From: Nocardioidaceae bacterium SCSIO 66511
Lineage (GTDB): Bacteria > Actinomycetota > Actinomycetes > Propionibacteriales > Nocardioidaceae
NCBI GenBank assembly: GCA_023100825.1
Contig: CP095846.1
Span: 2,852,001 to 2,916,000 of the forward strand
Direction of reading: 5' to 3'
Length of the DNA stretch: 64,000 nt
Within the stretch, counting starts at the first letter, position 1; every line of letters starts with the position of its first letter. Of this stretch, positions 1 to 64,000 are shown one piece after another. Position numbers and translations under genes: made by a program. The notes beneath the pieces were generated by a model that had not been told where the DNA came from, made no database searches, and saw nothing but the letters and a program-made list of their open reading frames with translations.

Positions 1-172
1 AGTACCACTGGCCGAGTGCCATCGCGACCACGATCACGCCACCGATCGCGATGCTGCCGCTGTACCAGATCAGCAGACCGCCGAACAGGACGTACAGAGC
101 ACCGAGCAGGAACGTCACGAACCCCATCCGGAGCGTGAGTCCGCCGTCGCTACGGAACCGTGTCTTCGCCAT
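1..172 (-). CDS. htpX: Zinc metalloprotease HtpX, N-terminal part (runs off the window)
   Basis: The 57 visible codons begin MAKTRFRSDGGLTLRMG and continue into a hydrophobic stretch (FLLGALYVLFGGLLIWY) and a second one. This is the N-terminal signature of actinobacterial HtpX, an M48 membrane protease that degrades misfolded membrane proteins. The HEXXH site lies outside the window. A GAGGAG ribosome-binding site about 6 bases before the ATG supports this start. It lies downstream of pspA and pspAA on the same strand, an association known in Actinobacteria. A hairpin separates it from pspAA, so its expression may be partly uncoupled from them. The identification rests on the N-terminus and context only. 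Confidence 0.8.
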   Translation of the reverse strand, partial: MAKTRFRSDGGLTLRMGFVTFLLGALYVLFGGLLIWYSGSIAIGGVIVVAMALGQWY

Positions 173-204
173 TCGTACTCCTCGCCTCACCTATACAGAC
201 GTAC

Positions 205-231
205 GGCGTCCCGGAAAGATTCCGGGACGCC
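205..231 (-). terminator. Hairpin between pspAA and htpX
   Basis: A perfect 12-bp inverted repeat (GGCGTCCCGGAA) around a 3-base loop lies between the pspAA stop and the htpX ribosome-binding site. There is no T-run, as is common for actinobacterial terminators. Because htpX follows on the same strand, the hairpin may attenuate rather than fully terminate. Confidence 0.65.
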
Positions 232-242
232 GCGCCATGGGC

Positions 243-521
243 TCAACCCGGGATGAGGCCCTCGTCACCGAGCATCTCCTCGACCTCCTGCAGCGACGCA
301 TCCGCAGGCGGCAGGATCAGATCGGAGTCGACGAGCTCCTCATCGTCGATCGCCTCGCCCGCGGCGCGTACGGCCTCGAGGAGCGCGACGAGCGCGGGCT
401 TGAACGCTGCCTCGTCGTCTGCCTCGACGGCGGCCTCAACGGCCGAGTCGAGTTCGTTGAGGTTGGCGACCGATTCGTCGGCCACCGAGAACTGACCTTC
501 GCTCATGATCCGGATGATCAT
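243..521 (-). CDS. pspAA: PspA-associated protein PspAA
   Basis: A 92-residue acidic protein beginning MIIRIMSEGQFSV. It matches the PspAA family, a small partner encoded directly after pspA in Actinobacteria. It is rich in Glu and Asp (for example EAAVEADDEAAFK and DDEELVDSDLILPPADAS), with no signal peptide or membrane segment. Its ATG overlaps the pspA stop by 4 bases (ATGA), which implies translational coupling. A role as a partner of PspA in envelope-stress protection is inferred from family and context; its biochemistry is not established. Confidence 0.85.
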   Translation of the reverse strand: MIIRIMSEGQFSVADESVANLNELDSAVEAAVEADDEAAFKPALVALLEAVRAAGEAIDDEELVDSDLILPPADASLQEVEEMLGDEGLIPG

Positions 522-1303
522 GCCTGCCCCTCCGTCTTCGGCTCCTCTGCCGGCTGCGCTGCCGGCTGGGTCGGCGCGCCCTCGATCGACTTCGTGTCGC
601 CGCCGCCCTCGAGCTGTGCCTTCATTGCGGCGAGCTCGGAGTCGACGTCGCCGGATGCGCCGAGCGCGTCGAGCTCACGCGCGATGTCGTCACCGGGGCT
701 GGCCGTGACGTCGTCGAGCGCGCCTGAGGCGATCAGCTCGTCGACGGCACCTGCGCGCGCCTGCATCTGCGCGGTCTTGTCCTCGGCGCGTTGGACGGCC
801 ATGCCGACGTCGCCCATCTCCTCGGAGATGCCGGAGAACGCCTCGTTGATCCGAGTCTGTGCCTCTGCGGCGGTATAGGTGGCCTTGATCGTCTCCTTGC
901 GAGTACGGAACGACTCGACCTTCGCCTGCAGACGCTTGGACGCCAGCGTCAGCTTCTCCTCCTCGCCCTGCAGTTGCGCATGCTGGGCCTGCAGATCGCT
1001 GATCTGCTGCTGGAGCCCGCTGCGGCGGGTCAGCGCCTCGCGGGCGAGGTCCTCGCGGTTGGCGCCGAGCGCCTTCTTCGCCTGGTCCTGCAGCTTGTCG
1101 CTCTGCTGGTTGAGCTGGTTCATCTGGAGCTCGACGCGCTTGCGACTCGTCGCGACGTCGGCGACACCGCGGCGTACCTTCTGCAGCAGCTCGAGCTGCT
1201 TCTGGTAGCTGTAGTCGAGCGTCTCGCGCGGGTCTTCCGCCTTGTCCAAGGCACTGTTGGCCTTTGCGCGGAAGATTGCGCTCATCCGCTTCATGATGCT
1301 CAT
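518..1303 (-). CDS. pspA: Phage shock protein A (PspA/IM30 family)
   Basis: A 261-residue protein, the usual length for PspA. It starts MSIMKRMSAIFRAKANSALD and carries the DPRETLDYSYQKQLELL segment typical of actinobacterial members. The middle (about residues 30-180) is a long Gln/Glu/Lys-rich coiled coil, followed by an acidic, Ala/Pro-rich tail. PspA is a peripheral membrane protein that forms scaffolds on the inner face of stressed membranes. An AGGGGG motif about 12 bases upstream fits the first ATG; ATGs at codons 4 and 7 are possible alternatives. It heads the pspA-pspAA(-htpX) cluster. No classical PspF-type regulator is nearby. Confidence 0.93.
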   Translation of the reverse strand: MSIMKRMSAIFRAKANSALDKAEDPRETLDYSYQKQLELLQKVRRGVADVATSRKRVELQMNQLNQQSDKLQDQAKKALGANREDLAREALTRRSGLQQQISDLQAQHAQLQGEEEKLTLASKRLQAKVESFRTRKETIKATYTAAEAQTRINEAFSGISEEMGDVGMAVQRAEDKTAQMQARAGAVDELIASGALDDVTASPGDDIARELDALGASGDVDSELAAMKAQLEGGGDTKSIEGAPTQPAAQPAEEPKTEGQA

Positions 1304-1498
1304 AGAGGTATGAGCCCCCTTCGTCCAATGCGTCGAGTGTCTGCCTCAACCTTACGGCCAGCCCGGTCTCGCGGGGAACGGGTCTCCGCGGCTCGACGTG
1401 AGCTCGCGGTGCCCGGACGCGGTCGACCGATGTGGCGCGGGTCTCGGTACCCTTGAGCGTACGCCGCGTTCACGCACTCCCACGACGCCCCGAAAGCC

Positions 1499-2080
1499 AT
1501 GCCCTTGTTCCGACGCTCCTCCAACAGCCAAGACGTACCCGAAGAGGCTCCCGAGCCCGATCCGTCCGGAAAGGGCCGTGCGACGCCGAAGCGCAAGGAG
1601 GCCGAGGCCGCGCGCAAGGCGCGGGTCAAGCCGCCGCGTACCCGCAAGGAAGCCGCGAAGGTCATGCGCCAGAAGCGGTACGAAGAGCGGATGAAGACGC
1701 GCGAGGCGATGGAGACCGGCGACGACCGCTACCTCCCGGCCCGCGACCGAGGCAAGGTGCGCGGCTTCGTACGCAACTTCGTCGACTCCCGTTACAACGT
1801 CGCCGAGTTCCTGCTGCCCCTGCTCGTCGTGATCCTGCTGTTGAGCTTCCTGCAGACCGAATGGGCCGTGCTCGCGCTGTTCGGGCTGTGGATCGTCACC
1901 ATCATCGGCACCCTGCTCGACACCATCTACCTGATCATCCGCGTACGCCGCGAGCTGAAGAAGCGGTTCCCCGGCGAGAGCACCCGCGGTTGCCTCCCGT
2001 ACGCCGTGCTCCGAAGCACCCAGCTACGCAGGTTCCGGATGCCCAAGCCGCAACTGAAGCGCGGTCAGCCGATTCCGTGA
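1499..2080 (+). CDS. DUF3043 domain membrane protein
   Basis: A 193-residue protein with three parts. The N-terminal half is very basic and charged (KRKEAEAARKARVKPPRTRKEA, residues about 30-60). Two hydrophobic segments follow at about residues 103-145 (EFLLPLLVVILLLSFL and AVLALFGLWIVTIIGTLL). The tail is basic and cytoplasmic. This is the layout of the actinobacterial DUF3043 family, whose function is unknown. It is transcribed divergently from pspA, with 195 bp between them that must contain both promoters. It is followed 21 bp later by the aldo/keto reductase gene on the same strand. Confidence 0.85.
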   Translation: MPLFRRSSNSQDVPEEAPEPDPSGKGRATPKRKEAEAARKARVKPPRTRKEAAKVMRQKRYEERMKTREAMETGDDRYLPARDRGKVRGFVRNFVDSRYNVAEFLLPLLVVILLLSFLQTEWAVLALFGLWIVTIIGTLLDTIYLIIRVRRELKKRFPGESTRGCLPYAVLRSTQLRRFRMPKPQLKRGQPIP

Positions 2081-2101
2081 CGGCTGGATTAGTCTGGCGT
2101 A

Positions 2102-3115
2102 ATGGAGTTTCGCTTTCTCGGTAAGAGCGGTCTGAAGATCTCGGAGATCGCGTTCGGCAACTGGCTGACCCACGGCTCGCAGGTCGAGGAGGATGCCGCG
2201 ATCGCCTGCGTACGCAGGGCTCTCGACGAAGGCATCACCACGTTCGACACGGCCGACATCTACGCCAACACCGCCGCCGAGGCGGTGCTCGGGCGGGCGC
2301 TGACCGGAGTGCGCCGCGAGTCGGTCGAGGTGTTGACGAAGGTGTTCTGGCCGACCGGCCCAGGCGGGCCGAACGACGCCGGACTCGGACGCAAGCACAT
2401 CATGGAGTCGATCGACGGCTCGTTGCGCAGACTTCAGACCGACTACGTCGATGTCTACCAGGCGCATCGGTTCGACAACGACACTCCGCTCGAGGAGACG
2501 ATGTCTGCCTTCGCCGACGTCGTGCACTCGGGCAAGGCGCACTACATCGGCGTCTCCGAGTGGACCGCAGACCAGATCCGCGCCGGGCACGAGCTGGCTC
2601 GTGACCTGCGCATCCCGTTCATCTCGAACCAGCCGGAGTACTCCATGCTCTGGCGGGTCATCGACGAGCGCGTCGTACCCACCTCCGAGGAGCTCGGCGT
2701 CGGCCAGATCGTCTGGTCGCCGGTCGCCCAGGGCGTACTCACCGGCAAGTACGAGCCTGGCGCGCAGCCGCCGGCCGGTTCGCGGGCGACCGACGAAGGC
2801 GGTGGCGCCGCCAACATCGCCCGCTGGCTGAACGACGATGTGCTCAACGCGGTCGCGAAGCTACGTCCGATCGCCGCCGACGTCGGACTCTCGATGGCGC
2901 AGCTCGCCGTCGCTTGGGTCTTGCAGAACCCGAACGTCTCGGCCGCGATCATCGGCGCGTCCCGGCCCGACCAGGTCACCGAGAACGTCAAGGCCGCGGG
3001 CGTACGCCTCGACGAAGCCACGATGCGCGCCATCGACGACGCGCTTGCCGGCGTCGTCGTACGCGACCCTGAGCACACCGAGTCGAGCTCGCCGGAGCAC
3101 CGACCGGGCGGCTGA
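2102..3115 (+). CDS. Aldo/keto reductase
   Basis: A 337-residue NADPH-dependent (beta/alpha)8-barrel oxidoreductase. The AKR catalytic tetrad is visible as Asp49 and Tyr54 (FDTADIY), Lys80 (LTK) and His122 (QAHRFD). The cofactor-binding segment SAAIIGASRPDQVTEN is near the C-terminus. The N-terminus (MEFRFLGKSGLKISEIAFGNW) resembles the voltage-gated potassium-channel beta-subunit-like/YghZ branch, which reduces small aldehydes and ketones. The substrate cannot be told from sequence. The ATG is poorly preceded by a ribosome-binding site, so the message may be leaderless. It ends at a palindromic repeat facing the next, oppositely oriented gene. Confidence 0.88.
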   Translation: MEFRFLGKSGLKISEIAFGNWLTHGSQVEEDAAIACVRRALDEGITTFDTADIYANTAAEAVLGRALTGVRRESVEVLTKVFWPTGPGGPNDAGLGRKHIMESIDGSLRRLQTDYVDVYQAHRFDNDTPLEETMSAFADVVHSGKAHYIGVSEWTADQIRAGHELARDLRIPFISNQPEYSMLWRVIDERVVPTSEELGVGQIVWSPVAQGVLTGKYEPGAQPPAGSRATDEGGGAANIARWLNDDVLNAVAKLRPIAADVGLSMAQLAVAWVLQNPNVSAAIIGASRPDQVTENVKAAGVRLDEATMRAIDDALAGVVVRDPEHTESSSPEHRPGG

Positions 3116-3130
3116 ACCCTCCGACGTACG

Positions 3131-3189
3131 GAGTTCGCCGACTTTCAGGTGTTCAGAGCGCGCTGGAACACCCAGAAGTCCGCGAACTC
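3131..3189. terminator. 59-bp palindromic element, copy 1 (bidirectional terminator)
   Basis: An imperfect inverted repeat with outer arms GAGTTCGCCGACTTTCAGGT and the complementary right arm ending GCGAACTC. It lies between the convergent ends of the aldo/keto reductase gene and a small hypothetical gene. Two further copies of the same length occur at 31248-31306 and 32679-32737, also at convergent gene ends. Confidence 0.75.
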
Positions 3190-3198
3190 TTCACAACG

Positions 3199-3405
3199 TC
3201 ACTCGGGACGCAAGCTCATCGGCCCGTAGACCTCGCGGTCCTCGTCGAGGAGCGTCACCTGCTCGACTCCCGCATCGAGTAGCTCCTGCCACGCCTCGCC
3301 GATCCACGACTCCGCCTCGCCCCGACTCGGGAAGCCGTGCTCGAGGCTGACGCCCGCCGTCACCGTCTCACCGGCCGCGTCCTGCAGCCGCCAGGTCCAT
3401 GTCAT
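3199..3405 (-). CDS. Conserved small actinobacterial protein, function unknown
   Basis: A 68-residue acidic protein starting MTWTWRLQDAAGETV and ending LLDEDREVYGPMSLRPE. Small proteins of this pattern, with an N-terminal TWxW and a C-terminal EVYGPMSL, recur as unnamed genes in actinobacteria. This ATG is preferred over far upstream ones because the conserved MTWTW block begins here and the upstream translation has no coding character. No known domain, signal peptide or membrane segment was recognised. Confidence 0.65.
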   Translation of the reverse strand: MTWTWRLQDAAGETVTAGVSLEHGFPSRGEAESWIGEAWQELLDAGVEQVTLLDEDREVYGPMSLRPE

Positions 3406-3612
3406 GGACCGACCATATCGGCGACCGATCCTCGTACGAGAGGCTTGCGCGGTCGTGTGACCTGCGACATAGTGACGACGATCTGAACCGATCGGCACGT
3501 CTGAGTTCCGCGCGCACTCGGTGAACACCATGCGCGGGGTCCGGCTCAGGGGCGGCGTGCATCGAACACGCTTCGACACGATCTGTCGAAGGCAGGGAGA
3601 GGGACAACCAAG

Positions 3613-6075
3613 TTGCGCAAGATATCCGTCGTACTGACGGCCGCGGCGATGACCGCGACCCTGGGCGCGAGTTACGGGGTGACAACGGCATCGGCGGGCG
3701 CAGCGCCCAGCACGGCGCCGCAGTCAGCGACCGCCGCCTCCGATGACGTCGCACAGACCGACGACCTACCGAACCCGCTCGACGAGAAGCGCCGCGAGCT
3801 ACGCGAACGCGCGATCACGACGTTGCTGAACGGTCACGGCGAGAACCGCGTCGAACAACGCGGCCCGAGCACGGTCATGCGCGTCGGCTCCGCCAAGAAC
3901 GCCGCCGCGGTCAACGCCAACGGCAAGCGGACCGCCAAGAAGCAGAGCAACGCTCAGTACGTCGAGCTCGACCGGGAGACGACCGACCGCATCTTCGCGG
4001 TGCTCGTGGAGTTCGGTGACGAGCGGCACGAGGACTTCCCCGACAAGGACCTTGACCCCACGACACCCGGGCCGACGACGTTCGAGGGCCCGGCGCACAA
4101 CGCGATCCCCGAACCCGACCGCAGCGAGGACAACTCGACGGTCTGGCAGCCCAACTACAGCCGTAAGCACTTCCAGGACATCTACTTCGGGGAGGGCGCG
4201 AAGCCCGGCGCCGGCAAGGAGACCGAGTCGGTCAAGACGTACTACGAGCGTCAGTCGTCCGGTCGCTACAGCGTCGACGGAACGGTCACGAACTGGGTCA
4301 AGGTGCCGTACAACGAGGCGCGTTACGGCCGCAGCAACGACCCGGTCGCCGACGGCGAGGAAGGCGACGACCCGGCCGTCTGCCAGGACACCAACTGCGG
4401 CAACGTCTGGCACCTCGTCAAGGACGCCGTGAACGCCTGGGTCGACGACCAGGAGGAGAAGGGTCGTACGCCCGCCCAGATCAAGAAGCAACTCAAGACG
4501 TTCGACCGCTGGGATCGCTACGACTACGACGGTGACGGCGACTTCAACGAGCCCGACGGCTACATCGACCACTTCCAGATCGTGCACGCCGGAGGCGACC
4601 AGGCCGACGGCGATCCGCACCAGGGTGAGGATGCGATCTGGTCGCACCGCTGGTACACCCAGACCACCCCGATCGGCGCCGGTGGACCGGCCGACAACCC
4701 GCTCGGCGGCAGCCAGATCGGCGACACCGGCATCTGGGTCGGCGACTACACGATGCAGCCGGAGAACGGCGGCGTCAGTGTGTTCACCCACGAGTACGGC
4801 CACGACCTCGGCCTGCCCGACCTGTACGACCGCTTCGGCGGCGACAACAGCGTCGAGTTCTGGTCGCTGATGGCGCAGAGCCGGTTGGCAGCCAAGCACG
4901 ACGAAGGCATCGGTACGCGCGCCGGCGACCTCGGCGCATGGGAGAAGCTGCAGCTGGGCTGGCTCGACTACGACATCATGCGTCCCGATCAGAACCGTCG
5001 GGTCGTACTCGGCCCGCACGAGTACAACTCGAAGAAGGCGCAGGGTGCGGTCGTCGTACTGCCCAAGAAGGAGAAGACGACCGAGCTGGTCGATCCGTAC
5101 GCCGGCGAGAAGTCGTGGTGGAGCGGTTCGGGCGACAACCTAGCGAATACGATCAGCCGCGACGTGAGCCTCCCGGCCGGTGAGTCGACGCTGGACATGC
5201 AGGCAAACTGGGACATCGAAGACTGCGGCGACACCGACTGCGACGAGGCGTACGTCGAGGTCGACGACGGCAGCGGTTGGGTCTCGATTCCCGGCTCGAT
5301 CACCAGAGACGAGAAGCGCAACGCGATCGACGGTACGAGTGACGGCTGGGTCCCAGCGACCTTCGACCTGTCGGCGTACGCGGGCAAGGACGTCAGCCTG
5401 CGGATCCGCTACCAGACCGACGGCGCCGTTGGCGGCCTCGGCTTCTTCGCCGACGACATCTCGGTGACGGCCGGTGGCGAGACGTTGTTCGAGTCCGGCG
5501 CCGAAGACGGTGACGAGGGGTGGGCGCTCGACGGCTTCACCGCCGCCGCCGGCTCGTACACCCAGGACTACGACAACTACTACGTCGCCTCACATCGCGA
5601 CTACGTGTCGTTCGACAAGTACCTGAAGACCGGCCCGTACAACTTCGGGTGGCAGAGCGACCGCCCGGACTGGGTGGAGCACTTCCCGCTGCAAGACGGC
5701 TTGCTCGTCTCGTACTGGGACACCTCGCAGGCCGACAACGACACCAGTCAGCATCCGGGTGAGGGACTCATCCTGCCCATCGATGCCAACCCGCGACCGC
5801 GGGTGCGACTCGACGGTGAGTACTGGCGGTCCCGCATCGTCGGGTACGACGCTCCGTTCTCGCTGGAGCGGTCGGACTCGATCACGCTGCACAACGATGG
5901 TCGGGCGAACCACCTCCGTGGCCTGAAGGCGCGACCGACCTTCAACGACGGCCGCAAGTTCTGGTTCGGGGCAACACCCGACTCGGGCGTGAAGGTGCCG
6001 AACAACGGCGTCAACATCAGCGTGCTCTGGCAGCGCGGCAACCTGATGAAGATCCGCGCGTACGAGCGCAAGTAG
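3613..6075 (+). CDS. Secreted M6-family metalloprotease (immune inhibitor A-like)
   Basis: An 820-residue exported peptidase. A TTG start is preceded by a GGGAGAGGGA ribosome-binding region, and the first 33 residues form a signal peptide (basic start, hydrophobic core, ASA/SAG cleavage region). Residues about 40-120 look like a propeptide. The zinc site is HEYGHDLGLPD (His393, Glu394, His397), followed by the downstream SLMAQ Met-turn, as in M6/InhA peptidases. After the catalytic domain comes a beta-rich region (about residues 500-640) resembling a MAM/carbohydrate-binding-like module with acidic Ca-type loops (CGDTDCDEAYVEV). It probably degrades extracellular proteins. It is a single-gene unit that ends at a hairpin. 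Confidence 0.9.
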   Translation: MRKISVVLTAAAMTATLGASYGVTTASAGAAPSTAPQSATAASDDVAQTDDLPNPLDEKRRELRERAITTLLNGHGENRVEQRGPSTVMRVGSAKNAAAVNANGKRTAKKQSNAQYVELDRETTDRIFAVLVEFGDERHEDFPDKDLDPTTPGPTTFEGPAHNAIPEPDRSEDNSTVWQPNYSRKHFQDIYFGEGAKPGAGKETESVKTYYERQSSGRYSVDGTVTNWVKVPYNEARYGRSNDPVADGEEGDDPAVCQDTNCGNVWHLVKDAVNAWVDDQEEKGRTPAQIKKQLKTFDRWDRYDYDGDGDFNEPDGYIDHFQIVHAGGDQADGDPHQGEDAIWSHRWYTQTTPIGAGGPADNPLGGSQIGDTGIWVGDYTMQPENGGVSVFTHEYGHDLGLPDLYDRFGGDNSVEFWSLMAQSRLAAKHDEGIGTRAGDLGAWEKLQLGWLDYDIMRPDQNRRVVLGPHEYNSKKAQGAVVVLPKKEKTTELVDPYAGEKSWWSGSGDNLANTISRDVSLPAGESTLDMQANWDIEDCGDTDCDEAYVEVDDGSGWVSIPGSITRDEKRNAIDGTSDGWVPATFDLSAYAGKDVSLRIRYQTDGAVGGLGFFADDISVTAGGETLFESGAEDGDEGWALDGFTAAAGSYTQDYDNYYVASHRDYVSFDKYLKTGPYNFGWQSDRPDWVEHFPLQDGLLVSYWDTSQADNDTSQHPGEGLILPIDANPRPRVRLDGEYWRSRIVGYDAPFSLERSDSITLHNDGRANHLRGLKARPTFNDGRKFWFGATPDSGVKVPNNGVNISVLWQRGNLMKIRAYERK

Positions 6076-6083
6076 GTCGCCGC

Positions 6084-6140
6084 ACCTGGCAGCCGCGCCA
6101 GTCGATCCGCTACCGGATCGGCGGGCGCGGCTTTGCGGTG
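6084..6140. terminator. Nested inverted repeats between convergent genes
   Basis: An inner hairpin CGATCCG-CTAC-CGGATCG sits inside a longer imperfect stem whose core is AGCCGCGCC paired with GGCGCGGCT. It separates the convergent M6 protease and gcvT genes and could terminate both. Confidence 0.6.
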
Positions 6141-6164
6141 TCCGACGACTCGGCGGCTAGGCCG

Positions 6165-7277
6165 CTACCGCACCGAGTCGGCAACGAACGGCGGTTTGGT
6201 CACCGTGAACGGCTCGGTACGCCCACGTACGTCGACGGTGACCGTCTCGCCGTCGGCGAGACCGCGGTCGACGAGTGCCAGCGCGATGCCCTTACGAAGA
6301 CTCGGCGCGAACGTCCCGGAGGTCACGACGCCGATCTCCGCGCCGTCGCCGTTACGTACGGTCATGCCGGGCCTCGGGATGCCGCGTCCGGCGGCGACGA
6401 GTCCCCGCGATACGCGCGACGTCTTGGCCGAGCGCTGCTCGATGAGCGCGCCTCTGCCCCAGAACTCCTCCTTGTCCCATCCGACCGCCCACGCGGCGCG
6501 TCCCATCACCGGCGTGATGTCGCGCGACAGATCCTGACCGTGCAACGGATAGCCCATCTCGGTGCGAAGGGTGTCGCGTGCGCCGAGTCCGGCCGCGCGC
6601 AGGCCGAGTGCTTCACCGGCGGTCATCACCGCATCCCACATCGCTGCGGCGGAGCCTGCGGGTACGACCAGCTCGTAGCCTCGCTCCCCCGTGTAGCCCG
6701 TCCGGCACACCGTCAGGGATGCGTCGTCGTACGTCGCGGTCACGAAGGACATGTAATCGTGGCCGGTGGGCAGGCCGACCGCATCGAGTAGGTCGTCGCT
6801 GCGCGGCCCCTGCACGGCGAGCACGGCGAAGTCACGGTGCTGGTCGATGACCTCGACCCCATCGGGCGCCTCGGCGGCGAGCCTTCGTACGACCTCCGCG
6901 GTGTTGGCGGCATTCGGTACGAGGAACACGTCCTCATCGGAGCGGACGTACGCGATCAGATCGTCGACGACCCCGCCCGACTCGTCGCAACACAAGGTGT
7001 ACTGCGCTTGACCGGGGCCGATCTTGCCCAGGTCTGCGGTCAGACAGCGGTTGACGTACGCGGCTGCGCCGGGCCCGCGTACGACGGCCTTGCCCAGGTG
7101 GCTCACATCGAACAACCCGGCCGCCTCGCGGACGGCCTTGTGTTCGGCGAGCACTCCCCCGCCGGCGTACTCGAGCGGCATCTCCCAGCCGCCGAACTCG
7201 GCGAACTTGGCGCCGAGACCGACATGTCGGTCGTGCAACGGGGAGCGCAGTAGCGCTGGATCATCTGCGGTAGCCAT
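6165..7277 (-). CDS. gcvT: Glycine cleavage system aminomethyltransferase (T protein)
   Basis: A 370-residue folate-dependent enzyme that takes the aminomethyl group from lipoylated H protein to tetrahydrofolate, releasing ammonia. Family blocks are visible: LRSPLHDRHVGLGAKFAEFGGWEMPLEY at the N-terminus, GLFDVSHLGK, the folate-site region TGYTGERGYELVVP, and the C-terminal barrel with RGIPRPGM. The length is normal. gcvP and gcvH are not in the window, so gcvT stands apart, as in mycobacteria, where it lies near a leucyl aminopeptidase gene. The 127-bp divergent gap to pepA shows no obvious glycine riboswitch. Confidence 0.95.
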   Translation of the reverse strand: MATADDPALLRSPLHDRHVGLGAKFAEFGGWEMPLEYAGGGVLAEHKAVREAAGLFDVSHLGKAVVRGPGAAAYVNRCLTADLGKIGPGQAQYTLCCDESGGVVDDLIAYVRSDEDVFLVPNAANTAEVVRRLAAEAPDGVEVIDQHRDFAVLAVQGPRSDDLLDAVGLPTGHDYMSFVTATYDDASLTVCRTGYTGERGYELVVPAGSAAAMWDAVMTAGEALGLRAAGLGARDTLRTEMGYPLHGQDLSRDITPVMGRAAWAVGWDKEEFWGRGALIEQRSAKTSRVSRGLVAAGRGIPRPGMTVRNGDGAEIGVVTSGTFAPSLRKGIALALVDRGLADGETVTVDVRGRTEPFTVTKPPFVADSVR

Positions 7278-7404
7278 GAGGTCAACCTAAGGGCCGCGTG
7301 ACCGACGTGTCTCGTGGGACCCTCCCGTCGACACTCGGCGACCACCCCTGGCCGGGCATCGGTAACCTGACACCGATCCATCCAGATCCGACGAACGGGG
7401 ACGC

Positions 7405-8901
7405 ATGCCTACGGTCAGCATCAGCTCAGCCAGCCCGACGACGACGCGATCGGACGTGCTCATCGTCGCCGCCGCGAAATCCGGTAAGCAGGTGAGCGTG
7501 CTGACGCCCGCCGAGGAGGTTGCGGATGCGTTCGGCCGATCGCTGCAGCCGACCCTCTCGACGCTCGGCTTCACCGGCAAGGAGGGCCAGGTCGCGAAAC
7601 TGCCGGCCAACGGCGTGATCAAAGCGGCCATGGTGATCGTGGTCGGGGTCGGTGACGACGAGGAGCCGTCGACCGAAACGCTGCGTCGTGCGGCCGCCGT
7701 CGGCATCAAGGCCGTCGCCAACGCCGACTCCGTGTCTGTCGCGTTTCCGACGCCCGACGACGAGACGGTGTCTGGGATCGCCGAGGGCATCCTGCTCGGC
7801 AGCTACCGCTTCGACCGCTACAAGTCCGAGACCGACCACGATGCTCCGAACTCCGTGTCGGTGCTGTCCGACCGCTCGCGTACGAAGACCGGCAAGGCGG
7901 CCGTCGAGCGCGCCGAGACCATCGCCACCGCAGTCGCGCTCGCCCGCAACTGGGTCAACACCGCCGCCGGCGACCTCACCCCGCCCGCGTACGCCGACGC
8001 GATCGCCGAAGCCGCCGCCGATGACAAGGTCAAGGTGACGGTCTGGGACGACGCACGACTGGCGAAGGAGAAGTGCGGCGGCATCCTCGGCGTCGGTAGC
8101 GGATCGGACAGCGAGTCCAGGCTGGTCCAGATCGCGTACAAGCCGAAGAAGCCGGTCGCGCACCTTGCCCTGGTTGGCAAGGGCATCACGTTCGACTCGG
8201 GCGGCCTGTCCATCAAGCCCGGGGCGGGAATGATGACGATGAAATGCGACATGGCAGGCTCTGCCGCCGTGGTCGCGGCCACCCTCGCGATCGCGCGACT
8301 CGGGCTGCCGGTGCGCGTCACCTGCGTCGCTGCGATGGCCGAGAACATGGTCAGTGGCTCGTCGACCCGACCTGGCGACGTGTTGACGATCCGCGGCGGC
8401 ACGACCGTCGAGGTGCACAACACCGACGCAGAGGGGCGCCTCGTTCTCGCCGACGGTCTCGTGGTCGCGACCGAGCAGGAGCCCGACTTCCTCGTCGACG
8501 TCGCCACCCTCACCGGAGCCTGCGTCGTCGGGTTGGGCGAGCGTACGGCCGGGGTGCTGTCGAACGACGACACCCTGCGCGAGTTGATCCCCCAAATCGC
8601 CGAGAGCGTCGGCGAGCCGATGTGGCCGCTGCCGCTCGCCGAGGAGATGCGCGCGAAGGTACGCAGTTCCGAGATCGCCGACCTGCGCCAGCACAACCCG
8701 AAGCCCGTCGGTGGCACGTTGTACGCGGCCGCCTTCCTGCGCGAGTTCGTCGGCGATTCTCGTTGGGCCCACATCGACATCGCGGGCCCCGGGTTCAACA
8801 ACGAGAGCGCGTACGGCTACGTGCCGAAGGGCGGTACGGGCGTGGCGGTTCGGACGCTTGTCGCGACTGCGCAGGCGATCGCCGACGGCGACCTCGAATA
8901 G
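7405..8901 (+). CDS. pepA: Leucyl aminopeptidase (M17 family)
   Basis: A 498-residue cytosolic dizinc/dimanganese aminopeptidase that releases N-terminal residues from peptides. The C-terminal catalytic domain has the ligand and catalytic blocks GKGITFDSGGLSIKPG, MKCDMAGSAAV and NTDAEGRLVLADG. The N-terminal domain (about residues 1-160) is the variable M17 oligomerisation domain. Length and layout are typical. It is divergent from gcvT and ends at a strong hairpin that also faces the GNAT gene. Confidence 0.95.
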   Translation: MPTVSISSASPTTTRSDVLIVAAAKSGKQVSVLTPAEEVADAFGRSLQPTLSTLGFTGKEGQVAKLPANGVIKAAMVIVVGVGDDEEPSTETLRRAAAVGIKAVANADSVSVAFPTPDDETVSGIAEGILLGSYRFDRYKSETDHDAPNSVSVLSDRSRTKTGKAAVERAETIATAVALARNWVNTAAGDLTPPAYADAIAEAAADDKVKVTVWDDARLAKEKCGGILGVGSGSDSESRLVQIAYKPKKPVAHLALVGKGITFDSGGLSIKPGAGMMTMKCDMAGSAAVVAATLAIARLGLPVRVTCVAAMAENMVSGSSTRPGDVLTIRGGTTVEVHNTDAEGRLVLADGLVVATEQEPDFLVDVATLTGACVVGLGERTAGVLSNDDTLRELIPQIAESVGEPMWPLPLAEEMRAKVRSSEIADLRQHNPKPVGGTLYAAAFLREFVGDSRWAHIDIAGPGFNNESAYGYVPKGGTGVAVRTLVATAQAIADGDLE

Positions 8902-8907
8902 GAGATC

Positions 8908-8943
8908 GCCTGGATAGGGACGTCGCTCAACCCCTATCCAGGC
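8908..8943. terminator. Hairpin at the pepA / GNAT convergent junction
   Basis: A perfect 12-bp stem (GCCTGGATAGGG with its complement) around a 12-base loop, starting 6 bases after the pepA stop. The next gene ends on the opposite strand at 9058, so it may serve both directions. Confidence 0.75.
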
Positions 8944-9057
8944 AGCATTTCGGGATGGCGCCGATCGTCAACCGGTCGGTCGGCGACCGGAGGAATTCTC
9001 ACGCCTTCCGCGAGCGTGTAGGGCTCGCGATGCTGCCGAACGCCGAATGAGGACCTC

Positions 9058-9525
9058 CTATTGGACGTCGAACCGGTGCGGGATGACGCCGCTGCCCTCC
9101 CGGTACGGTGTGAAGCCCATGGCCGAGTAGTAGGCAAGGCCGGGCGCGTTGTCGATGCCGATGGTGGCGTCGATGTGCCGCAGCCCGGCAGACTTCGCCG
9201 CTGCCAGCGAAATGGCGAAGAGACGGCGACCTAGTCCGCTTCGGCCAGCGTCCGGGTGAATGTGTGTCCCGATGATTCCCCATCCCTCAGTCACGTCGTA
9301 CGGGTTATCGGGCCATGCCCGCTTGAGTGACTGGAAACCGACAACCCGGCCGTCCCGCTCTGCGACGGTGCACGCGACTCGGTGCTCCAGGCTCAGGTAG
9401 CGCTCCCGGATCAGTGCGACATCGACGGGGCTCGCCCGCAGGCCTGCGCGATAGATCGCGTTCTGCACTTCAGTCATGTCCTCTGCATCGGTAGGCCGGG
9501 CGGGTCGTATCTCGATCTCGCTCAT
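9058..9525 (-). CDS. GNAT-family N-acetyltransferase
   Basis: A 155-residue protein starting MSEIEIRPARPTDAEDM. It shows the acetyl-CoA-binding pattern GRSGLGRRLFAISLAAAK, preceded by the strand VTEGWGIIGTHIHPDAGR, and a late beta-bulge segment ALAYYSAMGFTPYR. The substrate is unknown. The open frame continues upstream for 38 codons, but that extension is a duplicated fragment of another gene, so the internal ATG is taken as the start. Confidence 0.82.
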   Translation of the reverse strand: MSEIEIRPARPTDAEDMTEVQNAIYRAGLRASPVDVALIRERYLSLEHRVACTVAERDGRVVGFQSLKRAWPDNPYDVTEGWGIIGTHIHPDAGRSGLGRRLFAISLAAAKSAGLRHIDATIGIDNAPGLAYYSAMGFTPYREGSGVIPHRFDVQ

Positions 9526-9576
9526 GTGTCCCACCTTGCCGCGCCGGTGACGCACGAGGCCGGCCGGGTCAGGGCC

Positions 9577-9661
9577 ATCGCGCAGTTTTCGTTCGGCTTC
9601 CTTGGCGCCGAGCTTCTTGCGGTGGTTGTCGTCACGCATGCGTTGCGGATAACCGACGACG
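9577..9661 (-). repeat. 85-bp duplicate of the 3' end of the gene at 12614-12976
   Basis: This segment and 12623-12707 align over 85 bases without gaps and differ at about four positions. Both are in the same orientation. Read in the frame of the intact gene it still encodes GYPQRMRDDNHRKKLGAKEAERKLRD, with two substitutions. Here it lies between the GNAT gene and the end of the DedA gene, and the last codons of DedA run into it in a different frame. It is best read as a recent partial gene duplication that left a non-functional fragment. Confidence 0.75.
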
Positions 9662-10261
9662 ACGAGATCGAGTAACCCCTCGCCGTACGAGCAAGGCGAT
9701 CACGGCCACCACGCCGACACCGAAGGCGATCCACGCCGACCCGAGGGAGTCGGCGAGCGCCGCGTACGCCCAGCGAGCCGCCGCTCCCGCGCCCACCCAG
9801 AGCGATGCCCACAACAGGGAGCCGACGAGCGACGCCGCCAGGAACCGCCGATACCGAAGCCCGGAGACGCCGGCGATCGCGGGTACGAGTGTGCGGACGA
9901 CCGGCAGCAACCGGCTGAGGATCACCGCCGACGCGCCGTGTCGGCGTACGAACCCCACCGCACGATCCCAGTGCTCGACGCCGAGCCGCCGCACGGCGCG
10001 GGTTTCGCGTAGCCGCCCGCCGAGGTGCCTGCCGAGCGCATAGCCCGCGTGGTCGCCTGTCGATGCACCCACCGCGACCGCACCGAGCAGCAGCGCCTTC
10101 TGCTGCCACTCGTCCATACCGACCGCGAGCGCGAGAATGACCGACTCGCCTGGCAGGAACGATCCGAGCCCGAGTCCCGACTCGGCGAAGGCGAACAGCG
10201 CCGCGAACCCGAGCACCAGGGGCCCGAATCCGTCGGTGAGGGAGGCCAACCATTCCGTCAT
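9632..10261 (-). CDS. DedA-family (SNARE-associated/VTT domain) membrane protein
   Basis: A 209-residue polytopic membrane protein with DedA hallmarks: FAESGLGLGSFLPGESVILALAVG near the N-terminus, GDHAGYALGRHLGGRL, and RHGASAVILSRLLPVVRTLVPAIAGVSGLRYRRFL. Family members are thought to act as proton-coupled lipid/undecaprenyl-phosphate flippases or in membrane homeostasis. The ATG giving MTEWLASLTDG is chosen because it precedes the first conserved hydrophobic block. The last residues (RRRRLSATHA) are encoded partly inside the duplicated 85-bp segment, so the native C-terminus may have been replaced. Confidence 0.85.
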   Translation of the reverse strand: MTEWLASLTDGFGPLVLGFAALFAFAESGLGLGSFLPGESVILALAVGMDEWQQKALLLGAVAVGASTGDHAGYALGRHLGGRLRETRAVRRLGVEHWDRAVGFVRRHGASAVILSRLLPVVRTLVPAIAGVSGLRYRRFLAASLVGSLLWASLWVGAGAAARWAYAALADSLGSAWIAFGVGVVAVIALLVRRGVTRSRRRRLSATHA

Positions 10262-10370
10262 GGCCGCGACGCTAGGTTTCCGGCCCGGTCGCCGACTGCC
10301 CTCCACGGGCAGCACCGACTACTCACTTTCGTCAGTAGTGACGTCCGATCGTCGCTTCTAGGGTGAGCGT

Positions 10371-11798
10371 GTGCCCATCACTTCGATCGACGTACGCGCA
10401 CGCCTGATGTCGCGCCGCGGTGCCCTTGTCGTGCTCGCGCTCCTGGTGTGCGCGGCGATCCTGCTCAGCGTGCATTGGACGTTCGGCATACCCGTCCTGA
10501 TCCTCGCGTTCCTCGTCGGCCGCGGCCCGCTACCGGCGTCGATCCTGTTGTCCGTCGTGGTCGCCCTCACCGTGACGGGGCCCTGGTACCGGGGCCTGGA
10601 CCCGTCCGATGTCGAGACCTGGATCAGCGTCACGACAACCAACGGCTTCCAGCTACTCGCCCCCTGGCTGGTCGGCAGGTACGTGCGTGACCGCCACGCT
10701 CTGAAGGCCGCGCGGCGCACGCAGGCCGAGCAACTCGCGGAGAGCCAGCGCGCGTTCACCGCCGAAGCGCGTCTCCGGGAGCGAAGCCTCATCGCGCGCG
10801 AAATCCACGACACGGTCGGCCACGAGCTCAGCCTGATCGCGCTCCGTGCCGGCGCGCTCGAGGTAGGCGTCGGCGCCGCGACCACGAGCGACGCCGCCCG
10901 ACAGGTACGCGAGGCGGCGACCCGCGCCTCTGAGCAGCTGGGTGACATCGTCGGGCTCCTCGGCGAAGGCGAGTCCGCGCCGCTACGCCCGGCTCACGAC
11001 GAGGTCGCGGACGTCGTCGACCGCGCCGGCGATGCGGGTCTCGACGTCAGCCTGACCTGGAACGGCACGCGGGAGTCGCTGTCGCCGCTGGTTCAGCACA
11101 CCGCGGTCCGGGTCGTTCAGGAGGCGCTGACGAATGCAACCAAGCACGCGCCGGGCTCGCCCGTCACCGTCACGATCGTCATGGCCGACGACAGCATCGA
11201 GTTGGAGATCCTCAACGAGAGCTCGGCCGGCGATGCGACCACGCAACGGCCAGGAGGACGGGGCCTGATCGGCCTGACGGAGCGAGTTCGGCTGCTCGGT
11301 GGCACGTTCACCGCCGAGCCCACGGCCGGGGGATTCCGCGTCACCGCGTGGATCCCGCGGGACGGCCATGTCACCCAGATCGACGACGCAGACTCGTCGA
11401 TGTACGACCCGTCGACACTGGACGCCGTCGGCGAATCCCGCTCCCGAGCTCGCCGAAGCCTGCTCATGGCCATTGTCGTACCCGTGGCGATCGTCGTCGT
11501 CTCTACCGTCGCGACGGTCGGCTACTTCACGTTCGCGACGATATCCTCGGTGCTGACCCCGGAGGAGTTCGCCACGATCGAGGTCGGCCAGCCACGTGAG
11601 GAGGTCGAGGAGTTCTTGCCAGCGGTCGAGATGCTCGAACCACCGACGGATCGACTCGATCCACCCGCAGCGCCCGATGCGGACTGCCGCTACTACGAGA
11701 GCGAAGTCAGCTTCTTCGACCGCCGCGACGTGTACCGCATCTGCTTCGCCGACGGCGCCGTTGCATCGGCAGACGTGATCCCGGCGTCCGATCAATGA
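10371..11798 (+). CDS. Two-component sensor histidine kinase with C-terminal membrane-anchored BamE-like domain
   Basis: A 475-residue NarX/DesK-class (HisKA_3) kinase. The N-terminus (about residues 15-95) holds several membrane helices with almost no extracellular loop. The phosphoacceptor is His146 (AREIHDTVGHELSL), followed by the HATPase blocks ALTNATKHAPGSPV and GGRGLIGLTERVRLLGG. Unusually, after the ATPase domain there is another transmembrane helix (about residues 362-385). It is followed by an apparently external 85-residue domain with EFATIEVGQPREEVEEFLP and a Cys pair (CRYYES, RICFADG), a pattern resembling SmpA/BamE-like folds. The GTG start follows GGGTGAG. Its stop overlaps the next gene, a response regulator, by 4 bases. 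Confidence 0.88.
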   Translation: MPITSIDVRARLMSRRGALVVLALLVCAAILLSVHWTFGIPVLILAFLVGRGPLPASILLSVVVALTVTGPWYRGLDPSDVETWISVTTTNGFQLLAPWLVGRYVRDRHALKAARRTQAEQLAESQRAFTAEARLRERSLIAREIHDTVGHELSLIALRAGALEVGVGAATTSDAARQVREAATRASEQLGDIVGLLGEGESAPLRPAHDEVADVVDRAGDAGLDVSLTWNGTRESLSPLVQHTAVRVVQEALTNATKHAPGSPVTVTIVMADDSIELEILNESSAGDATTQRPGGRGLIGLTERVRLLGGTFTAEPTAGGFRVTAWIPRDGHVTQIDDADSSMYDPSTLDAVGESRSRARRSLLMAIVVPVAIVVVSTVATVGYFTFATISSVLTPEEFATIEVGQPREEVEEFLPAVEMLEPPTDRLDPPAAPDADCRYYESEVSFFDRRDVYRICFADGAVASADVIPASDQ

Positions 11799-12487
11799 CC
11801 GACGACAACGCGCAGGCGCCGGAGCAACGCATCCGGATCGTGCTCGCCGACGACGACGTCATGGTGCGCGAGGGCGTACGCGCCATCCTGTCCGCCGACT
11901 CTGCGATGGAGATCGTCTCGGAGGTCGGCGACGGACGCAGCGCCGTCGAAGCCGTACGACAACACCGTCCGGACGTCGTCTTGCTCGACATCCGGATGCC
12001 GGTCATGGACGGCTTGTCCGCGGTCGCGTCAATCCGGCGTTCGGTTCCTGAGGCGGCGGTGATGATCCTGACGACGTTCTCTCTCGGCGAGTACGTGGCG
12101 CGCGCTGTGGCCGACGGCGCGGCGGGCTTCGTCCTGAAGGCGGGCGCGCCGCGCGAGCTGATCATGGGTGTGCGCGCGTGTGCCGACGGCGCTGCGTACT
12201 TCTCGCCGCCGGTGACGCGGTGGCTCGTCGACCAGGCGGGCCCCGACCGGATCGCGCGACAGCACCGTGCCCAGGATGCCATCGCGGGACTGTCCGTACG
12301 CCAGCGCGAGGTGCTCGCCGAGATCGGCCGCGGACGCTCGAACGCACAGATCGCGCGGGCGCTGCACCTCGTGGAGGGCACCGTCAAGGGGTACGTCAGC
12401 GCGATCATGTCCGAGCTCGGCTCGGAGAACCGCGTACAGGCCGCGCTGGTCGCGCACGAGGCCGGCCTGACGCGGGAATCCGAGTGA
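11795..12487 (+). CDS. NarL/LuxR-family response regulator
   Basis: A 230-residue cytosolic regulator. The receiver domain (residues about 12-130) has the acidic pocket ADDD and phosphoacceptor Asp65 (VVLLDIRMPVMDG). The C-terminal LuxR-type helix-turn-helix is GLSVRQREVLAEIGRGRSNAQIARALHLVEGTVKGYVSAIM. Its ATG overlaps the kinase stop (ATGA), so the pair is translationally coupled and is the partner of that kinase. No dedicated target operon is adjacent; the transcription unit ends at a perfect palindrome. Confidence 0.93.
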   Translation: MTDDNAQAPEQRIRIVLADDDVMVREGVRAILSADSAMEIVSEVGDGRSAVEAVRQHRPDVVLLDIRMPVMDGLSAVASIRRSVPEAAVMILTTFSLGEYVARAVADGAAGFVLKAGAPRELIMGVRACADGAAYFSPPVTRWLVDQAGPDRIARQHRAQDAIAGLSVRQREVLAEIGRGRSNAQIARALHLVEGTVKGYVSAIMSELGSENRVQAALVAHEAGLTRESE

Positions 12488-12559
12488 CGCGGGCGCGCGT
12501 CGATCCCGCACATCCCACGGCAAACGGTCACCCGCCACGGCAAGTTTGACTTGGGAAAG

Positions 12560-12591
12560 CGCGGATTCCCTTGGATCCAAGGGAATCCGCG
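12560..12591. terminator. Perfect 32-bp palindrome at a convergent junction
   Basis: A completely self-complementary sequence (left half CGCGGATTCCCTTGGA) with no interrupting loop. As RNA it would fold into a 14-bp stem with a GATC tetraloop. It lies between the response regulator gene and the convergent small gene ending at 12614, so it fits a bidirectional terminator. Confidence 0.7.
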
Positions 12592-12613
12592 GGCGGAGTC
12601 ACGCACCGGCCGG

Positions 12614-12976
12614 TCATGGCCGATCGCGCAGCTTTCGTTCGGCTTCCTTGGCGGCGAGCTTCTTGCGGTGGTTGTAGTCACGCATGCGTTGCGGATAGCC
12701 GACGACGGCGGCGTCGTAGCTCGGGACCTGAAGGTCGTTCGCAAACTTATGTGCCCACTCGGCGGACGGAACTCGGCGACGCGTCCACTCGCCGTCCTTG
12801 GCGACCAGCAGCAGGGTCGTCTGCGTGACGGTCGTCTGTGGCTCGACGAAGCCCTCGACCCCGGTACGCGTGCTCACGAACTCGGCGAGGTGCTCCCGGT
12901 CGACCTTCGACGAGGAACGGTCGGAGACGGCAGCACCCGACGCGGTCTTGTTGCGCTTGCGTCGGAACCATGCCAT
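12614..12976 (-). CDS. Conserved actinobacterial protein, function unknown
   Basis: A 120-residue soluble basic protein starting MAWFRRKRNKTASG. It contains REHLAEFVSTRTGVEGFVEPQTTV and the conserved tail GYPQRMRDYNHRKKLAAKEAERKLRD. Proteins with this pattern are widespread in actinobacteria and are sometimes labelled oxidoreductase without support; no catalytic motif is visible. The chosen ATG starts the conserved block. Its last 85 coding bases exist as a second, partial copy 3 kb away at 9577-9661. It is divergent from lpd, with 223 bp between them. Confidence 0.75.
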   Translation of the reverse strand: MAWFRRKRNKTASGAAVSDRSSSKVDREHLAEFVSTRTGVEGFVEPQTTVTQTTLLLVAKDGEWTRRRVPSAEWAHKFANDLQVPSYDAAVVGYPQRMRDYNHRKKLAAKEAERKLRDRP

Positions 12977-13199
12977 CGACCTCACCCGCCCTTCGATCCG
13001 GATATGTCCAGTGTGCCGCATGAGCATGCCATGCCGGAGCGAGCCGCACCCGCCGACCCGGGTTCCGTCCAGCCTCCGCGCCCATGCGTTGGCGCTCGGT
13101 TTGCCGCTAGACCCGCGTCACGCGAAACTTGCGCGCAGTGACAAGATGACTGCAGGTGGCGAAGATCTCGCCCCGACCCGTTCGCGTACGGAGGCAGAT

Positions 13200-14579
13200 G
13201 TGGCGGACCACGCCGACAGCAGCTTTGACGTAGTGATCCTCGGAGGCGGCAGCGGCGGGTACGCATGTGCGCTTCGCGCCGTGCAACTCGACCTCAAGGT
13301 CGCATTGATCGAGAAGGCGAAGCTCGGCGGCACCTGCCTGCACAACGGCTGCATCCCCACCAAGGCACTCCTGCACGCAGCGGAGGTCGCCGACGCGGCG
13401 CGCGAAAGCGAGACCTTCGGCGTACGTGCATCGCTCGACGGCATCGACATGGCGGGCGTGAACAAGTACAAGGACAACGTCGTCAACCGCCTCTACAAGG
13501 GCCTGTCCGGCATGGTCAAGGCCGCCGGCATCACGGTGTACGAAGGCGACGGCAAGCTCGTCGGCACCCACACCGTCGAGGTCAACGGCGAGCGCGTCAC
13601 GGGCAAGAACGTCGTCCTCGCGACCGGCTCGTACGCGCGTACGCTCCCGGGTCTCGACATCGGCGGGCGGATCATCACCAGCGACGAGGCGCTGACCCTG
13701 TCCGAGGTTCCGCAGAGCGCAATCGTCATCGGCGGCAGCGTGATCGGCGTCGAGTTCGCATCGGTGTGGAAGTCGTTCGGCGTCGACGTGACGATCGTCG
13801 AAGCGCTACCGAACCTCGTGCCGATGGAAGACGCCGCGCTGTCGAAGCACCTCGAGCGCGCGTTCCGCAAACGCAAGATCAACTTCAAGACGGGCACCAA
13901 GTTCGAGAAGGCCGAGCAGACCGAGACCGGCGTACGCGTGACGCTGGAGTCCGGCGACGCGCTCGAGGCCGACCTCGTCCTGGTGGCAGTCGGGCGCGGG
14001 CCCAACACGGCCGGCCTCGGATACGAAGAGCAGGGCATCACGCTCGACCGCGGCTGGGTGCCGACCGACGAGCGGCTCGCGACGAACGTACCCGGCGTGT
14101 ACGCCGTCGGCGACCTCGTCCCCGGCCTGCAGCTCGCACACCGCGGCTTCGCACACGGCATCTTCGTCGCCGAGGAGATCGCAGGTCTCAACCCGATGCC
14201 GGTCATCGACTCGGGCATCCCCCGCGTGACCTACTGCGAGCCGGAGGTCGCGTCGGTCGGGCTCACCGAGGCGCAGGCGCGGGAGAAGTACGGCGACGTC
14301 GACACCTACGAGTACAACCTCGGCGGCAACGGTAAGAGCCAGATCCTCACGACCGCCGGCATCGTCAAGCTCGTCCGCGAGAAGGACGGCCCGATCGTCG
14401 GCGTCCACATGATCGGCGACCGGATGGGCGAGCAGGTCGGCGAGGCGTCGCTGACCGTCAACTGGGAGGCGTTCCCCGACGACGTCGCACAGTTCATCCA
14501 CGCGCATCCGACCCAGAACGAGACGCTGGGCGAGGCGTCGCTCGCACTCGCCGGCAAGCCACTCCACGCCCACAGCTGA
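13200..14579 (+). CDS. lpd: Dihydrolipoyl dehydrogenase (E3)
   Basis: A 459-residue FAD flavoprotein that reoxidises the dihydrolipoyl groups of 2-oxo acid dehydrogenase complexes and the glycine cleavage system, passing electrons to NAD. Visible parts are the FAD site [17 protein letters not shown], the redox disulfide Cys46/Cys51 ([15 protein letters not shown]), the NAD site [13 protein letters not shown], and the C-terminal catalytic His region [10 protein letters not shown]. The GTG start is chosen for its GGAG ribosome-binding site 6 bases upstream and because the family N-terminus begins here; a longer open frame upstream is not conserved. It is followed 50 bp later by sucB, with which it likely forms an operon. 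Confidence 0.95.
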
Positions 14580-14629
14580 GCCTGCCCGCCAGACGCAGCC
14601 CGTCAAGACAAGGACAGACAGGGAACATC

Positions 14630-16411
14630 ATGTCAACTCCGGTCACACTCCCGGCCCTCGGTGAAAGCGTCACTGAAGGCACGGTCACTCGCTGGCTCAA
14701 GCAGGTCGGCGACACGATCGCGGTCGACGAGCCACTGCTCGAGGTCTCGACCGACAAGGTCGACACCGAGATCCCGTCGCCCGTCGCCGGCACCCTGCTG
14801 GAGATCAAGGCCGACGAGGACGAAACGGTCGAGGTCGGCGCCGAGCTCGCCGTCGTAGGCGAGGAGGGCGAGTCGAGCGGTTCGTCCGACACACCGGCCG
14901 CGCAGGAGCCAGAGTCGCCGGCCGAGGAGCCGCAAGCCGAGGAGCCGCCGGCACCGGAGCCAGCCCCCGAGCCGCAGCCCGAACCTGAGCCCGCGCAGCC
15001 CGCGGCTTCGTCGGGCGACAGCTCGTCGGGCACGCCCGTCACCCTGCCCGAGCTCGGCGAGAGTGTCACCGAGGGCACGGTCACTCGCTGGCTCAAGCAG
15101 GTCGGCGACACGATCGCGGTCGACGAGCCACTGCTGGAGATCTCCACCGACAAGGTCGACACCGAGATCCCGTCGCCCGTCGCCGGCACCCTGCTGGAGA
15201 TCAAGGCCGACGAGGACGAAACCGTCGAGGTCGGCGCCGAGCTCGCGATCGTCGGTGGCGGCGACGCCGCTCCGGCATCGTCTGGCGCCTCCACTCCGGA
15301 GGCCGCGCCGCAGTCCCAGCCGGAGCCCACCCCGGCACCTGCCCCGTCGCAGCCTGCCCCGGCCGCACCGGCACCTGCTGCATCGGCGCCCGCTGCCCAG
15401 CAGGCACCGGCACCGCAGTCGGCACCCGCAGCACCGGCACCGCAGTCGGCACCTGCCGCCTCAGGCAACGGCAGCGGCGATCGTGCCTACGTCACGCCGA
15501 TCGTGCGCAAGCTCGCCAACCAGCACGGCGTCGACCTGTCAACGGTCTCCGGTTCAGGAGTCGGCGGTCGCATCCGCAAGCAAGACGTACTCGACGCCGC
15601 GAAGAAGCCGGAGCCAACGCCCGAGCCCGCCGCACAGGCACCCGCACCCGCCGCACAGTCGGCGGCGCCGACACCGGATCGTTCGGGTCTGCGCGGCACG
15701 GTGCAGAAGGCCAACCGGATCCGCCAGATCACGGCCACCAAGACCCGCGAATCGCTGCAGGTCTCGGCGCAGCTCACCCAAGTGCACGAGGTGGACGTCA
15801 CCAAGATCGCCCGCCTGCGTGAGCGTTCAAAGGCGACGTTCCAGCAGCGCGAGGGTGTGAAGCTGACGTTCCTGCCGTTCTTCGCCAAGGCAACCGTCGA
15901 GGCACTGAAGCAGCACCCGAACGTCAACGCATCGTACGACGAGGACGCCAAGGAGATCACGTACCACGGTGCGATCAACCTCGGCATCGCCGTCGACACC
16001 GAGCAAGGCCTGCTGTCTGTCGTGATACACGACGCCGGCGACCTGAGCCTCTCCGGTCTCGCGCAGCGCATCGCCGACCTCGCCGCCCGGGCGCGCAGCA
16101 ACAAGTTGAAGCCCGACGAGCTCGCCGGTGGCACGTTCACGATCACGAACCTCGGCAGCAACGGCGCGCTGTTCGACACTCCGATCCTCGTGCAACCGCA
16201 GTCGGGCATGCTCGGGACGGGCGCGGTCGTCAAGCGCCCGGTGGTGATCAGCGACGGCGACGGCAGCGACACGATCGCGATTCGCTCGATGGCGTACCTT
16301 CCGCTGACGTACGACCACCGCCTCATCGACGGGGCTGACGCCGGACGCTTCCTGACCACGATCAAACGGCGTCTGGAGGAAGGCAACTTCGAGCCCGATC
16401 TCGGGCTCTGA
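14630..16411 (+). CDS. sucB: 2-oxo acid dehydrogenase E2 (dihydrolipoyllysine succinyl/acyltransferase), two lipoyl domains
   Basis: A 593-residue E2 core. Two lipoyl domains (about residues 4-80 and 136-210) each carry the lipoylation site DKVDTEI. They are joined and followed by long Ala/Pro/Glu linkers. A peripheral subunit-binding domain ([20 protein letters not shown], about residue 286 on) precedes the acyltransferase domain, whose catalytic motif is DHRLIDG (about 563-569). It acts in the 2-oxoglutarate (and possibly pyruvate) dehydrogenase complex with the preceding lpd. Gene order lpd-E2-TIGR01777-lipB-lipA is typical of actinobacteria. The two lipoyl domains are nearly identical at the DNA level as well as in protein. 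Confidence 0.94.
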
Positions 16412-16462
16412 CCCGACCGGTTCGAAGATGCGCTCGGCCCGTCGACCCGGCACTATGATCCG

Positions 16463-17350
16463 ATGAAGTATGTCATCGGCGGTGCCTCGGGTCTGACGGG
16501 CACGGCGCTCTGCAACGAGCTGCGGAGCAACGGACACGACGTGGTCGCCCTCGTCCGTCGCGATCCGCGAGGTCCGGACGAATCCCGTTGGGATCCTTAC
16601 CCGGGCTCGGTCGACCACGAGCTGATCGGATCGGCCGACGTCGTCGTGAACCTCTCCGGCGCCGATCCGCGCCGTCCCTGGACACCCGCGTACAAGCGCC
16701 GGATCCTCGATTCCCGAGTATCCGCGACCCGTACGCTCGCGCGGGCCGTCGCAGCGGCCACGACGAAACCGGTGTTCCTGAGCGCATCGGGGTCGACGGT
16801 GTACGGCGCGGAGCGCGGACCCGAGGTGCTCACCGAGACCTCGCGGGCCGGCAGCGGGTTCCTCTCCTCGGTCGCCCACCAGTGGGAGGAGGAGGCGTCG
16901 GCCGCCGCCGATGCCGGCGCGCGGGTGTGCCTACTGCGTACGACGGCGATCCTCGATCGCTCCGGCGGCTTGTTGCAGCTGATGCTGCCGGTGTTCCGAC
17001 TCGGCCTCGGCGCGAAGTTCGGTGACGGTTCGCAGTACTTCTCCTGTCTGTCGCTGCGCGACTGGGTGGCCGCAGTCATCCGGTTGGCCGAAGACGACTC
17101 CATGCAGGGTGCCTACAACCTGGCTTGTCCGCAGACGCCGACCAATGCGGAGCTCACGCGCGAGCTCGCCCGGCGTCTGCACCGCCCCGCGGTCTTGCGG
17201 GCTCCGGCCACGCCGATGCGATGGGTACTCGGCGAACAAGCAGTCGCCGTTCTCGGCTCGTCGCGCGTGCGGCCTGCGCGCCTGCTCGATGCCGGGTTCG
17301 AGTTCCGTGATCCCGATATCGGCTCGGTGCTGGACGCCGCGCTCGGTTAG
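16463..17350 (+). CDS. TIGR01777-family NAD(P)-dependent epimerase-like protein
   Basis: A 295-residue Rossmann-fold protein starting MKYVIGGASGLTGTAL, a short-chain extended-SDR nucleotide site. It also has DVVVNLSGADPRRPWTPAYKRRILDSRVSATRTL, a TIGR01777 hallmark, and a VYGAERG segment in place of the usual YxxxK. The C-terminal DUF1731 region includes LGEQAVAVLGSSRVRPARLLDAGFEF. The family is widespread but its reaction is unresolved. In mycobacteria the homologue also lies between E2 and lipB. Its stop overlaps the stop of the convergent PucR-type gene by 4 bases. Confidence 0.9.
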   Translation: MKYVIGGASGLTGTALCNELRSNGHDVVALVRRDPRGPDESRWDPYPGSVDHELIGSADVVVNLSGADPRRPWTPAYKRRILDSRVSATRTLARAVAAATTKPVFLSASGSTVYGAERGPEVLTETSRAGSGFLSSVAHQWEEEASAAADAGARVCLLRTTAILDRSGGLLQLMLPVFRLGLGAKFGDGSQYFSCLSLRDWVAAVIRLAEDDSMQGAYNLACPQTPTNAELTRELARRLHRPAVLRAPATPMRWVLGEQAVAVLGSSRVRPARLLDAGFEFRDPDIGSVLDAALG

Positions 17351-18948
17351 CGAGCCACGGCGCGGGCGTCGGCGAGCAGCCGCAGATGGCAGAGCAGCCG
17401 CACGGTCGGATCGTCCAGGTCGATCTGCGCAACGCTCGCGATACGTCGGAGTCGATGCCGCAGCGTATTCGGATGTACGTACAGCGAAGCGGCCGCCGTA
17501 CGTACGTCGCCGTGTGCCTGCAGATACGCGAGCAGAGACTCGCACAACGCACCCTGATGCGCGGCGTCGTACTCCCGCAGCCGGGCGACGGCAGGGTCGT
17601 CGAGTTCGGGATGCGAGCCGAGCAAAGCGAGGGTCTCGCCGAGCAGGATCTCGGAACGCAGGTCGGCGAGGGTCGCGATGTCCGGCCCCTCCCGCGTGCG
17701 GCCCAGTGCATCGGCCACTCGGTCCGCCTCGGCGCGCGACTCGACGACGGACGACATCGGCAGTTGGCTGCCGACACCGGCGACCGCGCGTACGTCTGGC
17801 CGCCGGTTGAGCACCGCGAGCGCACGGCGTGCGGCCTCGGTGGCCGGGCTCGATCCGCCGCCGGCGGCCAGAACGTAGATGCGTCCGCGCGCCGAAGTGA
17901 CGAGCGTCGTCGCTCCGTCGCCCGCCGCCGACGACGCCCCGATCGCAACCCGCTCGACGATTTCGGCGGTCGGCTCGCTCGATCCGGTCACGGCTATCGC
18001 GACGACGGCGCATTTATCCGACAGCGAGACGCCGAGCTGTTCGGCGACAAGGTCCGGCCGGGCCGTGCCGTCGAGTGTGCGGGCGAGCAACGCGCGCCGG
18101 TCGCGGGTGCGCTCGGACAAAGCCGGGCGCGCTCCGATGAGGTACTCCGCCGCGACCAGCGATGCCCCGCGCAGCGTCTCGGCTGCGTCGTCGGCGAGCG
18201 GAGTCGCACCCTCGGCCACCCAGATCGTGCCGAGGTTCGTACGCCCGGACCCGATGCCGATCACCAGTCGGCCGCTGATGCCGATCTCGGGGCGTTCCTC
18301 CAGTCGGACGACATCATGACCCTCACGCACCTTCGCGTACACACCCCACTCACGCAGCAGCGCGAGGTACGGCTCGGGACCTTGCAGCCCGAGGATCGTC
18401 TGGCGCCGGAGCTCGTCGGCCTGCTCACTCGACCGCGAGTACGCGAGAACCCGCGCAACTGGGTCCTCGATCGTGACCGAGCCGTGCGTCAGCTCCGCGA
18501 CGGTCTCGGCGAGGGCGAACAATCCCGAAACGGGTAAGTCCGCATGCACGGCGGCGGCGTCCTCGACGCCCGCTCGCAGCTCCTGAACGAGCGTGATGAG
18601 CTGCTCCCAACGCATCTGCGGCTGCACCCCGAGCAGCGCGACGCCGCCCTCCTCGGCGGCGCGTACGAGCTCCTGCGGCGGTGGCGAGTCGAGTTTCATC
18701 GCGACCGCTGTCGCTCCGTGGCTCGCCGCAGCCCGGAGGAGCCGCTCCCCCTGTCTGCCCCGCGTGCCGATCGCGAGCACGAGCGCATCGGTGAGGTCGT
18801 CGCCGACGTCGTCGGGATCGAGGATCGTGAGCCGCGCAAGCGATCGTTCGAGATGACCCGCCGGCACGTACGTATCGGACAACGGCTCGCCGACGACGAG
18901 CAGCAGCTGGCGCAGTCGTACGACCTGCGGGGCGAGCTGCTCAGCCAT
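17347..18948 (-). CDS. PucR-family transcriptional regulator of proline catabolism
   Basis: A 533-residue regulator. It has an N-terminal PucR ligand-type domain (about residues 1-130, LSDTYVPAGHLERSLARLTILDPDD), a central GGDEF-like/CdaR region (about 280-430), and a C-terminal HTH_30 DNA-binding region TAAASLYVHPNTLRHRLRRI. It is divergent from pruA with a 113-bp gap to the preferred pruA start. In M. tuberculosis a PucR-type activator (PruC) sits next to pruA-pruB in the same way. Activation of pruAB in response to proline is therefore a well-founded inference, not shown here. AAGAGGAT before the ATG supports the start. Confidence 0.88.
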   Translation of the reverse strand: MAEQLAPQVVRLRQLLLVVGEPLSDTYVPAGHLERSLARLTILDPDDVGDDLTDALVLAIGTRGRQGERLLRAAASHGATAVAMKLDSPPPQELVRAAEEGGVALLGVQPQMRWEQLITLVQELRAGVEDAAAVHADLPVSGLFALAETVAELTHGSVTIEDPVARVLAYSRSSEQADELRRQTILGLQGPEPYLALLREWGVYAKVREGHDVVRLEERPEIGISGRLVIGIGSGRTNLGTIWVAEGATPLADDAAETLRGASLVAAEYLIGARPALSERTRDRRALLARTLDGTARPDLVAEQLGVSLSDKCAVVAIAVTGSSEPTAEIVERVAIGASSAAGDGATTLVTSARGRIYVLAAGGGSSPATEAARRALAVLNRRPDVRAVAGVGSQLPMSSVVESRAEADRVADALGRTREGPDIATLADLRSEILLGETLALLGSHPELDDPAVARLREYDAAHQGALCESLLAYLQAHGDVRTAAASLYVHPNTLRHRLRRIASVAQIDLDDPTVRLLCHLRLLADARAVAR

Positions 18949-19061
18949 CTCGATCCTCTTGTCCGTTCATGACAACCTCGACGACCGATGTTAGCCGATC
19001 GAACAACGACATCGGCCGAGTTGCGGACGACACTGGAGGTACGCCGACCGAAAGGACCGAC

Positions 19062-20687
19062 ATGGACGCCGTGACTCATCCCCCCGAGCCCCGCAATGAG
19101 CCCGTCAACGACTACGCACCGGGCACTCCCGAGCGCGACTCGCTCGAAGCGGCGTTGAAGGTCGTCGGCGGTACGAAGCATGAGCTGACCTCGACGATCG
19201 GCGGCGTCCAGAAGTTCTCCGAAGGCTCGACGATCGATGTCGTCGCCCCGCACAACCACGGTCATGTGCTCGGCACCATGGGCAACGCGACCCACGCCGA
19301 CGCAACCGCCGCCATCGAGGCCGCCGCTGCGGCCGCCCGCCCGTGGCAGGAGATGAGCTTCGACGACCGCGCCCAGGTGCTGTTGCGCGCCGCCGACCTG
19401 CTCACCGGCCCATGGCGCGACACGATCAACGCCGCCACCATGCTCGGGCAGAGCAAGACCGCGTACCAGTCCGAGATCGAAGCCGCATGCGAGCTCGCCG
19501 ACTTCTGGCGCTTCAACGTGCACTACGCGCGCCGCCTGATCGCCGAGCAGCCGATCAGCACGCCGGGCGTCTGGAACCGGCTTGACCATCGTCCGCTCGA
19601 AGGCTTCGTGTACGCGATCACGCCATTCAACTTCACCGCGATCGCGGCAAACCTGCCGACCGCGCCGGCGCTGATGGGCAACACCGTGCTCTGGAAGCCG
19701 GCGCCGACCCAGACCCTCGCCGCACACCTCACGATGCGCCTGCTCGAGGCGGCCGGTATGCCGCCGGGCGTCATCAACCTGCTGACCGGCGACGGGCTCG
19801 CGGTCTCCGAGGTCGCGCTGACGCACCCCGACCTCGCAGGTGTGCACTTCACCGGTTCGTCGGCGACGTTCCAGCATCTCTGGTCGACCGTCGGCGCGAA
19901 CATCGGCGGCTACCGCACGTACCCGCGGATCGTCGGCGAGACCGGCGGCAAGGACTTCGTCGTCGCGCATGCCAGCGCCGACCCCGATGCGCTTCGCACC
20001 GCACTCGTCCGCGGCGCGTACGACTACCAGGGTCAGAAGTGCTCGGCCGCGTCTCGCGCGTACATCGCCCGCTCGGTGTGGGAGCAGGTACGCGACGGGC
20101 TGGTCGACGAGGTGCGTTCGCTGCCGATGGGCGACGTCGCCGACTTCTCCAACTTCCTCGGCGCGGTGATCGACGACCGCAGCTTCGCCAAGCTGAAGGC
20201 GGCGCAGGAACGTGCGAAGGCGACACCATCGCTCGAGGTACTCGCCGGCGGCAACGCCGATGACAGCGTCGGCTACTTCGTCGAGCCCACCCTCGTCGAG
20301 GGCACCGACCCGCACGATGAGGCATTCACGACCGAGTACTTCGGCCCGTTCCTCGCCGTCCACGTGTACGACGACGACGCGTACGCCGAGGAGCTCGAGC
20401 TCATCGACAGCAGCACGGCGTACGGACTGACCGGTGCGATCGTCGCCGACGACCGCGCGGCGATCGACCAGGCACGCGACGCGCTGCGCTTCACCGCGGG
20501 CAATTTGTACGTGAACGACAAGCCGACCGGCGCCGTTGTCGGCCAGCAGCCGTTCGGCGGCGGACGCGCTTCGGGTACGAACGACAAGGCGGGTTCGATC
20601 CTGAACCTGCAGCGCTGGGTCAGCCCGCGCTCCATCAAGGAGACGTCGGTGCCCCCGACGAGCTCCGGTTACCCGCACCAGGGCTGA
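19062..20687 (+). CDS. pruA: L-glutamate gamma-semialdehyde (P5C) dehydrogenase
   Basis: A 541-residue NAD-dependent aldehyde dehydrogenase that oxidises glutamate semialdehyde (from proline via P5C) to glutamate. Active-site blocks are YPRIVGETGGKDFVV (general-base Glu) and YQGQKCSAASRAY (nucleophilic Cys), and the C-terminal TAGNLYVNDKPTGAVVGQQPFGGGRASGTNDKAG is typical of P5CDH. This start (MDAVTHPPEP) has AAAGGA about 9 bases upstream and gives the usual family length. An upstream ATG at 18969 would add 31 weakly coding residues and leave almost no promoter. It is 5 bases from pruB. Confidence 0.95.
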   Translation: MDAVTHPPEPRNEPVNDYAPGTPERDSLEAALKVVGGTKHELTSTIGGVQKFSEGSTIDVVAPHNHGHVLGTMGNATHADATAAIEAAAAAARPWQEMSFDDRAQVLLRAADLLTGPWRDTINAATMLGQSKTAYQSEIEAACELADFWRFNVHYARRLIAEQPISTPGVWNRLDHRPLEGFVYAITPFNFTAIAANLPTAPALMGNTVLWKPAPTQTLAAHLTMRLLEAAGMPPGVINLLTGDGLAVSEVALTHPDLAGVHFTGSSATFQHLWSTVGANIGGYRTYPRIVGETGGKDFVVAHASADPDALRTALVRGAYDYQGQKCSAASRAYIARSVWEQVRDGLVDEVRSLPMGDVADFSNFLGAVIDDRSFAKLKAAQERAKATPSLEVLAGGNADDSVGYFVEPTLVEGTDPHDEAFTTEYFGPFLAVHVYDDDAYAEELELIDSSTAYGLTGAIVADDRAAIDQARDALRFTAGNLYVNDKPTGAVVGQQPFGGGRASGTNDKAGSILNLQRWVSPRSIKETSVPPTSSGYPHQG

Positions 20688-20692
20688 TCACG

Positions 20693-21625
20693 ATGGGCAT
20701 TCTGCGATCCGGATTCGTCACCGCATCCCGCTCGCCGCGCCTGCGGTCGGCGGCCGAGCACTCCTCGTTGCTCAGCCCGGTCGTCGATCGCTTCATCGCG
20801 GGCACCGACGTGGATGCCGCGATCAAGGCCGCCCACGAGCTCTCGGCCGACAGGTACGTCAGCCTCGACCATCTCGGCGAGGCAACGACCGACCCGAGTG
20901 CGGCAGAGTCGACCGTCGCCGCGTACGTGACGCTCCTGCGTCGACTCGACGACGAGGGGTTGACGCCACGTGCCGAGGTGTCGGTGAAGCTGTCGGCGCT
21001 CGGCCAGGCGCTCGACGCCGACGGAGAGAAGATCGCGCTGGAGAACCTCTTGGAGGTCTGCAAGGTCGCTGCCGAGGTCGGGTCGACGGTCACCGTCGAC
21101 ATGGAGGACCACACGACAACCGACTCGACGCTGCAGATCGTACGAGAGGCGCGCGGTGACTTTCCCACCCTGGGCACCGTCCTGCAGGCTTCACTGAGGC
21201 GTACGGAGTCCGACTGTCACGACCTGTCCGGACCGGGCTCACGCATCCGCCTGTGCAAGGGCGCGTACGACGAACCGATCTCGGTTGCGTACCGCGCGAA
21301 GGAAGAGGTCGACGCTTCGTACGTCCGCTGCCTGCGGATCCTGATGACCGGTCAGGGCTACCCGATGGTCGCGACCCACGATCCGGCATTGATCACCGTC
21401 GGCGAACAGCTGGCGATCGCATCCCAGCGGTCACGCGATGCGTACGAGTTCCAGATGCTGTACGGGATTCGGCCGGCTCATCAGACCGAGCTCGCCGCCG
21501 CCGGGCACAAGTTGCGGATCTACACGCCGTACGGCACTGAATGGTACCCGTACTTCATGCGCCGTCTCGGCGAGCGTCCGGCGAACGTCGCGTTCTTCCT
21601 CCGCTCGTTCGGCAACCGCAGTTAG
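20693..21625 (+). CDS. pruB: Proline dehydrogenase
   Basis: A 310-residue monofunctional FAD enzyme that oxidises proline to P5C. Conserved blocks include VSVKLSALGQALD, VTVDMEDHTTTDSTL, GTVLQASLRRTESDC, RIRLCKGAYDEP, YPMVATHDPAL and MLYGIRPAHQTELAAAGHKLRIYTPYGTEWYPYFMRRLGERPAN, the last carrying the substrate-binding Arg pair. It lies immediately after pruA, so both steps of proline-to-glutamate conversion are co-transcribed. Confidence 0.95.
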   Translation: MGILRSGFVTASRSPRLRSAAEHSSLLSPVVDRFIAGTDVDAAIKAAHELSADRYVSLDHLGEATTDPSAAESTVAAYVTLLRRLDDEGLTPRAEVSVKLSALGQALDADGEKIALENLLEVCKVAAEVGSTVTVDMEDHTTTDSTLQIVREARGDFPTLGTVLQASLRRTESDCHDLSGPGSRIRLCKGAYDEPISVAYRAKEEVDASYVRCLRILMTGQGYPMVATHDPALITVGEQLAIASQRSRDAYEFQMLYGIRPAHQTELAAAGHKLRIYTPYGTEWYPYFMRRLGERPANVAFFLRSFGNRS

Positions 21626-21690
21626 GGTGTGACGACAGCGACTGGCACGATGGCTCCTCCCATCCCCGTCGATCGAGGAGCGACCAGCCC

Positions 21691-22869
21691 ATGCCCGCGC
21701 ACCGTGCCCACCACATCGCGATGGTCGGAGTGCCCGCTGTCAGCCACGTCCTACCGAGCCTCGAGATCATCCGAGAGCTGGTCGCCCGCGGCCACCGCGT
21801 GACGTACGCCAACGATCCGGCGGTGTCCGACCTGATCGCCGGCACCGGCGCCGAGCTCATCGAATGCAGCTCGACGCTGCCCGTCGCGGACAACGACTGG
21901 CCCGACGATCCGATCGCCGCGATGAGCCTCTTCCTCGACAACGCGATCCACAACCTGCCTCAGCTCGAGGCCAGGTACGGCGACGATCCGGCAGACCTCT
22001 ACCTCTACGACATCGGCGGTTACGCGATCCGCGCACTCGCGGAGGTACAGGGCCGCCCGATGGTTCAGCTCTCGCCGTCGTTCGTCGCGTGGGAGGGTTT
22101 CCACGACGAGGTCACGGCTCAACTCCGTCAGCTACCGGGCGCCGACGACTACCGCGCCCGGTTCGCGCAATGGCTTGCCGACGCCGGCGCCACCACGACC
22201 GACATCGACGACTTCAGCGGCGTACCGGGACGAGCCCTTGCGCTGATCCCTCGGGCGATGCAACCGAAGGCCGACTCGGTCGATGCCGAAGCGGTCACCT
22301 TCGTCGGACCGTGCTTCAACGCCCGTACGGAGCCGGAGACCTGGGAGCGTCCCAGTGAGGCCGACAAGGTGCTGCTGGTCTCGCTCGGGTCTGCGTACAC
22401 CCGCCAGCCGGAGTTCTACCGCCAGTGCCTGGCAGCGTTCGGCGGGCTGCCCGGATGGCATGTCGTGCTGCAGATCGGCAAGTACACCGATCCCGGCACG
22501 CTCGGCGAGATCCCGTCCAATGTCGAGGTGCACTCCTGGGTGCCACAGCGCGCGATCCTCGACCAGGCCGACGCATTCGTCACCCACGCCGGCATGGGTG
22601 GCTGCAGCGAAGGGCTTCTTGCGGGCGTACCCATGATCGCGGTCCCACAGGCGGCAGACCAGTTCATGAACGCAGACAGACTCGTCGAGCTCGGTATCGC
22701 CCGCCGCATCGACACCGCCGATGCCACGGCGGAGGCTCTACGTACCGCGCTGATCGAGCTGGTGACCGACCAGGACGTCACGCGTCGATCGGACCAACTG
22801 CGCGCCGAAGCACAGGCAGAAGGCGGTACGCGACGCGCAGCCGACCTGATCGAAGACGTGCTGTCGTAG
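21691..22869 (+). CDS. Macrolide-type (MGT, GT1 family) glycosyltransferase
   Basis: A 392-residue GT-B fold glycosyltransferase starting MPAHRAHHIAMVGVPAVSHVLPSLE. The C-terminal nucleotide-sugar site is HAGMGGCSEGLLAGVPMIAVPQAADQFMNADRLVELG. Relatives such as OleD/Mgt inactivate macrolides or glycosylate flavonoids and other small aglycones; the acceptor here is unknown. GAGGAG about 11 bases upstream supports this ATG. The preceding proline dehydrogenase gene ends 65 bp earlier. It stands alone, so a detoxification role is more likely than biosynthesis. Confidence 0.88.
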   Translation: MPAHRAHHIAMVGVPAVSHVLPSLEIIRELVARGHRVTYANDPAVSDLIAGTGAELIECSSTLPVADNDWPDDPIAAMSLFLDNAIHNLPQLEARYGDDPADLYLYDIGGYAIRALAEVQGRPMVQLSPSFVAWEGFHDEVTAQLRQLPGADDYRARFAQWLADAGATTTDIDDFSGVPGRALALIPRAMQPKADSVDAEAVTFVGPCFNARTEPETWERPSEADKVLLVSLGSAYTRQPEFYRQCLAAFGGLPGWHVVLQIGKYTDPGTLGEIPSNVEVHSWVPQRAILDQADAFVTHAGMGGCSEGLLAGVPMIAVPQAADQFMNADRLVELGIARRIDTADATAEALRTALIELVTDQDVTRRSDQLRAEAQAEGGTRRAADLIEDVLS

Positions 22870-23268
22870 TCAGCCGATCAGCTCGAAGTCGCAGTGGACG
22901 CCTTGCGCGGCGGCAAGTCTGGCGTCACAGGTGAGGAGCGGACACGACAGCCGCTCGGCCAGGGCAACGTACGCCGCGTCGTACGTGGTCACGTTGTGCC
23001 GAAGCTCCCAGATGCGCTCGAGCAGCGGCGCGATGGCCAACCGACGAATGCTGATGCGTCGGAGATGCCGAAGCGCCTCCGACGCAGCCTCGGCCGCCAC
23101 GGGATTCGCGTGCGCGATGCCGCGCAACGCGGATGCCACCTCGACATCGAGATGCGCCGGCGCGAACAACAAGCCGCCTGACGCCAGTCGTGCGGCAGCG
23201 GCAGTCCTGCGGGGATCGTCGGTGTAATACGCAGCCAAGATCGAGGCGTCGACGACGGCCATGGTCAC
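22870..23268 (-). CDS. vapC: PIN-domain toxin, VapC type
   Basis: A 132-residue PIN-domain endoribonuclease with the four acidic positions in place: VVDASIL (Asp7), LDVEVASAL (Glu), TTYDAAYVALA (Asp) and LLTCDARLAAA (Asp). It starts at a GTG overlapping the antitoxin stop by 4 bases (GTGA). VapC toxins cleave tRNA or rRNA and are neutralised by VapB. Together with the upstream gene it forms a type II toxin-antitoxin module inserted in the lipoate gene neighbourhood. Confidence 0.92.
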   Translation of the reverse strand: MTMAVVDASILAAYYTDDPRRTAAAARLASGGLLFAPAHLDVEVASALRGIAHANPVAAEAASEALRHLRRISIRRLAIAPLLERIWELRHNVTTYDAAYVALAERLSCPLLTCDARLAAAQGVHCDFELIG

Positions 23269-23495
23269 GATGCGTCGCGAACCTTACGTATCGCGGCCAC
23301 GACATCCTCGATCGAGACGTTCATCCCCGTCGGAGGTTCATACAGTGCCAGGTAGTCGACCATGCGCGAGGAGGCGGCGATCTCGCTCAGCCGGTCGACG
23401 ACGTAGGCGTTGAGCGACTGACGATTCGCCGCCGCGTCCTCGGCCAGAGCCTCGTACACGTCGTCGGGTACGTCCCGGAGGTTCATCCGCCGCAT
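23265..23495 (-). CDS. vapB: Antitoxin, VapB/FitA ribbon-helix-helix type
   Basis: A 76-residue protein starting MRRMNLRDVPDDVYEALAEDAAANRQSLNAYVVDRL. This is an RHH DNA-binding N-terminus of the FitA/VapB class, followed by a toxin-wrapping tail (PPTGMNVSIEDVVAAIRKVRDAS). A 30-residue upstream extension is open but lacks conservation. The ATG overlaps a palindromic operator, and translation could also begin three codons later. It overlaps vapC by 4 bases, the standard autoregulated antitoxin-toxin order. Confidence 0.85.
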   Translation of the reverse strand: MRRMNLRDVPDDVYEALAEDAAANRQSLNAYVVDRLSEIAASSRMVDYLALYEPPTGMNVSIEDVVAAIRKVRDAS

Positions 23496-23513
23496 GGTGC
23501 CATTGTGGCACCA
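23495..23513. promoter_or_regulatory. Palindromic operator at the vapB start
   Basis: TGGTGCCA-TTG-TGGCACCA, a perfect 8-bp inverted repeat with a 3-base spacer, touching the vapB start codon. Its position fits autorepression by the VapB RHH domain or the VapBC complex. Confidence 0.65.
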
Positions 23514-23545
23514 CGCGTCGTACGGCTCAATGGGATTCGATGCCA

Positions 23546-24007
23546 TCAGCCGGCCACCCTGCTGATCGCGGTGATTCGCCAACCGGCGTCAACCCGTCTG
23601 AGCGCGATGAGGTGCTCGCTCGGCCGATCATCCGGGAGCGTGCGCCACGGCCCGGCGTCCTCACGTACGCGCACCCGACCTAGTCGGTCGACGACGCGCA
23701 GGCGCACTCGACCGTCGGTGCGGGCGGCGACTTCGACGTCGCGTACGCGCATCGGCACGGCATCGAGGTGCAGACCTCGTCGGGCGTACTTCTCGATGAG
23801 GTCGGCATCGGCACGGCGTACTGCCGAGCCTGGCGCGTACACGCGGTCGAGCAGGCTCGGATCGCCGCGTACGAACGCACGCGCTCGCGCAGCGTCGAGC
23901 GTACGCAGCACCGATGCCCAGCGAGCATCGTCGGGCGCATGCGCGGGCTCGCTGCTGGCCGGCGCGCAACCGACAAGCAGCACGAGAGTGAGCAGAATCG
24001 TCTTCAC
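23546..24007 (-). CDS. Putative lipoprotein, function unknown
   Basis: A 153-residue protein with a lipoprotein signal peptide MKTILLTLVLLVGC (lipobox LVGC, lipidated Cys14). A compact domain follows with PDDARWASVLRTLDAARARAFVRGDPSLLDRVY, LHLDAVPMRVRDVEVAARTDGRVRLRVVDRL and a final HLIALRRVDAGWRITAI. The helix-plus-sheet pattern resembles SnoaL/NTF2-like small domains. It is likely anchored outside the membrane. It is divergent from lipB with 78 bp between the starts. Confidence 0.75.
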   Translation of the reverse strand: MKTILLTLVLLVGCAPASSEPAHAPDDARWASVLRTLDAARARAFVRGDPSLLDRVYAPGSAVRRADADLIEKYARRGLHLDAVPMRVRDVEVAARTDGRVRLRVVDRLGRVRVREDAGPWRTLPDDRPSEHLIALRRVDAGWRITAISRVAG

Positions 24008-24085
24008 ACCTTCAGCATGCCGCCGTCAGCGCTGCGTTGGCCCGCTGTCCACAGGGCAATTCCATCGCCGCGTTACGCTGAGCCG

Positions 24086-24853
24086 GTGACCATCTCCGCC
24101 GAGCGACCGCAGTCTCGTGCGCACGCCGGGTTGCAGATCCGCTATGACGGGTTCGCCGACGACGCCGTCGACTACCAGCACGCGTGGGCTATCCAGCGCG
24201 ACCTGCATGAGCGGCGTGCGGCCGACGAGATCGACGACATCGCCTTGTTCGTCGAGCATCCGCCCGTCTACACCGCGGGCAGGCGCACGAATCCGCTCGA
24301 CCGGCCGACCGACGGCACTCCCGTCGTCGACGTCGACCGGGGTGGCAGCGTCACGTTCCACGGGCCGGGCCAGCTCGTCGGCTACCCGATCGCCAAGCTC
24401 CCCCAGCACGTCTACGTCGTCGACTACGTACGCCGTGTCGAGGAGGCGCTCATCCGCGCGGTCGGCGATCTGGGCATCACCTGTGGCCGGGTGAAAGGCC
24501 GATCCGGCGTGTGGGTACCCGCCGACGAGCGTGGCGCCGAACGCAAGGTCGCGGCGATCGGCGTACGCGTCGCACGCAAGGTGACCATGCACGGGTTCTC
24601 GCTCAACTGCGACGTCGACCTCGCGTGGTACGACCGGTTCGTACCGTGCGGCATCCACGACGCCGGCGTCACCTCACTGTCGAAGGAGCTCGGCCGTCGC
24701 GTCGGTGTCGAGGAGGCGGCCCAGCTGGTCGAGCCGCATCTTCGCGAGCTACTCAGCTGGCACGACTTCGACCGCTCCCCCGACATCAACGCCGCCGACT
24801 CGAGCACCGTCACGTACGGCATCACTCCGGTGGTCAGTCCGCCCGGATCTTGA
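24086..24853 (+). CDS. lipB: Octanoyl-[acyl-carrier-protein]:protein N-octanoyltransferase
   Basis: A 255-residue enzyme that moves octanoate from ACP to the lipoyl domains of acceptors such as GcvH and E2, the first step of lipoate synthesis. It shows VDRGGSVTFHGPGQLVGYPI, KVAAIGVRVARKVTMHGFSLNC (catalytic Lys) and FVPCGIHDAGVTSL (catalytic Cys). The GTG start is chosen from the family N-terminus; upstream translation is antisense to the lipoprotein gene. The 3' end overlaps the convergent ABC permease gene by 20 bp. lipA lies 4.7 kb downstream rather than adjacent. Confidence 0.94.
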   Translation: MTISAERPQSRAHAGLQIRYDGFADDAVDYQHAWAIQRDLHERRAADEIDDIALFVEHPPVYTAGRRTNPLDRPTDGTPVVDVDRGGSVTFHGPGQLVGYPIAKLPQHVYVVDYVRRVEEALIRAVGDLGITCGRVKGRSGVWVPADERGAERKVAAIGVRVARKVTMHGFSLNCDVDLAWYDRFVPCGIHDAGVTSLSKELGRRVGVEEAAQLVEPHLRELLSWHDFDRSPDINAADSSTVTYGITPVVSPPGS

Positions 24854-26006
24854 ACGCCTCGCGGTAGCCGATCGACCCGCCCGTCTTGAGCAACGTCCGC
24901 TCGTACAGCCGAGTGCCCACTCGTACGAACACGACCGCCGAGGCGATGGTCACGACGACCGCGAGGCCGATCTGCCAGAACGGCACGTCGCCCTCGACCA
25001 TTCGACCAGGCATCAACATGCTCGAAACGACCGGGAACATCGACACCACCGTCTTCACCTGCTCACCGGCGAAGATGGCGACGAGGTACGGCGCGAACAG
25101 GATCACCTGACCGGGCAGGGTCGTACTCTGCAAGTCCTGTTGACGGCTCGCGATCGACCCGGCCACCGACCAAAGGCTCGCAAGCGTCACAAACCCGAGT
25201 ACGAAGAACAACACGTACCACGCCGCAGCCGGCCCGACGCCCGACAGCAGATCCGTACGGCCCGTGGCTGCTAGTCCGGCGAGGCCGACCGCGACCACCA
25301 GCACAACCTGCGCGAGACCGAGCAATGTGTTGCCGGCGATCTTGCCCCAGAGCAGAGCGCGGATCGGCACAGCGGCGGCCAGGATCTCGACGACCCGGCT
25401 TTCCTTCTCCTGTACGACGCTCTGCGAGATCATCATGCCGAAGCTCAGAGCCGTTACGTAGAAGATCAATGCGAAGGCGAACGCGATTCCCGAACGAGCA
25501 CCGGACGTGTCGGCGTCGGGGTCGAGCGAGCGTTCGGACAGTGTCGTACCGGCCCGCAGCGCATCCAGGTCGACACCCTGCTGTTGGGCGTTGGCTTCGA
25601 CGCCGACCTGCGACACCACATTCGTGAGCGCGGACTGCAAGGTGTCGTCGGCAGAGTCCTCGGCAACGAGTTCGAAGCCGTCGTCATTCGGCAACAGCGC
25701 AACGTCGATGTCACCGTCGCGTACTGCCTTCTCGGCATCATCGACCGTGTCGAACTGTTTGGCCTTCGCCGCGTCGTCGGAGTCGGCGCCAACGATGGCA
25801 TCTGCTGCCTTGACGGTCGTCGCGCCTTGGTCGTCGATGACCCCGACGTCGTATGTCGTCGATTTGCCGCCGACGATCTGCATGATGACGAAGATCGCGG
25901 CGATCACCACCAGCATGAACGCCGTACCGCCGAGGAATCCCTTATCGCGTAGGCGTGTGCTGATCTCGCGACCGGCCACGATCCGCCAGGTTGTGTTGGT
26001 GTTCAT
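24834..26006 (-). CDS. ABC-2 exporter permease (NatB-like)
   Basis: A 390-residue membrane protein. It has an N-terminal helix (GFLGGTAFMLVVIAAIFVIM), then a large extracytoplasmic domain (about residues 45-185), then five or so hydrophobic segments, including AFALIFYVTALSFGMMISQSVVQEKESRVVEILAAAVP, the ABC-2 conserved QEKESR region. This is the NatB/ABC2_membrane_3 architecture. Its ATG overlaps the ATPase stop (TGATG). With the preceding ATPase it forms an export system whose substrate is unknown; ions, drugs or peptides are typical. Confidence 0.88.
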   Translation of the reverse strand: MNTNTTWRIVAGREISTRLRDKGFLGGTAFMLVVIAAIFVIMQIVGGKSTTYDVGVIDDQGATTVKAADAIVGADSDDAAKAKQFDTVDDAEKAVRDGDIDVALLPNDDGFELVAEDSADDTLQSALTNVVSQVGVEANAQQQGVDLDALRAGTTLSERSLDPDADTSGARSGIAFAFALIFYVTALSFGMMISQSVVQEKESRVVEILAAAVPIRALLWGKIAGNTLLGLAQVVLVVAVGLAGLAATGRTDLLSGVGPAAAWYVLFFVLGFVTLASLWSVAGSIASRQQDLQSTTLPGQVILFAPYLVAIFAGEQVKTVVSMFPVVSSMLMPGRMVEGDVPFWQIGLAVVVTIASAVVFVRVGTRLYERTLLKTGGSIGYREAFKIRAD

Positions 26007-26887
26007 CAGCTCACGACCTCCGCGAAGATCTCGGACAGCGGCTGTGTCGCCGGAGCGAACTCGGTAACCTTGTCTCGGGCAACCAGGGTCTGAAGTACGT
26101 CGGCGGGCTCCGCTCCGTCGAGCTCAACCAGCGCCGACGGCCCGTCTACGTCGAGAACGCGTACGCCCGCTATGTCACGCAGCCAGGCCGCGTCGCCGGC
26201 GGCGAGACCGACTCGGTAGCGCTCGATGCCTGTCGCGCGCAGCTCGTCCTTCGAGCCGTCGGCGACAACCGCACCGTCGGACAGGATGATCAGGTCGTCG
26301 CACAGCCGCTCGACCAGCTCCAGTTGATGGCTGGAGAACAGCAGCGGCACGGTCGGCGCCACCTCGACCCGCAGTAGCTCCACCATTGCCTCGACCGCGA
26401 TCGGGTCGAGACCGCTGAACGGTTCGTCGAGCACCAATGCGATCGGCTCGTGCACGAGTGCCGCAGCGATCTGTACGCGCTGCTGGTTGCCGAGCGACAG
26501 CGTGTCGAGCTCGTCGTTTGCGCGCCCGTCGACGCCGAGCTGACTGAGCAGGTGCATCGCCCGCTCATGCGCCGCCTGCGGACTGTAGCCGTGCAGCCGC
26601 GCGAAGAACACGAGCTGCTCCAGCACCTTCATCCGCGGATACAAGCCGCGTTCCTCCGGCATGTATCCGAACTTGCGCCGCAGCTCGGTCGTGACGGGCT
26701 CGCCGTCCCACAGCACCGTGCCGTGCGAAGCGGCGAGCACGCCGACGATGATGCGCATCGTGGTCGTCTTGCCCGCGCCGTTGGCGCCGACAAACCCGGT
26801 CATGCGCCCCGCACGTACGTCGAAGGAGACATCGTCGAGAACCGTCACGTCCCCGTACCGTCTGGTCAACTGTCGAACACTCAACAT
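26006..26887 (-). CDS. ABC exporter ATP-binding protein (NatA-like)
   Basis: A 293-residue ATPase with Walker A GANGAGKTT, Q-loop region FGYMPEERGLYPRM, signature LSLGNQQR, Walker B ALVLDEPFSGLDP and switch His in SSHQLELVERL. The EERGLY pattern and the C-terminal extension place it in the NatA/DrrA-like group. It is coupled to the permease by a 1-base stop/start overlap. Upstream on the same strand, beyond a 713-bp repeat-rich gap, is a two-component system that may control it. Confidence 0.92.
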   Translation of the reverse strand: MLSVRQLTRRYGDVTVLDDVSFDVRAGRMTGFVGANGAGKTTTMRIIVGVLAASHGTVLWDGEPVTTELRRKFGYMPEERGLYPRMKVLEQLVFFARLHGYSPQAAHERAMHLLSQLGVDGRANDELDTLSLGNQQRVQIAAALVHEPIALVLDEPFSGLDPIAVEAMVELLRVEVAPTVPLLFSSHQLELVERLCDDLIILSDGAVVADGSKDELRATGIERYRVGLAAGDAAWLRDIAGVRVLDVDGPSALVELDGAEPADVLQTLVARDKVTEFAPATQPLSEIFAEVVS

Positions 26888-27600
26888 GGCATCGACACTA
26901 TGAGTCGTACGCGCACGTGTCGTCAGCCTGGCGGTTGACCTTGCGCATCCGTCCCGAGGTTGACGCGGCGGTTGTCGGCCGTCCCGATTCCACCGGCGCG
27001 ACTACCCGCCTGCCCACCTCGGTTCGCGCTCGGCTTTCCTCGCCCCCTTCGGCTGGGCAAAAGACGCGGCGACGCGCGGAGCCGTCACTTCGGTTCGGTT
27101 GCGTGGCGTCTTCCCCGTCACTTTAATATGGGATCGGGGTAACGTTCGGTTTCGGTGTCACACCCGTAGCGGCAGCCACGTACGTACCAACGGGCACGGC
27201 AACCTCCCACTTTGCACGGCGTATCTGCCATGCAAAGCGGCACTTCACCATGTTTACTTGGTAAACCGCCACCACCGACCCCGCAAAAGCCAACCGAATC
27301 CGGAAAGCCGGCAAGCAACCCAGCCCCGTAGCTGCGGCTCCCGCGTCGCCGCGTCTTTTGCCCGGCCGACGAGGTAGCGAAAGCCGACAGCGAGCCGGAA
27401 TCGGGCAGAAGGTTGGTCGCACCGAAGGAGCGGGACAGCCGACGGCGGCGAGAACCGAAGCGGCGGGTAGTCGCGCGGTTAGAAGCGGGAGAGCCGACAG
27501 CGACGAGAAGCGAAGCGGCGAGTTGGTCCCACCGAAGGAAGCCGCAAAGCCGACAGCGTGCGGAGCCACGCAGACGGGAAGCTGCCGACCGATTAGCGAG
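26888..27600. repeat. Non-coding repeat island (inverted repeat arms and about 55-bp tandem units)
   Basis: No convincing gene lies in this 713-bp gap. A perfect 22-bp inverted repeat joins 27055-27076 and 27342-27363 (inner sequence GCAAAAGACGCGGCGACGCG and its complement), with weaker similarity continuing outward. From about 27383 to 27560 a degenerate tandem repeat has units beginning GCCGACAGCG at 27383, 27438, 27493 and 27549. Shared inner words are ACCGAAGGA and GAAGCGAAGCGGCG. The central part (27120-27300) is less GC-rich and contains small hairpins (CTTTGCA...TGCAAAG; GTTTAC-TTG-GTAAAC). It lies between a response regulator gene and the ABC exporter, all on the minus strand. Confidence 0.7.
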
Positions 27601-28269
27601 TCAGTCGGTCTGCGGCGCCACGAGCCCCGACTCGTACGCGGCCACAACCGCCTTCACCCGGTCGCGTACGTCGAGCTTCATCAGGATCCGGGAGACGTGC
27701 GTCTTCACGGTGGCCTCGCCGAGCACGAGGTCTGCGGCGATCTCTGAGTTGCTGAAGCCGCGCGACATGAGCACGAGTACGTCGCGCTCGCGGTCGGTGA
27801 GCTCCGACATCCGATCGGTGTTGCGGACGACCTGACCCGGAGCGCGAGCAAAACGCGAAATGACCCGCCGGGTCACCTCTGGCGCGAGCAGCGCATGGCC
27901 GTCGGCGACCGAGCGGATCGCCGAGACGAGGTCGTCGGGGTCGCTGTTCTTCAACAGGAACCCGCTCGCGCCGGCCTGCAGGGACTCGAAGAGGTACTCG
28001 TCGCTGTCGAACGTCGTCAGGATGACCACCTTCGGGTCACGCGTACGCGAGGTGATCTCGCGGGTCGCCTCGATGCCGTCCATACCTGGCATCTGGACGT
28101 CCATCAGCACGACATCCGGGTCGTGCTGGGTGACGGTCTCGATCGCCGACTTCCCGTCGGACGCCTCGGCCACGACCTCGATGTCGTCTTCGACAGACAG
28201 GATCATCGTGAATCCCGCCCGGATGAGGTCCTGGTCGTCGGCCAGCACTACCCGAATCGACCCGCTCAC
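27601..28269 (-). CDS. NarL/LuxR-family response regulator
   Basis: A 222-residue regulator with receiver phosphoacceptor Asp57 (VVLMDVQMPGMDG) and C-terminal LuxR helix-turn-helix (ELTDRERDVLVLMSRGFSNSEIAADLVLGEATVKTHVSRIL). It overlaps the kinase stop by 4 bases (ATGA). Pairs of this type in actinobacteria often control an adjacent ABC exporter. Here the exporter follows after the repeat island, so that link is an inference. Confidence 0.93.
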   Translation of the reverse strand: MSGSIRVVLADDQDLIRAGFTMILSVEDDIEVVAEASDGKSAIETVTQHDPDVVLMDVQMPGMDGIEATREITSRTRDPKVVILTTFDSDEYLFESLQAGASGFLLKNSDPDDLVSAIRSVADGHALLAPEVTRRVISRFARAPGQVVRNTDRMSELTDRERDVLVLMSRGFSNSEIAADLVLGEATVKTHVSRILMKLDVRDRVKAVVAAYESGLVAPQTD

Positions 28270-29555
28270 TCGGCCACCTCCAGTGGCAGTCGTACGCGTA
28301 CTCGGAACCCGCCGCTCGGCCGTGGCCCGATCTCGGACTCGCCACGGTGCAGCTGCGCCCGCTCGCGGATGCCCTGCAGACCCCAGCCCCCATCGCGCGG
28401 GACGGTCTGTTTACGCGGCGAGCCGTCGTCGGTCACCTCGACCTCGACCTTGCGAGTCCCGTCGGCCGCGACGTAGCGCAGAACGACCTTCGCCGACGTC
28501 GCCGTCGAATGCTCGCGTACGTTCGACAACGCCTCCTGCACGGTGCGGTAGATCGACAACGCGGCCGTGCCGGACACGTCGAACGGCTCGCCGACGACGA
28601 CGAGCTCAGCATCGAGCCGCTCCCCGGACGACTCGGCGACCAACACGTCGAGGTCTTCGAGGCCGGGCTGTGGCGAGCGATCGCCATCATGCTGATCGGT
28701 CTCGTACGCCCGCAGCAGACCCACGAGCTGGTGCATCTCGGAGACCGCGGTACGGCTGGAGCCTTCGATCGTGCGCAGCGCCTCGGAAGCCGACTCGGGC
28801 GCTCGGTCGAGTAAGCGTCGAGCACCTGCGGCTTGAACGCCGATGGTGCTCACGTGGTGTGCGACCACGTCGTGCAGTTCGCGGGCGATTCGTACGCGCT
28901 CCTCGGCGACTGCGCGCTGCGCATTCGCCTCCTGCTCGAGCCGCAGCTGCTCGGCGTACGCCTGCAGCTCCGCGCGCTGCCTCGCACCTCGCCAGGCGAC
29001 CATGCCCCAGGCGATCGCGCCGAAGAAGTAGATGATGTTGATCATCACCGAGTAGACGATGAGAGCGACGGTCGGGTCGAGGAGCCCCGGTGTGACAAGC
29101 GGCGGCGTGAAGTCGTCGCCGCCGAACTGCCAGCCGACCCAGGCGAACATACCGATCACGACGAGCGTCGAGACGACGTAGAGCTCACGCCGGCGGCGCG
29201 ACCACGCCCAGGCGGTGTACATCGCCATGAACATCGCGATCTGCACGAAGACGGACGTACCGAGGTACATCAGCCTGACCCCGAGGCCGAAGAACAGCAA
29301 CGAGGTCAGCACCAGAACCGTCAGCGGGTACGTGCGGCGTACACACAGGACCAGGCCGAGCGCGGCCGCCCACAGGTAGCCCTCGACGTCGTGCCAGCCC
29401 ATGTCGAGACCGGCCATGCCGCTGTACTGCAGCTCGACCGCGAACACGCTGAGCACCGCGATGGCCACGCCCACCAGCGCGTCGTTGCGCCGCTGCCGAG
29501 GGGTAGGCCTGTCCCGTAGCCAGGTCTCAGTGTGTGTCGCCACCCGCCCGACCAT
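28266..29555 (-). CDS. Two-component sensor histidine kinase (HisKA_3 class)
   Basis: An approximately 429-residue kinase. Six or so membrane helices occupy the first 190 residues with minimal extracellular loops, so the signal is probably sensed within the membrane. A short coiled linker precedes the phosphoacceptor His ([28 protein letters not shown]) and the HATPase with [17 protein letters not shown] and [17 protein letters not shown]. An ATG start is given; GTG codons three codons upstream and four codons downstream are alternatives. It is divergent from lipA, with the two starts only 26 bp apart, so promoters must overlap or be leaderless. Confidence 0.9.
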
Positions 29556-29581
29556 ACCGACCACCGCGTACGCTGGGCCGC

Positions 29582-30529
29582 GTGACTATCGCACCTGACG
29601 GCCGCAAGATGCTCCGCCTTGAGGTACGCAACAGCCAGACGCCCATCGAGAAGAAGCCGGAGTGGATCAAGACCCGGGCGAAGATGGGTCCGCAGTACCG
29701 CGAGCTGCAGGATCTCGTGAAGAGCGAGGGCCTGCACACCGTCTGCCAGGAGGCGGGCTGCCCCAACATCTACGAGTGTTGGGAAGACCGTGAGGCCACG
29801 TTCCTGATCGGCGGCGAGCAGTGCACCCGCCGCTGCGATTTCTGTCAGATCGACACCGGCAAGCCGGACGACCTCGACCGCGACGAGCCGCGCCGGGTCG
29901 CCGAGAGCGTGCAGCGCATGCAGCTGCGCTACTCCACCATCACCGGCGTTGCCCGCGACGACCTTCCCGACGGCGGTGCCTGGCTGTACGCCGAGACCGT
30001 GCGCGAGATCCACCGGCTCAACCCCGATACGGGCGTCGAGAACCTCATCCCCGACTTCAACGGCAAGCCGGATCTGCTCGAGGAGGTCTTCTCCTCCCGC
30101 CCCGAGGTGCTGGCACACAACGTCGAGACGGTGCCTCGCATCTTCAAGCGGATCCGGCCGGCGTTCCGCTACGACCGCTCGCTCGACGTACTCACCCAGG
30201 CCCGCGCGTACGGACTGGTGACGAAGTCGAACCTCATCCTCGGCATGGGCGAGGAGCGCTCGGAGGTCTCGCAGGCGATGCGCGACCTGTACGACGCCGG
30301 CTGCGAGCTGCTCACGATCACGCAGTACCTCCGCCCGTCGCCGCGCCACCACCCGGTCGAGCGGTGGGTGAAACCGGAAGAGTTCGTGGAGCTGAAGGAC
30401 GAGGCCGACGAGATCGGCTTCGCGGGCGTCATGTCCGGGCCGCTCGTGCGCTCGTCGTACCGGGCCGGGCGGCTCTACCAGCAGGCGATCGAAGCACGCG
30501 CCGAGCAGCAAGGGGCCCCGACCGCGTAG
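29582..30529 (+). CDS. lipA: Lipoyl synthase (radical SAM)
   Basis: A 315-residue enzyme that inserts two sulfurs into protein-bound octanoate to form lipoate. The radical SAM cluster motif is CTRRCDFC (from about residue 81). The auxiliary cluster motif is [12 protein letters not shown], and the C-terminal RSSY motif is present (VRSSYRAG). The GTG start fits the family N-terminus [22 protein letters not shown]. It completes the lipoate pathway begun by lipB. The following DUF4191 gene starts 9 bases after the stop, suggesting an operon. Confidence 0.97.
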
Positions 30530-30538
30530 GCTGGACCC

Positions 30539-31231
30539 ATGTCCACTCCCGCCGCAGAGCCCCCCAAGGGACGGCTGCGCCAGATCGCGCAGGCGTACCG
30601 CATCACCAAGCGCTCCGAGAGGTTCATCGGTCTGCGCCTTCTTGCGTGGTTCCTGGTCGTCGGCGCCATCTTCGGCGCGCTCGGCTACCTCATCATGGGC
30701 TGGTGGCTGGCGGTGCCGTTCGGCATCCTGTCGGGCTTCCTGGCAGCGGTCATCGTGTTCGGTCGGCGCGCCGAGAAGGCCGCGTACGCCCAGATCGACG
30801 GGCAGGTCGGCGCGGCGGCGGGTGCGCTGCAGATGCTCAAGCGCGGCTGGCATGTGAAGTCAGCGGTCGCATTCACCAAGAACCAAGACGTACTCCACCG
30901 CGTCGTCGGGCGTCCGGGCATCGTCCTGGTCGGCGAGGGCGTACCCAGCCGCGTACGCAACCTGCTCGCAGCGGAGAAGAAGAAGCACGCACGGGTGGCC
31001 GGTGAGGTGCCGATCGTCGACATCATCGTCGGTGACGGCGAAGGCCAGGTGCCGATCCCGAAGCTGATCAAGCACATCCAGAAGTTGCCCAAGTCGACGA
31101 CTCCGGCCGAGATCACCGAGTTGATGCAGCGCATGCGCGCCCTCGACGCGATGCGCCCGCAGGCTCCCGTACCCCACGGCCCGATGCCCACCTCGATGAA
31201 GGGCGCTCGCAAGCTGATGCAGGGCCGCTGA
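30539..31231 (+). CDS. DUF4191 membrane protein
   Basis: A 230-residue protein with a basic N-terminus (RLRQIAQAYRITKRSERF) and two membrane helices (about residues 35-80: LLAWFLVVGAIFGALGYLIMGW and AVPFGILSGFLAAVIVFG). A cytoplasmic domain follows, with AEKAAYAQIDGQVGAAAGALQMLKRGW and VVGRPGIVLVGEG. It matches DUF4191, found directly after lipA in many actinobacteria including mycobacteria. Function is unknown; linkage to lipoate metabolism is only by gene order. Confidence 0.9.
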   Translation: MSTPAAEPPKGRLRQIAQAYRITKRSERFIGLRLLAWFLVVGAIFGALGYLIMGWWLAVPFGILSGFLAAVIVFGRRAEKAAYAQIDGQVGAAAGALQMLKRGWHVKSAVAFTKNQDVLHRVVGRPGIVLVGEGVPSRVRNLLAAEKKKHARVAGEVPIVDIIVGDGEGQVPIPKLIKHIQKLPKSTTPAEITELMQRMRALDAMRPQAPVPHGPMPTSMKGARKLMQGR

Positions 31232-31247
31232 GGGTCCCCGCTTCGAA

Positions 31248-31306
31248 GAGTTCGCGGACTTTTAGGTGTTGTACGCGCTTGCGCGCACCGAAAAGTCGGC
31301 GAACTC
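31248..31306. terminator. 59-bp palindromic element, copy 2
   Basis: An inverted repeat with arms GAGTTCGCGGACTTTTAGGT and the complement ending GGCGAACTC, between the convergent DUF4191 and hydrolase genes. It is almost identical to copy 3 at 32679-32737. The shared sequence starts further left, at the DUF4191 stop codon (TGAGGGTCCCCGCTT). Confidence 0.8.
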
Positions 31307-31309
31307 TCC

Positions 31310-32143
31310 TCAGCCCGTCACGCCCGCGAGAAAGTTGCGCAGCGCGGCGTTGAATTCCGCCGGCCGTTCGAGGTTCGGGTAGTGCGCAGTATTGGCGATC
31401 GTCGCCACCGATCCGTGCGCGACGGTGTCGGTGAGTTCCGTCGCCATTCGGATGTGGTCGTCGGAGTCGACGCCGCCGACGATCGCGAGCACCGGTACGG
31501 CGATCTTCGCGGCCCGTGCACGTACGTCGTCCACTGGGCCAGGAAGCACGGGATCGTCTCCCCCGACGTGGGTCTCGAGCGTGTCACGCACCATGCCATC
31601 GACCTGTTGTACGACCTGCGGGTCGACCTGCGACAACTCGCGGTGCGGGCCGGGTACGAACCGCATGAACGCCTCGATCCAGCCCTCGGCGTCGCGTTCG
31701 GCCTGCGTACGAGCCCAGGTCTGCAGGATGTCGAGCACCCACGGATCACGGAAGTCGGGTGCGCTCGTGCCCGCGCCGCTGACCGCGAGCGCGCGTACCA
31801 ACTCGGGGTGCTCGACGGCAGTGTCGACGGCAGTTCCCGCGCCCATCGACACGCCGACCAGCACTGCGGATTCGATCTGGAGTCGTTCGCACAGTTCGGC
31901 GAGGTCGTCGCAGTGGCGGAACGGAGCGGTCGGTGTCGACGATCGCCCGTGCCCGCGCGCGTCAACGGCGATGACGCGGTGATCAGACGCGAGCGCGTCG
32001 AACTGCGGATCCCACATCCGGTGGTCGACCGCGCCGCCGTGCAACAGGATGACCGTTGGTCCACTGCCTACGTCTCGGTACGCGAGGTGGCCGTCGCTGA
32101 TCGGCAGGGTCGGGAGTTCTCGTTGGATCAACATGACACCCAT
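31310..32143 (-). CDS. Alpha/beta hydrolase
   Basis: An approximately 277-residue alpha/beta-fold hydrolase with oxyanion region VILLHGGAVDHRMWD, nucleophile elbow GVSMGAG (Ser), acid region IVGGVDSDDH and catalytic His in ANTAHYPNLERP. It resembles 3-oxoadipate enol-lactonase/haloperoxidase-like enzymes; the substrate is unknown. Starts at 32143 and 32134 both lie in a MarR-type operator and cannot be separated from sequence; a further-upstream ATG lies in the second operator. It is divergent from a marR gene that probably represses it. Confidence 0.85.
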   Translation of the reverse strand: MGVMLIQRELPTLPISDGHLAYRDVGSGPTVILLHGGAVDHRMWDPQFDALASDHRVIAVDARGHGRSSTPTAPFRHCDDLAELCERLQIESAVLVGVSMGAGTAVDTAVEHPELVRALAVSGAGTSAPDFRDPWVLDILQTWARTQAERDAEGWIEAFMRFVPGPHRELSQVDPQVVQQVDGMVRDTLETHVGGDDPVLPGPVDDVRARAAKIAVPVLAIVGGVDSDDHIRMATELTDTVAHGSVATIANTAHYPNLERPAEFNAALRNFLAGVTG

Positions 32144-32150
32144 GGTGTCA
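32134..32150. promoter_or_regulatory. MarR-type operator, site 1
   Basis: TGACACC-CAT-GGTGTCA, a perfect 7-bp inverted repeat with a 3-base spacer, lying over the start region of the hydrolase gene. A second, similar site is 31 bp away, about three helical turns. Confidence 0.7.
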
Positions 32151-32164
32151 TTCTCTCGATACAG

Positions 32165-32181
32165 TGACAACCAAGGTGTCG
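32165..32181. promoter_or_regulatory. MarR-type operator, site 2
   Basis: TGACAAC-CAA-GGTGTCG, the same 7-3-7 layout as site 1 with two changes. It lies 13 bp before the marR start, placed for autoregulation and for control of the divergent hydrolase gene. Confidence 0.62.
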
Positions 32182-32194
32182 TAACCTGGTCTAC

Positions 32195-32662
32195 ATGAAT
32201 GCCGCTCCCCTGTCACCTGACGAGGCCGGCGCGCGGATGCGCGACGTGTTCGACGTCCTGGGCCCGTTGTATCGACGCATCCAGCGCACGGTCGAGAACA
32301 GCGAACCGATCGAGGGTGTGTCGGTCGGCGTACGCGCCGTGCTGGACATGCTGCGTACGCACGGACCGATGACGGTGCCGGCGATGGGCAGCTCGCAGGC
32401 ACTGAGCAGGCAGTTCGTCCAACGCATGGTCAATGACGCACGTGATCGCGGTTGGGTCCGGGCGACCGACAACCCGGCACACCGACGCTCCTCACTGATC
32501 GCGCTCACGTCGAGCGGCGAACGTACGATCGCCGCGGTGCTCGCACGAGAACACGCCGTGCTACGCGACGTACCCGGCGACCTCACCTCCGGCGACATCG
32601 ACACCTGTCTACGCGTTCTCCGCTCGATGCTCGAGCTCGTCAACGAGACCGATGTCGACTGA
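32195..32662 (+). CDS. MarR-family transcriptional regulator
   Basis: A 155-residue winged-helix regulator. The DNA-binding segment includes GPMTVPAMGSSQALSRQFVQRMVNDARDRGWVRATDNPAHRRSSLIALTSSGERTI, the MarR recognition helix and wing. Long helices at both ends form the dimer interface. It probably represses the divergent alpha/beta hydrolase and itself through the two operators between them. The signal may be the hydrolase substrate or a phenolic compound. Confidence 0.9.
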   Translation: MNAAPLSPDEAGARMRDVFDVLGPLYRRIQRTVENSEPIEGVSVGVRAVLDMLRTHGPMTVPAMGSSQALSRQFVQRMVNDARDRGWVRATDNPAHRRSSLIALTSSGERTIAAVLAREHAVLRDVPGDLTSGDIDTCLRVLRSMLELVNETDVD

Positions 32663-32678
32663 GGGTCCCCGCTTGGAA

Positions 32679-32737
32679 GAGTTCGCGGACTTTTAGGTGT
32701 TGTACGCGCTTTCGCACACCCAAAAGTCGGCGAACTC
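32679..32737. terminator. 59-bp palindromic element, copy 3
   Basis: Almost identical to copy 2, including the preceding TGAGGGTCCCCGCTT that here contains the marR stop codon. It lies between the convergent marR and RDD genes. Copies 2 and 3 are direct repeats bounding the hydrolase/marR pair. Confidence 0.8.
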
Positions 32738-32746
32738 TCCGCCGCC

Positions 32747-33124
32747 TCAGGCCCGTACGGCGATCGAGCCGACCGCTCGGTCATGCAGCCCGCGCTGCCG
32801 CTCATCGTTGACCAACGGCGGGACGATCACGCAGATCAACGCGGTACGCACTGCCGCGCGCAGCGGGTCGAGCTGACCACCGTCGAGGCGTAGGATCTTG
32901 ACGCCCGTGAGGCGCTGCCCGATCGAGTAGCCGAGCAGGCCGGTGAGGATCGAGACCTCGACGAAGAAGGCGAGCAGGTTCCACCAGGAGCTGCTGCTGG
33001 ACTCCCACACGGGGGTGCCCGCGATCGCGGAGACGGTCAGCAGCGCAACGAACCAGTCGATGAACAACGCGATGATCCGGCGGGGCCAGCCCGCGACCCG
33101 CAGCTCTTGGGCTTCCTCGCTCAC
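32747..33124 (-). CDS. RDD-family membrane protein
   Basis: A 125-residue protein with the RDD signature: [17 protein letters not shown] early (Arg and Asp), a second helix [33 protein letters not shown], and a last hydrophobic stretch [15 protein letters not shown] followed by [12 protein letters not shown] proteins are small integral membrane proteins, some linked to ion transport. The GTG start ([15 protein letters not shown]) fits family alignments; upstream ATGs would run into the glnA promoter. An RDD gene beside glnA is known in other actinobacteria. Confidence 0.82.
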
Positions 33125-33198
33125 CCTGGAGACCCTATCGCGCGCCGATCGCCGCTCCGTACCGAGCCGATCGCCGCCGGCCCGGTACGGGTCGATTA

Positions 33199-33236
33199 GT
33201 AACATGGGCGAAACACCCGAGTCATGGTCGAGAAAC
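33199..33236 (+). promoter_or_regulatory. GlnR-type nitrogen-control box upstream of glnA
   Basis: The sequence reads GTAAC-6-GAAAC-6-GTCAT-6-GAAAC. This is two a-site/b-site pairs with exact 6-base spacing, agreeing with the actinobacterial GlnR consensus gTnAc-n6-GaAAc. It ends 74 bp before the glnA start codon. Regulation of glnA by GlnR under nitrogen limitation is therefore expected; glnR itself is not in the window. Confidence 0.82.
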
Positions 33237-33309
33237 GGCGTCGCCGTACGTTCAAGTGGCAACGCCACCACGATTCGATGGAACGCCCGCACTCGGGCGA
33301 GGAGGCCAC

Positions 33310-34728
33310 ATGTTCGCCAACAAGGACGAACTCTTCAGCTACATCCAGGACCACAAGATCGAGTCCGTCGACGTCCGATTCACCGACTTGCCCGGCATCC
33401 AGCAGCACTTCAGCGTGCCGATCTCGTCGTTCGGTCCGGAGGTCTTCGACGACGGCCTGATGTTCGACGGTTCGTCCGTACGCGGCTTCCAGGCCATCCA
33501 CGAGTCAGATATGGCCCTCTTCCCAGATGTCAGCACGGCGTACCTCGACCCGTTCCGGGAGCGCCCGACGCTGGCGATGGAGTTCTTCATCCATGACCCC
33601 CTGACCGGCGAGGCGTACTCCCGCGACCCGCGCAACATCGCCCGCAAGGCCGAGGCGTACCTCGCGAGCACCGGCATCGGCGACACCGCGTTCTTCGCGC
33701 CCGAGGCGGAGTTCTACATCTTCGACAGCGCGCGCTTCGAGACCTCTGCCAACCGCGGCTACTACGAGATCGACTCGGCCGCGGCGGCTTGGAACACCGG
33801 CCAGGAGGAGGAGAACCGCGGCTACAAGGTGCGCTACAAGGGCGGCTACTTCCCCGTCACGCCGACCGACCACTTCGCCGACCTCCGCGGCGACATGGTG
33901 GCGCACCTCGAGCAGGCCGGCCTCACGGTCGAACGCGCCCACCACGAGGTCGGTACCGCCGGGCAGGCCGAGATCAACTACCGCTTCGACACGCTCCTGG
34001 CCGCCGCCGATGACGTGATGAAGTTCAAGTACATCATCCGCAACACCGCCTGGCAGGCCGGCAAGACGGCGACCTTCATGCCGAAGCCGATCTTCGGCGA
34101 CAACGGCTCCGGCATGCACTGCCACCAGTCGATCTGGTCCGGCGGCGAGCCGCTGTTCTACGACGAGGCCGGGTACGCCGGGCTCTCGGATATGGCGCGC
34201 TACTACATCGGCGGCATCCTGCGCCACGCACCGAGCCTGCTCGCGTTCACCAACCCGACCGTCAACTCGTACCACCGCCTCGTACCCGGCTTCGAGGCAC
34301 CGGTCAGCCTGGTCTACAGCCAGCGCAACCGCTCGGCGTGCGTACGCATCCCGATCACAGGTGCGAACCCGAAGGCCAAGCGCATCGAGTTCCGCTGCCC
34401 CGACCCGTCGGCCAACCCGTACCTCGCGTTTTCCGCGCTGCTGCTCGCCGGCCTCGACGGCATCCGCAACAAGATCGAGCCGCCGGAGCCCATCGACAAG
34501 GACCTCTACGAGCTCCCGCCCGATGAGCACGCACAGGTGCAGCAGGTCCCGACGTCGCTGGAGTCCGTACTCGACGCCCTCGAGGACGACCACGAGTTCC
34601 TCACCCAGGGCGACGTGTTCACCCCCGACCTGATCGAGACCTGGATCGACTTCAAGCGCACCCAGGAGATCGCACCGCTCGCGCTGCGACCGCATCCGCA
34701 CGAGTTCGAGATGTACTTCGACATCTGA
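33310..34728 (+). CDS. glnA: Glutamine synthetase, type I
   Basis: A 472-residue GSI-beta enzyme (ATP-dependent glutamate plus ammonia to glutamine). It has the Asp50 loop [11 protein letters not shown], the metal/ATP-site segments [11 protein letters not shown] and [20 protein letters not shown], the Glu flap and [11 protein letters not shown]. The adenylylation tyrosine lies in [10 protein letters not shown] (Tyr400), so activity is probably controlled by GlnE. The ATG after GAGGAGG gives the normal N-terminus [14 protein letters not shown] GlnR box lies upstream and a 21-bp-stem hairpin follows the stop. Confidence 0.97.
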
Positions 34729-34742
34729 GCCACCCGCTGGGA

Positions 34743-34789
34743 CCGACGTTTGGGCGCGACACGCGCGGCGTGTCGCGCCCGAACGTCGG
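34743..34789. terminator. Strong hairpin after glnA
   Basis: A 21-bp stem (CCGACGTTTGGGCGCGACACG with its complement, one T/G wobble) and a 5-base loop. It lies between the convergent glnA and DUF998 genes. Confidence 0.8.
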
Positions 34790-34801
34790 CGTCACGGTGG
34801 C

Positions 34802-35449
34802 TCAGCCTTCGCTCGGCGAGGCTGCCCCGGACTTTGCCATCGCGACGACCAACAGCCACAGCGACGGCAGGTAGGCCGGGATCCGTTCGAGTCCGCCAAG
34901 TCCGATCCCGACATCAACCCGGGCCAGGAAGAGCACCGTGCACGTCAGCCCCGCGATGCCCGCTGCGATTGTCGCGATCCGCAAGGGGCCGGCCGCTGTA
35001 CCGCGTGACAGGCCAAGGACCAGCAACCCGACGTTGCCAGCGAAGAAGATGAAAAGCGCCCCGAGGACATGCATGTTCTCGTTTACGTCGGCTGGATAGA
35101 CGCCAGCCAACACGTACCCGATCCCCGAGGAGGCGATCAATGCCGTCGGGGTACGCAACAATCCGAGTGCCCGGCCGAGGATCAGCGTTCCGACCACGAT
35201 ACCGACGCCGAAGACGACGAACGACACGTTCATCAGGTCGTGCCACGGCGAGCACACGTAGCGGTCGTCAGGCCCCCACGACCCGCTGGTCACATTGCCC
35301 AGATCGCTGACGTTGTTCGTTGCCCAACTGTACGGGGTGTCCCATCTACTCTCCACGAGAAGCTGGACGACGAGGAACTGTACGAGGCTGGCGGCGATGA
35401 CAATCGATCCCGCGGCGTACCTCGTCGAATGCGAAAGAGTCGTAGGCAT
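34802..35449 (-). CDS. DUF998 membrane protein
   Basis: A 215-residue polytopic protein with about six hydrophobic segments. It starts with AAGSIVIAASLVQFLVVQLLVES and then the DUF998-type motif YSWATNNVSDLGN. A short extracytoplasmic loop (WGPDDRYVCSPWHDLMN) and GVYPADVNENMHVLGALFIFFAGN follow. The family is uncharacterised; some members are linked to membrane stress or lipid metabolism. The AT-richer codons in parts suggest it is less tightly conserved than glnA next door. It is a single-gene unit. Confidence 0.82.
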   Translation of the reverse strand: MPTTLSHSTRYAAGSIVIAASLVQFLVVQLLVESRWDTPYSWATNNVSDLGNVTSGSWGPDDRYVCSPWHDLMNVSFVVFGVGIVVGTLILGRALGLLRTPTALIASSGIGYVLAGVYPADVNENMHVLGALFIFFAGNVGLLVLGLSRGTAAGPLRIATIAAGIAGLTCTVLFLARVDVGIGLGGLERIPAYLPSLWLLVVAMAKSGAASPSEG

Positions 35450-35578
35450 GGACCTACTCTGCTGATGTTCAAGGTTCGGATACGTCGGGCCACGGAACCA
35501 ACTAGTCGCGCCTCCGATCAGCCCCTGGTATGACCGCCTGCCATCAGCCCGAGCGTGGACCTATACGGACTCCCGTAC

Positions 35579-37042
35579 CTATCGGATTCCTGGAGACCCG
35601 TCGAGCGTTGCGCGCAGCGTCGGCTTGTCGATCTTCCCGACCGGGTTCTTGGGGAGTTCGTCGACGCGGTCGATGCGTACGGGGAGCTTGTACGCGCTCA
35701 GGTGCTCGCGACAATGTGCGAGTAGTCCGTCTGCATCGACGTCAGCGCCGGGGCGCAACGACACGAATGCCGTCGGCACCTCCCCGAGGGTGTCGTCGGG
35801 CTGCCCGACGACGGCGGCCTCGAGCACCTCGGGGTGTCGGTAGAGCACCGACTCGATCTCCTTGGGGTAGATGTTCTCTCCGCCTCGGATGATCAGATCT
35901 TTCACCCGGTCGACGAGCACGAGGTATCCGTCTTCGTCGAATCGCCCGACGTCACCCGTACGCAGCCAGCCGTCGACGATCGTACGAGCGGTCTCGTCGG
36001 GCTGGTGGAGGTAACCGGCCATCACCGTTGGCCCCGCGATGACGACTTCGCCGACCTCGCCGGCGGGCAGCGTGGTCCCCTCGGGGTCGATGACACCCAC
36101 CTGCTGACCGGGCAGCGGTAGCCCGACCGTGCCCGGCTTACGTACTCCGTCGAGCGGGTTGATCGTCGACGCGCACGTCGTCTCAGAAAGCCCGTACCCC
36201 TCGACGATCGTCAGGCCGAAACGTTCTTCGAAGGAGGAGATGAGCTGGGCCGGCATCGGCGCGGCACCGCACACGGCGAAGCGCAGAGACGACGTGTCGG
36301 GCCGCACCTCGTCCGGGAGCGCGCTGAGCATGGCGTAGATGGCGGGAACCGCAGAGAAGTACGTCGGCCGAAGTCGCTCGACGTCGGAGAAGAAGCGTTC
36401 GCGGGAGAACTTGCCCGTGATCGACACGCGCCCGCCGGCCCGTAACGGGGTCAGCGTGCCGAGCACGATGCCGTTGGCGTGGAAGAGCGGCAGGATGAGC
36501 AGGCTGTGGTCGTCGGCGGTGATGCCCAGCCACTCGATGAACGACTCGGTCATGGCGTCGAGGTTGCCGTGGGTGAGCATGACACCCTTCGGCTGACCGG
36601 TCGTACCGCTCGTGTAGATCAGCATCGCCAGGTCGTCGGCCGACAGCTCAGCGACCGCCGGTCTGCTCGGCGACGTCAGGTCGCCGACGCCGATGGTGGT
36701 CACGTCGGCAACGGAGCTCGTACCGTCGGCCGTGACGAGGAGCACCGACCGCGCGTCGTGAACCTGATGCGCCGCCTCGGCCCCGGTGAGCACCGGATTG
36801 AGTGGGTTGACCGTCGCGCCGATCCGCCACGCGGCGAACAGCACGACGACGAGCTCAACCCGGTTGTCCAGCTGGACCGCGACGACATCACGCGGGCCGA
36901 CGCCGTGGTCGACCAACGCCCCGGCCGCCGCGCTGACGCGGGCGGCGAACTCACCGTTGCTCAGGCTCGCCAGGTCATCGGCGAGCGCCGGAGCGTCGGG
37001 GTCGTCCGCGACCCGGTCGTTGGGGAGGTTGGCGAAGTGCAT
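35579..37042 (-). CDS. Long-chain/aryl acyl-CoA synthetase (AMP-forming, class I adenylate-forming)
   Basis: A 487-residue enzyme that activates a carboxylic acid to its CoA ester. The P-loop-like motif is LIYTSGTTGQPKGVMLTH; further motifs are VEGYGLSETT, GWLRTGDVGRFDEDGYL, DRVKDLIIRGGENIYPKEIE and the catalytic Lys in KNPVGKIDKPTLR. The start MHFANLPNDRVADDPDAPAL follows the preceding gene's stop by 23 bp. It forms the third gene of an operon with a saccharopine-dehydrogenase-like reductase and an SDR, pointing to degradation of a carboxylic acid such as a fatty, cyclic or aromatic acid. Confidence 0.92.
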   Translation of the reverse strand: MHFANLPNDRVADDPDAPALADDLASLSNGEFAARVSAAAGALVDHGVGPRDVVAVQLDNRVELVVVLFAAWRIGATVNPLNPVLTGAEAAHQVHDARSVLLVTADGTSSVADVTTIGVGDLTSPSRPAVAELSADDLAMLIYTSGTTGQPKGVMLTHGNLDAMTESFIEWLGITADDHSLLILPLFHANGIVLGTLTPLRAGGRVSITGKFSRERFFSDVERLRPTYFSAVPAIYAMLSALPDEVRPDTSSLRFAVCGAAPMPAQLISSFEERFGLTIVEGYGLSETTCASTINPLDGVRKPGTVGLPLPGQQVGVIDPEGTTLPAGEVGEVVIAGPTVMAGYLHQPDETARTIVDGWLRTGDVGRFDEDGYLVLVDRVKDLIIRGGENIYPKEIESVLYRHPEVLEAAVVGQPDDTLGEVPTAFVSLRPGADVDADGLLAHCREHLSAYKLPVRIDRVDELPKNPVGKIDKPTLRATLDGSPGIR

Positions 37043-37065
37043 GATGTCGTTCCCGTATGTCTCGA

Positions 37066-38190
37066 TCAGTCGACCGTCACGACCGGGGCCTGTACGAGAC
37101 CGAGGCCGTGTAGCTGGCCGAGCAGCTCTCGGTGTCCGAACGCCTGGCAGCCCGACGCGAAGCCGACCTTCTTCGGCGGCTGCTGGAGCAGCGAGTACGC
37201 CGCGTACGCCTGCAGCATGCCGGTCTGCTTGTAGTTCTCCTTGCCGTGGATGACGACATGCGAGCGCCCCAATGGACCCGACGCGTGGACGGAGTCCATG
37301 GACTTGTTGACGCGCGGGTTCTCCCGTGGCGGCATCTCGCTCATGACTTGTGAGGCCGTTTCTGCGAGCGCAGCGTACTTCTGCTCGACGCCCATGCCTT
37401 CGGTCGCTTGGATGGCGCCGGACACGATCTGCGGAACCGCGAGCATGAGTCCGCGGTTGAACACCCCGCCGAGCGCTCGCACGTTGGCGACCCGCGGGTC
37501 CTTGCGGTACCAGACCGGATGCGAGGTGCCGCCCCACGGCAGCGCCAGCGCGACTTCGTGCTGACCCGGGATGTTGAGGTGATAGTGCCCGGCCTCCGGG
37601 TCGAACGGCACGTACGCGTTCTGCTCGAGGTAGTGCGCATCGGATAGCGCAGCGTTGAACAGGATGGTCTGAGTCGAGGCGATCGTCGGACTCCCGCCCC
37701 AGAAAACCGCGATGTCGAGGGTGTCGAGGCCGGGCTTCTCCAGGGCGATCTCGGCAGCAATCTCGCCGATCGTGTACATCTGCGCCAACCCGGGAGACAG
37801 CAGGAGTCCGGCCGCGGCGAAGTCGGCGCCGTACTTCTCGTCGCACGACATGACCCAGTCCTGCTCACCGGTCGTGTCCGCGTAATGCGCACCGGCGGCC
37901 AACGACGCCTCGACCACCTCAGGTCCGAAACGGCTGAAGGGGCCGACGGTGTTGAGCACAACCGACGCGCCGGAGAACAGCTTCGTCAGCGCACCGACCT
38001 CGTGTTTGGCTTGAACGATCTCGTAGTCGGCGGTCTCGATGCCCGGCACGTGTGCGGCCATCGATCGAGTGAGCTTGTCCTCGTCGCGGCCGGCGGCGAG
38101 GAAGGGTACGCCGTACTCGCGGAGGTACTCGCAGATGAGTCGGCCGGTGTATCCGGATGCGCCGTAGACGACGACGGGCTTGTTGCTCAT
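37066..38190 (-). CDS. Saccharopine dehydrogenase-like NAD(P)-binding protein
   Basis: A 374-residue protein with an N-terminal Rossmann site VVVYGASGYTGRLICEYL and the family segment VVLNTVGPFSRFGPEVVEASLAAGAHYADTTGEQDWV. These match the DUF/saccharopine dehydrogenase-like reductases related to mycobacterial trans-acting enoyl reductases. It is unlikely to act in lysine metabolism. AAGGAG precedes the ATG. It sits between the SDR and acyl-CoA synthetase genes in one operon and probably reduces or oxidises an acyl-CoA or ketone intermediate. Confidence 0.87.
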   Translation of the reverse strand: MSNKPVVVYGASGYTGRLICEYLREYGVPFLAAGRDEDKLTRSMAAHVPGIETADYEIVQAKHEVGALTKLFSGASVVLNTVGPFSRFGPEVVEASLAAGAHYADTTGEQDWVMSCDEKYGADFAAAGLLLSPGLAQMYTIGEIAAEIALEKPGLDTLDIAVFWGGSPTIASTQTILFNAALSDAHYLEQNAYVPFDPEAGHYHLNIPGQHEVALALPWGGTSHPVWYRKDPRVANVRALGGVFNRGLMLAVPQIVSGAIQATEGMGVEQKYAALAETASQVMSEMPPRENPRVNKSMDSVHASGPLGRSHVVIHGKENYKQTGMLQAYAAYSLLQQPPKKVGFASGCQAFGHRELLGQLHGLGLVQAPVVTVD

Positions 38191-38239
38191 GTTGAGCTCC
38201 TTGTTGTTCGGGGGTGCGGAGATGACTGAGCTCGGTGAG

Positions 38240-39043
38240 TCACATGCCCATGCCGCCGTCGACGGAGAGCGCGACGCCGTTGACGAACGCGGAGTCCTCC
38301 GACGCAAGGAAGGCCACCCCGTCGGCGATGTCCTGCTCGGTCGCGAGCCGGCCTGATGGGGTCAGCCCGACCACGGCCGCGACGGCTTCATCGGGCGAGC
38401 CGAAGAGCCCGAGCTCGGCGGTGTCTTGAGCAAGTTGCGCACCCATCGCATTGGGTACGAGCCCCGGGCAGACGGTGTTGACCCGTACGCCGTAGCCGAG
38501 CCGTCCGGATTCGGCGGCAGCGACCCGCGAAAGCCGGTCGACAGCCGATTTGGAGGCGGAGTACGCCGCGATGCCAGGAAATGCGATGGTCGCCGCAACC
38601 GAGGCGACGTTGACGATCGCTCCCCCGGCACCGGCTGGACCTTCTGGCCGCATCGCGCGGAACCCGTGCTTGATGCCGAGCATTGTTCCGACGACGTTGA
38701 CATTCATGATCTTGCGGACGTTCTCGGGATCGAGATCGACGAACAACTCGGTGATCTCGATACCCGCGTTGTTGACGACGACGTCGAGGCCGCCGAGTGC
38801 GGCGATTGCGTCCGGCATCGCCGCCTCCCATGACGCATCGTCGGTGACGTCGAGCTCGACGTACGCGGCTTTGCGACCTTGATCGGTCAAAGAACGTGCG
38901 CTGGCGGCGCCGGCGTCGGCATCGATGTCGCCGAGCACAACGGTGGCTCCCCGTGCAGCCACCGTTTCGGCCATCTTGAGCCCGAGTCCGCGGGCGCCAC
39001 CAGAGATGAGGACCTTCCGGCCGCTCAGATCGCACGTTGCCAT
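38240..39043 (-). CDS. Short-chain dehydrogenase/reductase
   Basis: A 267-residue classical SDR. It shows the cofactor site VLISGGARGLGLKMAE, NNAG (VVNNAGIEITELF), the catalytic Ser region VASVAATIAFPGIA with YSASK (Tyr and Lys), and the C-terminal block FVNGVALSVDGGMGM. An acidic residue after the second strand (LGDIDAD) favours NAD(H). It resembles hydroxysteroid/3-hydroxyacyl-type dehydrogenases. It is the first gene of a TetR-linked three-gene operon, divergent from the regulator. Confidence 0.93.
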   Translation of the reverse strand: MATCDLSGRKVLISGGARGLGLKMAETVAARGATVVLGDIDADAGAASARSLTDQGRKAAYVELDVTDDASWEAAMPDAIAALGGLDVVVNNAGIEITELFVDLDPENVRKIMNVNVVGTMLGIKHGFRAMRPEGPAGAGGAIVNVASVAATIAFPGIAAYSASKSAVDRLSRVAAAESGRLGYGVRVNTVCPGLVPNAMGAQLAQDTAELGLFGSPDEAVAAVVGLTPSGRLATEQDIADGVAFLASEDSAFVNGVALSVDGGMGM

Positions 39044-39097
39044 TTCGCACTTCCCATCTGCCGTGAAATATGACCAGAGTCACAGCAGACCAGAATT

Positions 39098-39135
39098 TTG
39101 GACAGTTGACAAGAGAAAACTTGACGATCGTCCAA
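39098..39135. promoter_or_regulatory. Candidate TetR operator/promoter region
   Basis: An imperfect inverted repeat, TTGGACAGTTGACAAG and CTTGACGATCGTCCAA, around a 6-base spacer; 12 of 16 positions pair. It lies in the AT-richer gap between the SDR operon and the tetR gene, and it includes a TTGACA-like element. Confidence 0.5.
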
Positions 39136-39213
39136 TCGATTGGCGAGCATCTGAAGCAACGGGCGCTCGATCGGCGAATACACTCTCGACTAGCAGACGA
39201 AGGGGTTCCGGCA

Positions 39214-39831
39214 GTGGTCACGTACAGCGAGCGGGTCGAGAAGGCCGCCACCGACAAGTTCGGTGCACGCCGCGACCAGCTCGCCGAGTCTGCGCTCAAG
39301 ACACTCGCCGAGCGTGGCTACGCCAACACCGGTCTGCGCGACATCGCCGAGAACTCCGACTTCTCCCACGGAGTCCTGCACTACTACTTTCGCGACAAGA
39401 ACGACCTCATCCAGCACTGCGTACGCCAGTACAAGACCGACTGCGCGACCCACTACGACGAGATCGTCGAGACCTCGCAGACAGCCGACGAGCTGATGAG
39501 TCGTTTCTGTCCGGCCTTGGCCGGAACCCTCCGCGACGACGCCTCGATGCACCGCCTCTGGTACGACCTGCGCAACCAGAGCATGTTCGACGCAGAGCTC
39601 ACACCCGTCATCCAGGAGATCGATCACCTGCTGGAGCAGATGATCTGGCGGATCGTCACCCGCTACGCCGAGCTCGCGGAGTCAGAGGTCTCCGTACACC
39701 CCGCGCTCGCGTACGCGATGTATGACGGGATGTTCGAGCAGTCGCTCGTGGCCTTTCTGGCAGGCGATCTGGCGGCCCTTGACGCCGTCGAGCAGCACAG
39801 CAGGCGGCTGCTGCAACTGCTAGTGCCCTGA
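39214..39831 (+). CDS. TetR-family transcriptional regulator
   Basis: A 205-residue regulator. The N-terminal helix-turn-helix is LAESALKTLAERGYANTGLRDIAENSDFSHGVLHYYFRDKNDLIQHCV. The C-terminal all-helical part is the ligand/dimer domain. A GTG with AGGGG 8 bases upstream is preferred; the open frame extends 48 codons upstream through the putative operator and is unlikely to be translated. It is divergent from the SDR/reductase/acyl-CoA synthetase operon, which it probably represses. Confidence 0.85.
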   Translation: MVTYSERVEKAATDKFGARRDQLAESALKTLAERGYANTGLRDIAENSDFSHGVLHYYFRDKNDLIQHCVRQYKTDCATHYDEIVETSQTADELMSRFCPALAGTLRDDASMHRLWYDLRNQSMFDAELTPVIQEIDHLLEQMIWRIVTRYAELAESEVSVHPALAYAMYDGMFEQSLVAFLAGDLAALDAVEQHSRRLLQLLVP

Positions 39832-40163
39832 GCGACAGTGCGCGGGGCGCCGGTCGCGGGCTGGATCTCACCGTGAGCCTGTTTACAAATTAGGTTCTTG
39901 ATGGAACACAAATTGTCATTGCGAGCTGATCTCATCAGCGTCAGCGAAACGGCGCCGCAACTTCGATGGCAATCTCCATGCCAGTGCCCGTCAACACAAC
40001 AAGCGGACATCTGACGGGCCCTGTCGCACCTAGGCTTGATCTTCGTCGCCGCAGTTCTGAGGTCCAACAGCACGGACGACACTCCAAGTGCCTGTCTCCG
40101 GGTTCCTAGCCGATGACCACGGTCTGCGACGGCGCCCGACACGCAACGCAGAACGCGATTGCA
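39832..40163. other. Intergenic region, no gene recognised
   Basis: This 332-bp stretch after tetR contains visibly more A+T than its surroundings (for example GTTTACAAATTAGG). No supported open frame, tRNA or clear terminator was seen. It forms the left edge of the lower-GC island that holds the helicase and MazG-like genes. Confidence 0.5.
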
Positions 40164-41888
40164 TCAGCGAAAGAACTGCTTGAGGTACGCCCGCAACGGC
40201 GGGTCGCACACGTAGATGTACGTGCCAAGCATTCCGCGGGTGAGAAGAACGGCGTAGATGTTTCGGACGAAGGTCAGCACGTCGTCGTCGCTGTACGTCA
40301 GGTTGCGTTTTCGGTTGTTCTCCATCCCCTTCGTGTCGAAGTACTCGCTCCGATCAAAGCGGAGTCGCCGAGTGATGGGGTCGAAACGCAGATCGTTGCC
40401 GACTATGACTCCCGCATAGTTGAGGTCGTACCCCTGAATCGTATGGATGGATCCGACTTCGTCGGGCGCATTCGGTGAGTTCACCCAATCGACCTCGGCG
40501 GAGTTCCATCGCAACTGGACACCGTCAAACTCAAGGTCGTATGCCGTTTTGTCGATACGGCTCCGCCAAGGCCATGCGTACCCGGCGACCAGGCGGGCAA
40601 GCCCGACCTCGTCGTCCCGCTGACGTATTGCGGCACGCATCGCGCCAAGATCCTCGAAATGGCGCAGGTCGTAACCGTCAAACTGACGCGGTACGGGTGG
40701 GTTCGGCGACAGGACGCTCCGCACGTAGGACACGTAGTCGCTTCCGGCGCCGACGCGCATCTGCGAGGTGAGTGGATACCGCCGGTCCTGTAGTTCAGCG
40801 TCACGTGTGAGCGTCTCGATCGCCCGGAGAGGAAGGTCGGCAGGGCGTACAGCCTGTGCAGCATCGACAAGGAAGAGTTGATGGGTGCTCTGCTGCTCGA
40901 CCCAGTCGAGTTGGGTCAACTCCGGATCGTCAGTCCCAAACAGAGCTCGATTGATATCGCCGAACTGTCGATTCCTGATTCCGGACGACTGATTTGCTCG
41001 CTGCTTGAGTCGATGCGTCTCGTCGACGATGAGCAGATCGAATCCTTCTTTGCTCGCTCCGACCTGGAACGGGGTGAGGACCATGTTTGCGTCCAGCCCT
41101 GGGGTCTGTTTGAACACCCGTTTGATCGACGTCCGCAGTGACTGCTGCGGTACGACGAGGCCGAAGCGAAATCCCTCGACCAGATCTCGATATCCTTCCA
41201 GGAAGAACTCCGACAGCGGTGAGTCACCCGCGATCTCGTCGACCGGCGGGCGCACGTTGGCTGCCACGATGTCCGAGAGCAGCTTCATGAGATAGATCGC
41301 GACTACCGTCTTGCCTGTGCCGGGCTCGCCCTGTATAACGATCCGGCTCGACGAACCCGTGCGCAGGTCCTCGAACAGACCATCCAGGATGTCTTCGACC
41401 GCCGTCGCTTGGTCCGGTGTGAGTGCCTTGAACGGAGATAGCTTGAAGAGGTCGTCATTGACGATGTCGCGCCTCGACCGAGTGAATACGTCGCTCCCGC
41501 GCAGTGCTTCGAAGATCTCCTCGAACGTTTCGCGATAGGCATCGCGCCCGTAATAGTCGGCGTCGGTGATGCCCTCGTTTCCGTTCAGCACCTGGTAACG
41601 CCCGTCGCCCGAGAGGAGACGGATCAGGTACGACTCGAGGTCGAGGCAGACTGACTTATTGAACGTCCTATCGAGAACCACCATCGTACGATCCAGTGCA
41701 GCTTTGGATGGCGACTCGAGGTGTTGGCGCAACCGCGCAACGACGTTGAGGGACTCGCCGACGTAGACCTTCTCCTCACCATCGAGGATGTAGACGACCG
41801 GCCAGTTCGCATACCTGCGGTCCTGCTCCGGAAGACGCACGATCAGCTCGCGTGCGAACTCGAATCTCTCGACTCTAAAGGTCGTCAT
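40164..41888 (-). CDS. GIY-YIG nuclease fused to DUF2075 (Schlafen-like) helicase
   Basis: A 574-residue two-domain protein. Residues about 28-105 form a GIY-YIG nuclease: VVYIL...VYVGES (31-46), candidate catalytic Arg52/Arg54, Glu85 (CLDLESYL) and Asn (VLNGNEG). From about residue 155 there is a superfamily-1 type helicase/ATPase of the DUF2075 family: TPDQATAVEDIL, Walker A GEPGTGKT (187-194), DETH box LLIVDETHRLK (289-292), sensor LVDAAQAVRP, and a C-terminal SIHTIQGYDLNYAGVIVG motif with LLTRGMLGTYIYV. All core motifs look intact. The ATG overlaps the upstream MazG-like gene by 14 bp. Base composition is lower in GC than its neighbours, suggesting transfer. A nucleic-acid-targeting defence or repair role is inferred. 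Confidence 0.88.
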   Translation of the reverse strand: MTTFRVERFEFARELIVRLPEQDRRYANWPVVYILDGEEKVYVGESLNVVARLRQHLESPSKAALDRTMVVLDRTFNKSVCLDLESYLIRLLSGDGRYQVLNGNEGITDADYYGRDAYRETFEEIFEALRGSDVFTRSRRDIVNDDLFKLSPFKALTPDQATAVEDILDGLFEDLRTGSSSRIVIQGEPGTGKTVVAIYLMKLLSDIVAANVRPPVDEIAGDSPLSEFFLEGYRDLVEGFRFGLVVPQQSLRTSIKRVFKQTPGLDANMVLTPFQVGASKEGFDLLIVDETHRLKQRANQSSGIRNRQFGDINRALFGTDDPELTQLDWVEQQSTHQLFLVDAAQAVRPADLPLRAIETLTRDAELQDRRYPLTSQMRVGAGSDYVSYVRSVLSPNPPVPRQFDGYDLRHFEDLGAMRAAIRQRDDEVGLARLVAGYAWPWRSRIDKTAYDLEFDGVQLRWNSAEVDWVNSPNAPDEVGSIHTIQGYDLNYAGVIVGNDLRFDPITRRLRFDRSEYFDTKGMENNRKRNLTYSDDDVLTFVRNIYAVLLTRGMLGTYIYVCDPPLRAYLKQFFR

Positions 41889-42201
41889 ACTTCGTGCTCC
41901 TGCCACGAGCCTTCTCGACCGGATACTTCTCTCGCGTCACAGCGAGCTTGTCGAGCACGATCTGGTCAGGGTCGACACCGAGGCGTGCGGCAAGTAGAAG
42001 ACAGTACGTAAGGACATCCGCCAGCTCGTCCACGACTCGAGCGCCGGGAGCGTCGTCGCTCCACTGGAAGCACTCCAAGAGTTCGCCGGCCTCAATGACG
42101 ATGCTCTTTGCGAGGTTCCCGGGCGTGTGGAACTGTGTCCACTCTCGTTCTGCGACAAAGGCCCGCAACTGCTGGTCAACCTCGTCCGCGTTCTTCCCCA
42201 C
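41875..42201 (-). CDS. MazG-like nucleotide pyrophosphohydrolase
   Basis: A 108-residue all-alpha NTP pyrophosphohydrolase of the MazG/RS21-C6 type. It has REWTQFHTPGNLAKSIVIEAGELLECFQW (metal-binding ExxE) and VVDELADVLTYCLLLAARLGVD (the second, ExxD motif). Such enzymes hydrolyse non-canonical or excess (d)NTPs to NMP and pyrophosphate. The GTG start has GGAGG 6 bases upstream and begins the conserved fold; an in-frame upstream ATG lacks support. Its stop overlaps the start of the GIY-YIG/DUF2075 gene, so the two are translationally coupled. Confidence 0.85.
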   Translation of the reverse strand: MGKNADEVDQQLRAFVAEREWTQFHTPGNLAKSIVIEAGELLECFQWSDDAPGARVVDELADVLTYCLLLAARLGVDPDQIVLDKLAVTREKYPVEKARGRSTKYDDL

Positions 42202-42504
42202 CGAAACGCCTCCGATCCGGAACTCGTTTCGGTCGTGTCTATCAGACACTTCCACACAGATCGCAAGCGTCACGCCGTCAGGACGCCGGCTTCATCACAC
42301 CTGCGGCGTCCGGCGTGTTCTCAGACACGCGATGTTTACAACCGAGCACGTCGCTGTGGCGGGCTTACGACCCGGGACCGTTGACCCAACGCGTCGCTCT
42401 GATGCGGCCGATTACGGTCACAAACGAACACACAAGTCTCAGACCGTTCGGCTGGGCGAGCGGATCTGCACGTCACCCACATCGCCGGAAACGACGAGAA
42501 GGTG
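42202..42504. other. Intergenic region upstream of the MazG-like gene
   Basis: This 303-bp gap separates the MazG-like start from the MFS stop. The promoter of the two-gene module must lie here. No open frame with coding character, no tRNA and no clear attachment site were seen. A 9-base word TGTTTACAA occurs here and near 39885, too short to call as island ends. Confidence 0.4.
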
Positions 42505-43686
42505 CTAGGACGCAGCGACCAGTTGTGGGGTCTTCGCTTTCCACGCGAGCGGGATGACGGTTGCGAGCAGGCCTATCGCCATCAGCACCAGCCACATGGC
42601 TGGGTAGCTGAAGTGTTCGACGACGAAGCCCGCTGCCGGCGGGCCGCACATGAAGCCCAGGAAGAGGCCGAGTGACACCCGACCCGTGGCGCGCCCGATC
42701 GAGTCCGCGGGGGTGGCGTTGAGGACGGCGACCATCACGAGCACGTTGGCGGCAAGGGCACTGAAGCCGAACAGCCCGGCGGCCGGCCACACGAGCCAGG
42801 TGCCGATGTGCTCGGTCAGCACGATGGCGACCAGTGCTAAGACCGTGATCACGGACAGCCAGCTCATGGGCGTACGAAGGTCGCTCACGTCCTGCACGCC
42901 CCTGCCCCACAGGAACCTCGCGATCACGCCGACACCGCCAAGCACGGCGACAACCAGCCCGGCATCGGAGGCGGAGAGGCCGAGCTTCACGTGGGCGTAC
43001 AGGGGTAGGTAGACGTTCGTCGCCTGAGCGACAGCACCCGCTGCGAAGGCGTACGCGAACAGCCAGGCGACAGCCAAAGTCGGTGGCCCAGAGCCGGAGG
43101 GCGCGACCACGCGGCGGCTATCAGAGCCACTCGTCGTTGGCACGGTCGCGAGAATCCCGACGATGGCAACGACACAGCACACGGCGAGCGCGTTGCGCCA
43201 TCCCCACCAAACCGCGAGCGGAGGCAGCAGGAGTCCCGCCATCAGCTGACTTGCCTGTACGCCGGACTGCTTGATGCCAAGGATCGACCCGCGTCGACGT
43301 ACGTCTACCCGTTCGAGCAGGTAGCGGTTGGTCGCCGGATTGGCCAGTGCCTGCGCGACGCCCGACAGTACGAGGGCCACCAACAACACCGTCAGTCCGG
43401 GAGTGATGGCTGCGCCCAGAGTCGCGACGCCGGAGACCGCAAAGGTCGCGACGAACAGGCCGCGCAGTCCGATCCGGTCGGCGAGCCAGCCGCCAGCCGT
43501 GGTCGCCAGGCTCGCCGCGGCGAATACGACCAACCAAAGCTGCCCGTACTGACCGACGGACAGCTCGAGGTCGTCGACGACCAGCGGACCGAGCGCCGCG
43601 AGTGCGTAGTGCGTCAAGGGGCCGACGCCCATGGCCATGGCCAGGTAGGCCGCGATGAACCAGGACGCCGGCTGCCTCGACTTCAC
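42505..43686 (-). CDS. MFS transporter
   Basis: A 393-residue major facilitator with 12 predicted helices. The loop 2-3 motif is GGWLADRIGLRGLFV, and LLERVDVRRRGSILGIKQSGVQASQLMAGLLLPPLAVWWGWRNAL is seen after helix 4. It is the last gene of the IclR-linked catabolic operon, starting 17 bases after the substrate-binding-protein stop. It may take up or expel the pathway substrate or a product; substrate unknown. Confidence 0.9.
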   Translation of the reverse strand: MKSRQPASWFIAAYLAMAMGVGPLTHYALAALGPLVVDDLELSVGQYGQLWLVVFAAASLATTAGGWLADRIGLRGLFVATFAVSGVATLGAAITPGLTVLLVALVLSGVAQALANPATNRYLLERVDVRRRGSILGIKQSGVQASQLMAGLLLPPLAVWWGWRNALAVCCVVAIVGILATVPTTSGSDSRRVVAPSGSGPPTLAVAWLFAYAFAAGAVAQATNVYLPLYAHVKLGLSASDAGLVVAVLGGVGVIARFLWGRGVQDVSDLRTPMSWLSVITVLALVAIVLTEHIGTWLVWPAAGLFGFSALAANVLVMVAVLNATPADSIGRATGRVSLGLFLGFMCGPPAAGFVVEHFSYPAMWLVLMAIGLLATVIPLAWKAKTPQLVAAS

Positions 43687-43702
43687 GACCGGTGTGGCCG
43701 GG

Positions 43703-44722
43703 TCACTTCAGACCGTCGTAGATGACCGAGTCCGGCGGGGTCTTCTTCAGGTAGCCGGTCTCCTGGCCCGCCTTGAACACCGAGGCGATCCCGTCGGACA
43801 CCTCGCTCGCCGGAACGACATTCATGCGCAAGCGTTCGTCGTTGTTCTCGATCAGGTCCTGGATCACGCCCGCGTCACCATCGGGGATCTCGGCGGCGAT
43901 GATCTCCGAGGCTTCCTCGGGGTTCTCCATGGTCCAGTCGGCTGCGGCCTTGTACGTGTCGTACATCGCCTGCACCTCGTCGGGATGGTCCTCGGCCCAG
44001 TCGGACTGCGCCGCCACCCCGAGGTACGGGATCTCATCGGTGCCGAACTCCGTGCTCCACTTCTGGTCGTCCAGATCGACCGTCTCGATGTCGGAGTTCT
44101 TCTCCACCAGCGTCGAGTACGCGGGCTCCCACAGCTGAGTGGCGTCCGTACGCCCCGTCTGCGCCATCGTCGAGAGACCAGCGGTCGTCTGGTTCTGCGT
44201 CTCGACGTTGTCGAGAGACAATCCGGCCTTCTCCGCGAACCACTGGAACATCGCGTAGTTCGTCGTACCCGTGGCCGCGGCAAGCGTCTTGCCGTCGAGG
44301 TCGGGGAGCGCCTTGATGTCGGACTCCTGCGTGACAACCGTCCCGTAGAAGTCGAACAGGTTGAACAGGTACGTCACATCGGAGTCGCGTTCCGTACGAA
44401 GACCTTCCGAGAGCAGCGCCGCGCTCGCACCGACGTCGTAGTGTCCGGCACCGAACTCGGTGTTGTAGTTGTCCGGCGTCGCGTACGTGAAGGTCATGTT
44501 GATGTCGTTGTCCTCATCGAGTTTCTGGTCCTCGATGACCGCAGGCAGGAAGGCGCCTAGCGACGGCGCCTGGAACGCGACGACCTTGACCTCGGTCGCA
44601 TCCGATCCCGAGCAGGCGGTCAGGCTCATCGCCGACACCAGCGCCAGTGCGCCCACGACGGCGGGGGCACGATGCTTGCGAGATTGAAGCCTGGCGAGAT
44701 ATCTGAGTGGGTTGCGGGGCAC
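43703..44722 (-). CDS. ABC transporter substrate-binding lipoprotein (SsuA/TauA/NMT1-like)
   Basis: A 339-residue exported lipoprotein. It has a basic start, a hydrophobic core (VVGALALVSAMSLTAC) and a lipobox LTAC. An NMT1/TauA-like binding domain follows, with VVAFQAPSLGAFLPAVIEDQKL, DLDGKTLAAATGTTNYAMFQWF and RTDATQLWEPAYSTLVEKN. A GTG start is chosen for its GAGG ribosome-binding site; an ATG 7 codons earlier is possible. The matching ATPase and permease are about 7 kb upstream in the same operon, an unusually split arrangement. The ligand is probably the compound oxidised by the Mo-hydroxylase. Confidence 0.88.
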   Translation of the reverse strand: MPRNPLRYLARLQSRKHRAPAVVGALALVSAMSLTACSGSDATEVKVVAFQAPSLGAFLPAVIEDQKLDEDNDINMTFTYATPDNYNTEFGAGHYDVGASAALLSEGLRTERDSDVTYLFNLFDFYGTVVTQESDIKALPDLDGKTLAAATGTTNYAMFQWFAEKAGLSLDNVETQNQTTAGLSTMAQTGRTDATQLWEPAYSTLVEKNSDIETVDLDDQKWSTEFGTDEIPYLGVAAQSDWAEDHPDEVQAMYDTYKAAADWTMENPEEASEIIAAEIPDGDAGVIQDLIENNDERLRMNVVPASEVSDGIASVFKAGQETGYLKKTPPDSVIYDGLK

Positions 44723-44784
44723 GGTGTCCTCACTTCTGTGCATGGTGGTCGCCGGATTCGACGACCACCGGGTTACCAATGGAT

Positions 44785-45519
44785 TCAGCCCCCGATTGGT
44801 GTTGACCGTTCGGTCGGATACGGCAGTACGTAGGTCACTGGGATGTGTCCGATCCGGCTCGTACGGCCGCGGCTGCGTCGACCGATGAGTACGCCGACGA
44901 CGCCGGTCACGAGCGCCACTGCACCCGGCACGGCGGCACGTCGAAGCAATGGCAGCGCGATCGTGCGCATGACGTCGAGCTGCTCGCTCGACCCTGCGTC
45001 GGCCGCCGAAGCCTGCGGCGTACCGACCGTCTGCGGGCCTGCGGATGGCGTCGCCTCCGCAGCACTACTCGCACCCTGCTCGATCATGGTCTCGAGTCGA
45101 TTGACGAACTCCTTGACCAGTGAGTCGCTGACCTCGCTGAGCAGGCTCCGACCGAACTGCGCCGCGCGACCGCTGATCGCCAGCTCGGTCGACACATCGA
45201 CCAGTGTCTGCTCGCCCTCGGGCTTGAGCGAGGCTGTGATGAGCGCACTGGCAGAACCGCTCCCCTTCTCCTCGCTCCCGCGCGCCTCGATCACGGCCCG
45301 GCGGCCGACCTCGTCACGCTCACGGAACGACGCAACGCCGCGGTACTTCGCGCTGATCGGTCCGATCCGAGTCGACAGGCCGCCGCGGTACTCCCCCTCG
45401 ACGACGTCGTCCAGATGCGCACCCGGCAGGCACTTGGCGACCTTCGGCAGGTCGAGAAGCAAGTTCCAGGTGTCTTCGACCGGCAAGGAGACGCGGAACT
45501 GGTGGTGGAGTTCGATCAT
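44785..45519 (-). CDS. CoxG-family SRPBCC protein with C-terminal membrane anchor
   Basis: A 244-residue protein. The N-terminal 150 residues match carbon monoxide dehydrogenase subunit G (CoxG; SRPBCC fold): VEDTWNLLLDLPKVAKCLPGAHLDDV and GRAAQFGRSLLSEVSDSLVKEFVNRLE. A low-complexity linker leads to a hydrophobic helix (AAVPGAVALVTGVVGVLIG) and a basic tail. CoxG anchors Mo-hydroxylases to the membrane and helps pass electrons to quinone. That role fits here, as the three hydroxylase subunits are in the same operon. It overlaps the NIPSNAP stop by 4 bases. Confidence 0.88.
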   Translation of the reverse strand: MIELHHQFRVSLPVEDTWNLLLDLPKVAKCLPGAHLDDVVEGEYRGGLSTRIGPISAKYRGVASFRERDEVGRRAVIEARGSEEKGSGSASALITASLKPEGEQTLVDVSTELAISGRAAQFGRSLLSEVSDSLVKEFVNRLETMIEQGASSAAEATPSAGPQTVGTPQASAADAGSSEQLDVMRTIALPLLRRAAVPGAVALVTGVVGVLIGRRSRGRTSRIGHIPVTYVLPYPTERSTPIGG

Positions 45520-45854
45520 CGTGACGCCTTCTCATCATCGGCCGCCCAGTACGAAACCGGCTGGAGGTTTCGGCTCGTCATCGACTCGACGATCGGACCG
45601 TCCTTCTCCGACTCGGCCTTCGCCGTCTTCCACTCTGCATCCTGCTGGAAGCCTTGCCACGCTGATGCCTGAGCGTCGCTGTCCGCGAAGCTGAGCAGAT
45701 AGAGGATGCGGGTCGGATCGGATTCGTCGGTCCAGAATCCGACGACGTTCAGTCCGTGACGTTCGAACAGCGGCAGGGTTGCGTCGCGGAACCGATCATG
45801 CACCTTAGTCTCGGCGCCATCGGTTGCGACGTACTCGCGAAGCTCATAGATCAT
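45516..45854 (-). CDS. NIPSNAP-family protein
   Basis: A 112-residue ferredoxin-like (dimeric alpha/beta barrel) protein. It starts MIYELREYVATDGAETKVHDRF and contains LFERHGLNVVGFWTDESDPTRILYLLSFADSDAQASAWQGFQQD, typical of NIPSNAP. Small enzymes of this type occur in catabolic operons and may act on unstable hydroxylated or lactone intermediates. ATGA overlaps link it to both neighbours, so it is a true member of the pathway operon. Confidence 0.87.
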   Translation of the reverse strand: MIYELREYVATDGAETKVHDRFRDATLPLFERHGLNVVGFWTDESDPTRILYLLSFADSDAQASAWQGFQQDAEWKTAKAESEKDGPIVESMTSRNLQPVSYWAADDEKASR

Positions 45855-46753
45855 GCGGACTTCTCCTGTAGGGATGGGGACATGGACTCGGCGGCGCGGT
45901 CGAGCGCCTCGGTGACGACGCGCTCGACAAGTGCGCCGGCTACATCCCGCCGATACTCGGCGGTCGCGTGCAGGTCGCCGGTCGGCTCGATACCTACCTG
46001 AGCGCGCTCGGCAGCGGCCTCGATCGTGCGTACGTCCGGGCGCTGTCCGAGAAGCAGCGATTCGGCGCTCTCCGCACGGTGCGGCGTACGCTCGACACCG
46101 GTGAGGCAGATGCGGGCCTGCTCGACGGTGCCGTCGGCGGCCAGCGTGATCTGTGCTCCCGCGCCGACAAGTGCGAAGTCGCCGCGGCGGCGAGCGACCT
46201 CGTCGAATGCAGCACCGGTACGCGCGGGAGCGGGCTTCACCTTGAGCTCTACTAGCATCTCATCGTCGCGAAGGGCCGTTACCAGGTTGGCGACGAAGAA
46301 GTCGGCAGCGTCGATCTCCCTGCGGCCTTGCGGACCCGCGACGACCACTACGGCGTCGAGTGCTCGAATCACCGCGGGCATCTCGGCAGCAGGGTCGGCG
46401 TGGGCGACGCTGCCTCCGAGTGTTCCCCGAGCGCGGATCGCACGATGCGCGATGTGTGGCAGAGCTTCGGCGATCAGCGGTGCTGACTCGCGTACGGCAG
46501 CCGACCGATGCGCACTGTCGTACGTGACCATCGCACCGATCGAAAGTTCATCGACGCTCCGGTGCACGGTCGTCAGTGACGCAATCCGACTCAGATCGAT
46601 CAGGTGCTCCGGTCGGGCAAGCCGGAAGTTGAGCAGCGGGATGAGGCTCTGGCCGCCGGCCAGCACCTTGCTCTCGTCGCCGTACTTCGCAAGCAGGGCA
46701 GTCGCCTCAGCCACGGTCGTCGGCCGGTGCAAGTCGAAGTCGACCGGCTTCAT
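45851..46753 (-). CDS. Mo-hydroxylase FAD subunit (CoxM/xanthine dehydrogenase medium subunit)
   Basis: A 300-residue FAD-binding subunit starting MKPVDFDLHRPTTVAEATALLAKYGDESKVLAGGQSLIPLLNFRLARPEHLIDL. The LAGGQSL and GGSVAHADPAAEMPA blocks bind FAD. A C-terminal CO-dehydrogenase-flavoprotein domain follows. It accepts electrons from the 2Fe-2S subunit and passes them on to an acceptor. It overlaps the amidohydrolase stop and the NIPSNAP start by 4 bases each. Confidence 0.93.
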   Translation of the reverse strand: MKPVDFDLHRPTTVAEATALLAKYGDESKVLAGGQSLIPLLNFRLARPEHLIDLSRIASLTTVHRSVDELSIGAMVTYDSAHRSAAVRESAPLIAEALPHIAHRAIRARGTLGGSVAHADPAAEMPAVIRALDAVVVVAGPQGRREIDAADFFVANLVTALRDDEMLVELKVKPAPARTGAAFDEVARRRGDFALVGAGAQITLAADGTVEQARICLTGVERTPHRAESAESLLLGQRPDVRTIEAAAERAQVGIEPTGDLHATAEYRRDVAGALVERVVTEALDRAAESMSPSLQEKSA

Positions 46754-47760
46754 CTCAGCCCCCCGAGGAAGAGCTCGCGAGCATTACCGCCTTCGACCTG
46801 TACGCGGGTCTCAGCGTCCAGACCCGCGGCCTCGATGACATTGCGCGGCTTGAGGTCACCGATCGGGAACGGGTAATCGGAGCCGAGCAGCACCTTCTGC
46901 GCGCCGACCTTGCCGAGCAGGAACTGCAGCGCATCGGAGTCGAAGACCACCGAGTCGAAGTAGAGCCGGGCGAACGACTCCAGCGGGTCTGCGGTGGAGT
47001 CCGGGTTGACCGCGTGGTTCTGCACCAACCGGCCGAGGACGTACGGCAGCGCCGCACCCGCATGTGCCACCAGGATCTTCGCGTTCGGGTACTTCGCGGG
47101 TAGTCCCGCGTACAGCAGCCGGGCGAGCGTCACGGTCGTGTCTTCGAGTCGCGCCAGGCCGTTGACCAGGCCGAAATCGTGATACCGCTCGCCGGCTCCG
47201 CCGAATCCCGGATGCAGGAAGATGACGGATCCGGTCTCATCGGCCGCCTCCCAGAACGGCGCGTACGCCGAGTCGTCGAGATCACGACCGGCAGCACGGG
47301 TCGCCACCATCGCGCCAGGCAGACCCGCCTTGTGGTGTAGGCGAAGTAGCTCGGCGGCGCGTTCCGGCGCCTGTAACGGAACCGTGCCGAGCACGACAAG
47401 TCGTTCATCGTTGGCGGCGGCCGCGCGCAGCCCGCCGGTGAGCACCGACGACCACTCAGCGCCTTCGTCGGCCGGGAGTTGGTAGCCGAAGATGTCGAGC
47501 CAGCCGCCGACGACCTGCAGGTCGATGCCGTGCTCGTCGAGCCAGTCGGTGCGACGTGCGAGATCCGACAGCCCCGGCGCGACAGGACGCGTCGGCGCCC
47601 CACCATTGAACGCCACCCGGTACGTGGACTCGTGTGGCGTCACGTCGATGTTCGGAAAGCGACCGTGACCGCCGACGAGGTCGGTGAGCAGGTCGGTCGG
47701 CACCAGGTGAGCGTGTACGTCGATGACGGCATTGCTTGCGTGCGTAGAGGAGTCGGTCAC
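46750..47760 (-). CDS. Amidohydrolase family 2 (ACMSD-like metal-dependent hydrolase/decarboxylase)
   Basis: A 336-residue TIM-barrel enzyme. The metal motif is VIDVHAHLVP (HxH); further ligands are in IFLHPGFGG and LVAHAGAALPY, and the final Asp is in LGSDYPFPIGD. This pattern belongs to the ACMSD/gamma-resorcylate decarboxylase branch, which removes CO2 from aromatic or muconate-type acids, though hydrolases also occur. The GTG start overlaps the CoxL-type stop by 4 bases. Its place between hydroxylase subunit genes implies action on the hydroxylated product. Confidence 0.88.
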   Translation of the reverse strand: MTDSSTHASNAVIDVHAHLVPTDLLTDLVGGHGRFPNIDVTPHESTYRVAFNGGAPTRPVAPGLSDLARRTDWLDEHGIDLQVVGGWLDIFGYQLPADEGAEWSSVLTGGLRAAAANDERLVVLGTVPLQAPERAAELLRLHHKAGLPGAMVATRAAGRDLDDSAYAPFWEAADETGSVIFLHPGFGGAGERYHDFGLVNGLARLEDTTVTLARLLYAGLPAKYPNAKILVAHAGAALPYVLGRLVQNHAVNPDSTADPLESFARLYFDSVVFDSDALQFLLGKVGAQKVLLGSDYPFPIGDLKPRNVIEAAGLDAETRVQVEGGNARELFLGGLR

Positions 47761-50204
47761 GGGCGGTCCTTCGATTCGTTGCGGACCGCCTGTAGCTCGG
47801 TCCAGATGTCGCTCGGTTTGATGGGCAGGGAGTGGATGGGCGCGGCGCTGTGTGCGGTCAGCGCATCGTTGACCGCGCCGGCCACTGCTGCCGGTGCACC
47901 CATGTAGCCGGCTTCGCCAACACCCTTCTGGCCATGGGATGTGAATGGCGACGGCGTGCACTGCTCGGCGTCGACGATGTCGGGCACCTCATGGGCGCTG
48001 GGAAGCAGGTAGTCCATGAACGACTGCGTCAGCGGCTGGCCGTCGTCGTTGAACGCGAACTGCTCGTACAGCGCGACACCGATTCCGTGCGCGGTGCCGC
48101 CGTACACCATTCCGCGTACGACATCGGGATTGACGACGGTGCCGCAGTCGTGGGCGATGAAGTACCGCAGCAGGTCGACTTTCGCCGTACGCGGGTCGAT
48201 CTCGGCGAGAACTACGTGAACCTCGAACGAGTAGCACGGATAGAGCTGCACTGTGCCGTCCGGCGCGGTCAACGTGCCGGAGCGCGGCGTATGCGCAACG
48301 TGGACAACTTCCAGCCCGGGTTGCATTCCCGGAGGCATCAGGTGCTGTTTGCGGTGCGCGATCGCCACGAGCTCGTCCCACCCGAGCGAACGGTCGGGGT
48401 CAGCGACGGCGACCACGGAGCGGTCCCGATACTCGACCTCGGCCCGCGCCAGACCGAGCGTCCGCGCGCCGATCTCGCAGAGCTTGTCCTTCAACTCGTG
48501 CGCCGCTCCATGGATCGCACGGCCGAGCACAATCGTCATCCGGCTACCGACCGGGCTCTGCGACGGGAACCCGGACAACGAGTCCGCGCGCACGACCGCG
48601 ACCTGCTCTGGGTGTACCCCGAGCTCCTCGCCGACAAGAGTGGCGACCATCGTCTCGTGCGCCTGACCGGCCGACGAGATGGAGATGATCGCCGTGACCG
48701 CGCCCGCCCCGTCGACCCGGATCCGGCAGGCCTCGGGAAAGGTGGACTTGTCGTTCTTCGGGTTCATGATGTTCTCGAAGATCGCGTTGCCGCCACCCGG
48801 CTCGAGACACGCGGCAACACCGATGCCCGCAAGCCTTCCGCTCTTCCGCAGCGAGTCGCGCTCCTCAGCCAGGGCAGGCAGCTCAGAGAGCTCGATCGCG
48901 CGATCCAAGACGGCGGCGTAGTCGCCCGAGTCGTACTCGGTGCCGCTGGGGATGCGGTACGGGAACTCGTCGGCCTGGATGAAGTTGCGGCGTCGCAGCT
49001 CCATCCGGTCCATGCCCAATTCGCGCGCCACCGCATCGACGGCCGCCTCGATCGCATAGTTGGTCGGCGACTGTCCGAACCCGCGTACGGCTACCTGGCC
49101 CGTCTTGTTGGTCGTGACCGCCGTTGCGTTGTACTCAGCGCTGGTGATGCGGTACGGACCGACGATCGCTCCGATCGGCTTCGCCAGCTGCAGCGGCGAT
49201 CGACCCGGGTACGCGCCCTCGTCGTCGAGTACGTCGATGCGGATGTGGGTGAACTCTCCGTCGCCGGTGTACGCGAGCTCGACCTCGAACACCCGGTCGG
49301 GTCCGTGAAAGTCCCCGCCGTGCATGTTCTCGCTGCGGTCCTCGATCAGCTTCACGGGTACGCCGAGCTTGCGCGCGAGGAACCCGGCGAGCACACCGTG
49401 CTTGATGCCGCGTTTGACGCCGTAACTGCCGCCTACATCGACGTCGAAGTGCACGCGTACTTGGTTTGTGGGGATCCGGAGCGCATCGGCGACCTGGTCG
49501 GGGAACTGCGGCATCTGGATCGACGCCCACACGTCGAGCACCTCGCGATGCGGGTCCCACGACGCGACGACGCCGAAGGTTTCCAACGGCACGGTGGAGT
49601 TGCGGTTCCAGCGTGTACGCACCGAAACCGACGACGTCGAGCGTTCGCGGTTCTCGTCGACCGGCCCCCACGCGAACTCCCGCTTCGCCATGACGTTCGT
49701 GCCGTGGGTCGGGTGGACGAGCGGCGCGTCCGGCTGTGCGGCGCGCTCGGGGTCGAGGATGAACGGAAGCGGTTCGTAGTCGACGTCGACGAGCTCTGCG
49801 CCATCTTCGGCGACTGCACGTGAGGTGGCGACGACCGCGGCGACCCACTCCCCTGCGTACCGTGTCGACTCGACGGCCAACGGTCGCCATTGGACCTCGG
49901 GTACGTCGAGATACTGCCGCAGTGCTTCGGTGGACTTCGCCAGCTCTGCACCGGTGAGCACCGTCACGACACCGGGCAATTCCAGTGCCTGCTCGACATC
50001 GATGCTGACGATTCGGGCGTGCGGGAACGGGCTCGTCACGAGCCCGACATGCACGGTTTCCGGCGGCGTAATGTCCGCGACGTATCGTCCCTTGCCGGTC
50101 ACGAACCGGCGGTCCTCGCGTACGCGCGACGGTTTCGAGAGGTACGTATGGTCGGCCGCCTCGTTCGAGGCTGCTGCGTTCGGAGTCTCTGTTGGTGCGG
50201 TCAT
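47757..50204 (-). CDS. Mo-hydroxylase catalytic subunit (CoxL/XdhB-like, molybdopterin cytosine dinucleotide type)
   Basis: An 815-residue large subunit. The N-terminal a/b hammerhead domain (SRVREDRRFVTGKGRYVADI) is followed by MoCo-binding blocks: DVGGSYGVKRG, GQVAVRGFGQSPTNYAIE, SAGQAHETMVATLVGEEL and the catalytic Glu in VGEAGYMGAPAAVAGAVNDAL. The CO-dehydrogenase active-site loop AYRCSFR is absent (the equivalent reads VAVRGFGQSP), so this is not a form I CO dehydrogenase. It is more likely an aldehyde or N-heterocycle/aromatic hydroxylase, using water as oxygen source. It overlaps both neighbours by 4 bases. Confidence 0.92.
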   Translation of the reverse strand: MTAPTETPNAAASNEAADHTYLSKPSRVREDRRFVTGKGRYVADITPPETVHVGLVTSPFPHARIVSIDVEQALELPGVVTVLTGAELAKSTEALRQYLDVPEVQWRPLAVESTRYAGEWVAAVVATSRAVAEDGAELVDVDYEPLPFILDPERAAQPDAPLVHPTHGTNVMAKREFAWGPVDENRERSTSSVSVRTRWNRNSTVPLETFGVVASWDPHREVLDVWASIQMPQFPDQVADALRIPTNQVRVHFDVDVGGSYGVKRGIKHGVLAGFLARKLGVPVKLIEDRSENMHGGDFHGPDRVFEVELAYTGDGEFTHIRIDVLDDEGAYPGRSPLQLAKPIGAIVGPYRITSAEYNATAVTTNKTGQVAVRGFGQSPTNYAIEAAVDAVARELGMDRMELRRRNFIQADEFPYRIPSGTEYDSGDYAAVLDRAIELSELPALAEERDSLRKSGRLAGIGVAACLEPGGGNAIFENIMNPKNDKSTFPEACRIRVDGAGAVTAIISISSAGQAHETMVATLVGEELGVHPEQVAVVRADSLSGFPSQSPVGSRMTIVLGRAIHGAAHELKDKLCEIGARTLGLARAEVEYRDRSVVAVADPDRSLGWDELVAIAHRKQHLMPPGMQPGLEVVHVAHTPRSGTLTAPDGTVQLYPCYSFEVHVVLAEIDPRTAKVDLLRYFIAHDCGTVVNPDVVRGMVYGGTAHGIGVALYEQFAFNDDGQPLTQSFMDYLLPSAHEVPDIVDAEQCTPSPFTSHGQKGVGEAGYMGAPAAVAGAVNDALTAHSAAPIHSLPIKPSDIWTELQAVRNESKDRP

Positions 50205-50713
50205 CGGCCGACACCATCCACGCTGAGGGCGCTTTCGTCGGTCTGGCTCGCGACCACCTGCTCAACAGCCTCGCGGATCTGCACATAGCCCGTGCAGCGG
50301 CAGATGTTGCCTCCGATCGCGTCGTCGATCTCCTCCCGCGAAGGCTGCGCATTCTGATCGACGAGCGCTTGGACCGCGAGCACCATGCCGGGCGTACAGA
50401 AGCCGCATTGCAAAGCATGCGTACGACAGAAGGCGTCCTGTACGTCGGTGAGCTCGCCGTCCGGTCCCGACGCGCCCTCGATGGTGGTGATCGCCTGCCC
50501 GTCGGCCTGCGCAGCGAGCATGATGCACGAACGCACCGGTTGTCCGTTCAGCAAGACGGTGCAGGCCCCGCACACTCCGTGCTCGCACCCGAGGTGGGTG
50601 CCGGTCAGGCCGAGGTCGTCTCGAAGGAAGTCGGCCAGGCTCGTACGGGCAGGTACGCAAGCAGGGCGCTGTTCGCCGTTCACCTCGACGGCTATTTCAC
50701 ATTGGTGGGCCAT
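50201..50713 (-). CDS. Mo-hydroxylase 2Fe-2S subunit (CoxS-like)
   Basis: A 170-residue protein with two [2Fe-2S] clusters. The plant-ferredoxin type is at LGCEHGVCGACTVLLNGQPVRSC; the four-helix type is at LQCGFCTPGMVL and GNICRCTGYVQI. It transfers electrons from the Mo site to the FAD subunit. AGAGG before the ATG supports this start; the frame remains open upstream, but that part is antisense to the hydrolase gene. It is one base after the alpha/beta hydrolase stop and overlaps the large-subunit start. Confidence 0.95.
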   Translation of the reverse strand: MAHQCEIAVEVNGEQRPACVPARTSLADFLRDDLGLTGTHLGCEHGVCGACTVLLNGQPVRSCIMLAAQADGQAITTIEGASGPDGELTDVQDAFCRTHALQCGFCTPGMVLAVQALVDQNAQPSREEIDDAIGGNICRCTGYVQIREAVEQVVASQTDESALSVDGVGR

Positions 50714-50714
50714 G

Positions 50715-51545
50715 TCAGACCTCTTCTGCCGGTTGCGGTGTTTCTGGTCGCCCTTCACGGCGATCTCTGCTGAAGCTGGAGACGAATCGCGCGAAGGCCG
50801 TGGGGTTGTCGACGTTTGACAGGTGCCCGGAGTCGGGCACGATCCGGAACTCCGCCTGGGCAATTCCGTCGACGATCTTCTCCGAGAGCGGGCGCGGAGT
50901 CTTGTTGTCGCGATCACCCCACAGCACGAGCGTCGGTGCTTCGACCTTTGCGAGTTGATCGTCGATGTCGACCCCGAAGCAGGCGCGTACGGCGGCGATG
51001 TAGCTCGCTGCGTCCATCTCGGCGATCGCTCGGCGTACCGACTCGGCACCGGCCGGAATCGGCTCCTCGAAGGTGTCAGCGACGTACTCATCTGCCACCA
51101 CGGGCATCGGCGCCGCGCTGGCGCGATCGACGAGCGTACGGATCTTCGCCTCGGAGATGTCGCGCGGCAGCGATGCGAAGCTATCCGCAACGACAAGTCC
51201 GGCAACGAGCGACGGATGCTTGGCGGCAAAGGCAATCGCCTGGATGCCGCCCAAGGAGACGCCGACGAGCAGCACCGGGTAGCCGTCGATCTTCTGCAGG
51301 AGGCGATGAAGGTCGTCGACCCAGTGCTCCACCGACGCCTCTGGTGACGGGTCGGACAGGCCGTGTCCACGACAATCCGGCACGATCACGCGGTGTGCCG
51401 TCACGAAGGCGTCGATGCAGTCGTGCCACATCCGCCCGTCGGTGCCGAGGCTGTGCAAGAGCACCATTGTCGGCTGGGCCGGCTCTCCGTACTCGCGATA
51501 GGCAAGCGCGTACTCGGTCGAACCGCCCGTGTCTCTGAGGGTCAC
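50715..51545 (-). CDS. Alpha/beta hydrolase (enol-lactonase-like)
   Basis: A 276-residue hydrolase with TMVLLHSLGTDGRMWHD, nucleophile elbow LVGVSLGGIQAIAFA (Ser), acid LWGDRDNKTP (Asp) and His in PDSGHLSNVDNP. It is closest in pattern to 3-oxoadipate enol-lactonases and related ring-cleavage-product hydrolases. Within the operon it could open a lactone or hydrolyse an ester or amide formed downstream of hydroxylation. It starts with a 4-base overlap of the ABC ATPase stop. Confidence 0.88.
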   Translation of the reverse strand: MTLRDTGGSTEYALAYREYGEPAQPTMVLLHSLGTDGRMWHDCIDAFVTAHRVIVPDCRGHGLSDPSPEASVEHWVDDLHRLLQKIDGYPVLLVGVSLGGIQAIAFAAKHPSLVAGLVVADSFASLPRDISEAKIRTLVDRASAAPMPVVADEYVADTFEEPIPAGAESVRRAIAEMDAASYIAAVRACFGVDIDDQLAKVEAPTLVLWGDRDNKTPRPLSEKIVDGIAQAEFRIVPDSGHLSNVDNPTAFARFVSSFSRDRREGRPETPQPAEEV

Positions 51546-52354
51546 GAGGCAGACCTACCTGCGCTCGTGAGGACGTCGCTCGGTGCGGCCGGGGTTTCTG
51601 CTACCGGCTCCATCGCTGCCAAGATCCTTGTACGCAAGGCCTCTCGATCGGCGTCCGACGCATCGGCGGGGATGGTCACATCGTCGGAGAGGTGGCCGGG
51701 CGCGCGGAGCACGAGCACGCGGTTGCCCAGCGAGAGTGCCTCACCGATGTTGTGCGTGATCACGACCCCTGTTTTGCCGCCGCTGCGTACGAGCTCGACG
51801 AACTCTGCGCGGAGGTTCTTGGCCGTGATCTCGTCGAGCGCCGAGAACGACTCGTCGCACAGGATCAGCTCGGGATCAACGGCGAACGCCCGCGCCAGCG
51901 ACACACGCTGGCGCTGCCCTCCCGACAACTGGTGGGGGTACGAACTCTCGCGCCCCTCGAGACCGAGCCTGGCGAGCCAGTCGCGTGCGCGCGGCTCCCA
52001 CTCCGACTTCTCCACCCCGGCGAACTTCATTCCGACGCAGACGTTCTGCAGTGCCGTGCGCCACGGGAGCAGACGCGCGTCCTGGAAGACCACGGCGACC
52101 TTCTGTCGGAACCAGTCGAACTCGGCGTACGGATCGTGGCCTTGTACGCGCACCGTGCCCTGCGTAGGGGCGAACAGCCCGAGGGTCAGGTTGAACATCG
52201 TCGACTTGCCACAACCCGTGACTCCGACGACCGAGACGATCTCGTTGCGCGCGATGCTGAAATCGAGGTTGCTGATCGCCTGATGACCCGGGAAGGACTT
52301 CTGTACCTGGTCGAACTCGATGATGTTGCCACCGACTGATGTGCTGGCACTCAT
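51542..52354 (-). CDS. ABC importer ATP-binding protein (SsuB/TauB-like)
   Basis: A 270-residue ATPase with Walker A GVTGCGKST, Q-loop VFQDARLLPW, signature LSGGQRQRVSLARAF and Walker B LILCDESFSALD (Ser in place of the usual Pro), plus switch His THNIGEAL. The VFQDARLLPW block marks the nitrate/sulfonate/taurine family. The ATG with GAGG 7 bases upstream is chosen over one 6 codons earlier. It works with the adjacent permease and the distant binding lipoprotein gene at 43703. Confidence 0.92.
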   Translation of the reverse strand: MSASTSVGGNIIEFDQVQKSFPGHQAISNLDFSIARNEIVSVVGVTGCGKSTMFNLTLGLFAPTQGTVRVQGHDPYAEFDWFRQKVAVVFQDARLLPWRTALQNVCVGMKFAGVEKSEWEPRARDWLARLGLEGRESSYPHQLSGGQRQRVSLARAFAVDPELILCDESFSALDEITAKNLRAEFVELVRSGGKTGVVITHNIGEALSLGNRVLVLRAPGHLSDDVTIPADASDADREALRTRILAAMEPVAETPAAPSDVLTSAGRSAS

Positions 52355-52361
52355 AGCTGCC

Positions 52362-53231
52362 TCACTTCGCATTCACGGTCTGGGGTGCGGGTGCGCTCGC
52401 CGTCGACTGGCGGTTCGCCGCCGGCATGGGTACGGCGCGGTAGCGCAGGACGTACGCTTCGACGCCGTCGATCACGGCCTGCAGGATCAACATGCAGATC
52501 GCCAGCAGTAAGGTCCACGAGACGACGGACGCCATATCGAACAGCTGCTGAGCCGTGAGCAGCTGCGAGCCGACGCCAACGGTGGCGCCGACCAGCTCGG
52601 CGATCAGCACCATGCGGATGCCGAGGCCCAGGTTGACCTTCCACGCGGTGAACAGGCCGGGGGTGATCGACGGGAAGGTCACCTCGCGGAACAGCGCCCA
52701 CCGCGACGGCCGGAACGACCGCGCCATATCGCGCAGCTCCGCGGGAATCGCACGGTAGGAGTCGTACGTCTGGAGGACGAAGCCGGGCAGCGTCACGAGC
52801 AGCATGACGAAGAAGACGCGAGTCTCGACGTCGATGAACCAGATGACGGCGATGATCACCCAAGACAGGGACGGAACGCCCTGGATGAAGCGCACGATGG
52901 GTAGCAGGTACCCGGCGGCCGGCCGGTTCGCGCCGGTGAGCAGGCCGATAGCGGTACCGACGATGAAGGAGCAGACGAGCCCGAAGCCCACTCGTGCGAG
53001 TGTCGTGAAGAGGTTCGTCAGCCCCTCCTCGGTCGTGATTGTCTCCCACATGCGTGACGTGACCTCGGAGATCTGCGGGACGTTGTAGCCTCCGACCACC
53101 GTCGCCGCGATCTTCCACACAACGAGGAAGGCCGCGATCAGGACGACGATCTTCAGGTCGGCGAAACGCTTCCAGACAGGCTCCTTGGCGGTCTTCGGGA
53201 CAGCGTCAGCCATGGCTTCGGATGCGGACAT
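52362..53231 (-). CDS. ABC importer permease (SsuC/TauC-like)
   Basis: A 289-residue inner-membrane protein with about six helices. The EAA-type coupling loop is RDMARSFRPSRWALFREVTFPSITPGLFTAWKVNLGLGIRMVLIAEL. The N-terminal segment (FADLKIVVLIAAFLVVWKIAATVV) and SWVIIAVIWF are typical of SsuC/TauC permeases. It is the first structural gene of the operon, 43 bp after the iclR stop, so iclR and the operon may share a transcript. Confidence 0.92.
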   Translation of the reverse strand: MSASEAMADAVPKTAKEPVWKRFADLKIVVLIAAFLVVWKIAATVVGGYNVPQISEVTSRMWETITTEEGLTNLFTTLARVGFGLVCSFIVGTAIGLLTGANRPAAGYLLPIVRFIQGVPSLSWVIIAVIWFIDVETRVFFVMLLVTLPGFVLQTYDSYRAIPAELRDMARSFRPSRWALFREVTFPSITPGLFTAWKVNLGLGIRMVLIAELVGATVGVGSQLLTAQQLFDMASVVSWTLLLAICMLILQAVIDGVEAYVLRYRAVPMPAANRQSTASAPAPQTVNAK

Positions 53232-53274
53232 ATCGATTCCTCAAAGTGGTCGTTGCAAGAGTTCGGCGCCGGTT

Positions 53275-54078
53275 TCAACCAGCGGGCTGTGCGACCGACG
53301 CGTCGGCGGTGACGACGTCGGACGGACCGCCTAACGCACGCGAGATCTCAACGGCCGCGTCGAGGGTCAGCTCGCGCAGGTCGTCGAATCGATCGGCGGA
53401 GAAACGGTGATCGGGCATGCAGAGCCCCACCGACGCAACCACGCTTCCGGTGTGGTCGCGTACGGGTGCGGCGATTCCGCTGACCTCGTCGCGGTAGCTG
53501 CAGCGGTTGACGCCGTAACCGTCGACGCGGACCTGCGCAAGCAGCTCGGCGAGCTCGTCGGGGTCGACGATGGAGCGATCGGTGAAACGTGGGAGCGGCT
53601 CACCCAGGACTCTGGCAATCTCCGCGTGCTCGCTGTACGCGAGCAGTACACGACCGGTCGCCACACAGGTAGCCGGGCAACGGCGTCCGACGTACGACTT
53701 GGCGATGACCTGTTGCGGGCTCTCCAGTCGGTCGATGTAAACGACGTCGCCGCTCTCGTACACGCCGAGATGCACAGTCTCCATCGAAGCCTCATTGAGC
53801 TTGGCCAGATGCGGACTCGCAACGGCGCGTACGTCGAGATTCTGCGCCCACATGCTCCCCAGCTCGAAGCAGCGCACGCCCGCTGAGTAGCGACTCACGT
53901 TGTCGCGCGTGACGTACCCGCGATCCATGAGGGTCCGGAGGAGACGGTTCATCGTCGCCTTCGGAGTGTCGTCGATCTCGCACAGCTCCTTGAAGCTCAG
54001 CGACGAGCCGGACCGTGCCAACCCCTCGAGGATGTTGAGGGTTCGATCGGTGACATTGGTTTTGGATCGCTGTTCCAT
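53275..54078 (-). CDS. IclR-family transcriptional regulator
   Basis: A 267-residue regulator. The N-terminal winged helix is RTLNILEGLARSGSSLSFKELCEIDDTPKATMNRLLRTLMDRGYVTRD. The C-terminal effector domain has CVATGRVLLAY and GVNRCSYRDEVSGIAAPVRDHTGSVVASVGLCMPDHRFS. IclR proteins near catabolic operons respond to the substrate or an intermediate. It lies at the head of the hydroxylase/transport operon on the same strand, with palindromes at its own start, suggesting autoregulation together with operon control. Confidence 0.93.
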   Translation of the reverse strand: MEQRSKTNVTDRTLNILEGLARSGSSLSFKELCEIDDTPKATMNRLLRTLMDRGYVTRDNVSRYSAGVRCFELGSMWAQNLDVRAVASPHLAKLNEASMETVHLGVYESGDVVYIDRLESPQQVIAKSYVGRRCPATCVATGRVLLAYSEHAEIARVLGEPLPRFTDRSIVDPDELAELLAQVRVDGYGVNRCSYRDEVSGIAAPVRDHTGSVVASVGLCMPDHRFSADRFDDLRELTLDAAVEISRALGGPSDVVTADASVAQPAG

Positions 54079-54095
54079 TTCTGGAATCTAAATGG
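54073..54095. promoter_or_regulatory. Candidate IclR operator
   Basis: Two overlapping inverted repeats cover the iclR start: TTCCA-4-TGGAA and CCATTT-9-AAATGG. Their position suggests autoregulation; no experimental consensus was available to compare. Confidence 0.5.
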
Positions 54096-54290
54096 ATCAT
54101 CGTTTCAGTGTCAACGACTGCAGACGAAATGTGAGACGGGGTCAGCGGTACGAGGGGTACGCACCGACGCCGTCCTCCTAGAGAAGGCGAGATGACTGTG
54201 GATCCTCAGACGCCAATCCCCCGACGAATTGGTTGAAGCGGGCAGACTTCACCCGGGCAGTGCCATGATCAGAGGCCACGCGGCCCGAGG

Positions 54291-56669
54291 TCACTGCCCG
54301 AAGTCCCAGACCGCCAATCCCGTCTTGCCGAGGTACGGCACCGGTGTCGACGTGACGTCGAACTCACGATCACCGCTGGCAGACACCTCGCCTGCGAAGC
54401 CCGTAGCGACTTCGTCGTCCGCGTACGCGGACGACCAATCACCTTCAACAGAAGGCAAGTAGTACACGTTGTCGTAATGGAAGTACGGCGACGACGTGCG
54501 CGCGTAGAGGTCGCCGTCCTCACCGGTCTGCGTGTACAGGTGCGACGCCCACTGGTCGGCGGGTGCACACGCGGTGTCGGTCGAGGAGGTGCTCACATCG
54601 CCGGTCGCGAGGTCGATCCGACGTAGCCGGACCAGCTGGCCGCGCGTGCAGTCGACCTGATCCATTGCGACCACGTTCCCGTCCGAGAGGACCTGCAGCT
54701 CGGGGTAGTCGCCATGCACCTTGTGCTCCGGGGTCCAGTCCTCCCCTGGGCGCAGGATCCGGTAGCCGGAGTAATCCCCTGCGAGCAGCGTGCCGCCGTC
54801 GTACGCCCAGTCGGTCACATTCGCGTCGGCGAGCGGTGACGGATGCGCGCCGGACCAGCCCGTCGCCGGATCGTACGTCGCGTACGAGTCGTCGGTGGTC
54901 GCGAGCACCTCGTCGTCTTCGACCGTGAGCTCCGCGTACTCCATCGGCGGCGACGGGAACGTCGTGCGCTCCCCCGTCGCTACGTCGACGAGCGCGTAGT
55001 CGTAGTCCAGGGTCTCGACCAGCACCTTGCCTCGATACGCACCGATGACCTGCCACGACTCCGACGGCCGCGGATCCGACCAACCGCTCGCCGGAGACCA
55101 CACCAGTTCGTAAGTCGCACTCGAGTCGTCGTGGTACGGCTTGCCGCACACGTAGGCGACGTACGCGCTCTCCCCCACGGTGGTTGGCGGGTCGGTGAAC
55201 TGGCACGAATCGTAAGTATCCGACGGATCGGTCAGTTCGCTCACCGGGCCGTTCGTACCGTCGTCGGCTCGTGTCGTCAGATAGATCCGCTTCACGCTAC
55301 CGCTGTCCGGAGCCTTCGTCGTCGTGAACGCCAGGTGCCGCGTGCGATCGGGCGTTGTCGCGGAGTCGATGGAGCGCACGTAGCCGTCGTACGCGCCGGT
55401 GATCGCCGTCGGGCGGTCGAGCTGCGTACGCTCGTCGGTCGGTGTCGGATGCGCGACGGCACACACGGGACTCGCGGTGGCATCGATGCCCGGACCGATG
55501 TCGGCGAGACCGACCATGCAGCCGCGGGAGTTCGTCGCAACCCGCGACCGAGCGGCTTCGTCGATGCTGAGGGAGCTACGCCCCGACCACGCGCCTTCGG
55601 TGTCGCGTACCTGCAGCGCCGCCTCGCGGACCCGGTCACCGAACACCGTATAGCCGAGCACGACCGCACCGTCGGACGTCGCGTCGGCGTCGAGCCATCC
55701 CGCGTTCTCCGGGTCGAGGACCTGGCTGCCGTCCTCGTCGACCGTGTCGACGGTCTCGATCGGTCCGCCGGCCTTGCCGGCGGTCACGTCGCGTACCCGG
55801 ATCCGCTGGCGGTACGACCCGGGCTCCGTTTGCTCACTCTCCTGCCAGACAACGGCGAATCTCTTGGCACCTGTCACGAGCATCCGCTGCGCGACGATCC
55901 GTCGCTGATTCGGCGGCCGAATGGGCGTCTTCGTCCACGCCTTGGTCGTGGCGTTGCGAACATACGTCGCGCCATCGACCAGCACGGCGACGTCTCCACG
56001 CCGGCCAGTCACAGCGAGCTGGGCCGACTTGGCGGCCTTCGCTTTGGCGACTGCCTGCGGCTTCGACCAGCCGTGGCCGGAACGCCATCGGCTCAGCTTC
56101 AACCGGCCCTTGACGTTGCCCACCGCCAGTACGTGGCGCTTGCGTGTGCCGGCCATGGCAACGGGTTCGAACGGCAACTTGGGCAAGGTTCGCCACTTCC
56201 CCGTCACGGTACGCATCCGGCGGGCAACGCCGCCCGCGCCGCCGTATCCGGCCCACGACGCACGCAGCTTCGCTACTCGACCGCCCGAAGACCAACCGGA
56301 GCTTGCGGTCCAGGCACGGACTTCGTTCCACGAGTCGAACTTGTCCCAACAGTGCAAGGAGACGAACACGGTGTTGTGGCTCGTCCGAGAAGCCTCGACA
56401 CTGCACCGCTCCGTGGAGAGTCTCGCCTTCCACAGCTGCGCTCGCGGTCGGCGTACGTGCATCGACGACTCGCCGACCGCCACGAGCGTTCCGTCATCGA
56501 GAGCGTGGGCCTCGACAGTGTTGTCGATGTCGTTCGAGTCGACCTCTACCCAGCCGTCGCGCTCACCCGACGAGACCGCTTCCTCCGCGGCGTCGGCAGG
56601 TACGAAGGTCGAACCAGACAAAGCGATGCCGGCAACTGCGGCGAACAACGGAACGCTGCGCGTACTCAT
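54291..56669 (-). CDS. Large secreted protein of unknown function
   Basis: A 792-residue exported protein. A signal peptide (MSTRSVPLFAAVAGIALSG...VPADAAEEA) is followed by a Trp-, Gly- and Asp-rich chain with many short beta-type blocks. These include DGWVEVDSND, SGWSSGGRV, GHGWSKPQAV, ASGWSDPRP, PATGWSGAHP and LRPGEDWTPE. The recurring GWS blocks at irregular spacing suggest a beta-propeller-like fold, but no named domain was recognised. It has four or more Cys near the ends of loops. AGGGGG upstream supports the ATG. It stands between the IclR operon and the polyamine transporter genes without an obvious partner. Confidence 0.8.
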   Translation of the reverse strand: MSTRSVPLFAAVAGIALSGSTFVPADAAEEAVSSGERDGWVEVDSNDIDNTVEAHALDDGTLVAVGESSMHVRRPRAQLWKARLSTERCSVEASRTSHNTVFVSLHCWDKFDSWNEVRAWTASSGWSSGGRVAKLRASWAGYGGAGGVARRMRTVTGKWRTLPKLPFEPVAMAGTRKRHVLAVGNVKGRLKLSRWRSGHGWSKPQAVAKAKAAKSAQLAVTGRRGDVAVLVDGATYVRNATTKAWTKTPIRPPNQRRIVAQRMLVTGAKRFAVVWQESEQTEPGSYRQRIRVRDVTAGKAGGPIETVDTVDEDGSQVLDPENAGWLDADATSDGAVVLGYTVFGDRVREAALQVRDTEGAWSGRSSLSIDEAARSRVATNSRGCMVGLADIGPGIDATASPVCAVAHPTPTDERTQLDRPTAITGAYDGYVRSIDSATTPDRTRHLAFTTTKAPDSGSVKRIYLTTRADDGTNGPVSELTDPSDTYDSCQFTDPPTTVGESAYVAYVCGKPYHDDSSATYELVWSPASGWSDPRPSESWQVIGAYRGKVLVETLDYDYALVDVATGERTTFPSPPMEYAELTVEDDEVLATTDDSYATYDPATGWSGAHPSPLADANVTDWAYDGGTLLAGDYSGYRILRPGEDWTPEHKVHGDYPELQVLSDGNVVAMDQVDCTRGQLVRLRRIDLATGDVSTSSTDTACAPADQWASHLYTQTGEDGDLYARTSSPYFHYDNVYYLPSVEGDWSSAYADDEVATGFAGEVSASGDREFDVTSTPVPYLGKTGLAVWDFGQ

Positions 56670-56692
56670 GATGATTCCCCCTGATTTGTTGG

Positions 56693-56920
56693 CTACGGCG
56701 TGGGCTCCCTGACGGAGACCACCGAAGCGCCCTGGTAGGGCACGTCGTCCACGGCGGTCGAGAACGGCCCGCTCCTGCTTCCCCGAGTGATCGCGTCCGC
56801 AGCGGACAGGTAGAGATTGCCTCGTAGCGGTACAACGGCGACGTCACCCGCAGGAGCGGATCGCCGGTACTGGACAAAGCGGTGCCGGGCATGCGCGACA
56901 CGTGCTGACGTGTCGGCCAT
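56693..56920 (-). CDS. Possible small protein or gene remnant
   Basis: A 75-codon frame (start MADTSARVAHARHRF, end VVSVREPTP) with GC-rich third positions and a GGGGG stretch 6 bases before its ATG. It ends 24 bp before the large secreted-protein gene, on the same strand. It has no signal peptide or known domain. It could be a small gene in that unit or the tail of a decayed gene. The rest of the 349-bp gap around it shows nothing else. Confidence 0.35.
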   Translation of the reverse strand: MADTSARVAHARHRFVQYRRSAPAGDVAVVPLRGNLYLSAADAITRGSRSGPFSTAVDDVPYQGASVVSVREPTP

Positions 56921-57018
56921 GACATCCCCCGATCCTCGGCCCGCTCCGGACCGACAGGGCCCGGCAACGTCCGCAGCGTACGCCGCTCGAGCGCGCTTCG
57001 CAGCCGAATCGAGAATTG

Positions 57019-58137
57019 TCAGTCCGCGAGCACGCGCCCGTCCTCGGCATGCCAGGTTGCGGCGACCTCATCGCCGATCGAGACGCGTTCCGCAGATGCG
57101 CTCATCGATGCGTTGAGCCGAACGCCGCACGATGTACGCACGATGACCTTGACGGTCTCGCCGACGCGAATGACCTCCTCTACGACACAGCCCACCTCGA
57201 CTCCCTCGTCGGATGCGTCGCGATGCGGCTTCACCAGACGGATGCGTTCGGGTCGCAGTGCGTACGCCACTCGCGTACCCGCCACGCTCGACTGGTTCGC
57301 AGCGGGAGCAGGTACGACGCCGACGTCGTCGACATCGACACGCCCGTCCTTGTCGACGGTCGCATCGAGGACGTTCGACTCACCGATGAAGCCGGCGACG
57401 AAGCGCGTCTGCGGTTCGTCGTAGATCTCCTCGGGTGTACCGGTCTGCTCGATACGGCCGTCCTTCAAGACGGCGATCCGGTCGGAAAGGGTCGCTGCTT
57501 CCTCCTGGTCGTGGGTCACGAAGACGAACGTCGTGTCCTGTTGGCGATGCAGCGAACGCAGCTCGAGCTGCATCCGACGTCGCAGCCGCAGGTCCAGCGC
57601 CGCGAACGGCTCATCGAGCAGCAGCACCTTCGGCTGCTTGATGAGCGCACGCGCAAGCGTTGCCCGCTGCTTCTGTCCACCCGAGAGCGCGCCGACGCGC
57701 AGCTGGGCATGGCTCTCGAGATCGACCATCGCCAGCGCTTCCAGAGCGCGTTCCCTCGCCTTGCGCTTCGGGACCGACTCCATACGCAGTCCGAACGCCA
57801 CGTTGTCGACCACATTGAGATGCGGGAACAGCGCGTAGTCCTGAAACACCGTGTTGACCGGCCGCCGATGCGGAGGCACTCGCGTCATGTCCTCACCGTA
57901 GACGGAGATCGAACCCTCGTCGGCGTCGATGAACCCGGCCAGCATCGACAGCAGTGTCGTCTTGCCACAACCGCTCGGACCCAGCAGCGTGAGGAACTCG
58001 CCGCCGGCGACCGTCAGGTCGACGCCGTCGACGGCCGCGTTGTCGCCATAGACCTTGCGTACGCCGCGAATGTCTACGGCCACCGTGTCAGACGTACGCT
58101 CCTCGGGCACGGTCTCCACCACCTGTTCGGTCGTCAC
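57019..58137 (-). CDS. potA: ABC importer ATP-binding protein (PotA-like, polyamine/Fe3+ family)
   Basis: A 372-residue ATPase with Walker A GPSGCGKTT, Q-loop VFQDYALFPHLNV, signature LSGGQKQR, Walker B LLLDEPFAALD and His switch THDQEEA. A C-terminal TOBE-type regulatory domain follows (RVAYALRPERIRLV and GCVVEEVIRVGETVKVIVRTS). These features are typical of spermidine/putrescine importers. The GTG start overlaps the binding-protein stop by 4 bases. It is the last gene of the five-gene operon starting with an M28 peptidase. Confidence 0.9.
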   Translation of the reverse strand: MTTEQVVETVPEERTSDTVAVDIRGVRKVYGDNAAVDGVDLTVAGGEFLTLLGPSGCGKTTLLSMLAGFIDADEGSISVYGEDMTRVPPHRRPVNTVFQDYALFPHLNVVDNVAFGLRMESVPKRKARERALEALAMVDLESHAQLRVGALSGGQKQRATLARALIKQPKVLLLDEPFAALDLRLRRRMQLELRSLHRQQDTTFVFVTHDQEEAATLSDRIAVLKDGRIEQTGTPEEIYDEPQTRFVAGFIGESNVLDATVDKDGRVDVDDVGVVPAPAANQSSVAGTRVAYALRPERIRLVKPHRDASDEGVEVGCVVEEVIRVGETVKVIVRTSCGVRLNASMSASAERVSIGDEVAATWHAEDGRVLAD

Positions 58138-59204
58138 CGGGCCACCACCTTGTTCCACTCCTTGGTCCAGTCCGAGCGATGCTTATTGATCTCGTTCCAA
58201 TCACTGAACTGCAGGTCCGACAGCGATCCGTCGGCTCCGTACGGCATGCGCTCCTGTGCCTCGTCGGACAGCTCCACCTTCGTGTTCGCCGGTGCGACGT
58301 AGAGGTCTTCGGCGATGGCTGCTTGAGCATCCGTGCTCGAGGCGAAGTCGATGAACTCGCGCGCAAGCTCAGGGTTCGACGCGCCATCGGCGATGTGCCA
58401 GCGGCTGTCGGCCGCGAGCGCACCCTCCTTCGGAGCCACCCACTCGATCGGGAGCCCCTGGTCGGTCATCGGCCACGCACCGGGGTTGTAGTGCGCGCCG
58501 ATGATCGCCTCACCCGACTGGATGAGGTTCGATGCGGTTCCCGACGAGTCGAAGTACGCCGCCACGTCGAGCTCGGCGAGCTTCTCGAAGCCGGGATCGA
58601 CGTCCTTCTCACTCCCACCGGTCATCGACGCCGCCTGGATGAGCATCGGCAGACCGCCGGTCGTGTCCGGGCTCGGAACGGTCACTGCGCCGGCGTACTT
58701 CTCGTCCCAGAGGTCCGACCATGAGCTCGGCGGGTCGTCCACCTCCTCGGTGTTGTACGCGATGCCTAGCGCCCAGAAGCCCATCGTGACTGCCCATACC
58801 CCGTCGTCGTCACGAAGTACAGCGCGATCGGACAGATCGGAGAGGTTCGAGAGGTCGTCCTCCGGGATCGTCTGCACCAGACCGTCGTCGCGGGCGAGCT
58901 CAGAAACTCCCGAGTCCAGAAGCGCGACGTCGAAGGCTCCTGAGTCCTGACGCAGCTTCCCGAGCGCCACAGTCGACGTACTCTCGACCGGCCGGATCTC
59001 GACGTCGTGCTCCTCTTCGAACGGCTTGATCACATTGTCTTCGACGGCGGTCCCCCAGCTGCCGCCGAAGATGCTCACCGTCAGCACATCCGAGTCACCG
59101 GATCCGGATTCGGCCTGCTTCTCCGCCTGCTCGGCGGCGCTGCACGCCGACACGGTGAGACTCGCGACCACGGCGAGTCCGGCCAGTCGTTTGATCATCG
59201 TCAT
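58134..59204 (-). CDS. Extracellular solute-binding lipoprotein (PotD-like)
   Basis: A 356-residue lipoprotein with signal MTMIKRLAGLAVVASLTVSAC (lipobox VSAC). The periplasmic-binding fold has LTVSIFGGSWGTAVEDNVIKPFEEEHDVEIRPV, FDVALLDSGVSELARDDGLVQ, GIAYNTEEVDDPPSSWSDLWDEKYAGAV and the C-terminal hinge LAREFIDFASSTDAQAAIAED. The group binds polyamines, but also GABA, opines or other small cations, so the exact ligand is open. It lies between the second permease and the ATPase genes. Confidence 0.9.
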   Translation of the reverse strand: MTMIKRLAGLAVVASLTVSACSAAEQAEKQAESGSGDSDVLTVSIFGGSWGTAVEDNVIKPFEEEHDVEIRPVESTSTVALGKLRQDSGAFDVALLDSGVSELARDDGLVQTIPEDDLSNLSDLSDRAVLRDDDGVWAVTMGFWALGIAYNTEEVDDPPSSWSDLWDEKYAGAVTVPSPDTTGGLPMLIQAASMTGGSEKDVDPGFEKLAELDVAAYFDSSGTASNLIQSGEAIIGAHYNPGAWPMTDQGLPIEWVAPKEGALAADSRWHIADGASNPELAREFIDFASSTDAQAAIAEDLYVAPANTKVELSDEAQERMPYGADGSLSDLQFSDWNEINKHRSDWTKEWNKVVAR

Positions 59205-59219
59205 TACTCCTCGGGGGTA

Positions 59220-60020
59220 TTAACGGGTTGCGCCGACCCGCTCGAGACCGGTGACCCGATCCAGGAGCAGCAGCGCAGCGAAGGCGATCAGCACGGTCAG
59301 CGTGGAGACCGCGGCAACGGGGGAATCGATCGTGTACGAGACGTGGTTGAGCAACATCACCGGAAGCGGCGTCGACTCCGGCGTCGACAAGAACATGCTG
59401 ACCTCGACGTTGATGTAGCTGATGCCGAAGCCGAACAGGCAGCCCGCGCCGATGCCCGGCCGGATGAGCGGCAAGGTCACCCGCCAGAACCGCTGCCACG
59501 GCGTGGCGCCGAGATCGCTTGCCGCCTTCTCGCACGTCATCGACACGGCGATCAACGAAGCGAGCACGCTTCGCAGTACGAAAGGCAATGCCAACATGGC
59601 GTGCGCCAGTACGAAACCGGCCAGCGTCTTGCCGATCCCGATGGCGAGCAGCCACTGCATGAGCCCGACGCCGAGCACGATCTGGGGTACGAGCATCGGC
59701 AACGTCAGCATCGACTCGAGGAGCCCGCGGAACGGCAGTTCCGAACGGGTCAACGCCAGCGCCGCAGGCACGGCAACCGCCGCCGCCACGATCGTCGCGA
59801 TCACGGCGATCTTCGTACTGACCCAGATCGCGCCCATCCACTCGGGATCGCTCAGGACGTCACCGATCCAATGCAGCGTGAAGCCCTCCGGCGGGAACGC
59901 GAGGTACTCGGTCTCCGAGACTGCTGTCCCCAGCAGGACCACCATCGGCAGCAGTAGGAACGACGCGACGCACAACGTCACCGCAACGCCGATCACTCTT
60001 GCCGGTCCAGTCGACCTCAT
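59220..60020 (-). CDS. ABC importer permease (PotC-like)
   Basis: A 266-residue inner-membrane protein with six helices and the EAA loop KAASDLGATPWQRFWRVTLPLIRPGIGAGCLFGFGISYINVEVS. The HWIGDVLSDPEWMGAIWVSTKIA segment is characteristic of PotC-type permeases. Its ATG overlaps the stop of the first permease (ATGA), and it pairs with that protein to form the channel. Confidence 0.92.
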   Translation of the reverse strand: MRSTGPARVIGVAVTLCVASFLLLPMVVLLGTAVSETEYLAFPPEGFTLHWIGDVLSDPEWMGAIWVSTKIAVIATIVAAAVAVPAALALTRSELPFRGLLESMLTLPMLVPQIVLGVGLMQWLLAIGIGKTLAGFVLAHAMLALPFVLRSVLASLIAVSMTCEKAASDLGATPWQRFWRVTLPLIRPGIGAGCLFGFGISYINVEVSMFLSTPESTPLPVMLLNHVSYTIDSPVAAVSTLTVLIAFAALLLLDRVTGLERVGATR

Positions 60021-60913
60021 CGGCTCGCTCCCGTGGACGGACGGGCGAGCCTGAGATAGACGGCGATCGCCACGATGCTGAGTACGAGCATGAGCACCGC
60101 CAGCACGGCCGCGGTCGCCCAGTCGAATGCCACCAGCACCTGGTCGTAGATCAGCATCGACAGCACGGTGACCTGCCCGCCGGACAGAACGGCCGGCGTG
60201 ACGTAGCTGGTGAAGGCGAGCGCGAACACCATCAGCCCGCCCGCGTACACACCGGGCAGCGTGAGCGGCAGCGTCACTCGCCGGAAGCGTTCGAACGCGT
60301 TGGCGCCGAGATCGGCCGCAGCGCGTTCCACCTGCTCCTCGGCGGCCTCGAAGACAGACAGGATCGTCAGCGCCGCGTACGGAAGCAGGATGTAGACGAG
60401 GCCGACAATGATGCCGGTCTCGTTGTAGATCAAGGTGAACCCGTCCTCGGTGAGACCCAATGCCCGCGCAGCGTCGTTGACGAAGCCCTGCTTGCCGAGG
60501 ATGACGAGCCAACCGAACGAGCGAACTACCGCAGAGATGAACATCGGGGTCACGAGCAGGAGCAGCATGAGCCGCCGCGACCAGCTCGACCGCAGCACTC
60601 GTGCCACGCAGTACGCGGTCGCGTACCCGACGACGACGGTCACCAGGGTCGCCACGAGTGAGATCCGCAGCGTCGTCACGGTGACGTCGAGGTAGTACGA
60701 GTCGCCGAACACCTCGCTATAGCTCGCGCCTCCGTTACGGAAGCTCGATGCGACGAGCAGGATGACGGGCGCGACGAACAGCAGTGCCGACACCAGCAGT
60801 GCCGGGAGGATCTGGAGGACGGCGGGCCGATGTGACCGCCGTCGGGGGACCGACCGCTCCCCCGGCGTGGGATCCGGAGGAGCTGTCCGGTCCGCCAAGG
60901 CGGCGGTGCTCAT
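60017..60913 (-). CDS. ABC importer permease (PotB-like)
   Basis: A 298-residue permease. A Pro/Arg-rich cytoplasmic N-terminus precedes six helices, with the EAA loop RAAADLGANAFERFRRVTLPLTLPGVYAGGLMVFALAFTSYVTPAVLSGG, the PotB/PotH hallmark. Its ATG overlaps the M28 peptidase stop (ATGA), so the transporter is translationally coupled to that peptidase. Confidence 0.92.
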   Translation of the reverse strand: MSTAALADRTAPPDPTPGERSVPRRRSHRPAVLQILPALLVSALLFVAPVILLVASSFRNGGASYSEVFGDSYYLDVTVTTLRISLVATLVTVVVGYATAYCVARVLRSSWSRRLMLLLLVTPMFISAVVRSFGWLVILGKQGFVNDAARALGLTEDGFTLIYNETGIIVGLVYILLPYAALTILSVFEAAEEQVERAAADLGANAFERFRRVTLPLTLPGVYAGGLMVFALAFTSYVTPAVLSGGQVTVLSMLIYDQVLVAFDWATAAVLAVLMLVLSIVAIAVYLRLARPSTGASR

Positions 60914-62040
60914 AGGTCCTTGGCCAGCGTTTCGACGAGTGCGGACGCGGAGTCGACGGCGACCTTCACGCGCTCGAAGTCGGCCTTCTCGAAGGTGTCG
61001 GTCGAGCGGTGGTACTCGGCCTGGCGCCACCACATCAGCAGACATGCCGGCACGCCACGTTCGTGGAACGCCCAGTGATCGGCACCCGGCTTGTTGTCAT
61101 CGACCTTGATCTCGGCCATCGACGGCGCACCCGATCCGTCGATCGCGTCCATCGCCTTGCGGCGCAGCTCGGGATCCGTGCACCAGAGCCAGAAGAAGTC
61201 TCCGCCGGAGATCTGGTCGAGACACACGCAGTACTTGACGTCTGAGATCTTCTCGCGCTCGACGAGATCGTTGACGAGATAGTGCGAGCCGAACATGCCG
61301 ACCTCTTCACCGGCGATACCGATGAAGGTCACATTGGCGGCGAGCCCGCGCAACTTGATGTGCTCCAGCACCCCGAACATGCCCGCGGTGCCCGACGCGT
61401 TGTCGTACGCACCCGGGGAGTCGATCTGCGTGTCGTAGTGGGCGCATACGACGATGTGCTCGTCCGAGTCGGGGTTGCCGACGTAACGCCCGATCACGTT
61501 GTACGAGTACGCATCCGGGTCGAGTTCGCTCTCGAACGTCATGCGTACGCGCACCTCGACGCCGTTGTCGAGCAGCTTGGCGATCTCGGCTCCGTCGTCG
61601 TCGGAGATGACCAGTTGCACTCGCCGGTAGAGGCCCTCGGGGTTGATCAGAGGAATCGCGTCGCCGCCCTTGTTGATCACGAGGTACGCGACCGGATCGT
61701 CGTTGTCGTCGAGCACCGCGAAGGTCGGCATCTCGTACAGACCCGCGATCAAGATCCGCGTTCCGTGCTTGACGACGCGACCCTCCACTCGGTCGCCGCT
61801 GGCGGAGTAGACGACCGGCGCCGAAGCAAGCGTGCGCTCCTCCGGAGCCGTCAGTACGACCTCCGGCTTGGACTTCGACTCCCACCCGATGAAGCCGAGC
61901 CGCTGCATCTCGACCTCGAGTCCCGCAGCGTCGAACTCCCGAGCCAAGACCTCCGCTGCCCGGTGCTCGCCATCACTGGCGGAGAACCGCGGTCCGATGG
62001 TCTCTGAGAGCTCCCGCATGATCCGAGCGACGGTTTCCAA
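60910..62040 (-). CDS. M28-family metallopeptidase (aminopeptidase-like)
   Basis: A 376-residue cytosolic dizinc exopeptidase with no signal peptide. The ligand set of the family is visible: CAHYDT (His, Asp), GAYDNASG (Asp), IAGEEVG (catalytic Glu then Glu), LDQISGG (Asp) and the final His in AEYHRSTDTFE. A PA-type insert may occupy residues about 95-160. The TTG start has GAGG 8 bases before it. As first gene of the PotBCDA-type operon it probably processes the imported compound, perhaps an amide- or peptide-linked amine. It is divergent from the XRE-cupin regulator. Confidence 0.9.
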   Translation of the reverse strand: METVARIMRELSETIGPRFSASDGEHRAAEVLAREFDAAGLEVEMQRLGFIGWESKSKPEVVLTAPEERTLASAPVVYSASGDRVEGRVVKHGTRILIAGLYEMPTFAVLDDNDDPVAYLVINKGGDAIPLINPEGLYRRVQLVISDDDGAEIAKLLDNGVEVRVRMTFESELDPDAYSYNVIGRYVGNPDSDEHIVVCAHYDTQIDSPGAYDNASGTAGMFGVLEHIKLRGLAANVTFIGIAGEEVGMFGSHYLVNDLVEREKISDVKYCVCLDQISGGDFFWLWCTDPELRRKAMDAIDGSGAPSMAEIKVDDNKPGADHWAFHERGVPACLLMWWRQAEYHRSTDTFEKADFERVKVAVDSASALVETLAKDL

Positions 62041-62051
62041 GACAACACCTC

Positions 62052-62078
62052 TTCGGTAAAACGATCGAACTTTCGGTA
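62052..62078. promoter_or_regulatory. Direct-repeat operator candidate between M28 operon and XRE-cupin gene
   Basis: TTCGGTA occurs twice, 20 bp (two helical turns) apart, in the 123-bp divergent gap. A TATAGT -10-like element overlaps the second copy for the rightward gene. The layout suits binding by the adjacent XRE-type regulator. Confidence 0.5.
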
Positions 62079-62163
62079 TAGTGACTCATAGAAACGTACG
62101 GCCGTCAAGATGTCCGTACGCACTTAAACTCGGACCGCCTCGGAACCCGAAGAGGAGCATCGC

Positions 62164-62835
62164 TTGGCATCGACCACCGGCCCACGCGCAGACCCACCGC
62201 CCCCCGAGCCGTCGACGCCGCGTATCACGCTGGCGACGAACATCCGGCGATTGCGGCGACTGCGCAACCTGTCGAGCGCGCAGCTCGCGCGCTCGGCCTC
62301 TATCGGGCTCGCGACCCTGTCGGGGCTCGAGCGCGGCACGGGCAACCCGACCCTCGACACACTGCAGAATCTCTCGGCGACCTTGGGCGTACCGGTCACC
62401 GAGCTACTCGACGGCGCGACCCGCCAGCCGGTCACGGTCGTACGCGCGGACCAAGGTGCCCGCGTCACCAGGCCGAACCTCGACCTACGCTTCGTCCATC
62501 GCTTCACGTCCGGAACACTCGACGTCGTCGAGCTGTACGACATGACGGCGCTCCCCGGCGAGCCGCACATCTCCAACGGTCACGCCGGAGTCGAGAACAT
62601 CCTCGTCACCGAAGGCACGCTCGAGGTCGGACCGACGGACTCGACGGTCGTGCTCGAAGCAGGTGACTTCGTCTCGTTCGCCGCCGACGGCCCGCATGTG
62701 TACTCGTGCGAGAGCACAGAGCCCGTACGCGCGATGCTCGCCATGCGTCACCCCGCCGACTCGATCGCGAACTCGGCAAACGATTCGGTCATCCTCGCCC
62801 TCACCGATCAACAGTCGCCTGACCTCACGGAGTGA
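62164..62835 (+). CDS. XRE-family regulator with C-terminal cupin domain
   Basis: A 223-residue regulator. The helix-turn-helix (residues about 22-78) is LATNIRRLRRLRNLSSAQLARSASIGLATLSGLERGTGNPTLDTL. A cupin sensor (about 130-200) contains PHISNGHAGVENILVTEGTLEVGPTDSTVVLEAGDFVSFAADGPHVYS. This PuuR-like arrangement is typical of regulators of polyamine and amino-acid uptake operons, matching the divergent importer. The TTG start is preceded by AGAGGAG. It converges with a decayed MFS gene, stop-to-stop distance 3 bp. Confidence 0.9.
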   Translation: MASTTGPRADPPPPEPSTPRITLATNIRRLRRLRNLSSAQLARSASIGLATLSGLERGTGNPTLDTLQNLSATLGVPVTELLDGATRQPVTVVRADQGARVTRPNLDLRFVHRFTSGTLDVVELYDMTALPGEPHISNGHAGVENILVTEGTLEVGPTDSTVVLEAGDFVSFAADGPHVYSCESTEPVRAMLAMRHPADSIANSANDSVILALTDQQSPDLTE

Positions 62836-62838
62836 AGC

Positions 62839-63370
62839 TCAGCTCGTCGAGACCGGCGCATCCTCGCTCATCCCGGTCCTGATCTGTTCTGCCCGGCGAA
62901 GCAGCCCGAAGCGACGCACCCCGTAGACGCCGGCGAGCCCGACGAGCGCGGACGCAGACAGCCACAGGCCCCGGGATGGCCTTGTCGCCCGAGGCCGAGA
63001 TCAGCCAGGTACAGATGGCGGGAGTGAATCCGCCGAAGATCGCCTGCGCGATGCTGTACGCGAGCGCGAAGCCGGTTGCGCGTACCTTCGCGGGCATGAC
63101 CTCCGTCAGCGTCACCACCATCACTCCTTGGTAGCCGCCGTACAGGAACGACAACCACAGCAGCGTTGTGAGCATTCCCGGCAGGCTGGGGTCGGCCACC
63201 AGCCACATCATGACGGGGTATCCGGTCAAGGCGACCAGGCTGGAGAAGACGCACAGCACCGGCATCCGCCCAAGGCGGTCCGACAGAGCGCCCATCGTCG
63301 GAATCCAGATGAAGTTCGAGACACCGACGGCGAGGGCCCCATCAAAGTAGCCGACCCCGAAAAGAAGCGG
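62839..63370 (-). pseudogene. MFS transporter (MHS family), truncated and frameshifted
   Basis: The translation FGVGYFDGALAVGVSNFIWIPTMGALSDRLGRMPVL through IAQAIFGGFTPAICTWLISASGDKAIPG matches the second half of metabolite:H+ symporter family permeases. The first half (about 250 residues) is missing; the sequence upstream of about 63370 is unrelated. Near 62967-62976 a run of C/G (GGCCCCGGG) breaks the frame. Skipping one base restores LWLSASALVGLAGVYGVRRF and a natural end STS at 62839. Two independent lesions argue for a pseudogene rather than a sequencing error alone. Confidence 0.8.
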
Positions 63371-63413
63371 CCGACCTGGTCGGCTGACTATGCAAGAGAT
63401 CGACCAACAGCTA

Positions 63414-63449
63414 TGCAATCACTAGATTTCATGCAATGCAATCACTAGA
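63414..63449. repeat. Direct repeats upstream of the DUF4143 ATPase gene
   Basis: TGCAATCACTAGA occurs twice with a 23-bp period, the second copy ending 8 bases before the start codon; positions are certain to within a base or two. The words CTATGCAA and CATGCAAT add to a small repeat cluster. They could be an operator for the following gene. Confidence 0.55.
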
Positions 63450-63457
63450 CTCATACG

Positions 63458-64000
63458 ATGGCAGGTTACGTCCCCAGAATTACCGACCGCGAGCTGGCCG
63501 AGCACATGTTGGTCATGGGTGCAGTACTGATCGAGGGCCCCAAGGCATGCGGCAAGACGGCCACGGCATCACAATCGGCAAACACGATCATCCGATTCGA
63601 TGAAGATGAATCCGCACGTTCGTTGGTCGCGCTCGATCCCGCTGCGCTGTTCGCCGGCGATACTCCCGTGCTATTCGATGAGTGGCAGCTGGAGCCGACC
63701 ATCTGGAACCGTGCCCGCCGGCAGGTCGACGACCGCGGCGAGCCCGGCCTGTTCATCCTGACGGGGTCAGCAGTGCCACGCGACGACGTCGACAGACATT
63801 CGGGCGCCGGCAGGTTCGCCGTTGTACGGATGCGACCCATGAGCCTCGCCGAATCCGGTCACTCAACCGGAGAAGTATCACTGACCGATCTTCTCGACGG
63901 CGAACGGCAGACGGGCGACGGGACAGCACTCGAGTACGGAGAGCTTCTCCAGCGGATCGTGGTCGGCGGTTGGCCACAGTTGCTAGGTAAAGGCGAGAGT
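63458..64000 (+). CDS. AAA ATPase of the AAA_14/DUF4143 family, N-terminal part
   Basis: 181 codons are visible before the window ends. They start MAGYVPRITDRELAEHMLVMGAVLIEGPKACGKTATA (Walker A-like GPKACGKT), then VLFDEWQLEPTIWNRARRQVDDRG (Walker B-like) and LFILTGSAVPRDDVDRHSGAGRFAVVRMRPMSLAESG, leading into ILVGG-type region RIVVGGWPQLL. This order is characteristic of predicted ATPases with a C-terminal DUF4143 nuclease-like domain, which lies outside the window. Family members are common in accessory DNA; their role is unclear. The gene abuts a truncated transporter gene. Confidence 0.85.
   Translation, partial: MAGYVPRITDRELAEHMLVMGAVLIEGPKACGKTATASQSANTIIRFDEDESARSLVALDPAALFAGDTPVLFDEWQLEPTIWNRARRQVDDRGEPGLFILTGSAVPRDDVDRHSGAGRFAVVRMRPMSLAESGHSTGEVSLTDLLDGERQTGDGTALEYGELLQRIVVGGWPQLLGKGES

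Follow-up and report, generated by a model that had tools for sequence, protein, structure and literature searches.

A MazG-like pyrophosphohydrolase gene linked to a GIY-YIG nuclease-SLFN-g3 helicase gene: a candidate anti-invader module in Nocardioidaceae

Results

Location of the gene pair

The window analysed here is the whole stretch of 64,000 nt from Nocardioidaceae bacterium SCSIO 66511. On its minus strand, at positions 42201-40164, a gene for a MazG-like protein lies upstream of, and overlaps, a gene for a nuclease-helicase fusion protein. Both ORFs were found where the original prediction had placed a two-gene module, and with the domains that it had named. The features of the locus are as follows:

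33256-34728, plus strand: glnA, glutamine synthetase (PF00120, E 1.8e-138), left border of the variable region
34729-42504, no strand: variable region between the conserved glnA and an MFS-led operon, with the pair at its right edge
39070-39831, plus strand: putative TetR-family regulator, left neighbour of the pair (GC 0.617; family as given in the original prediction)
40164-41888, minus strand: GIY-YIG nuclease-SLFN-g3/DUF2075 SF1 helicase fusion, 574 aa from the ATG (PF09848, alignment of 20 sequences)
40203-41342, minus strand: SF1-type ATPase/helicase domain (PF09848, residues 189-568 of the 580-aa ORF)
41574-41888, minus strand: GIY-YIG nuclease domain (about residues 1-105), with Glu85 at 41634-41636
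41875-41888, minus strand: 14-nt overlap of the two genes, the helicase ATG lying within the last codons of MazG
41875-42201, minus strand: MazG-like all-alpha NTP pyrophosphohydrolase of the DCTPP1/RS21-C6 type, 108 aa (PF12643 and PDB matches)
42505-43686, minus strand: putative MFS transporter (family read from the sequence), right border and head of the conserved right flank

Synteny with the sister species stops at position 34726 and restarts at 42512, from where the right flank shows 85% DNA identity with genome G001. The sister species does not have the pair; the same glnA-MFS interval is occupied there by 42 kb of other DNA with an integrase, Wadjet and DISARM. A GC scan across the 64 kb (segments of 1743 bp, step 500 bp; mean 0.664, sd 0.020) showed its minimum, 0.598, at the pair, with the lowest segment starting at 40001, and GC3 is 0.74 in both pair genes versus 0.76-0.92 in ten neighbouring genes. 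The lower GC expected around the pair was thus confirmed, but the low-GC stretch also includes the TetR gene, for which we found no evidence of membership in the module. A scan of positions 39700-42700 for sigma-70 promoters and terminators revealed none.

The MazG-like protein

The MazG gene starts with the GTG at 42201, which is preceded by GGAGG 7 nt upstream; its ORF stays open further, to a GTG at 42273. The protein matched PF12643 with 72.5 bits (cut-off 27), and its closest PDB matches were RS21-C6 (E 3.4e-21) and dCTP pyrophosphatase 1 (E 3.8e-21). The ExxE...ExxD residues, which we take to be metal-binding, are invariant in all 29 aligned partners. With this site and the PF12643 score the protein falls among the DCTPP1-type all-alpha NTP pyrophosphohydrolases, and its substrate would be of the dCTP type. 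Its nearest solved relatives, DCTPP1 and RS21-C6, belong to the same fold family, and a weak match to MazZ-type proteins was also seen (E 0.027); it differs from all of these in being encoded in a pair, presumably coupled, with a nuclease-helicase. No PADLOC family matched it at E <= 1. MazG of this type occurs once in the genome (E <= 0.01), in the pair, and because this single copy adjoins the helicase gene, the linkage is not a matter of chance.

The nuclease-helicase fusion

The large protein is a member of the SLFN-g3 helicase family (PF09848, formerly DUF2075), with a match over positions 4-354 of the 354 in the profile (E 5.2e-59, 200.7 bits, curated cut-off 24). The helicase motifs, namely Walker A GEPGTGKT (41307-41330), Walker B DETH, DxxQ, QMR, QGxDL and RG, are invariant in the alignment; G187, G190, G192 and K193 of Walker A and D289, E290 and H292 of Walker B were found in 20 of 20 GIY-type relatives. 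For the N-terminal domain the match to PF01541 (E 0.0011, 19.6 bits) was just under the Pfam cut-off of 22.6. The signature residues Y33, Y42, G44, R52, H56 and E85 are nevertheless invariant in the same 20 relatives, with N102 present in at least 90%, and we therefore regard the GIY-YIG domain as real despite its weak score. The GIY/YIG tyrosines, the glycine, the Arg and the Glu are presumably the conserved and catalytic residues of GIY-YIG nucleases. Both the nuclease and the SF1/DUF2075 ATPase are hence intact in their catalytic motifs, as had been proposed, and the Glu and the Walker A Lys singled out for mutation are E85 and K193. Scans of NCBIfam and PHROGs gave weak or partial matches only, among them a faint NCBIfam likeness to excinuclease Cho (E 0.013). 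A structure prediction for the helicase from a 4-sequence alignment was discarded (mean pLDDT 45.5, pTM 0.39).

Relatives close to the fusion start with MT(S/T)F, which makes the ATG at 41888 a more likely start than the GTG at 41906 and sets the overlap with MazG at 14 nt. This 14-nt overlap is common to the relatives in loci L002, L016 and L018, whereas L104, L106 and L107 have a 4-nt ATGA/GTGA overlap instead. Of the overlap and translational coupling originally predicted, the former was observed and is kept in three relatives; the arrangement suggests that the two genes may indeed be translationally coupled.

Co-occurrence and spread

A GIY-type helicase was found in 17 of 197 genomes of the host family (7 of 26 genera), and MazG is adjacent to all 15 full-length homologues among them. 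A sample of the host phylum contained PF09848 at E <= 1e-20 in 36 of 396 genomes. There, a search with a MazG profile seeded by six members of the pair's MazG family detected MazG within 4 kb (measured between stop-to-stop ORFs; L111 and L112 are truncated) of 8/10 GIY-type and 10/21 PD-(D/E)XK-type helicases; none was detected within that distance of the other 2 GIY-type and 11 PD-type genes, about three of these 11 lying on short contigs. Conversely, 16 of the 17 MazG-like ORFs in 586 kb of survey loci lie <=1.5 kb from a helicase. MazG may stand upstream or downstream on the same strand or be divergent, with the linkage kept, and the linkage extends to other phyla and to an archaeal plasmid. 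SLFN-g3/DUF2075 proteins as such are present in bacteria and in archaea (on archaeal plasmids). The expected co-occurrence thus holds in the host family and for most GIY-type genes of the phylum, but not for helicases L079, L105 and L019, which are without MazG, nor on Bacillota plasmids, where two of nine GIY-type helicases (L042, L114) have it and seven do not. Within a divergent PD-like subgroup of six survey proteins, five lack MazG and the sixth shares that of a neighbour.

In the sister forms a PD-(D/E)XK-like nuclease replaces GIY-YIG, with E98, D109, E128 and K130 kept in 28/28. Distances between MazG proteins and between their partner helicases are correlated in the GIY class (r 0.90, n=15) and in the PD class (r 0.63, n=14), each with 0 of 2000 permutations, a correlation that host phylogeny can also explain.

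The patchy spread, the absence from the sister species and the differing contexts of the relatives rule out a housekeeping gene inherited vertically at one locus, one of the outcomes that would have contradicted the original prediction, and fit the acquired origin that it had proposed. Among plasmid records, 40 of 72,556 match the helicase protein (19 of the 40 were looked at). Only 4 of 50,697 phage records match, all four with MazG beside the helicase. Three of these come from faecal scaffolds of unverified nature; the top match among them (MT836409, 60.7% identity) has genes that look bacterial. In the remaining record, Microcystis phage Mwe-JY31 (L126), a MazG gene immediately precedes that of a PD-type helicase, so that there is at least one instance of carriage by a phage. 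Three scans of IMG/VR found no relative, and with so few phage records we rejected the notion of a generally phage-borne gene.

Defence genes beside the relatives

We compared the neighbours of nine pair loci with control regions of the same genomes. At 1e-20, 113 PADLOC families were matched by 124 neighbour ORFs versus 5 by 126 control ORFs, the count of 113 (25 of them listed by name) being inflated by redundant models; a single methylase, for example, matches 58 models at a looser 1e-5. ORFs under 120 aa were excluded from neighbours and controls alike, two control ORFs over 1000 aa were dropped, so that 126 of 128 remained, and a 4.5-kb control contig of G050 was set aside. The neighbour set leaves out L034 (short contig), L154-L163, and L016, L018 and L019 (no control region retrieved). 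The neighbour families include PD-T4-6 models, which we take to be kinase-type.

This excess over the control associates the pair with the anti-phage defence class and bears out the predicted enrichment near defence genes, with unmistakable defence genes within 8 kb in three of the nine loci (L036, L098, L107). L036 has a C5 methyltransferase, a GHKL-like ATPase matching REase_II models and the pair, all just downstream of a glnA match; Cas9/Cas1 are near the pair in L107, and Cas3e and a HEC-05-type protein in L098. Inspection by eye revealed only HepT- and nucleotidyltransferase-like ORFs within 8 kb in L033 and L099, and no defence genes were recognised within 8 kb in L035, L092, L104 and L106. 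Outside this set, Lamassu LmuA/B/C adjoin the pair in L161, TmtA-like and DrmA proteins are encoded near it in L016, and a SauUSI-type mREase_IV lies directly upstream of the relatives in L048 and L042. Taken together, the genes next to relatives include Lamassu, DISARM-type, CRISPR-Cas, C5-methylase and SauUSI-type ones.

Comparison with named systems

No system in PADLOC contains the pair, and the helicase gave partial matches only. The parts of the literature searched contain no description of the pair, and none joins DUF2075 to GIY-YIG and MazG or links DUF2075 to phage defence; MazG, GIY-YIG, helicase and restriction together gave a match only on a phage nuclease. SLFN-g3/DUF2075 proteins look uncharacterised in those parts, where the papers that name DUF2075 appear to deal with other subjects. 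The proposal of an undescribed two-gene system accordingly stands, in that neither PADLOC nor this literature names the pair.

The pair resembles SauUSI-type type IV restriction enzymes in having an ATP-driven helicase-nuclease fusion and, next to it, a pyrophosphohydrolase of small size that acts on nucleotides, since MutT adjoins SauUSI homologues according to a figure legend in PMC7641849. The SauUSI-type neighbours in L048 and L042, however, have a PLD nuclease, a ResIII helicase and DUF3427, whereas the pair combines GIY-YIG with an SLFN-g3 helicase and has MazG/DCTPP1 instead of MutT as its partner. The fusion showed a ResIII match only (31.4 bits, cut-off 22.5), with neither PLD nor DUF3427, and was not assigned to this type.

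Nhi and AbiO likewise join a nuclease and an SF1-type helicase in one protein, and such nuclease-helicase proteins act in phage defence. The PADLOC models of Nhi and AbiO (E 1.4e-5 and 1.7e-6) cover only residues 162-210 of the fusion, around Walker A, and full membership was rejected for want of a full-length match; to our knowledge these systems have no MazG partner. The PADLOC candidate PDC-S14, of GIY-YIG type, matches residues 14-112 (E 1.7e-11), but its models have 280-320 positions and the match is confined to the N-terminal domain within the 574 aa of the fusion, without helicase or MazG.

Discussion

Possible function of the pair

We consider it somewhat probable that the pair works against invaders in a restriction-like manner, as a module that spreads horizontally, can exchange its nuclease and uses its dCTPase on the (modified) dNTP pool. 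The computed basis for this consists of the linkage (within the family and for some of the wider group), the overlap, the intact catalytic residues, the exchangeable nuclease, the patchy spread, and the defence and mobile neighbours. The association with defence genes points to a role in defence; the target would be DNA and not RNA, and MazG and the nuclease-helicase would co-operate.

The large protein would be an ATP-driven SF1 motor (SLFN-g3 helicase) with an N-terminal nuclease, GIY-YIG or PD-(D/E)XK-like; most probably it loads onto the DNA of an invader, or travels along it, and cleaves it. The presumably co-translated DCTPP1-type MazG would convert dCTP to the monophosphate and probably act on C5-modified dCTP too. 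Hydrolysis of dCTP could starve or poison the replication of the invader; alternatively, it could keep the host pool and host DNA free of a modified base that marks the target.

A more specific version remains tentative and is in our view doubtful: the pair may typify an unnamed modification-linked restriction family in which an exchangeable nuclease (GIY-YIG or PD-(D/E)XK) sits on an SLFN-g3 motor and C5-modified dCTP is removed by a DCTPP1-like enzyme, which would keep the base that the nuclease attacks out of host DNA or prevent phages from building hypermodified genomes. Dependence on a modified base is suggested here by neighbours in relatives, and by nothing in the window. If this were true, discrimination of self from non-self would be set in the nucleotide pool and not by a methyltransferase. 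More generally, a module of nuclease motor plus dCTPase, with the nuclease swapped and the other two kept, would be a new link between restriction and the nucleotide pool.

A rather unlikely alternative is that the pair serves mobile elements, either in competition between them, with competing plasmids and phages kept out or degraded, or in their maintenance, any benefit to the host being incidental. It draws on the plasmid records and phage Mwe-JY31 described above, on L034, where the sequence reads as a tyrosine integrase immediately next to the pair, and on L155, an integrative relaxase element in which the pair lies beside a TrwC relaxase, an HTH_17 (excisionase-like) protein and a tyrosine integrase. 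Against it, no relaxase or integrase was recognised by eye in L035, L092, L104, L106, L159 and L163, and the IMG/VR scans were empty; sequence cannot cleanly separate defence from competition between elements.

Cellular DNA repair and nucleotide sanitation, with MazG cleaning dNTPs and the GIY-YIG helicase repairing lesions by UvrC/Cho-like chemistry, appears improbable. A GIY-YIG domain with a helicase, and a house-cleaning dNTPase, resemble repair enzymes in their activities, and the faint likeness to Cho fits this, but the restriction to 17 of 197 family genomes, the sister species without the pair, the position at the GC minimum of the window and the defence and mobile neighbours of relatives do not.

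We give the same low probability to an abortive-infection or toxin-antitoxin-like unit, in which the nuclease-helicase or the dNTPase would be a toxin with the overlapping partner as its brake, and infection would trigger dNTP depletion that stops phage replication. The layout, in which a small upstream gene runs 14 or 4 nt into a large nuclease gene, would suit such a unit, and dNTP depletion is a known theme in phage defence; gene order and strand vary, however, helicases exist without MazG (L079, L105, L019 and seven of the nine Bacillota plasmid cases), and MazG keeps its catalytic residues, unlike a dedicated antitoxin. That the two genes are accidental neighbours with unrelated functions, as the helicases without MazG might suggest, is already disfavoured to the point of being negligible by the linkage in all 15 family loci, across further phyla and even in an archaeon, the single MazG copy and the kept overlap.

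The anti-invader reading also touches on the Schlafen (SLFN) proteins, to which a relationship had been suggested. This holds for the Pfam name of the helicase domain, SLFN-g3, but not for the AlbA_2 RNase core, which was absent among the Pfam matches of the fusion at E <= 1; membership in the Schlafen RNases was rejected on this ground. In the part of PMC12839542 that we consulted, the Schlafen proteins named for prokaryotic defence are RNases. Since Pfam gives the family of the helicase domain the Schlafen name, the function of the bacterial protein would be informative for these as well.

The two genes and their conserved residues

The pair consists of two overlapping genes:

42201-41875, minus strand: MazG-like ORF (PF12643, 72.5 bits against a cut-off of 27)
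41888-40164, minus strand: ORF with GIY-YIG domain and SLFN-g3 helicase (PF09848, formerly DUF2075, E 5.2e-59)

The last codons of MazG contain the helicase ATG, confirming the overlap described in the original prediction. It measures 14 nt in the window and in the homologous loci L002, L016 and L018; in L104, L106 and L107 the two genes share 4 nt instead (ATGA/GTGA). GGAGG lies 7 nt ahead of the MazG GTG start in the window, and at E <= 0.01 the paired gene is the single copy of this MazG type in the genome. The closest solved structures to this MazG were RS21-C6 (E 3.4e-21) and dCTP pyrophosphatase 1 (E 3.8e-21). Its ExxE...ExxD residues were kept in all 29 aligned partners, which, with the PF12643 match, upholds its reading as a MazG-like pyrophosphohydrolase.

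The claim of an intact GIY-YIG domain was upheld by its residues. Taken alone, the match to PF01541 (19.6 bits) falls under the Pfam cut-off of 22.6; Y33, Y42, G44, R52, H56 and E85 were invariant across 20 aligned GIY-type relatives, whose sources include genomes of the same phylum and Bacillota plasmids. In this alignment the Walker A and B residues were likewise invariant, in agreement with the intact helicase ATPase seen earlier, as were D342, Q345, Q376, R378, Q485, G486, D488 and R551 in the helicase motifs further on. A predicted structure model was too poor for use.

Distribution and linkage to MazG

The survey took in genomes of a single phylum, together with plasmid and phage records. 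A profile of close homologues matched 17 of 197 Nocardioidaceae genomes (7 of 26 genera), and 15 of these matches were full length, all 15 with MazG attached. The loci on genome contigs had MazG in L016, L018 and the fragments L017 and L020, and none in L019. PF09848 was found in 36 of 396 Actinomycetota genomes (39 matches, E <= 1e-20), which were sorted by their N-terminus into GIY-YIG (10), PD-(D/E)XK (21), divergent (6) and truncated (2). MazG lay within 4 kb in 8/10 of the GIY-YIG type and was present in 10/21 of the PD-(D/E)XK type. Five of the six divergent loci had no MazG, and the sixth has, at a distance of about 0.85 kb, a MazG that belongs to its neighbour helicase; by eye, the N-termini of this subgroup carry an ELP...RR.DV...E(F/L)K motif too. 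Since a Pfam scan of two PD-type proteins (L007, L045) matched no nuclease model, the name PD-(D/E)XK is our own assignment from E98, D109, E128 and K130, conserved in 28/28 PD-type proteins. MazG may stand upstream or downstream on the same strand, or divergently. Tandem PD-(D/E)XK-like PF09848 helicases were seen in L082, L083 and L120, in a stretch without MazG (up to 4 kb for L082 and L083).

Among the 19 plasmid records examined for context (40 matched), MazG directly adjoins the helicase in six (L042, L045, L114, L118, L119, L124), including the haloarchaeal plasmid L119, and lies 3.4 kb away in L047. By type, MazG accompanied 2/9 GIY-type helicases, all nine from Bacillota, 3/7 of the PD type and one of three truncated ones. 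It adjoined the helicase in all four phage-collection records. In Microcystis phage Mwe-JY31 (L126) MazG and a PD-type SLFN-g3 helicase correspond to two products annotated as hypothetical proteins (5868-8074); the module is therefore carried by a named phage. In L125 (MT838580, 2992-6968) three genes follow one another on a single strand, coding for a divergent PD-type helicase, MazG and a GIY-type helicase, which gives the impression that the two module versions were combined. L048 (MT836409, labelled Bacteriophage sp.) combines the MazG-nuclease pair with a SauUSI-type enzyme and a glycogen-debranching-like gene and is probably bacterial DNA. IMG/VR scans revealed no relative. From these counts, linkage to MazG is tight in Nocardioidaceae and loose in Bacillota, and in other groups it is frequent without being a rule; the co-occurrence expected in the original prediction thus held for full-length family members and most GIY-type phylum loci, and failed for L019 and part of the others.

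Defence and mobile neighbours

We compared nine pair loci with 20-kb context to nine blindly chosen regions of the same genomes, with neighbour genes called by a simple script. At E 1e-20, 113 PADLOC families matched the 124 neighbour ORFs versus 5 for 126 control ORFs, counted as models rather than genes and with 25 of the 113 listed. Defence neighbours were unmistakable in three of the nine loci (L036, L098, L107). Elsewhere, Lamassu LmuA, LmuC and LmuB adjoin the pair (L161), a TmtA-like protein and DrmA occur in L016, a 1463-aa ATPase in L160 weakly matches the candidate PDC-M54A, and type III-A cas genes adjoin a helicase without MazG (L113). After the pair in L155 come a TrwC relaxase, an HTH_17 protein and a tyrosine integrase, so that it resembles the cargo of an integrative element.

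Other neighbours were a 37-kDa nucleoid-associated (NA37) and a RelA/SpoT-domain protein directly upstream of the pair (L155, 1114-3161), a small separate protein just downstream that matches the C-terminal part of PADLOC PD-Lambda-1 (L158, 37-411; E 8.7e-59), and an adjacent gene whose product has many His-x-Ser repeats (GHYSHASHTSHASH), apparently with companion genes alongside (L154, 5743-8338).

Comparison with known systems and proposed function

By the features tested, the pair does not belong to Nhi/AbiO, Schlafen RNases or SauUSI-type enzymes. PADLOC had no model matching the window MazG and matched the helicase only in part, in line with the earlier remark that no named system of this make-up was known to its author, and we found no description of the pair in the open-access papers searched.

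Judged from its genes, the pair would work like other nuclease-helicase defences, and a role in defence is likely. That the two proteins co-operate in it is somewhat better than an even bet. The parts read as a motor, a nuclease and a dNTPase; because only the nuclease is exchanged, GIY-YIG for PD-(D/E)XK, with motor and dNTPase retained, the motor may bring about cleavage at whatever place it has been loaded. The dNTPase is of the DCTPP1 type and, as a putative dCTPase, would act on the (modified) dCTP pool. Modification-dependent or related enzymes lie nearby, namely SauUSI-type mREase_IV directly upstream (L042, L048), MrcB_N/DUF3578 (L045, L041, L117) and DUF262 (L115), with L041, L115 and L117 lacking MazG. 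A second dNTP sanitiser is annotated (MutT or deoxynucleoside-triphosphate pyrophosphohydrolase) in L042, L045, where MutT accompanies MrcB_N, and L115. This company points to modified cytosines, and a figure legend records SauUSI homologues with MutT alongside (PMC7641849). On these grounds, restriction-like defence with a dCTPase acting on the (modified) dCTP pool is our first choice, the specific modified-base version being a tentative and rather improbable refinement.

Signs of acquired DNA and possible insertion sites

The low-GC stretch noticed before proved to be where GC falls lowest in the 64-kb window (0.598; mean 0.664, sd 0.020 in 1743-bp windows per 500 bp). The pair is absent from the sister species G001, the one further member of the genus among the searched genomes, whose DNA synteny stops at 34726, the end of glnA (PF00120), and restarts at 42512, the MFS transporter gene. 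Between these borders G001 has 42 kb of DNA with Wadjet JetA, JetC and JetD, DISARM DrmA, DrmB, DrmC, DrmD and DrmMI (both PADLOC), and, by eye, an integrase and genes resembling those of phages. In a third genome (L036) glnA is followed by a C5 methyltransferase, an ATPase matching REase_II models (GHKL type by eye) and another copy of the pair. With both genomes carrying such genes next to glnA, defence cargo seems to have a hotspot at this site.

By eye, the G001 stretch (L031, L032, L027) also codes for a Vsr-like protein, a C5 methylase and a Fic protein. A second shared insertion site is suggested by two genera in which the pair adjoins the same conserved chromosomal gene, coding for similar proteins starting MANRLA (L034, 3860-5878; L163, 6755-8749); in L034 an integrase lies between them. 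Contig C1 of G001 has identical DNA at both ends (20801-26192 and 4896556-4901947), which is probably a circular overlap of about 40 kb left untrimmed.
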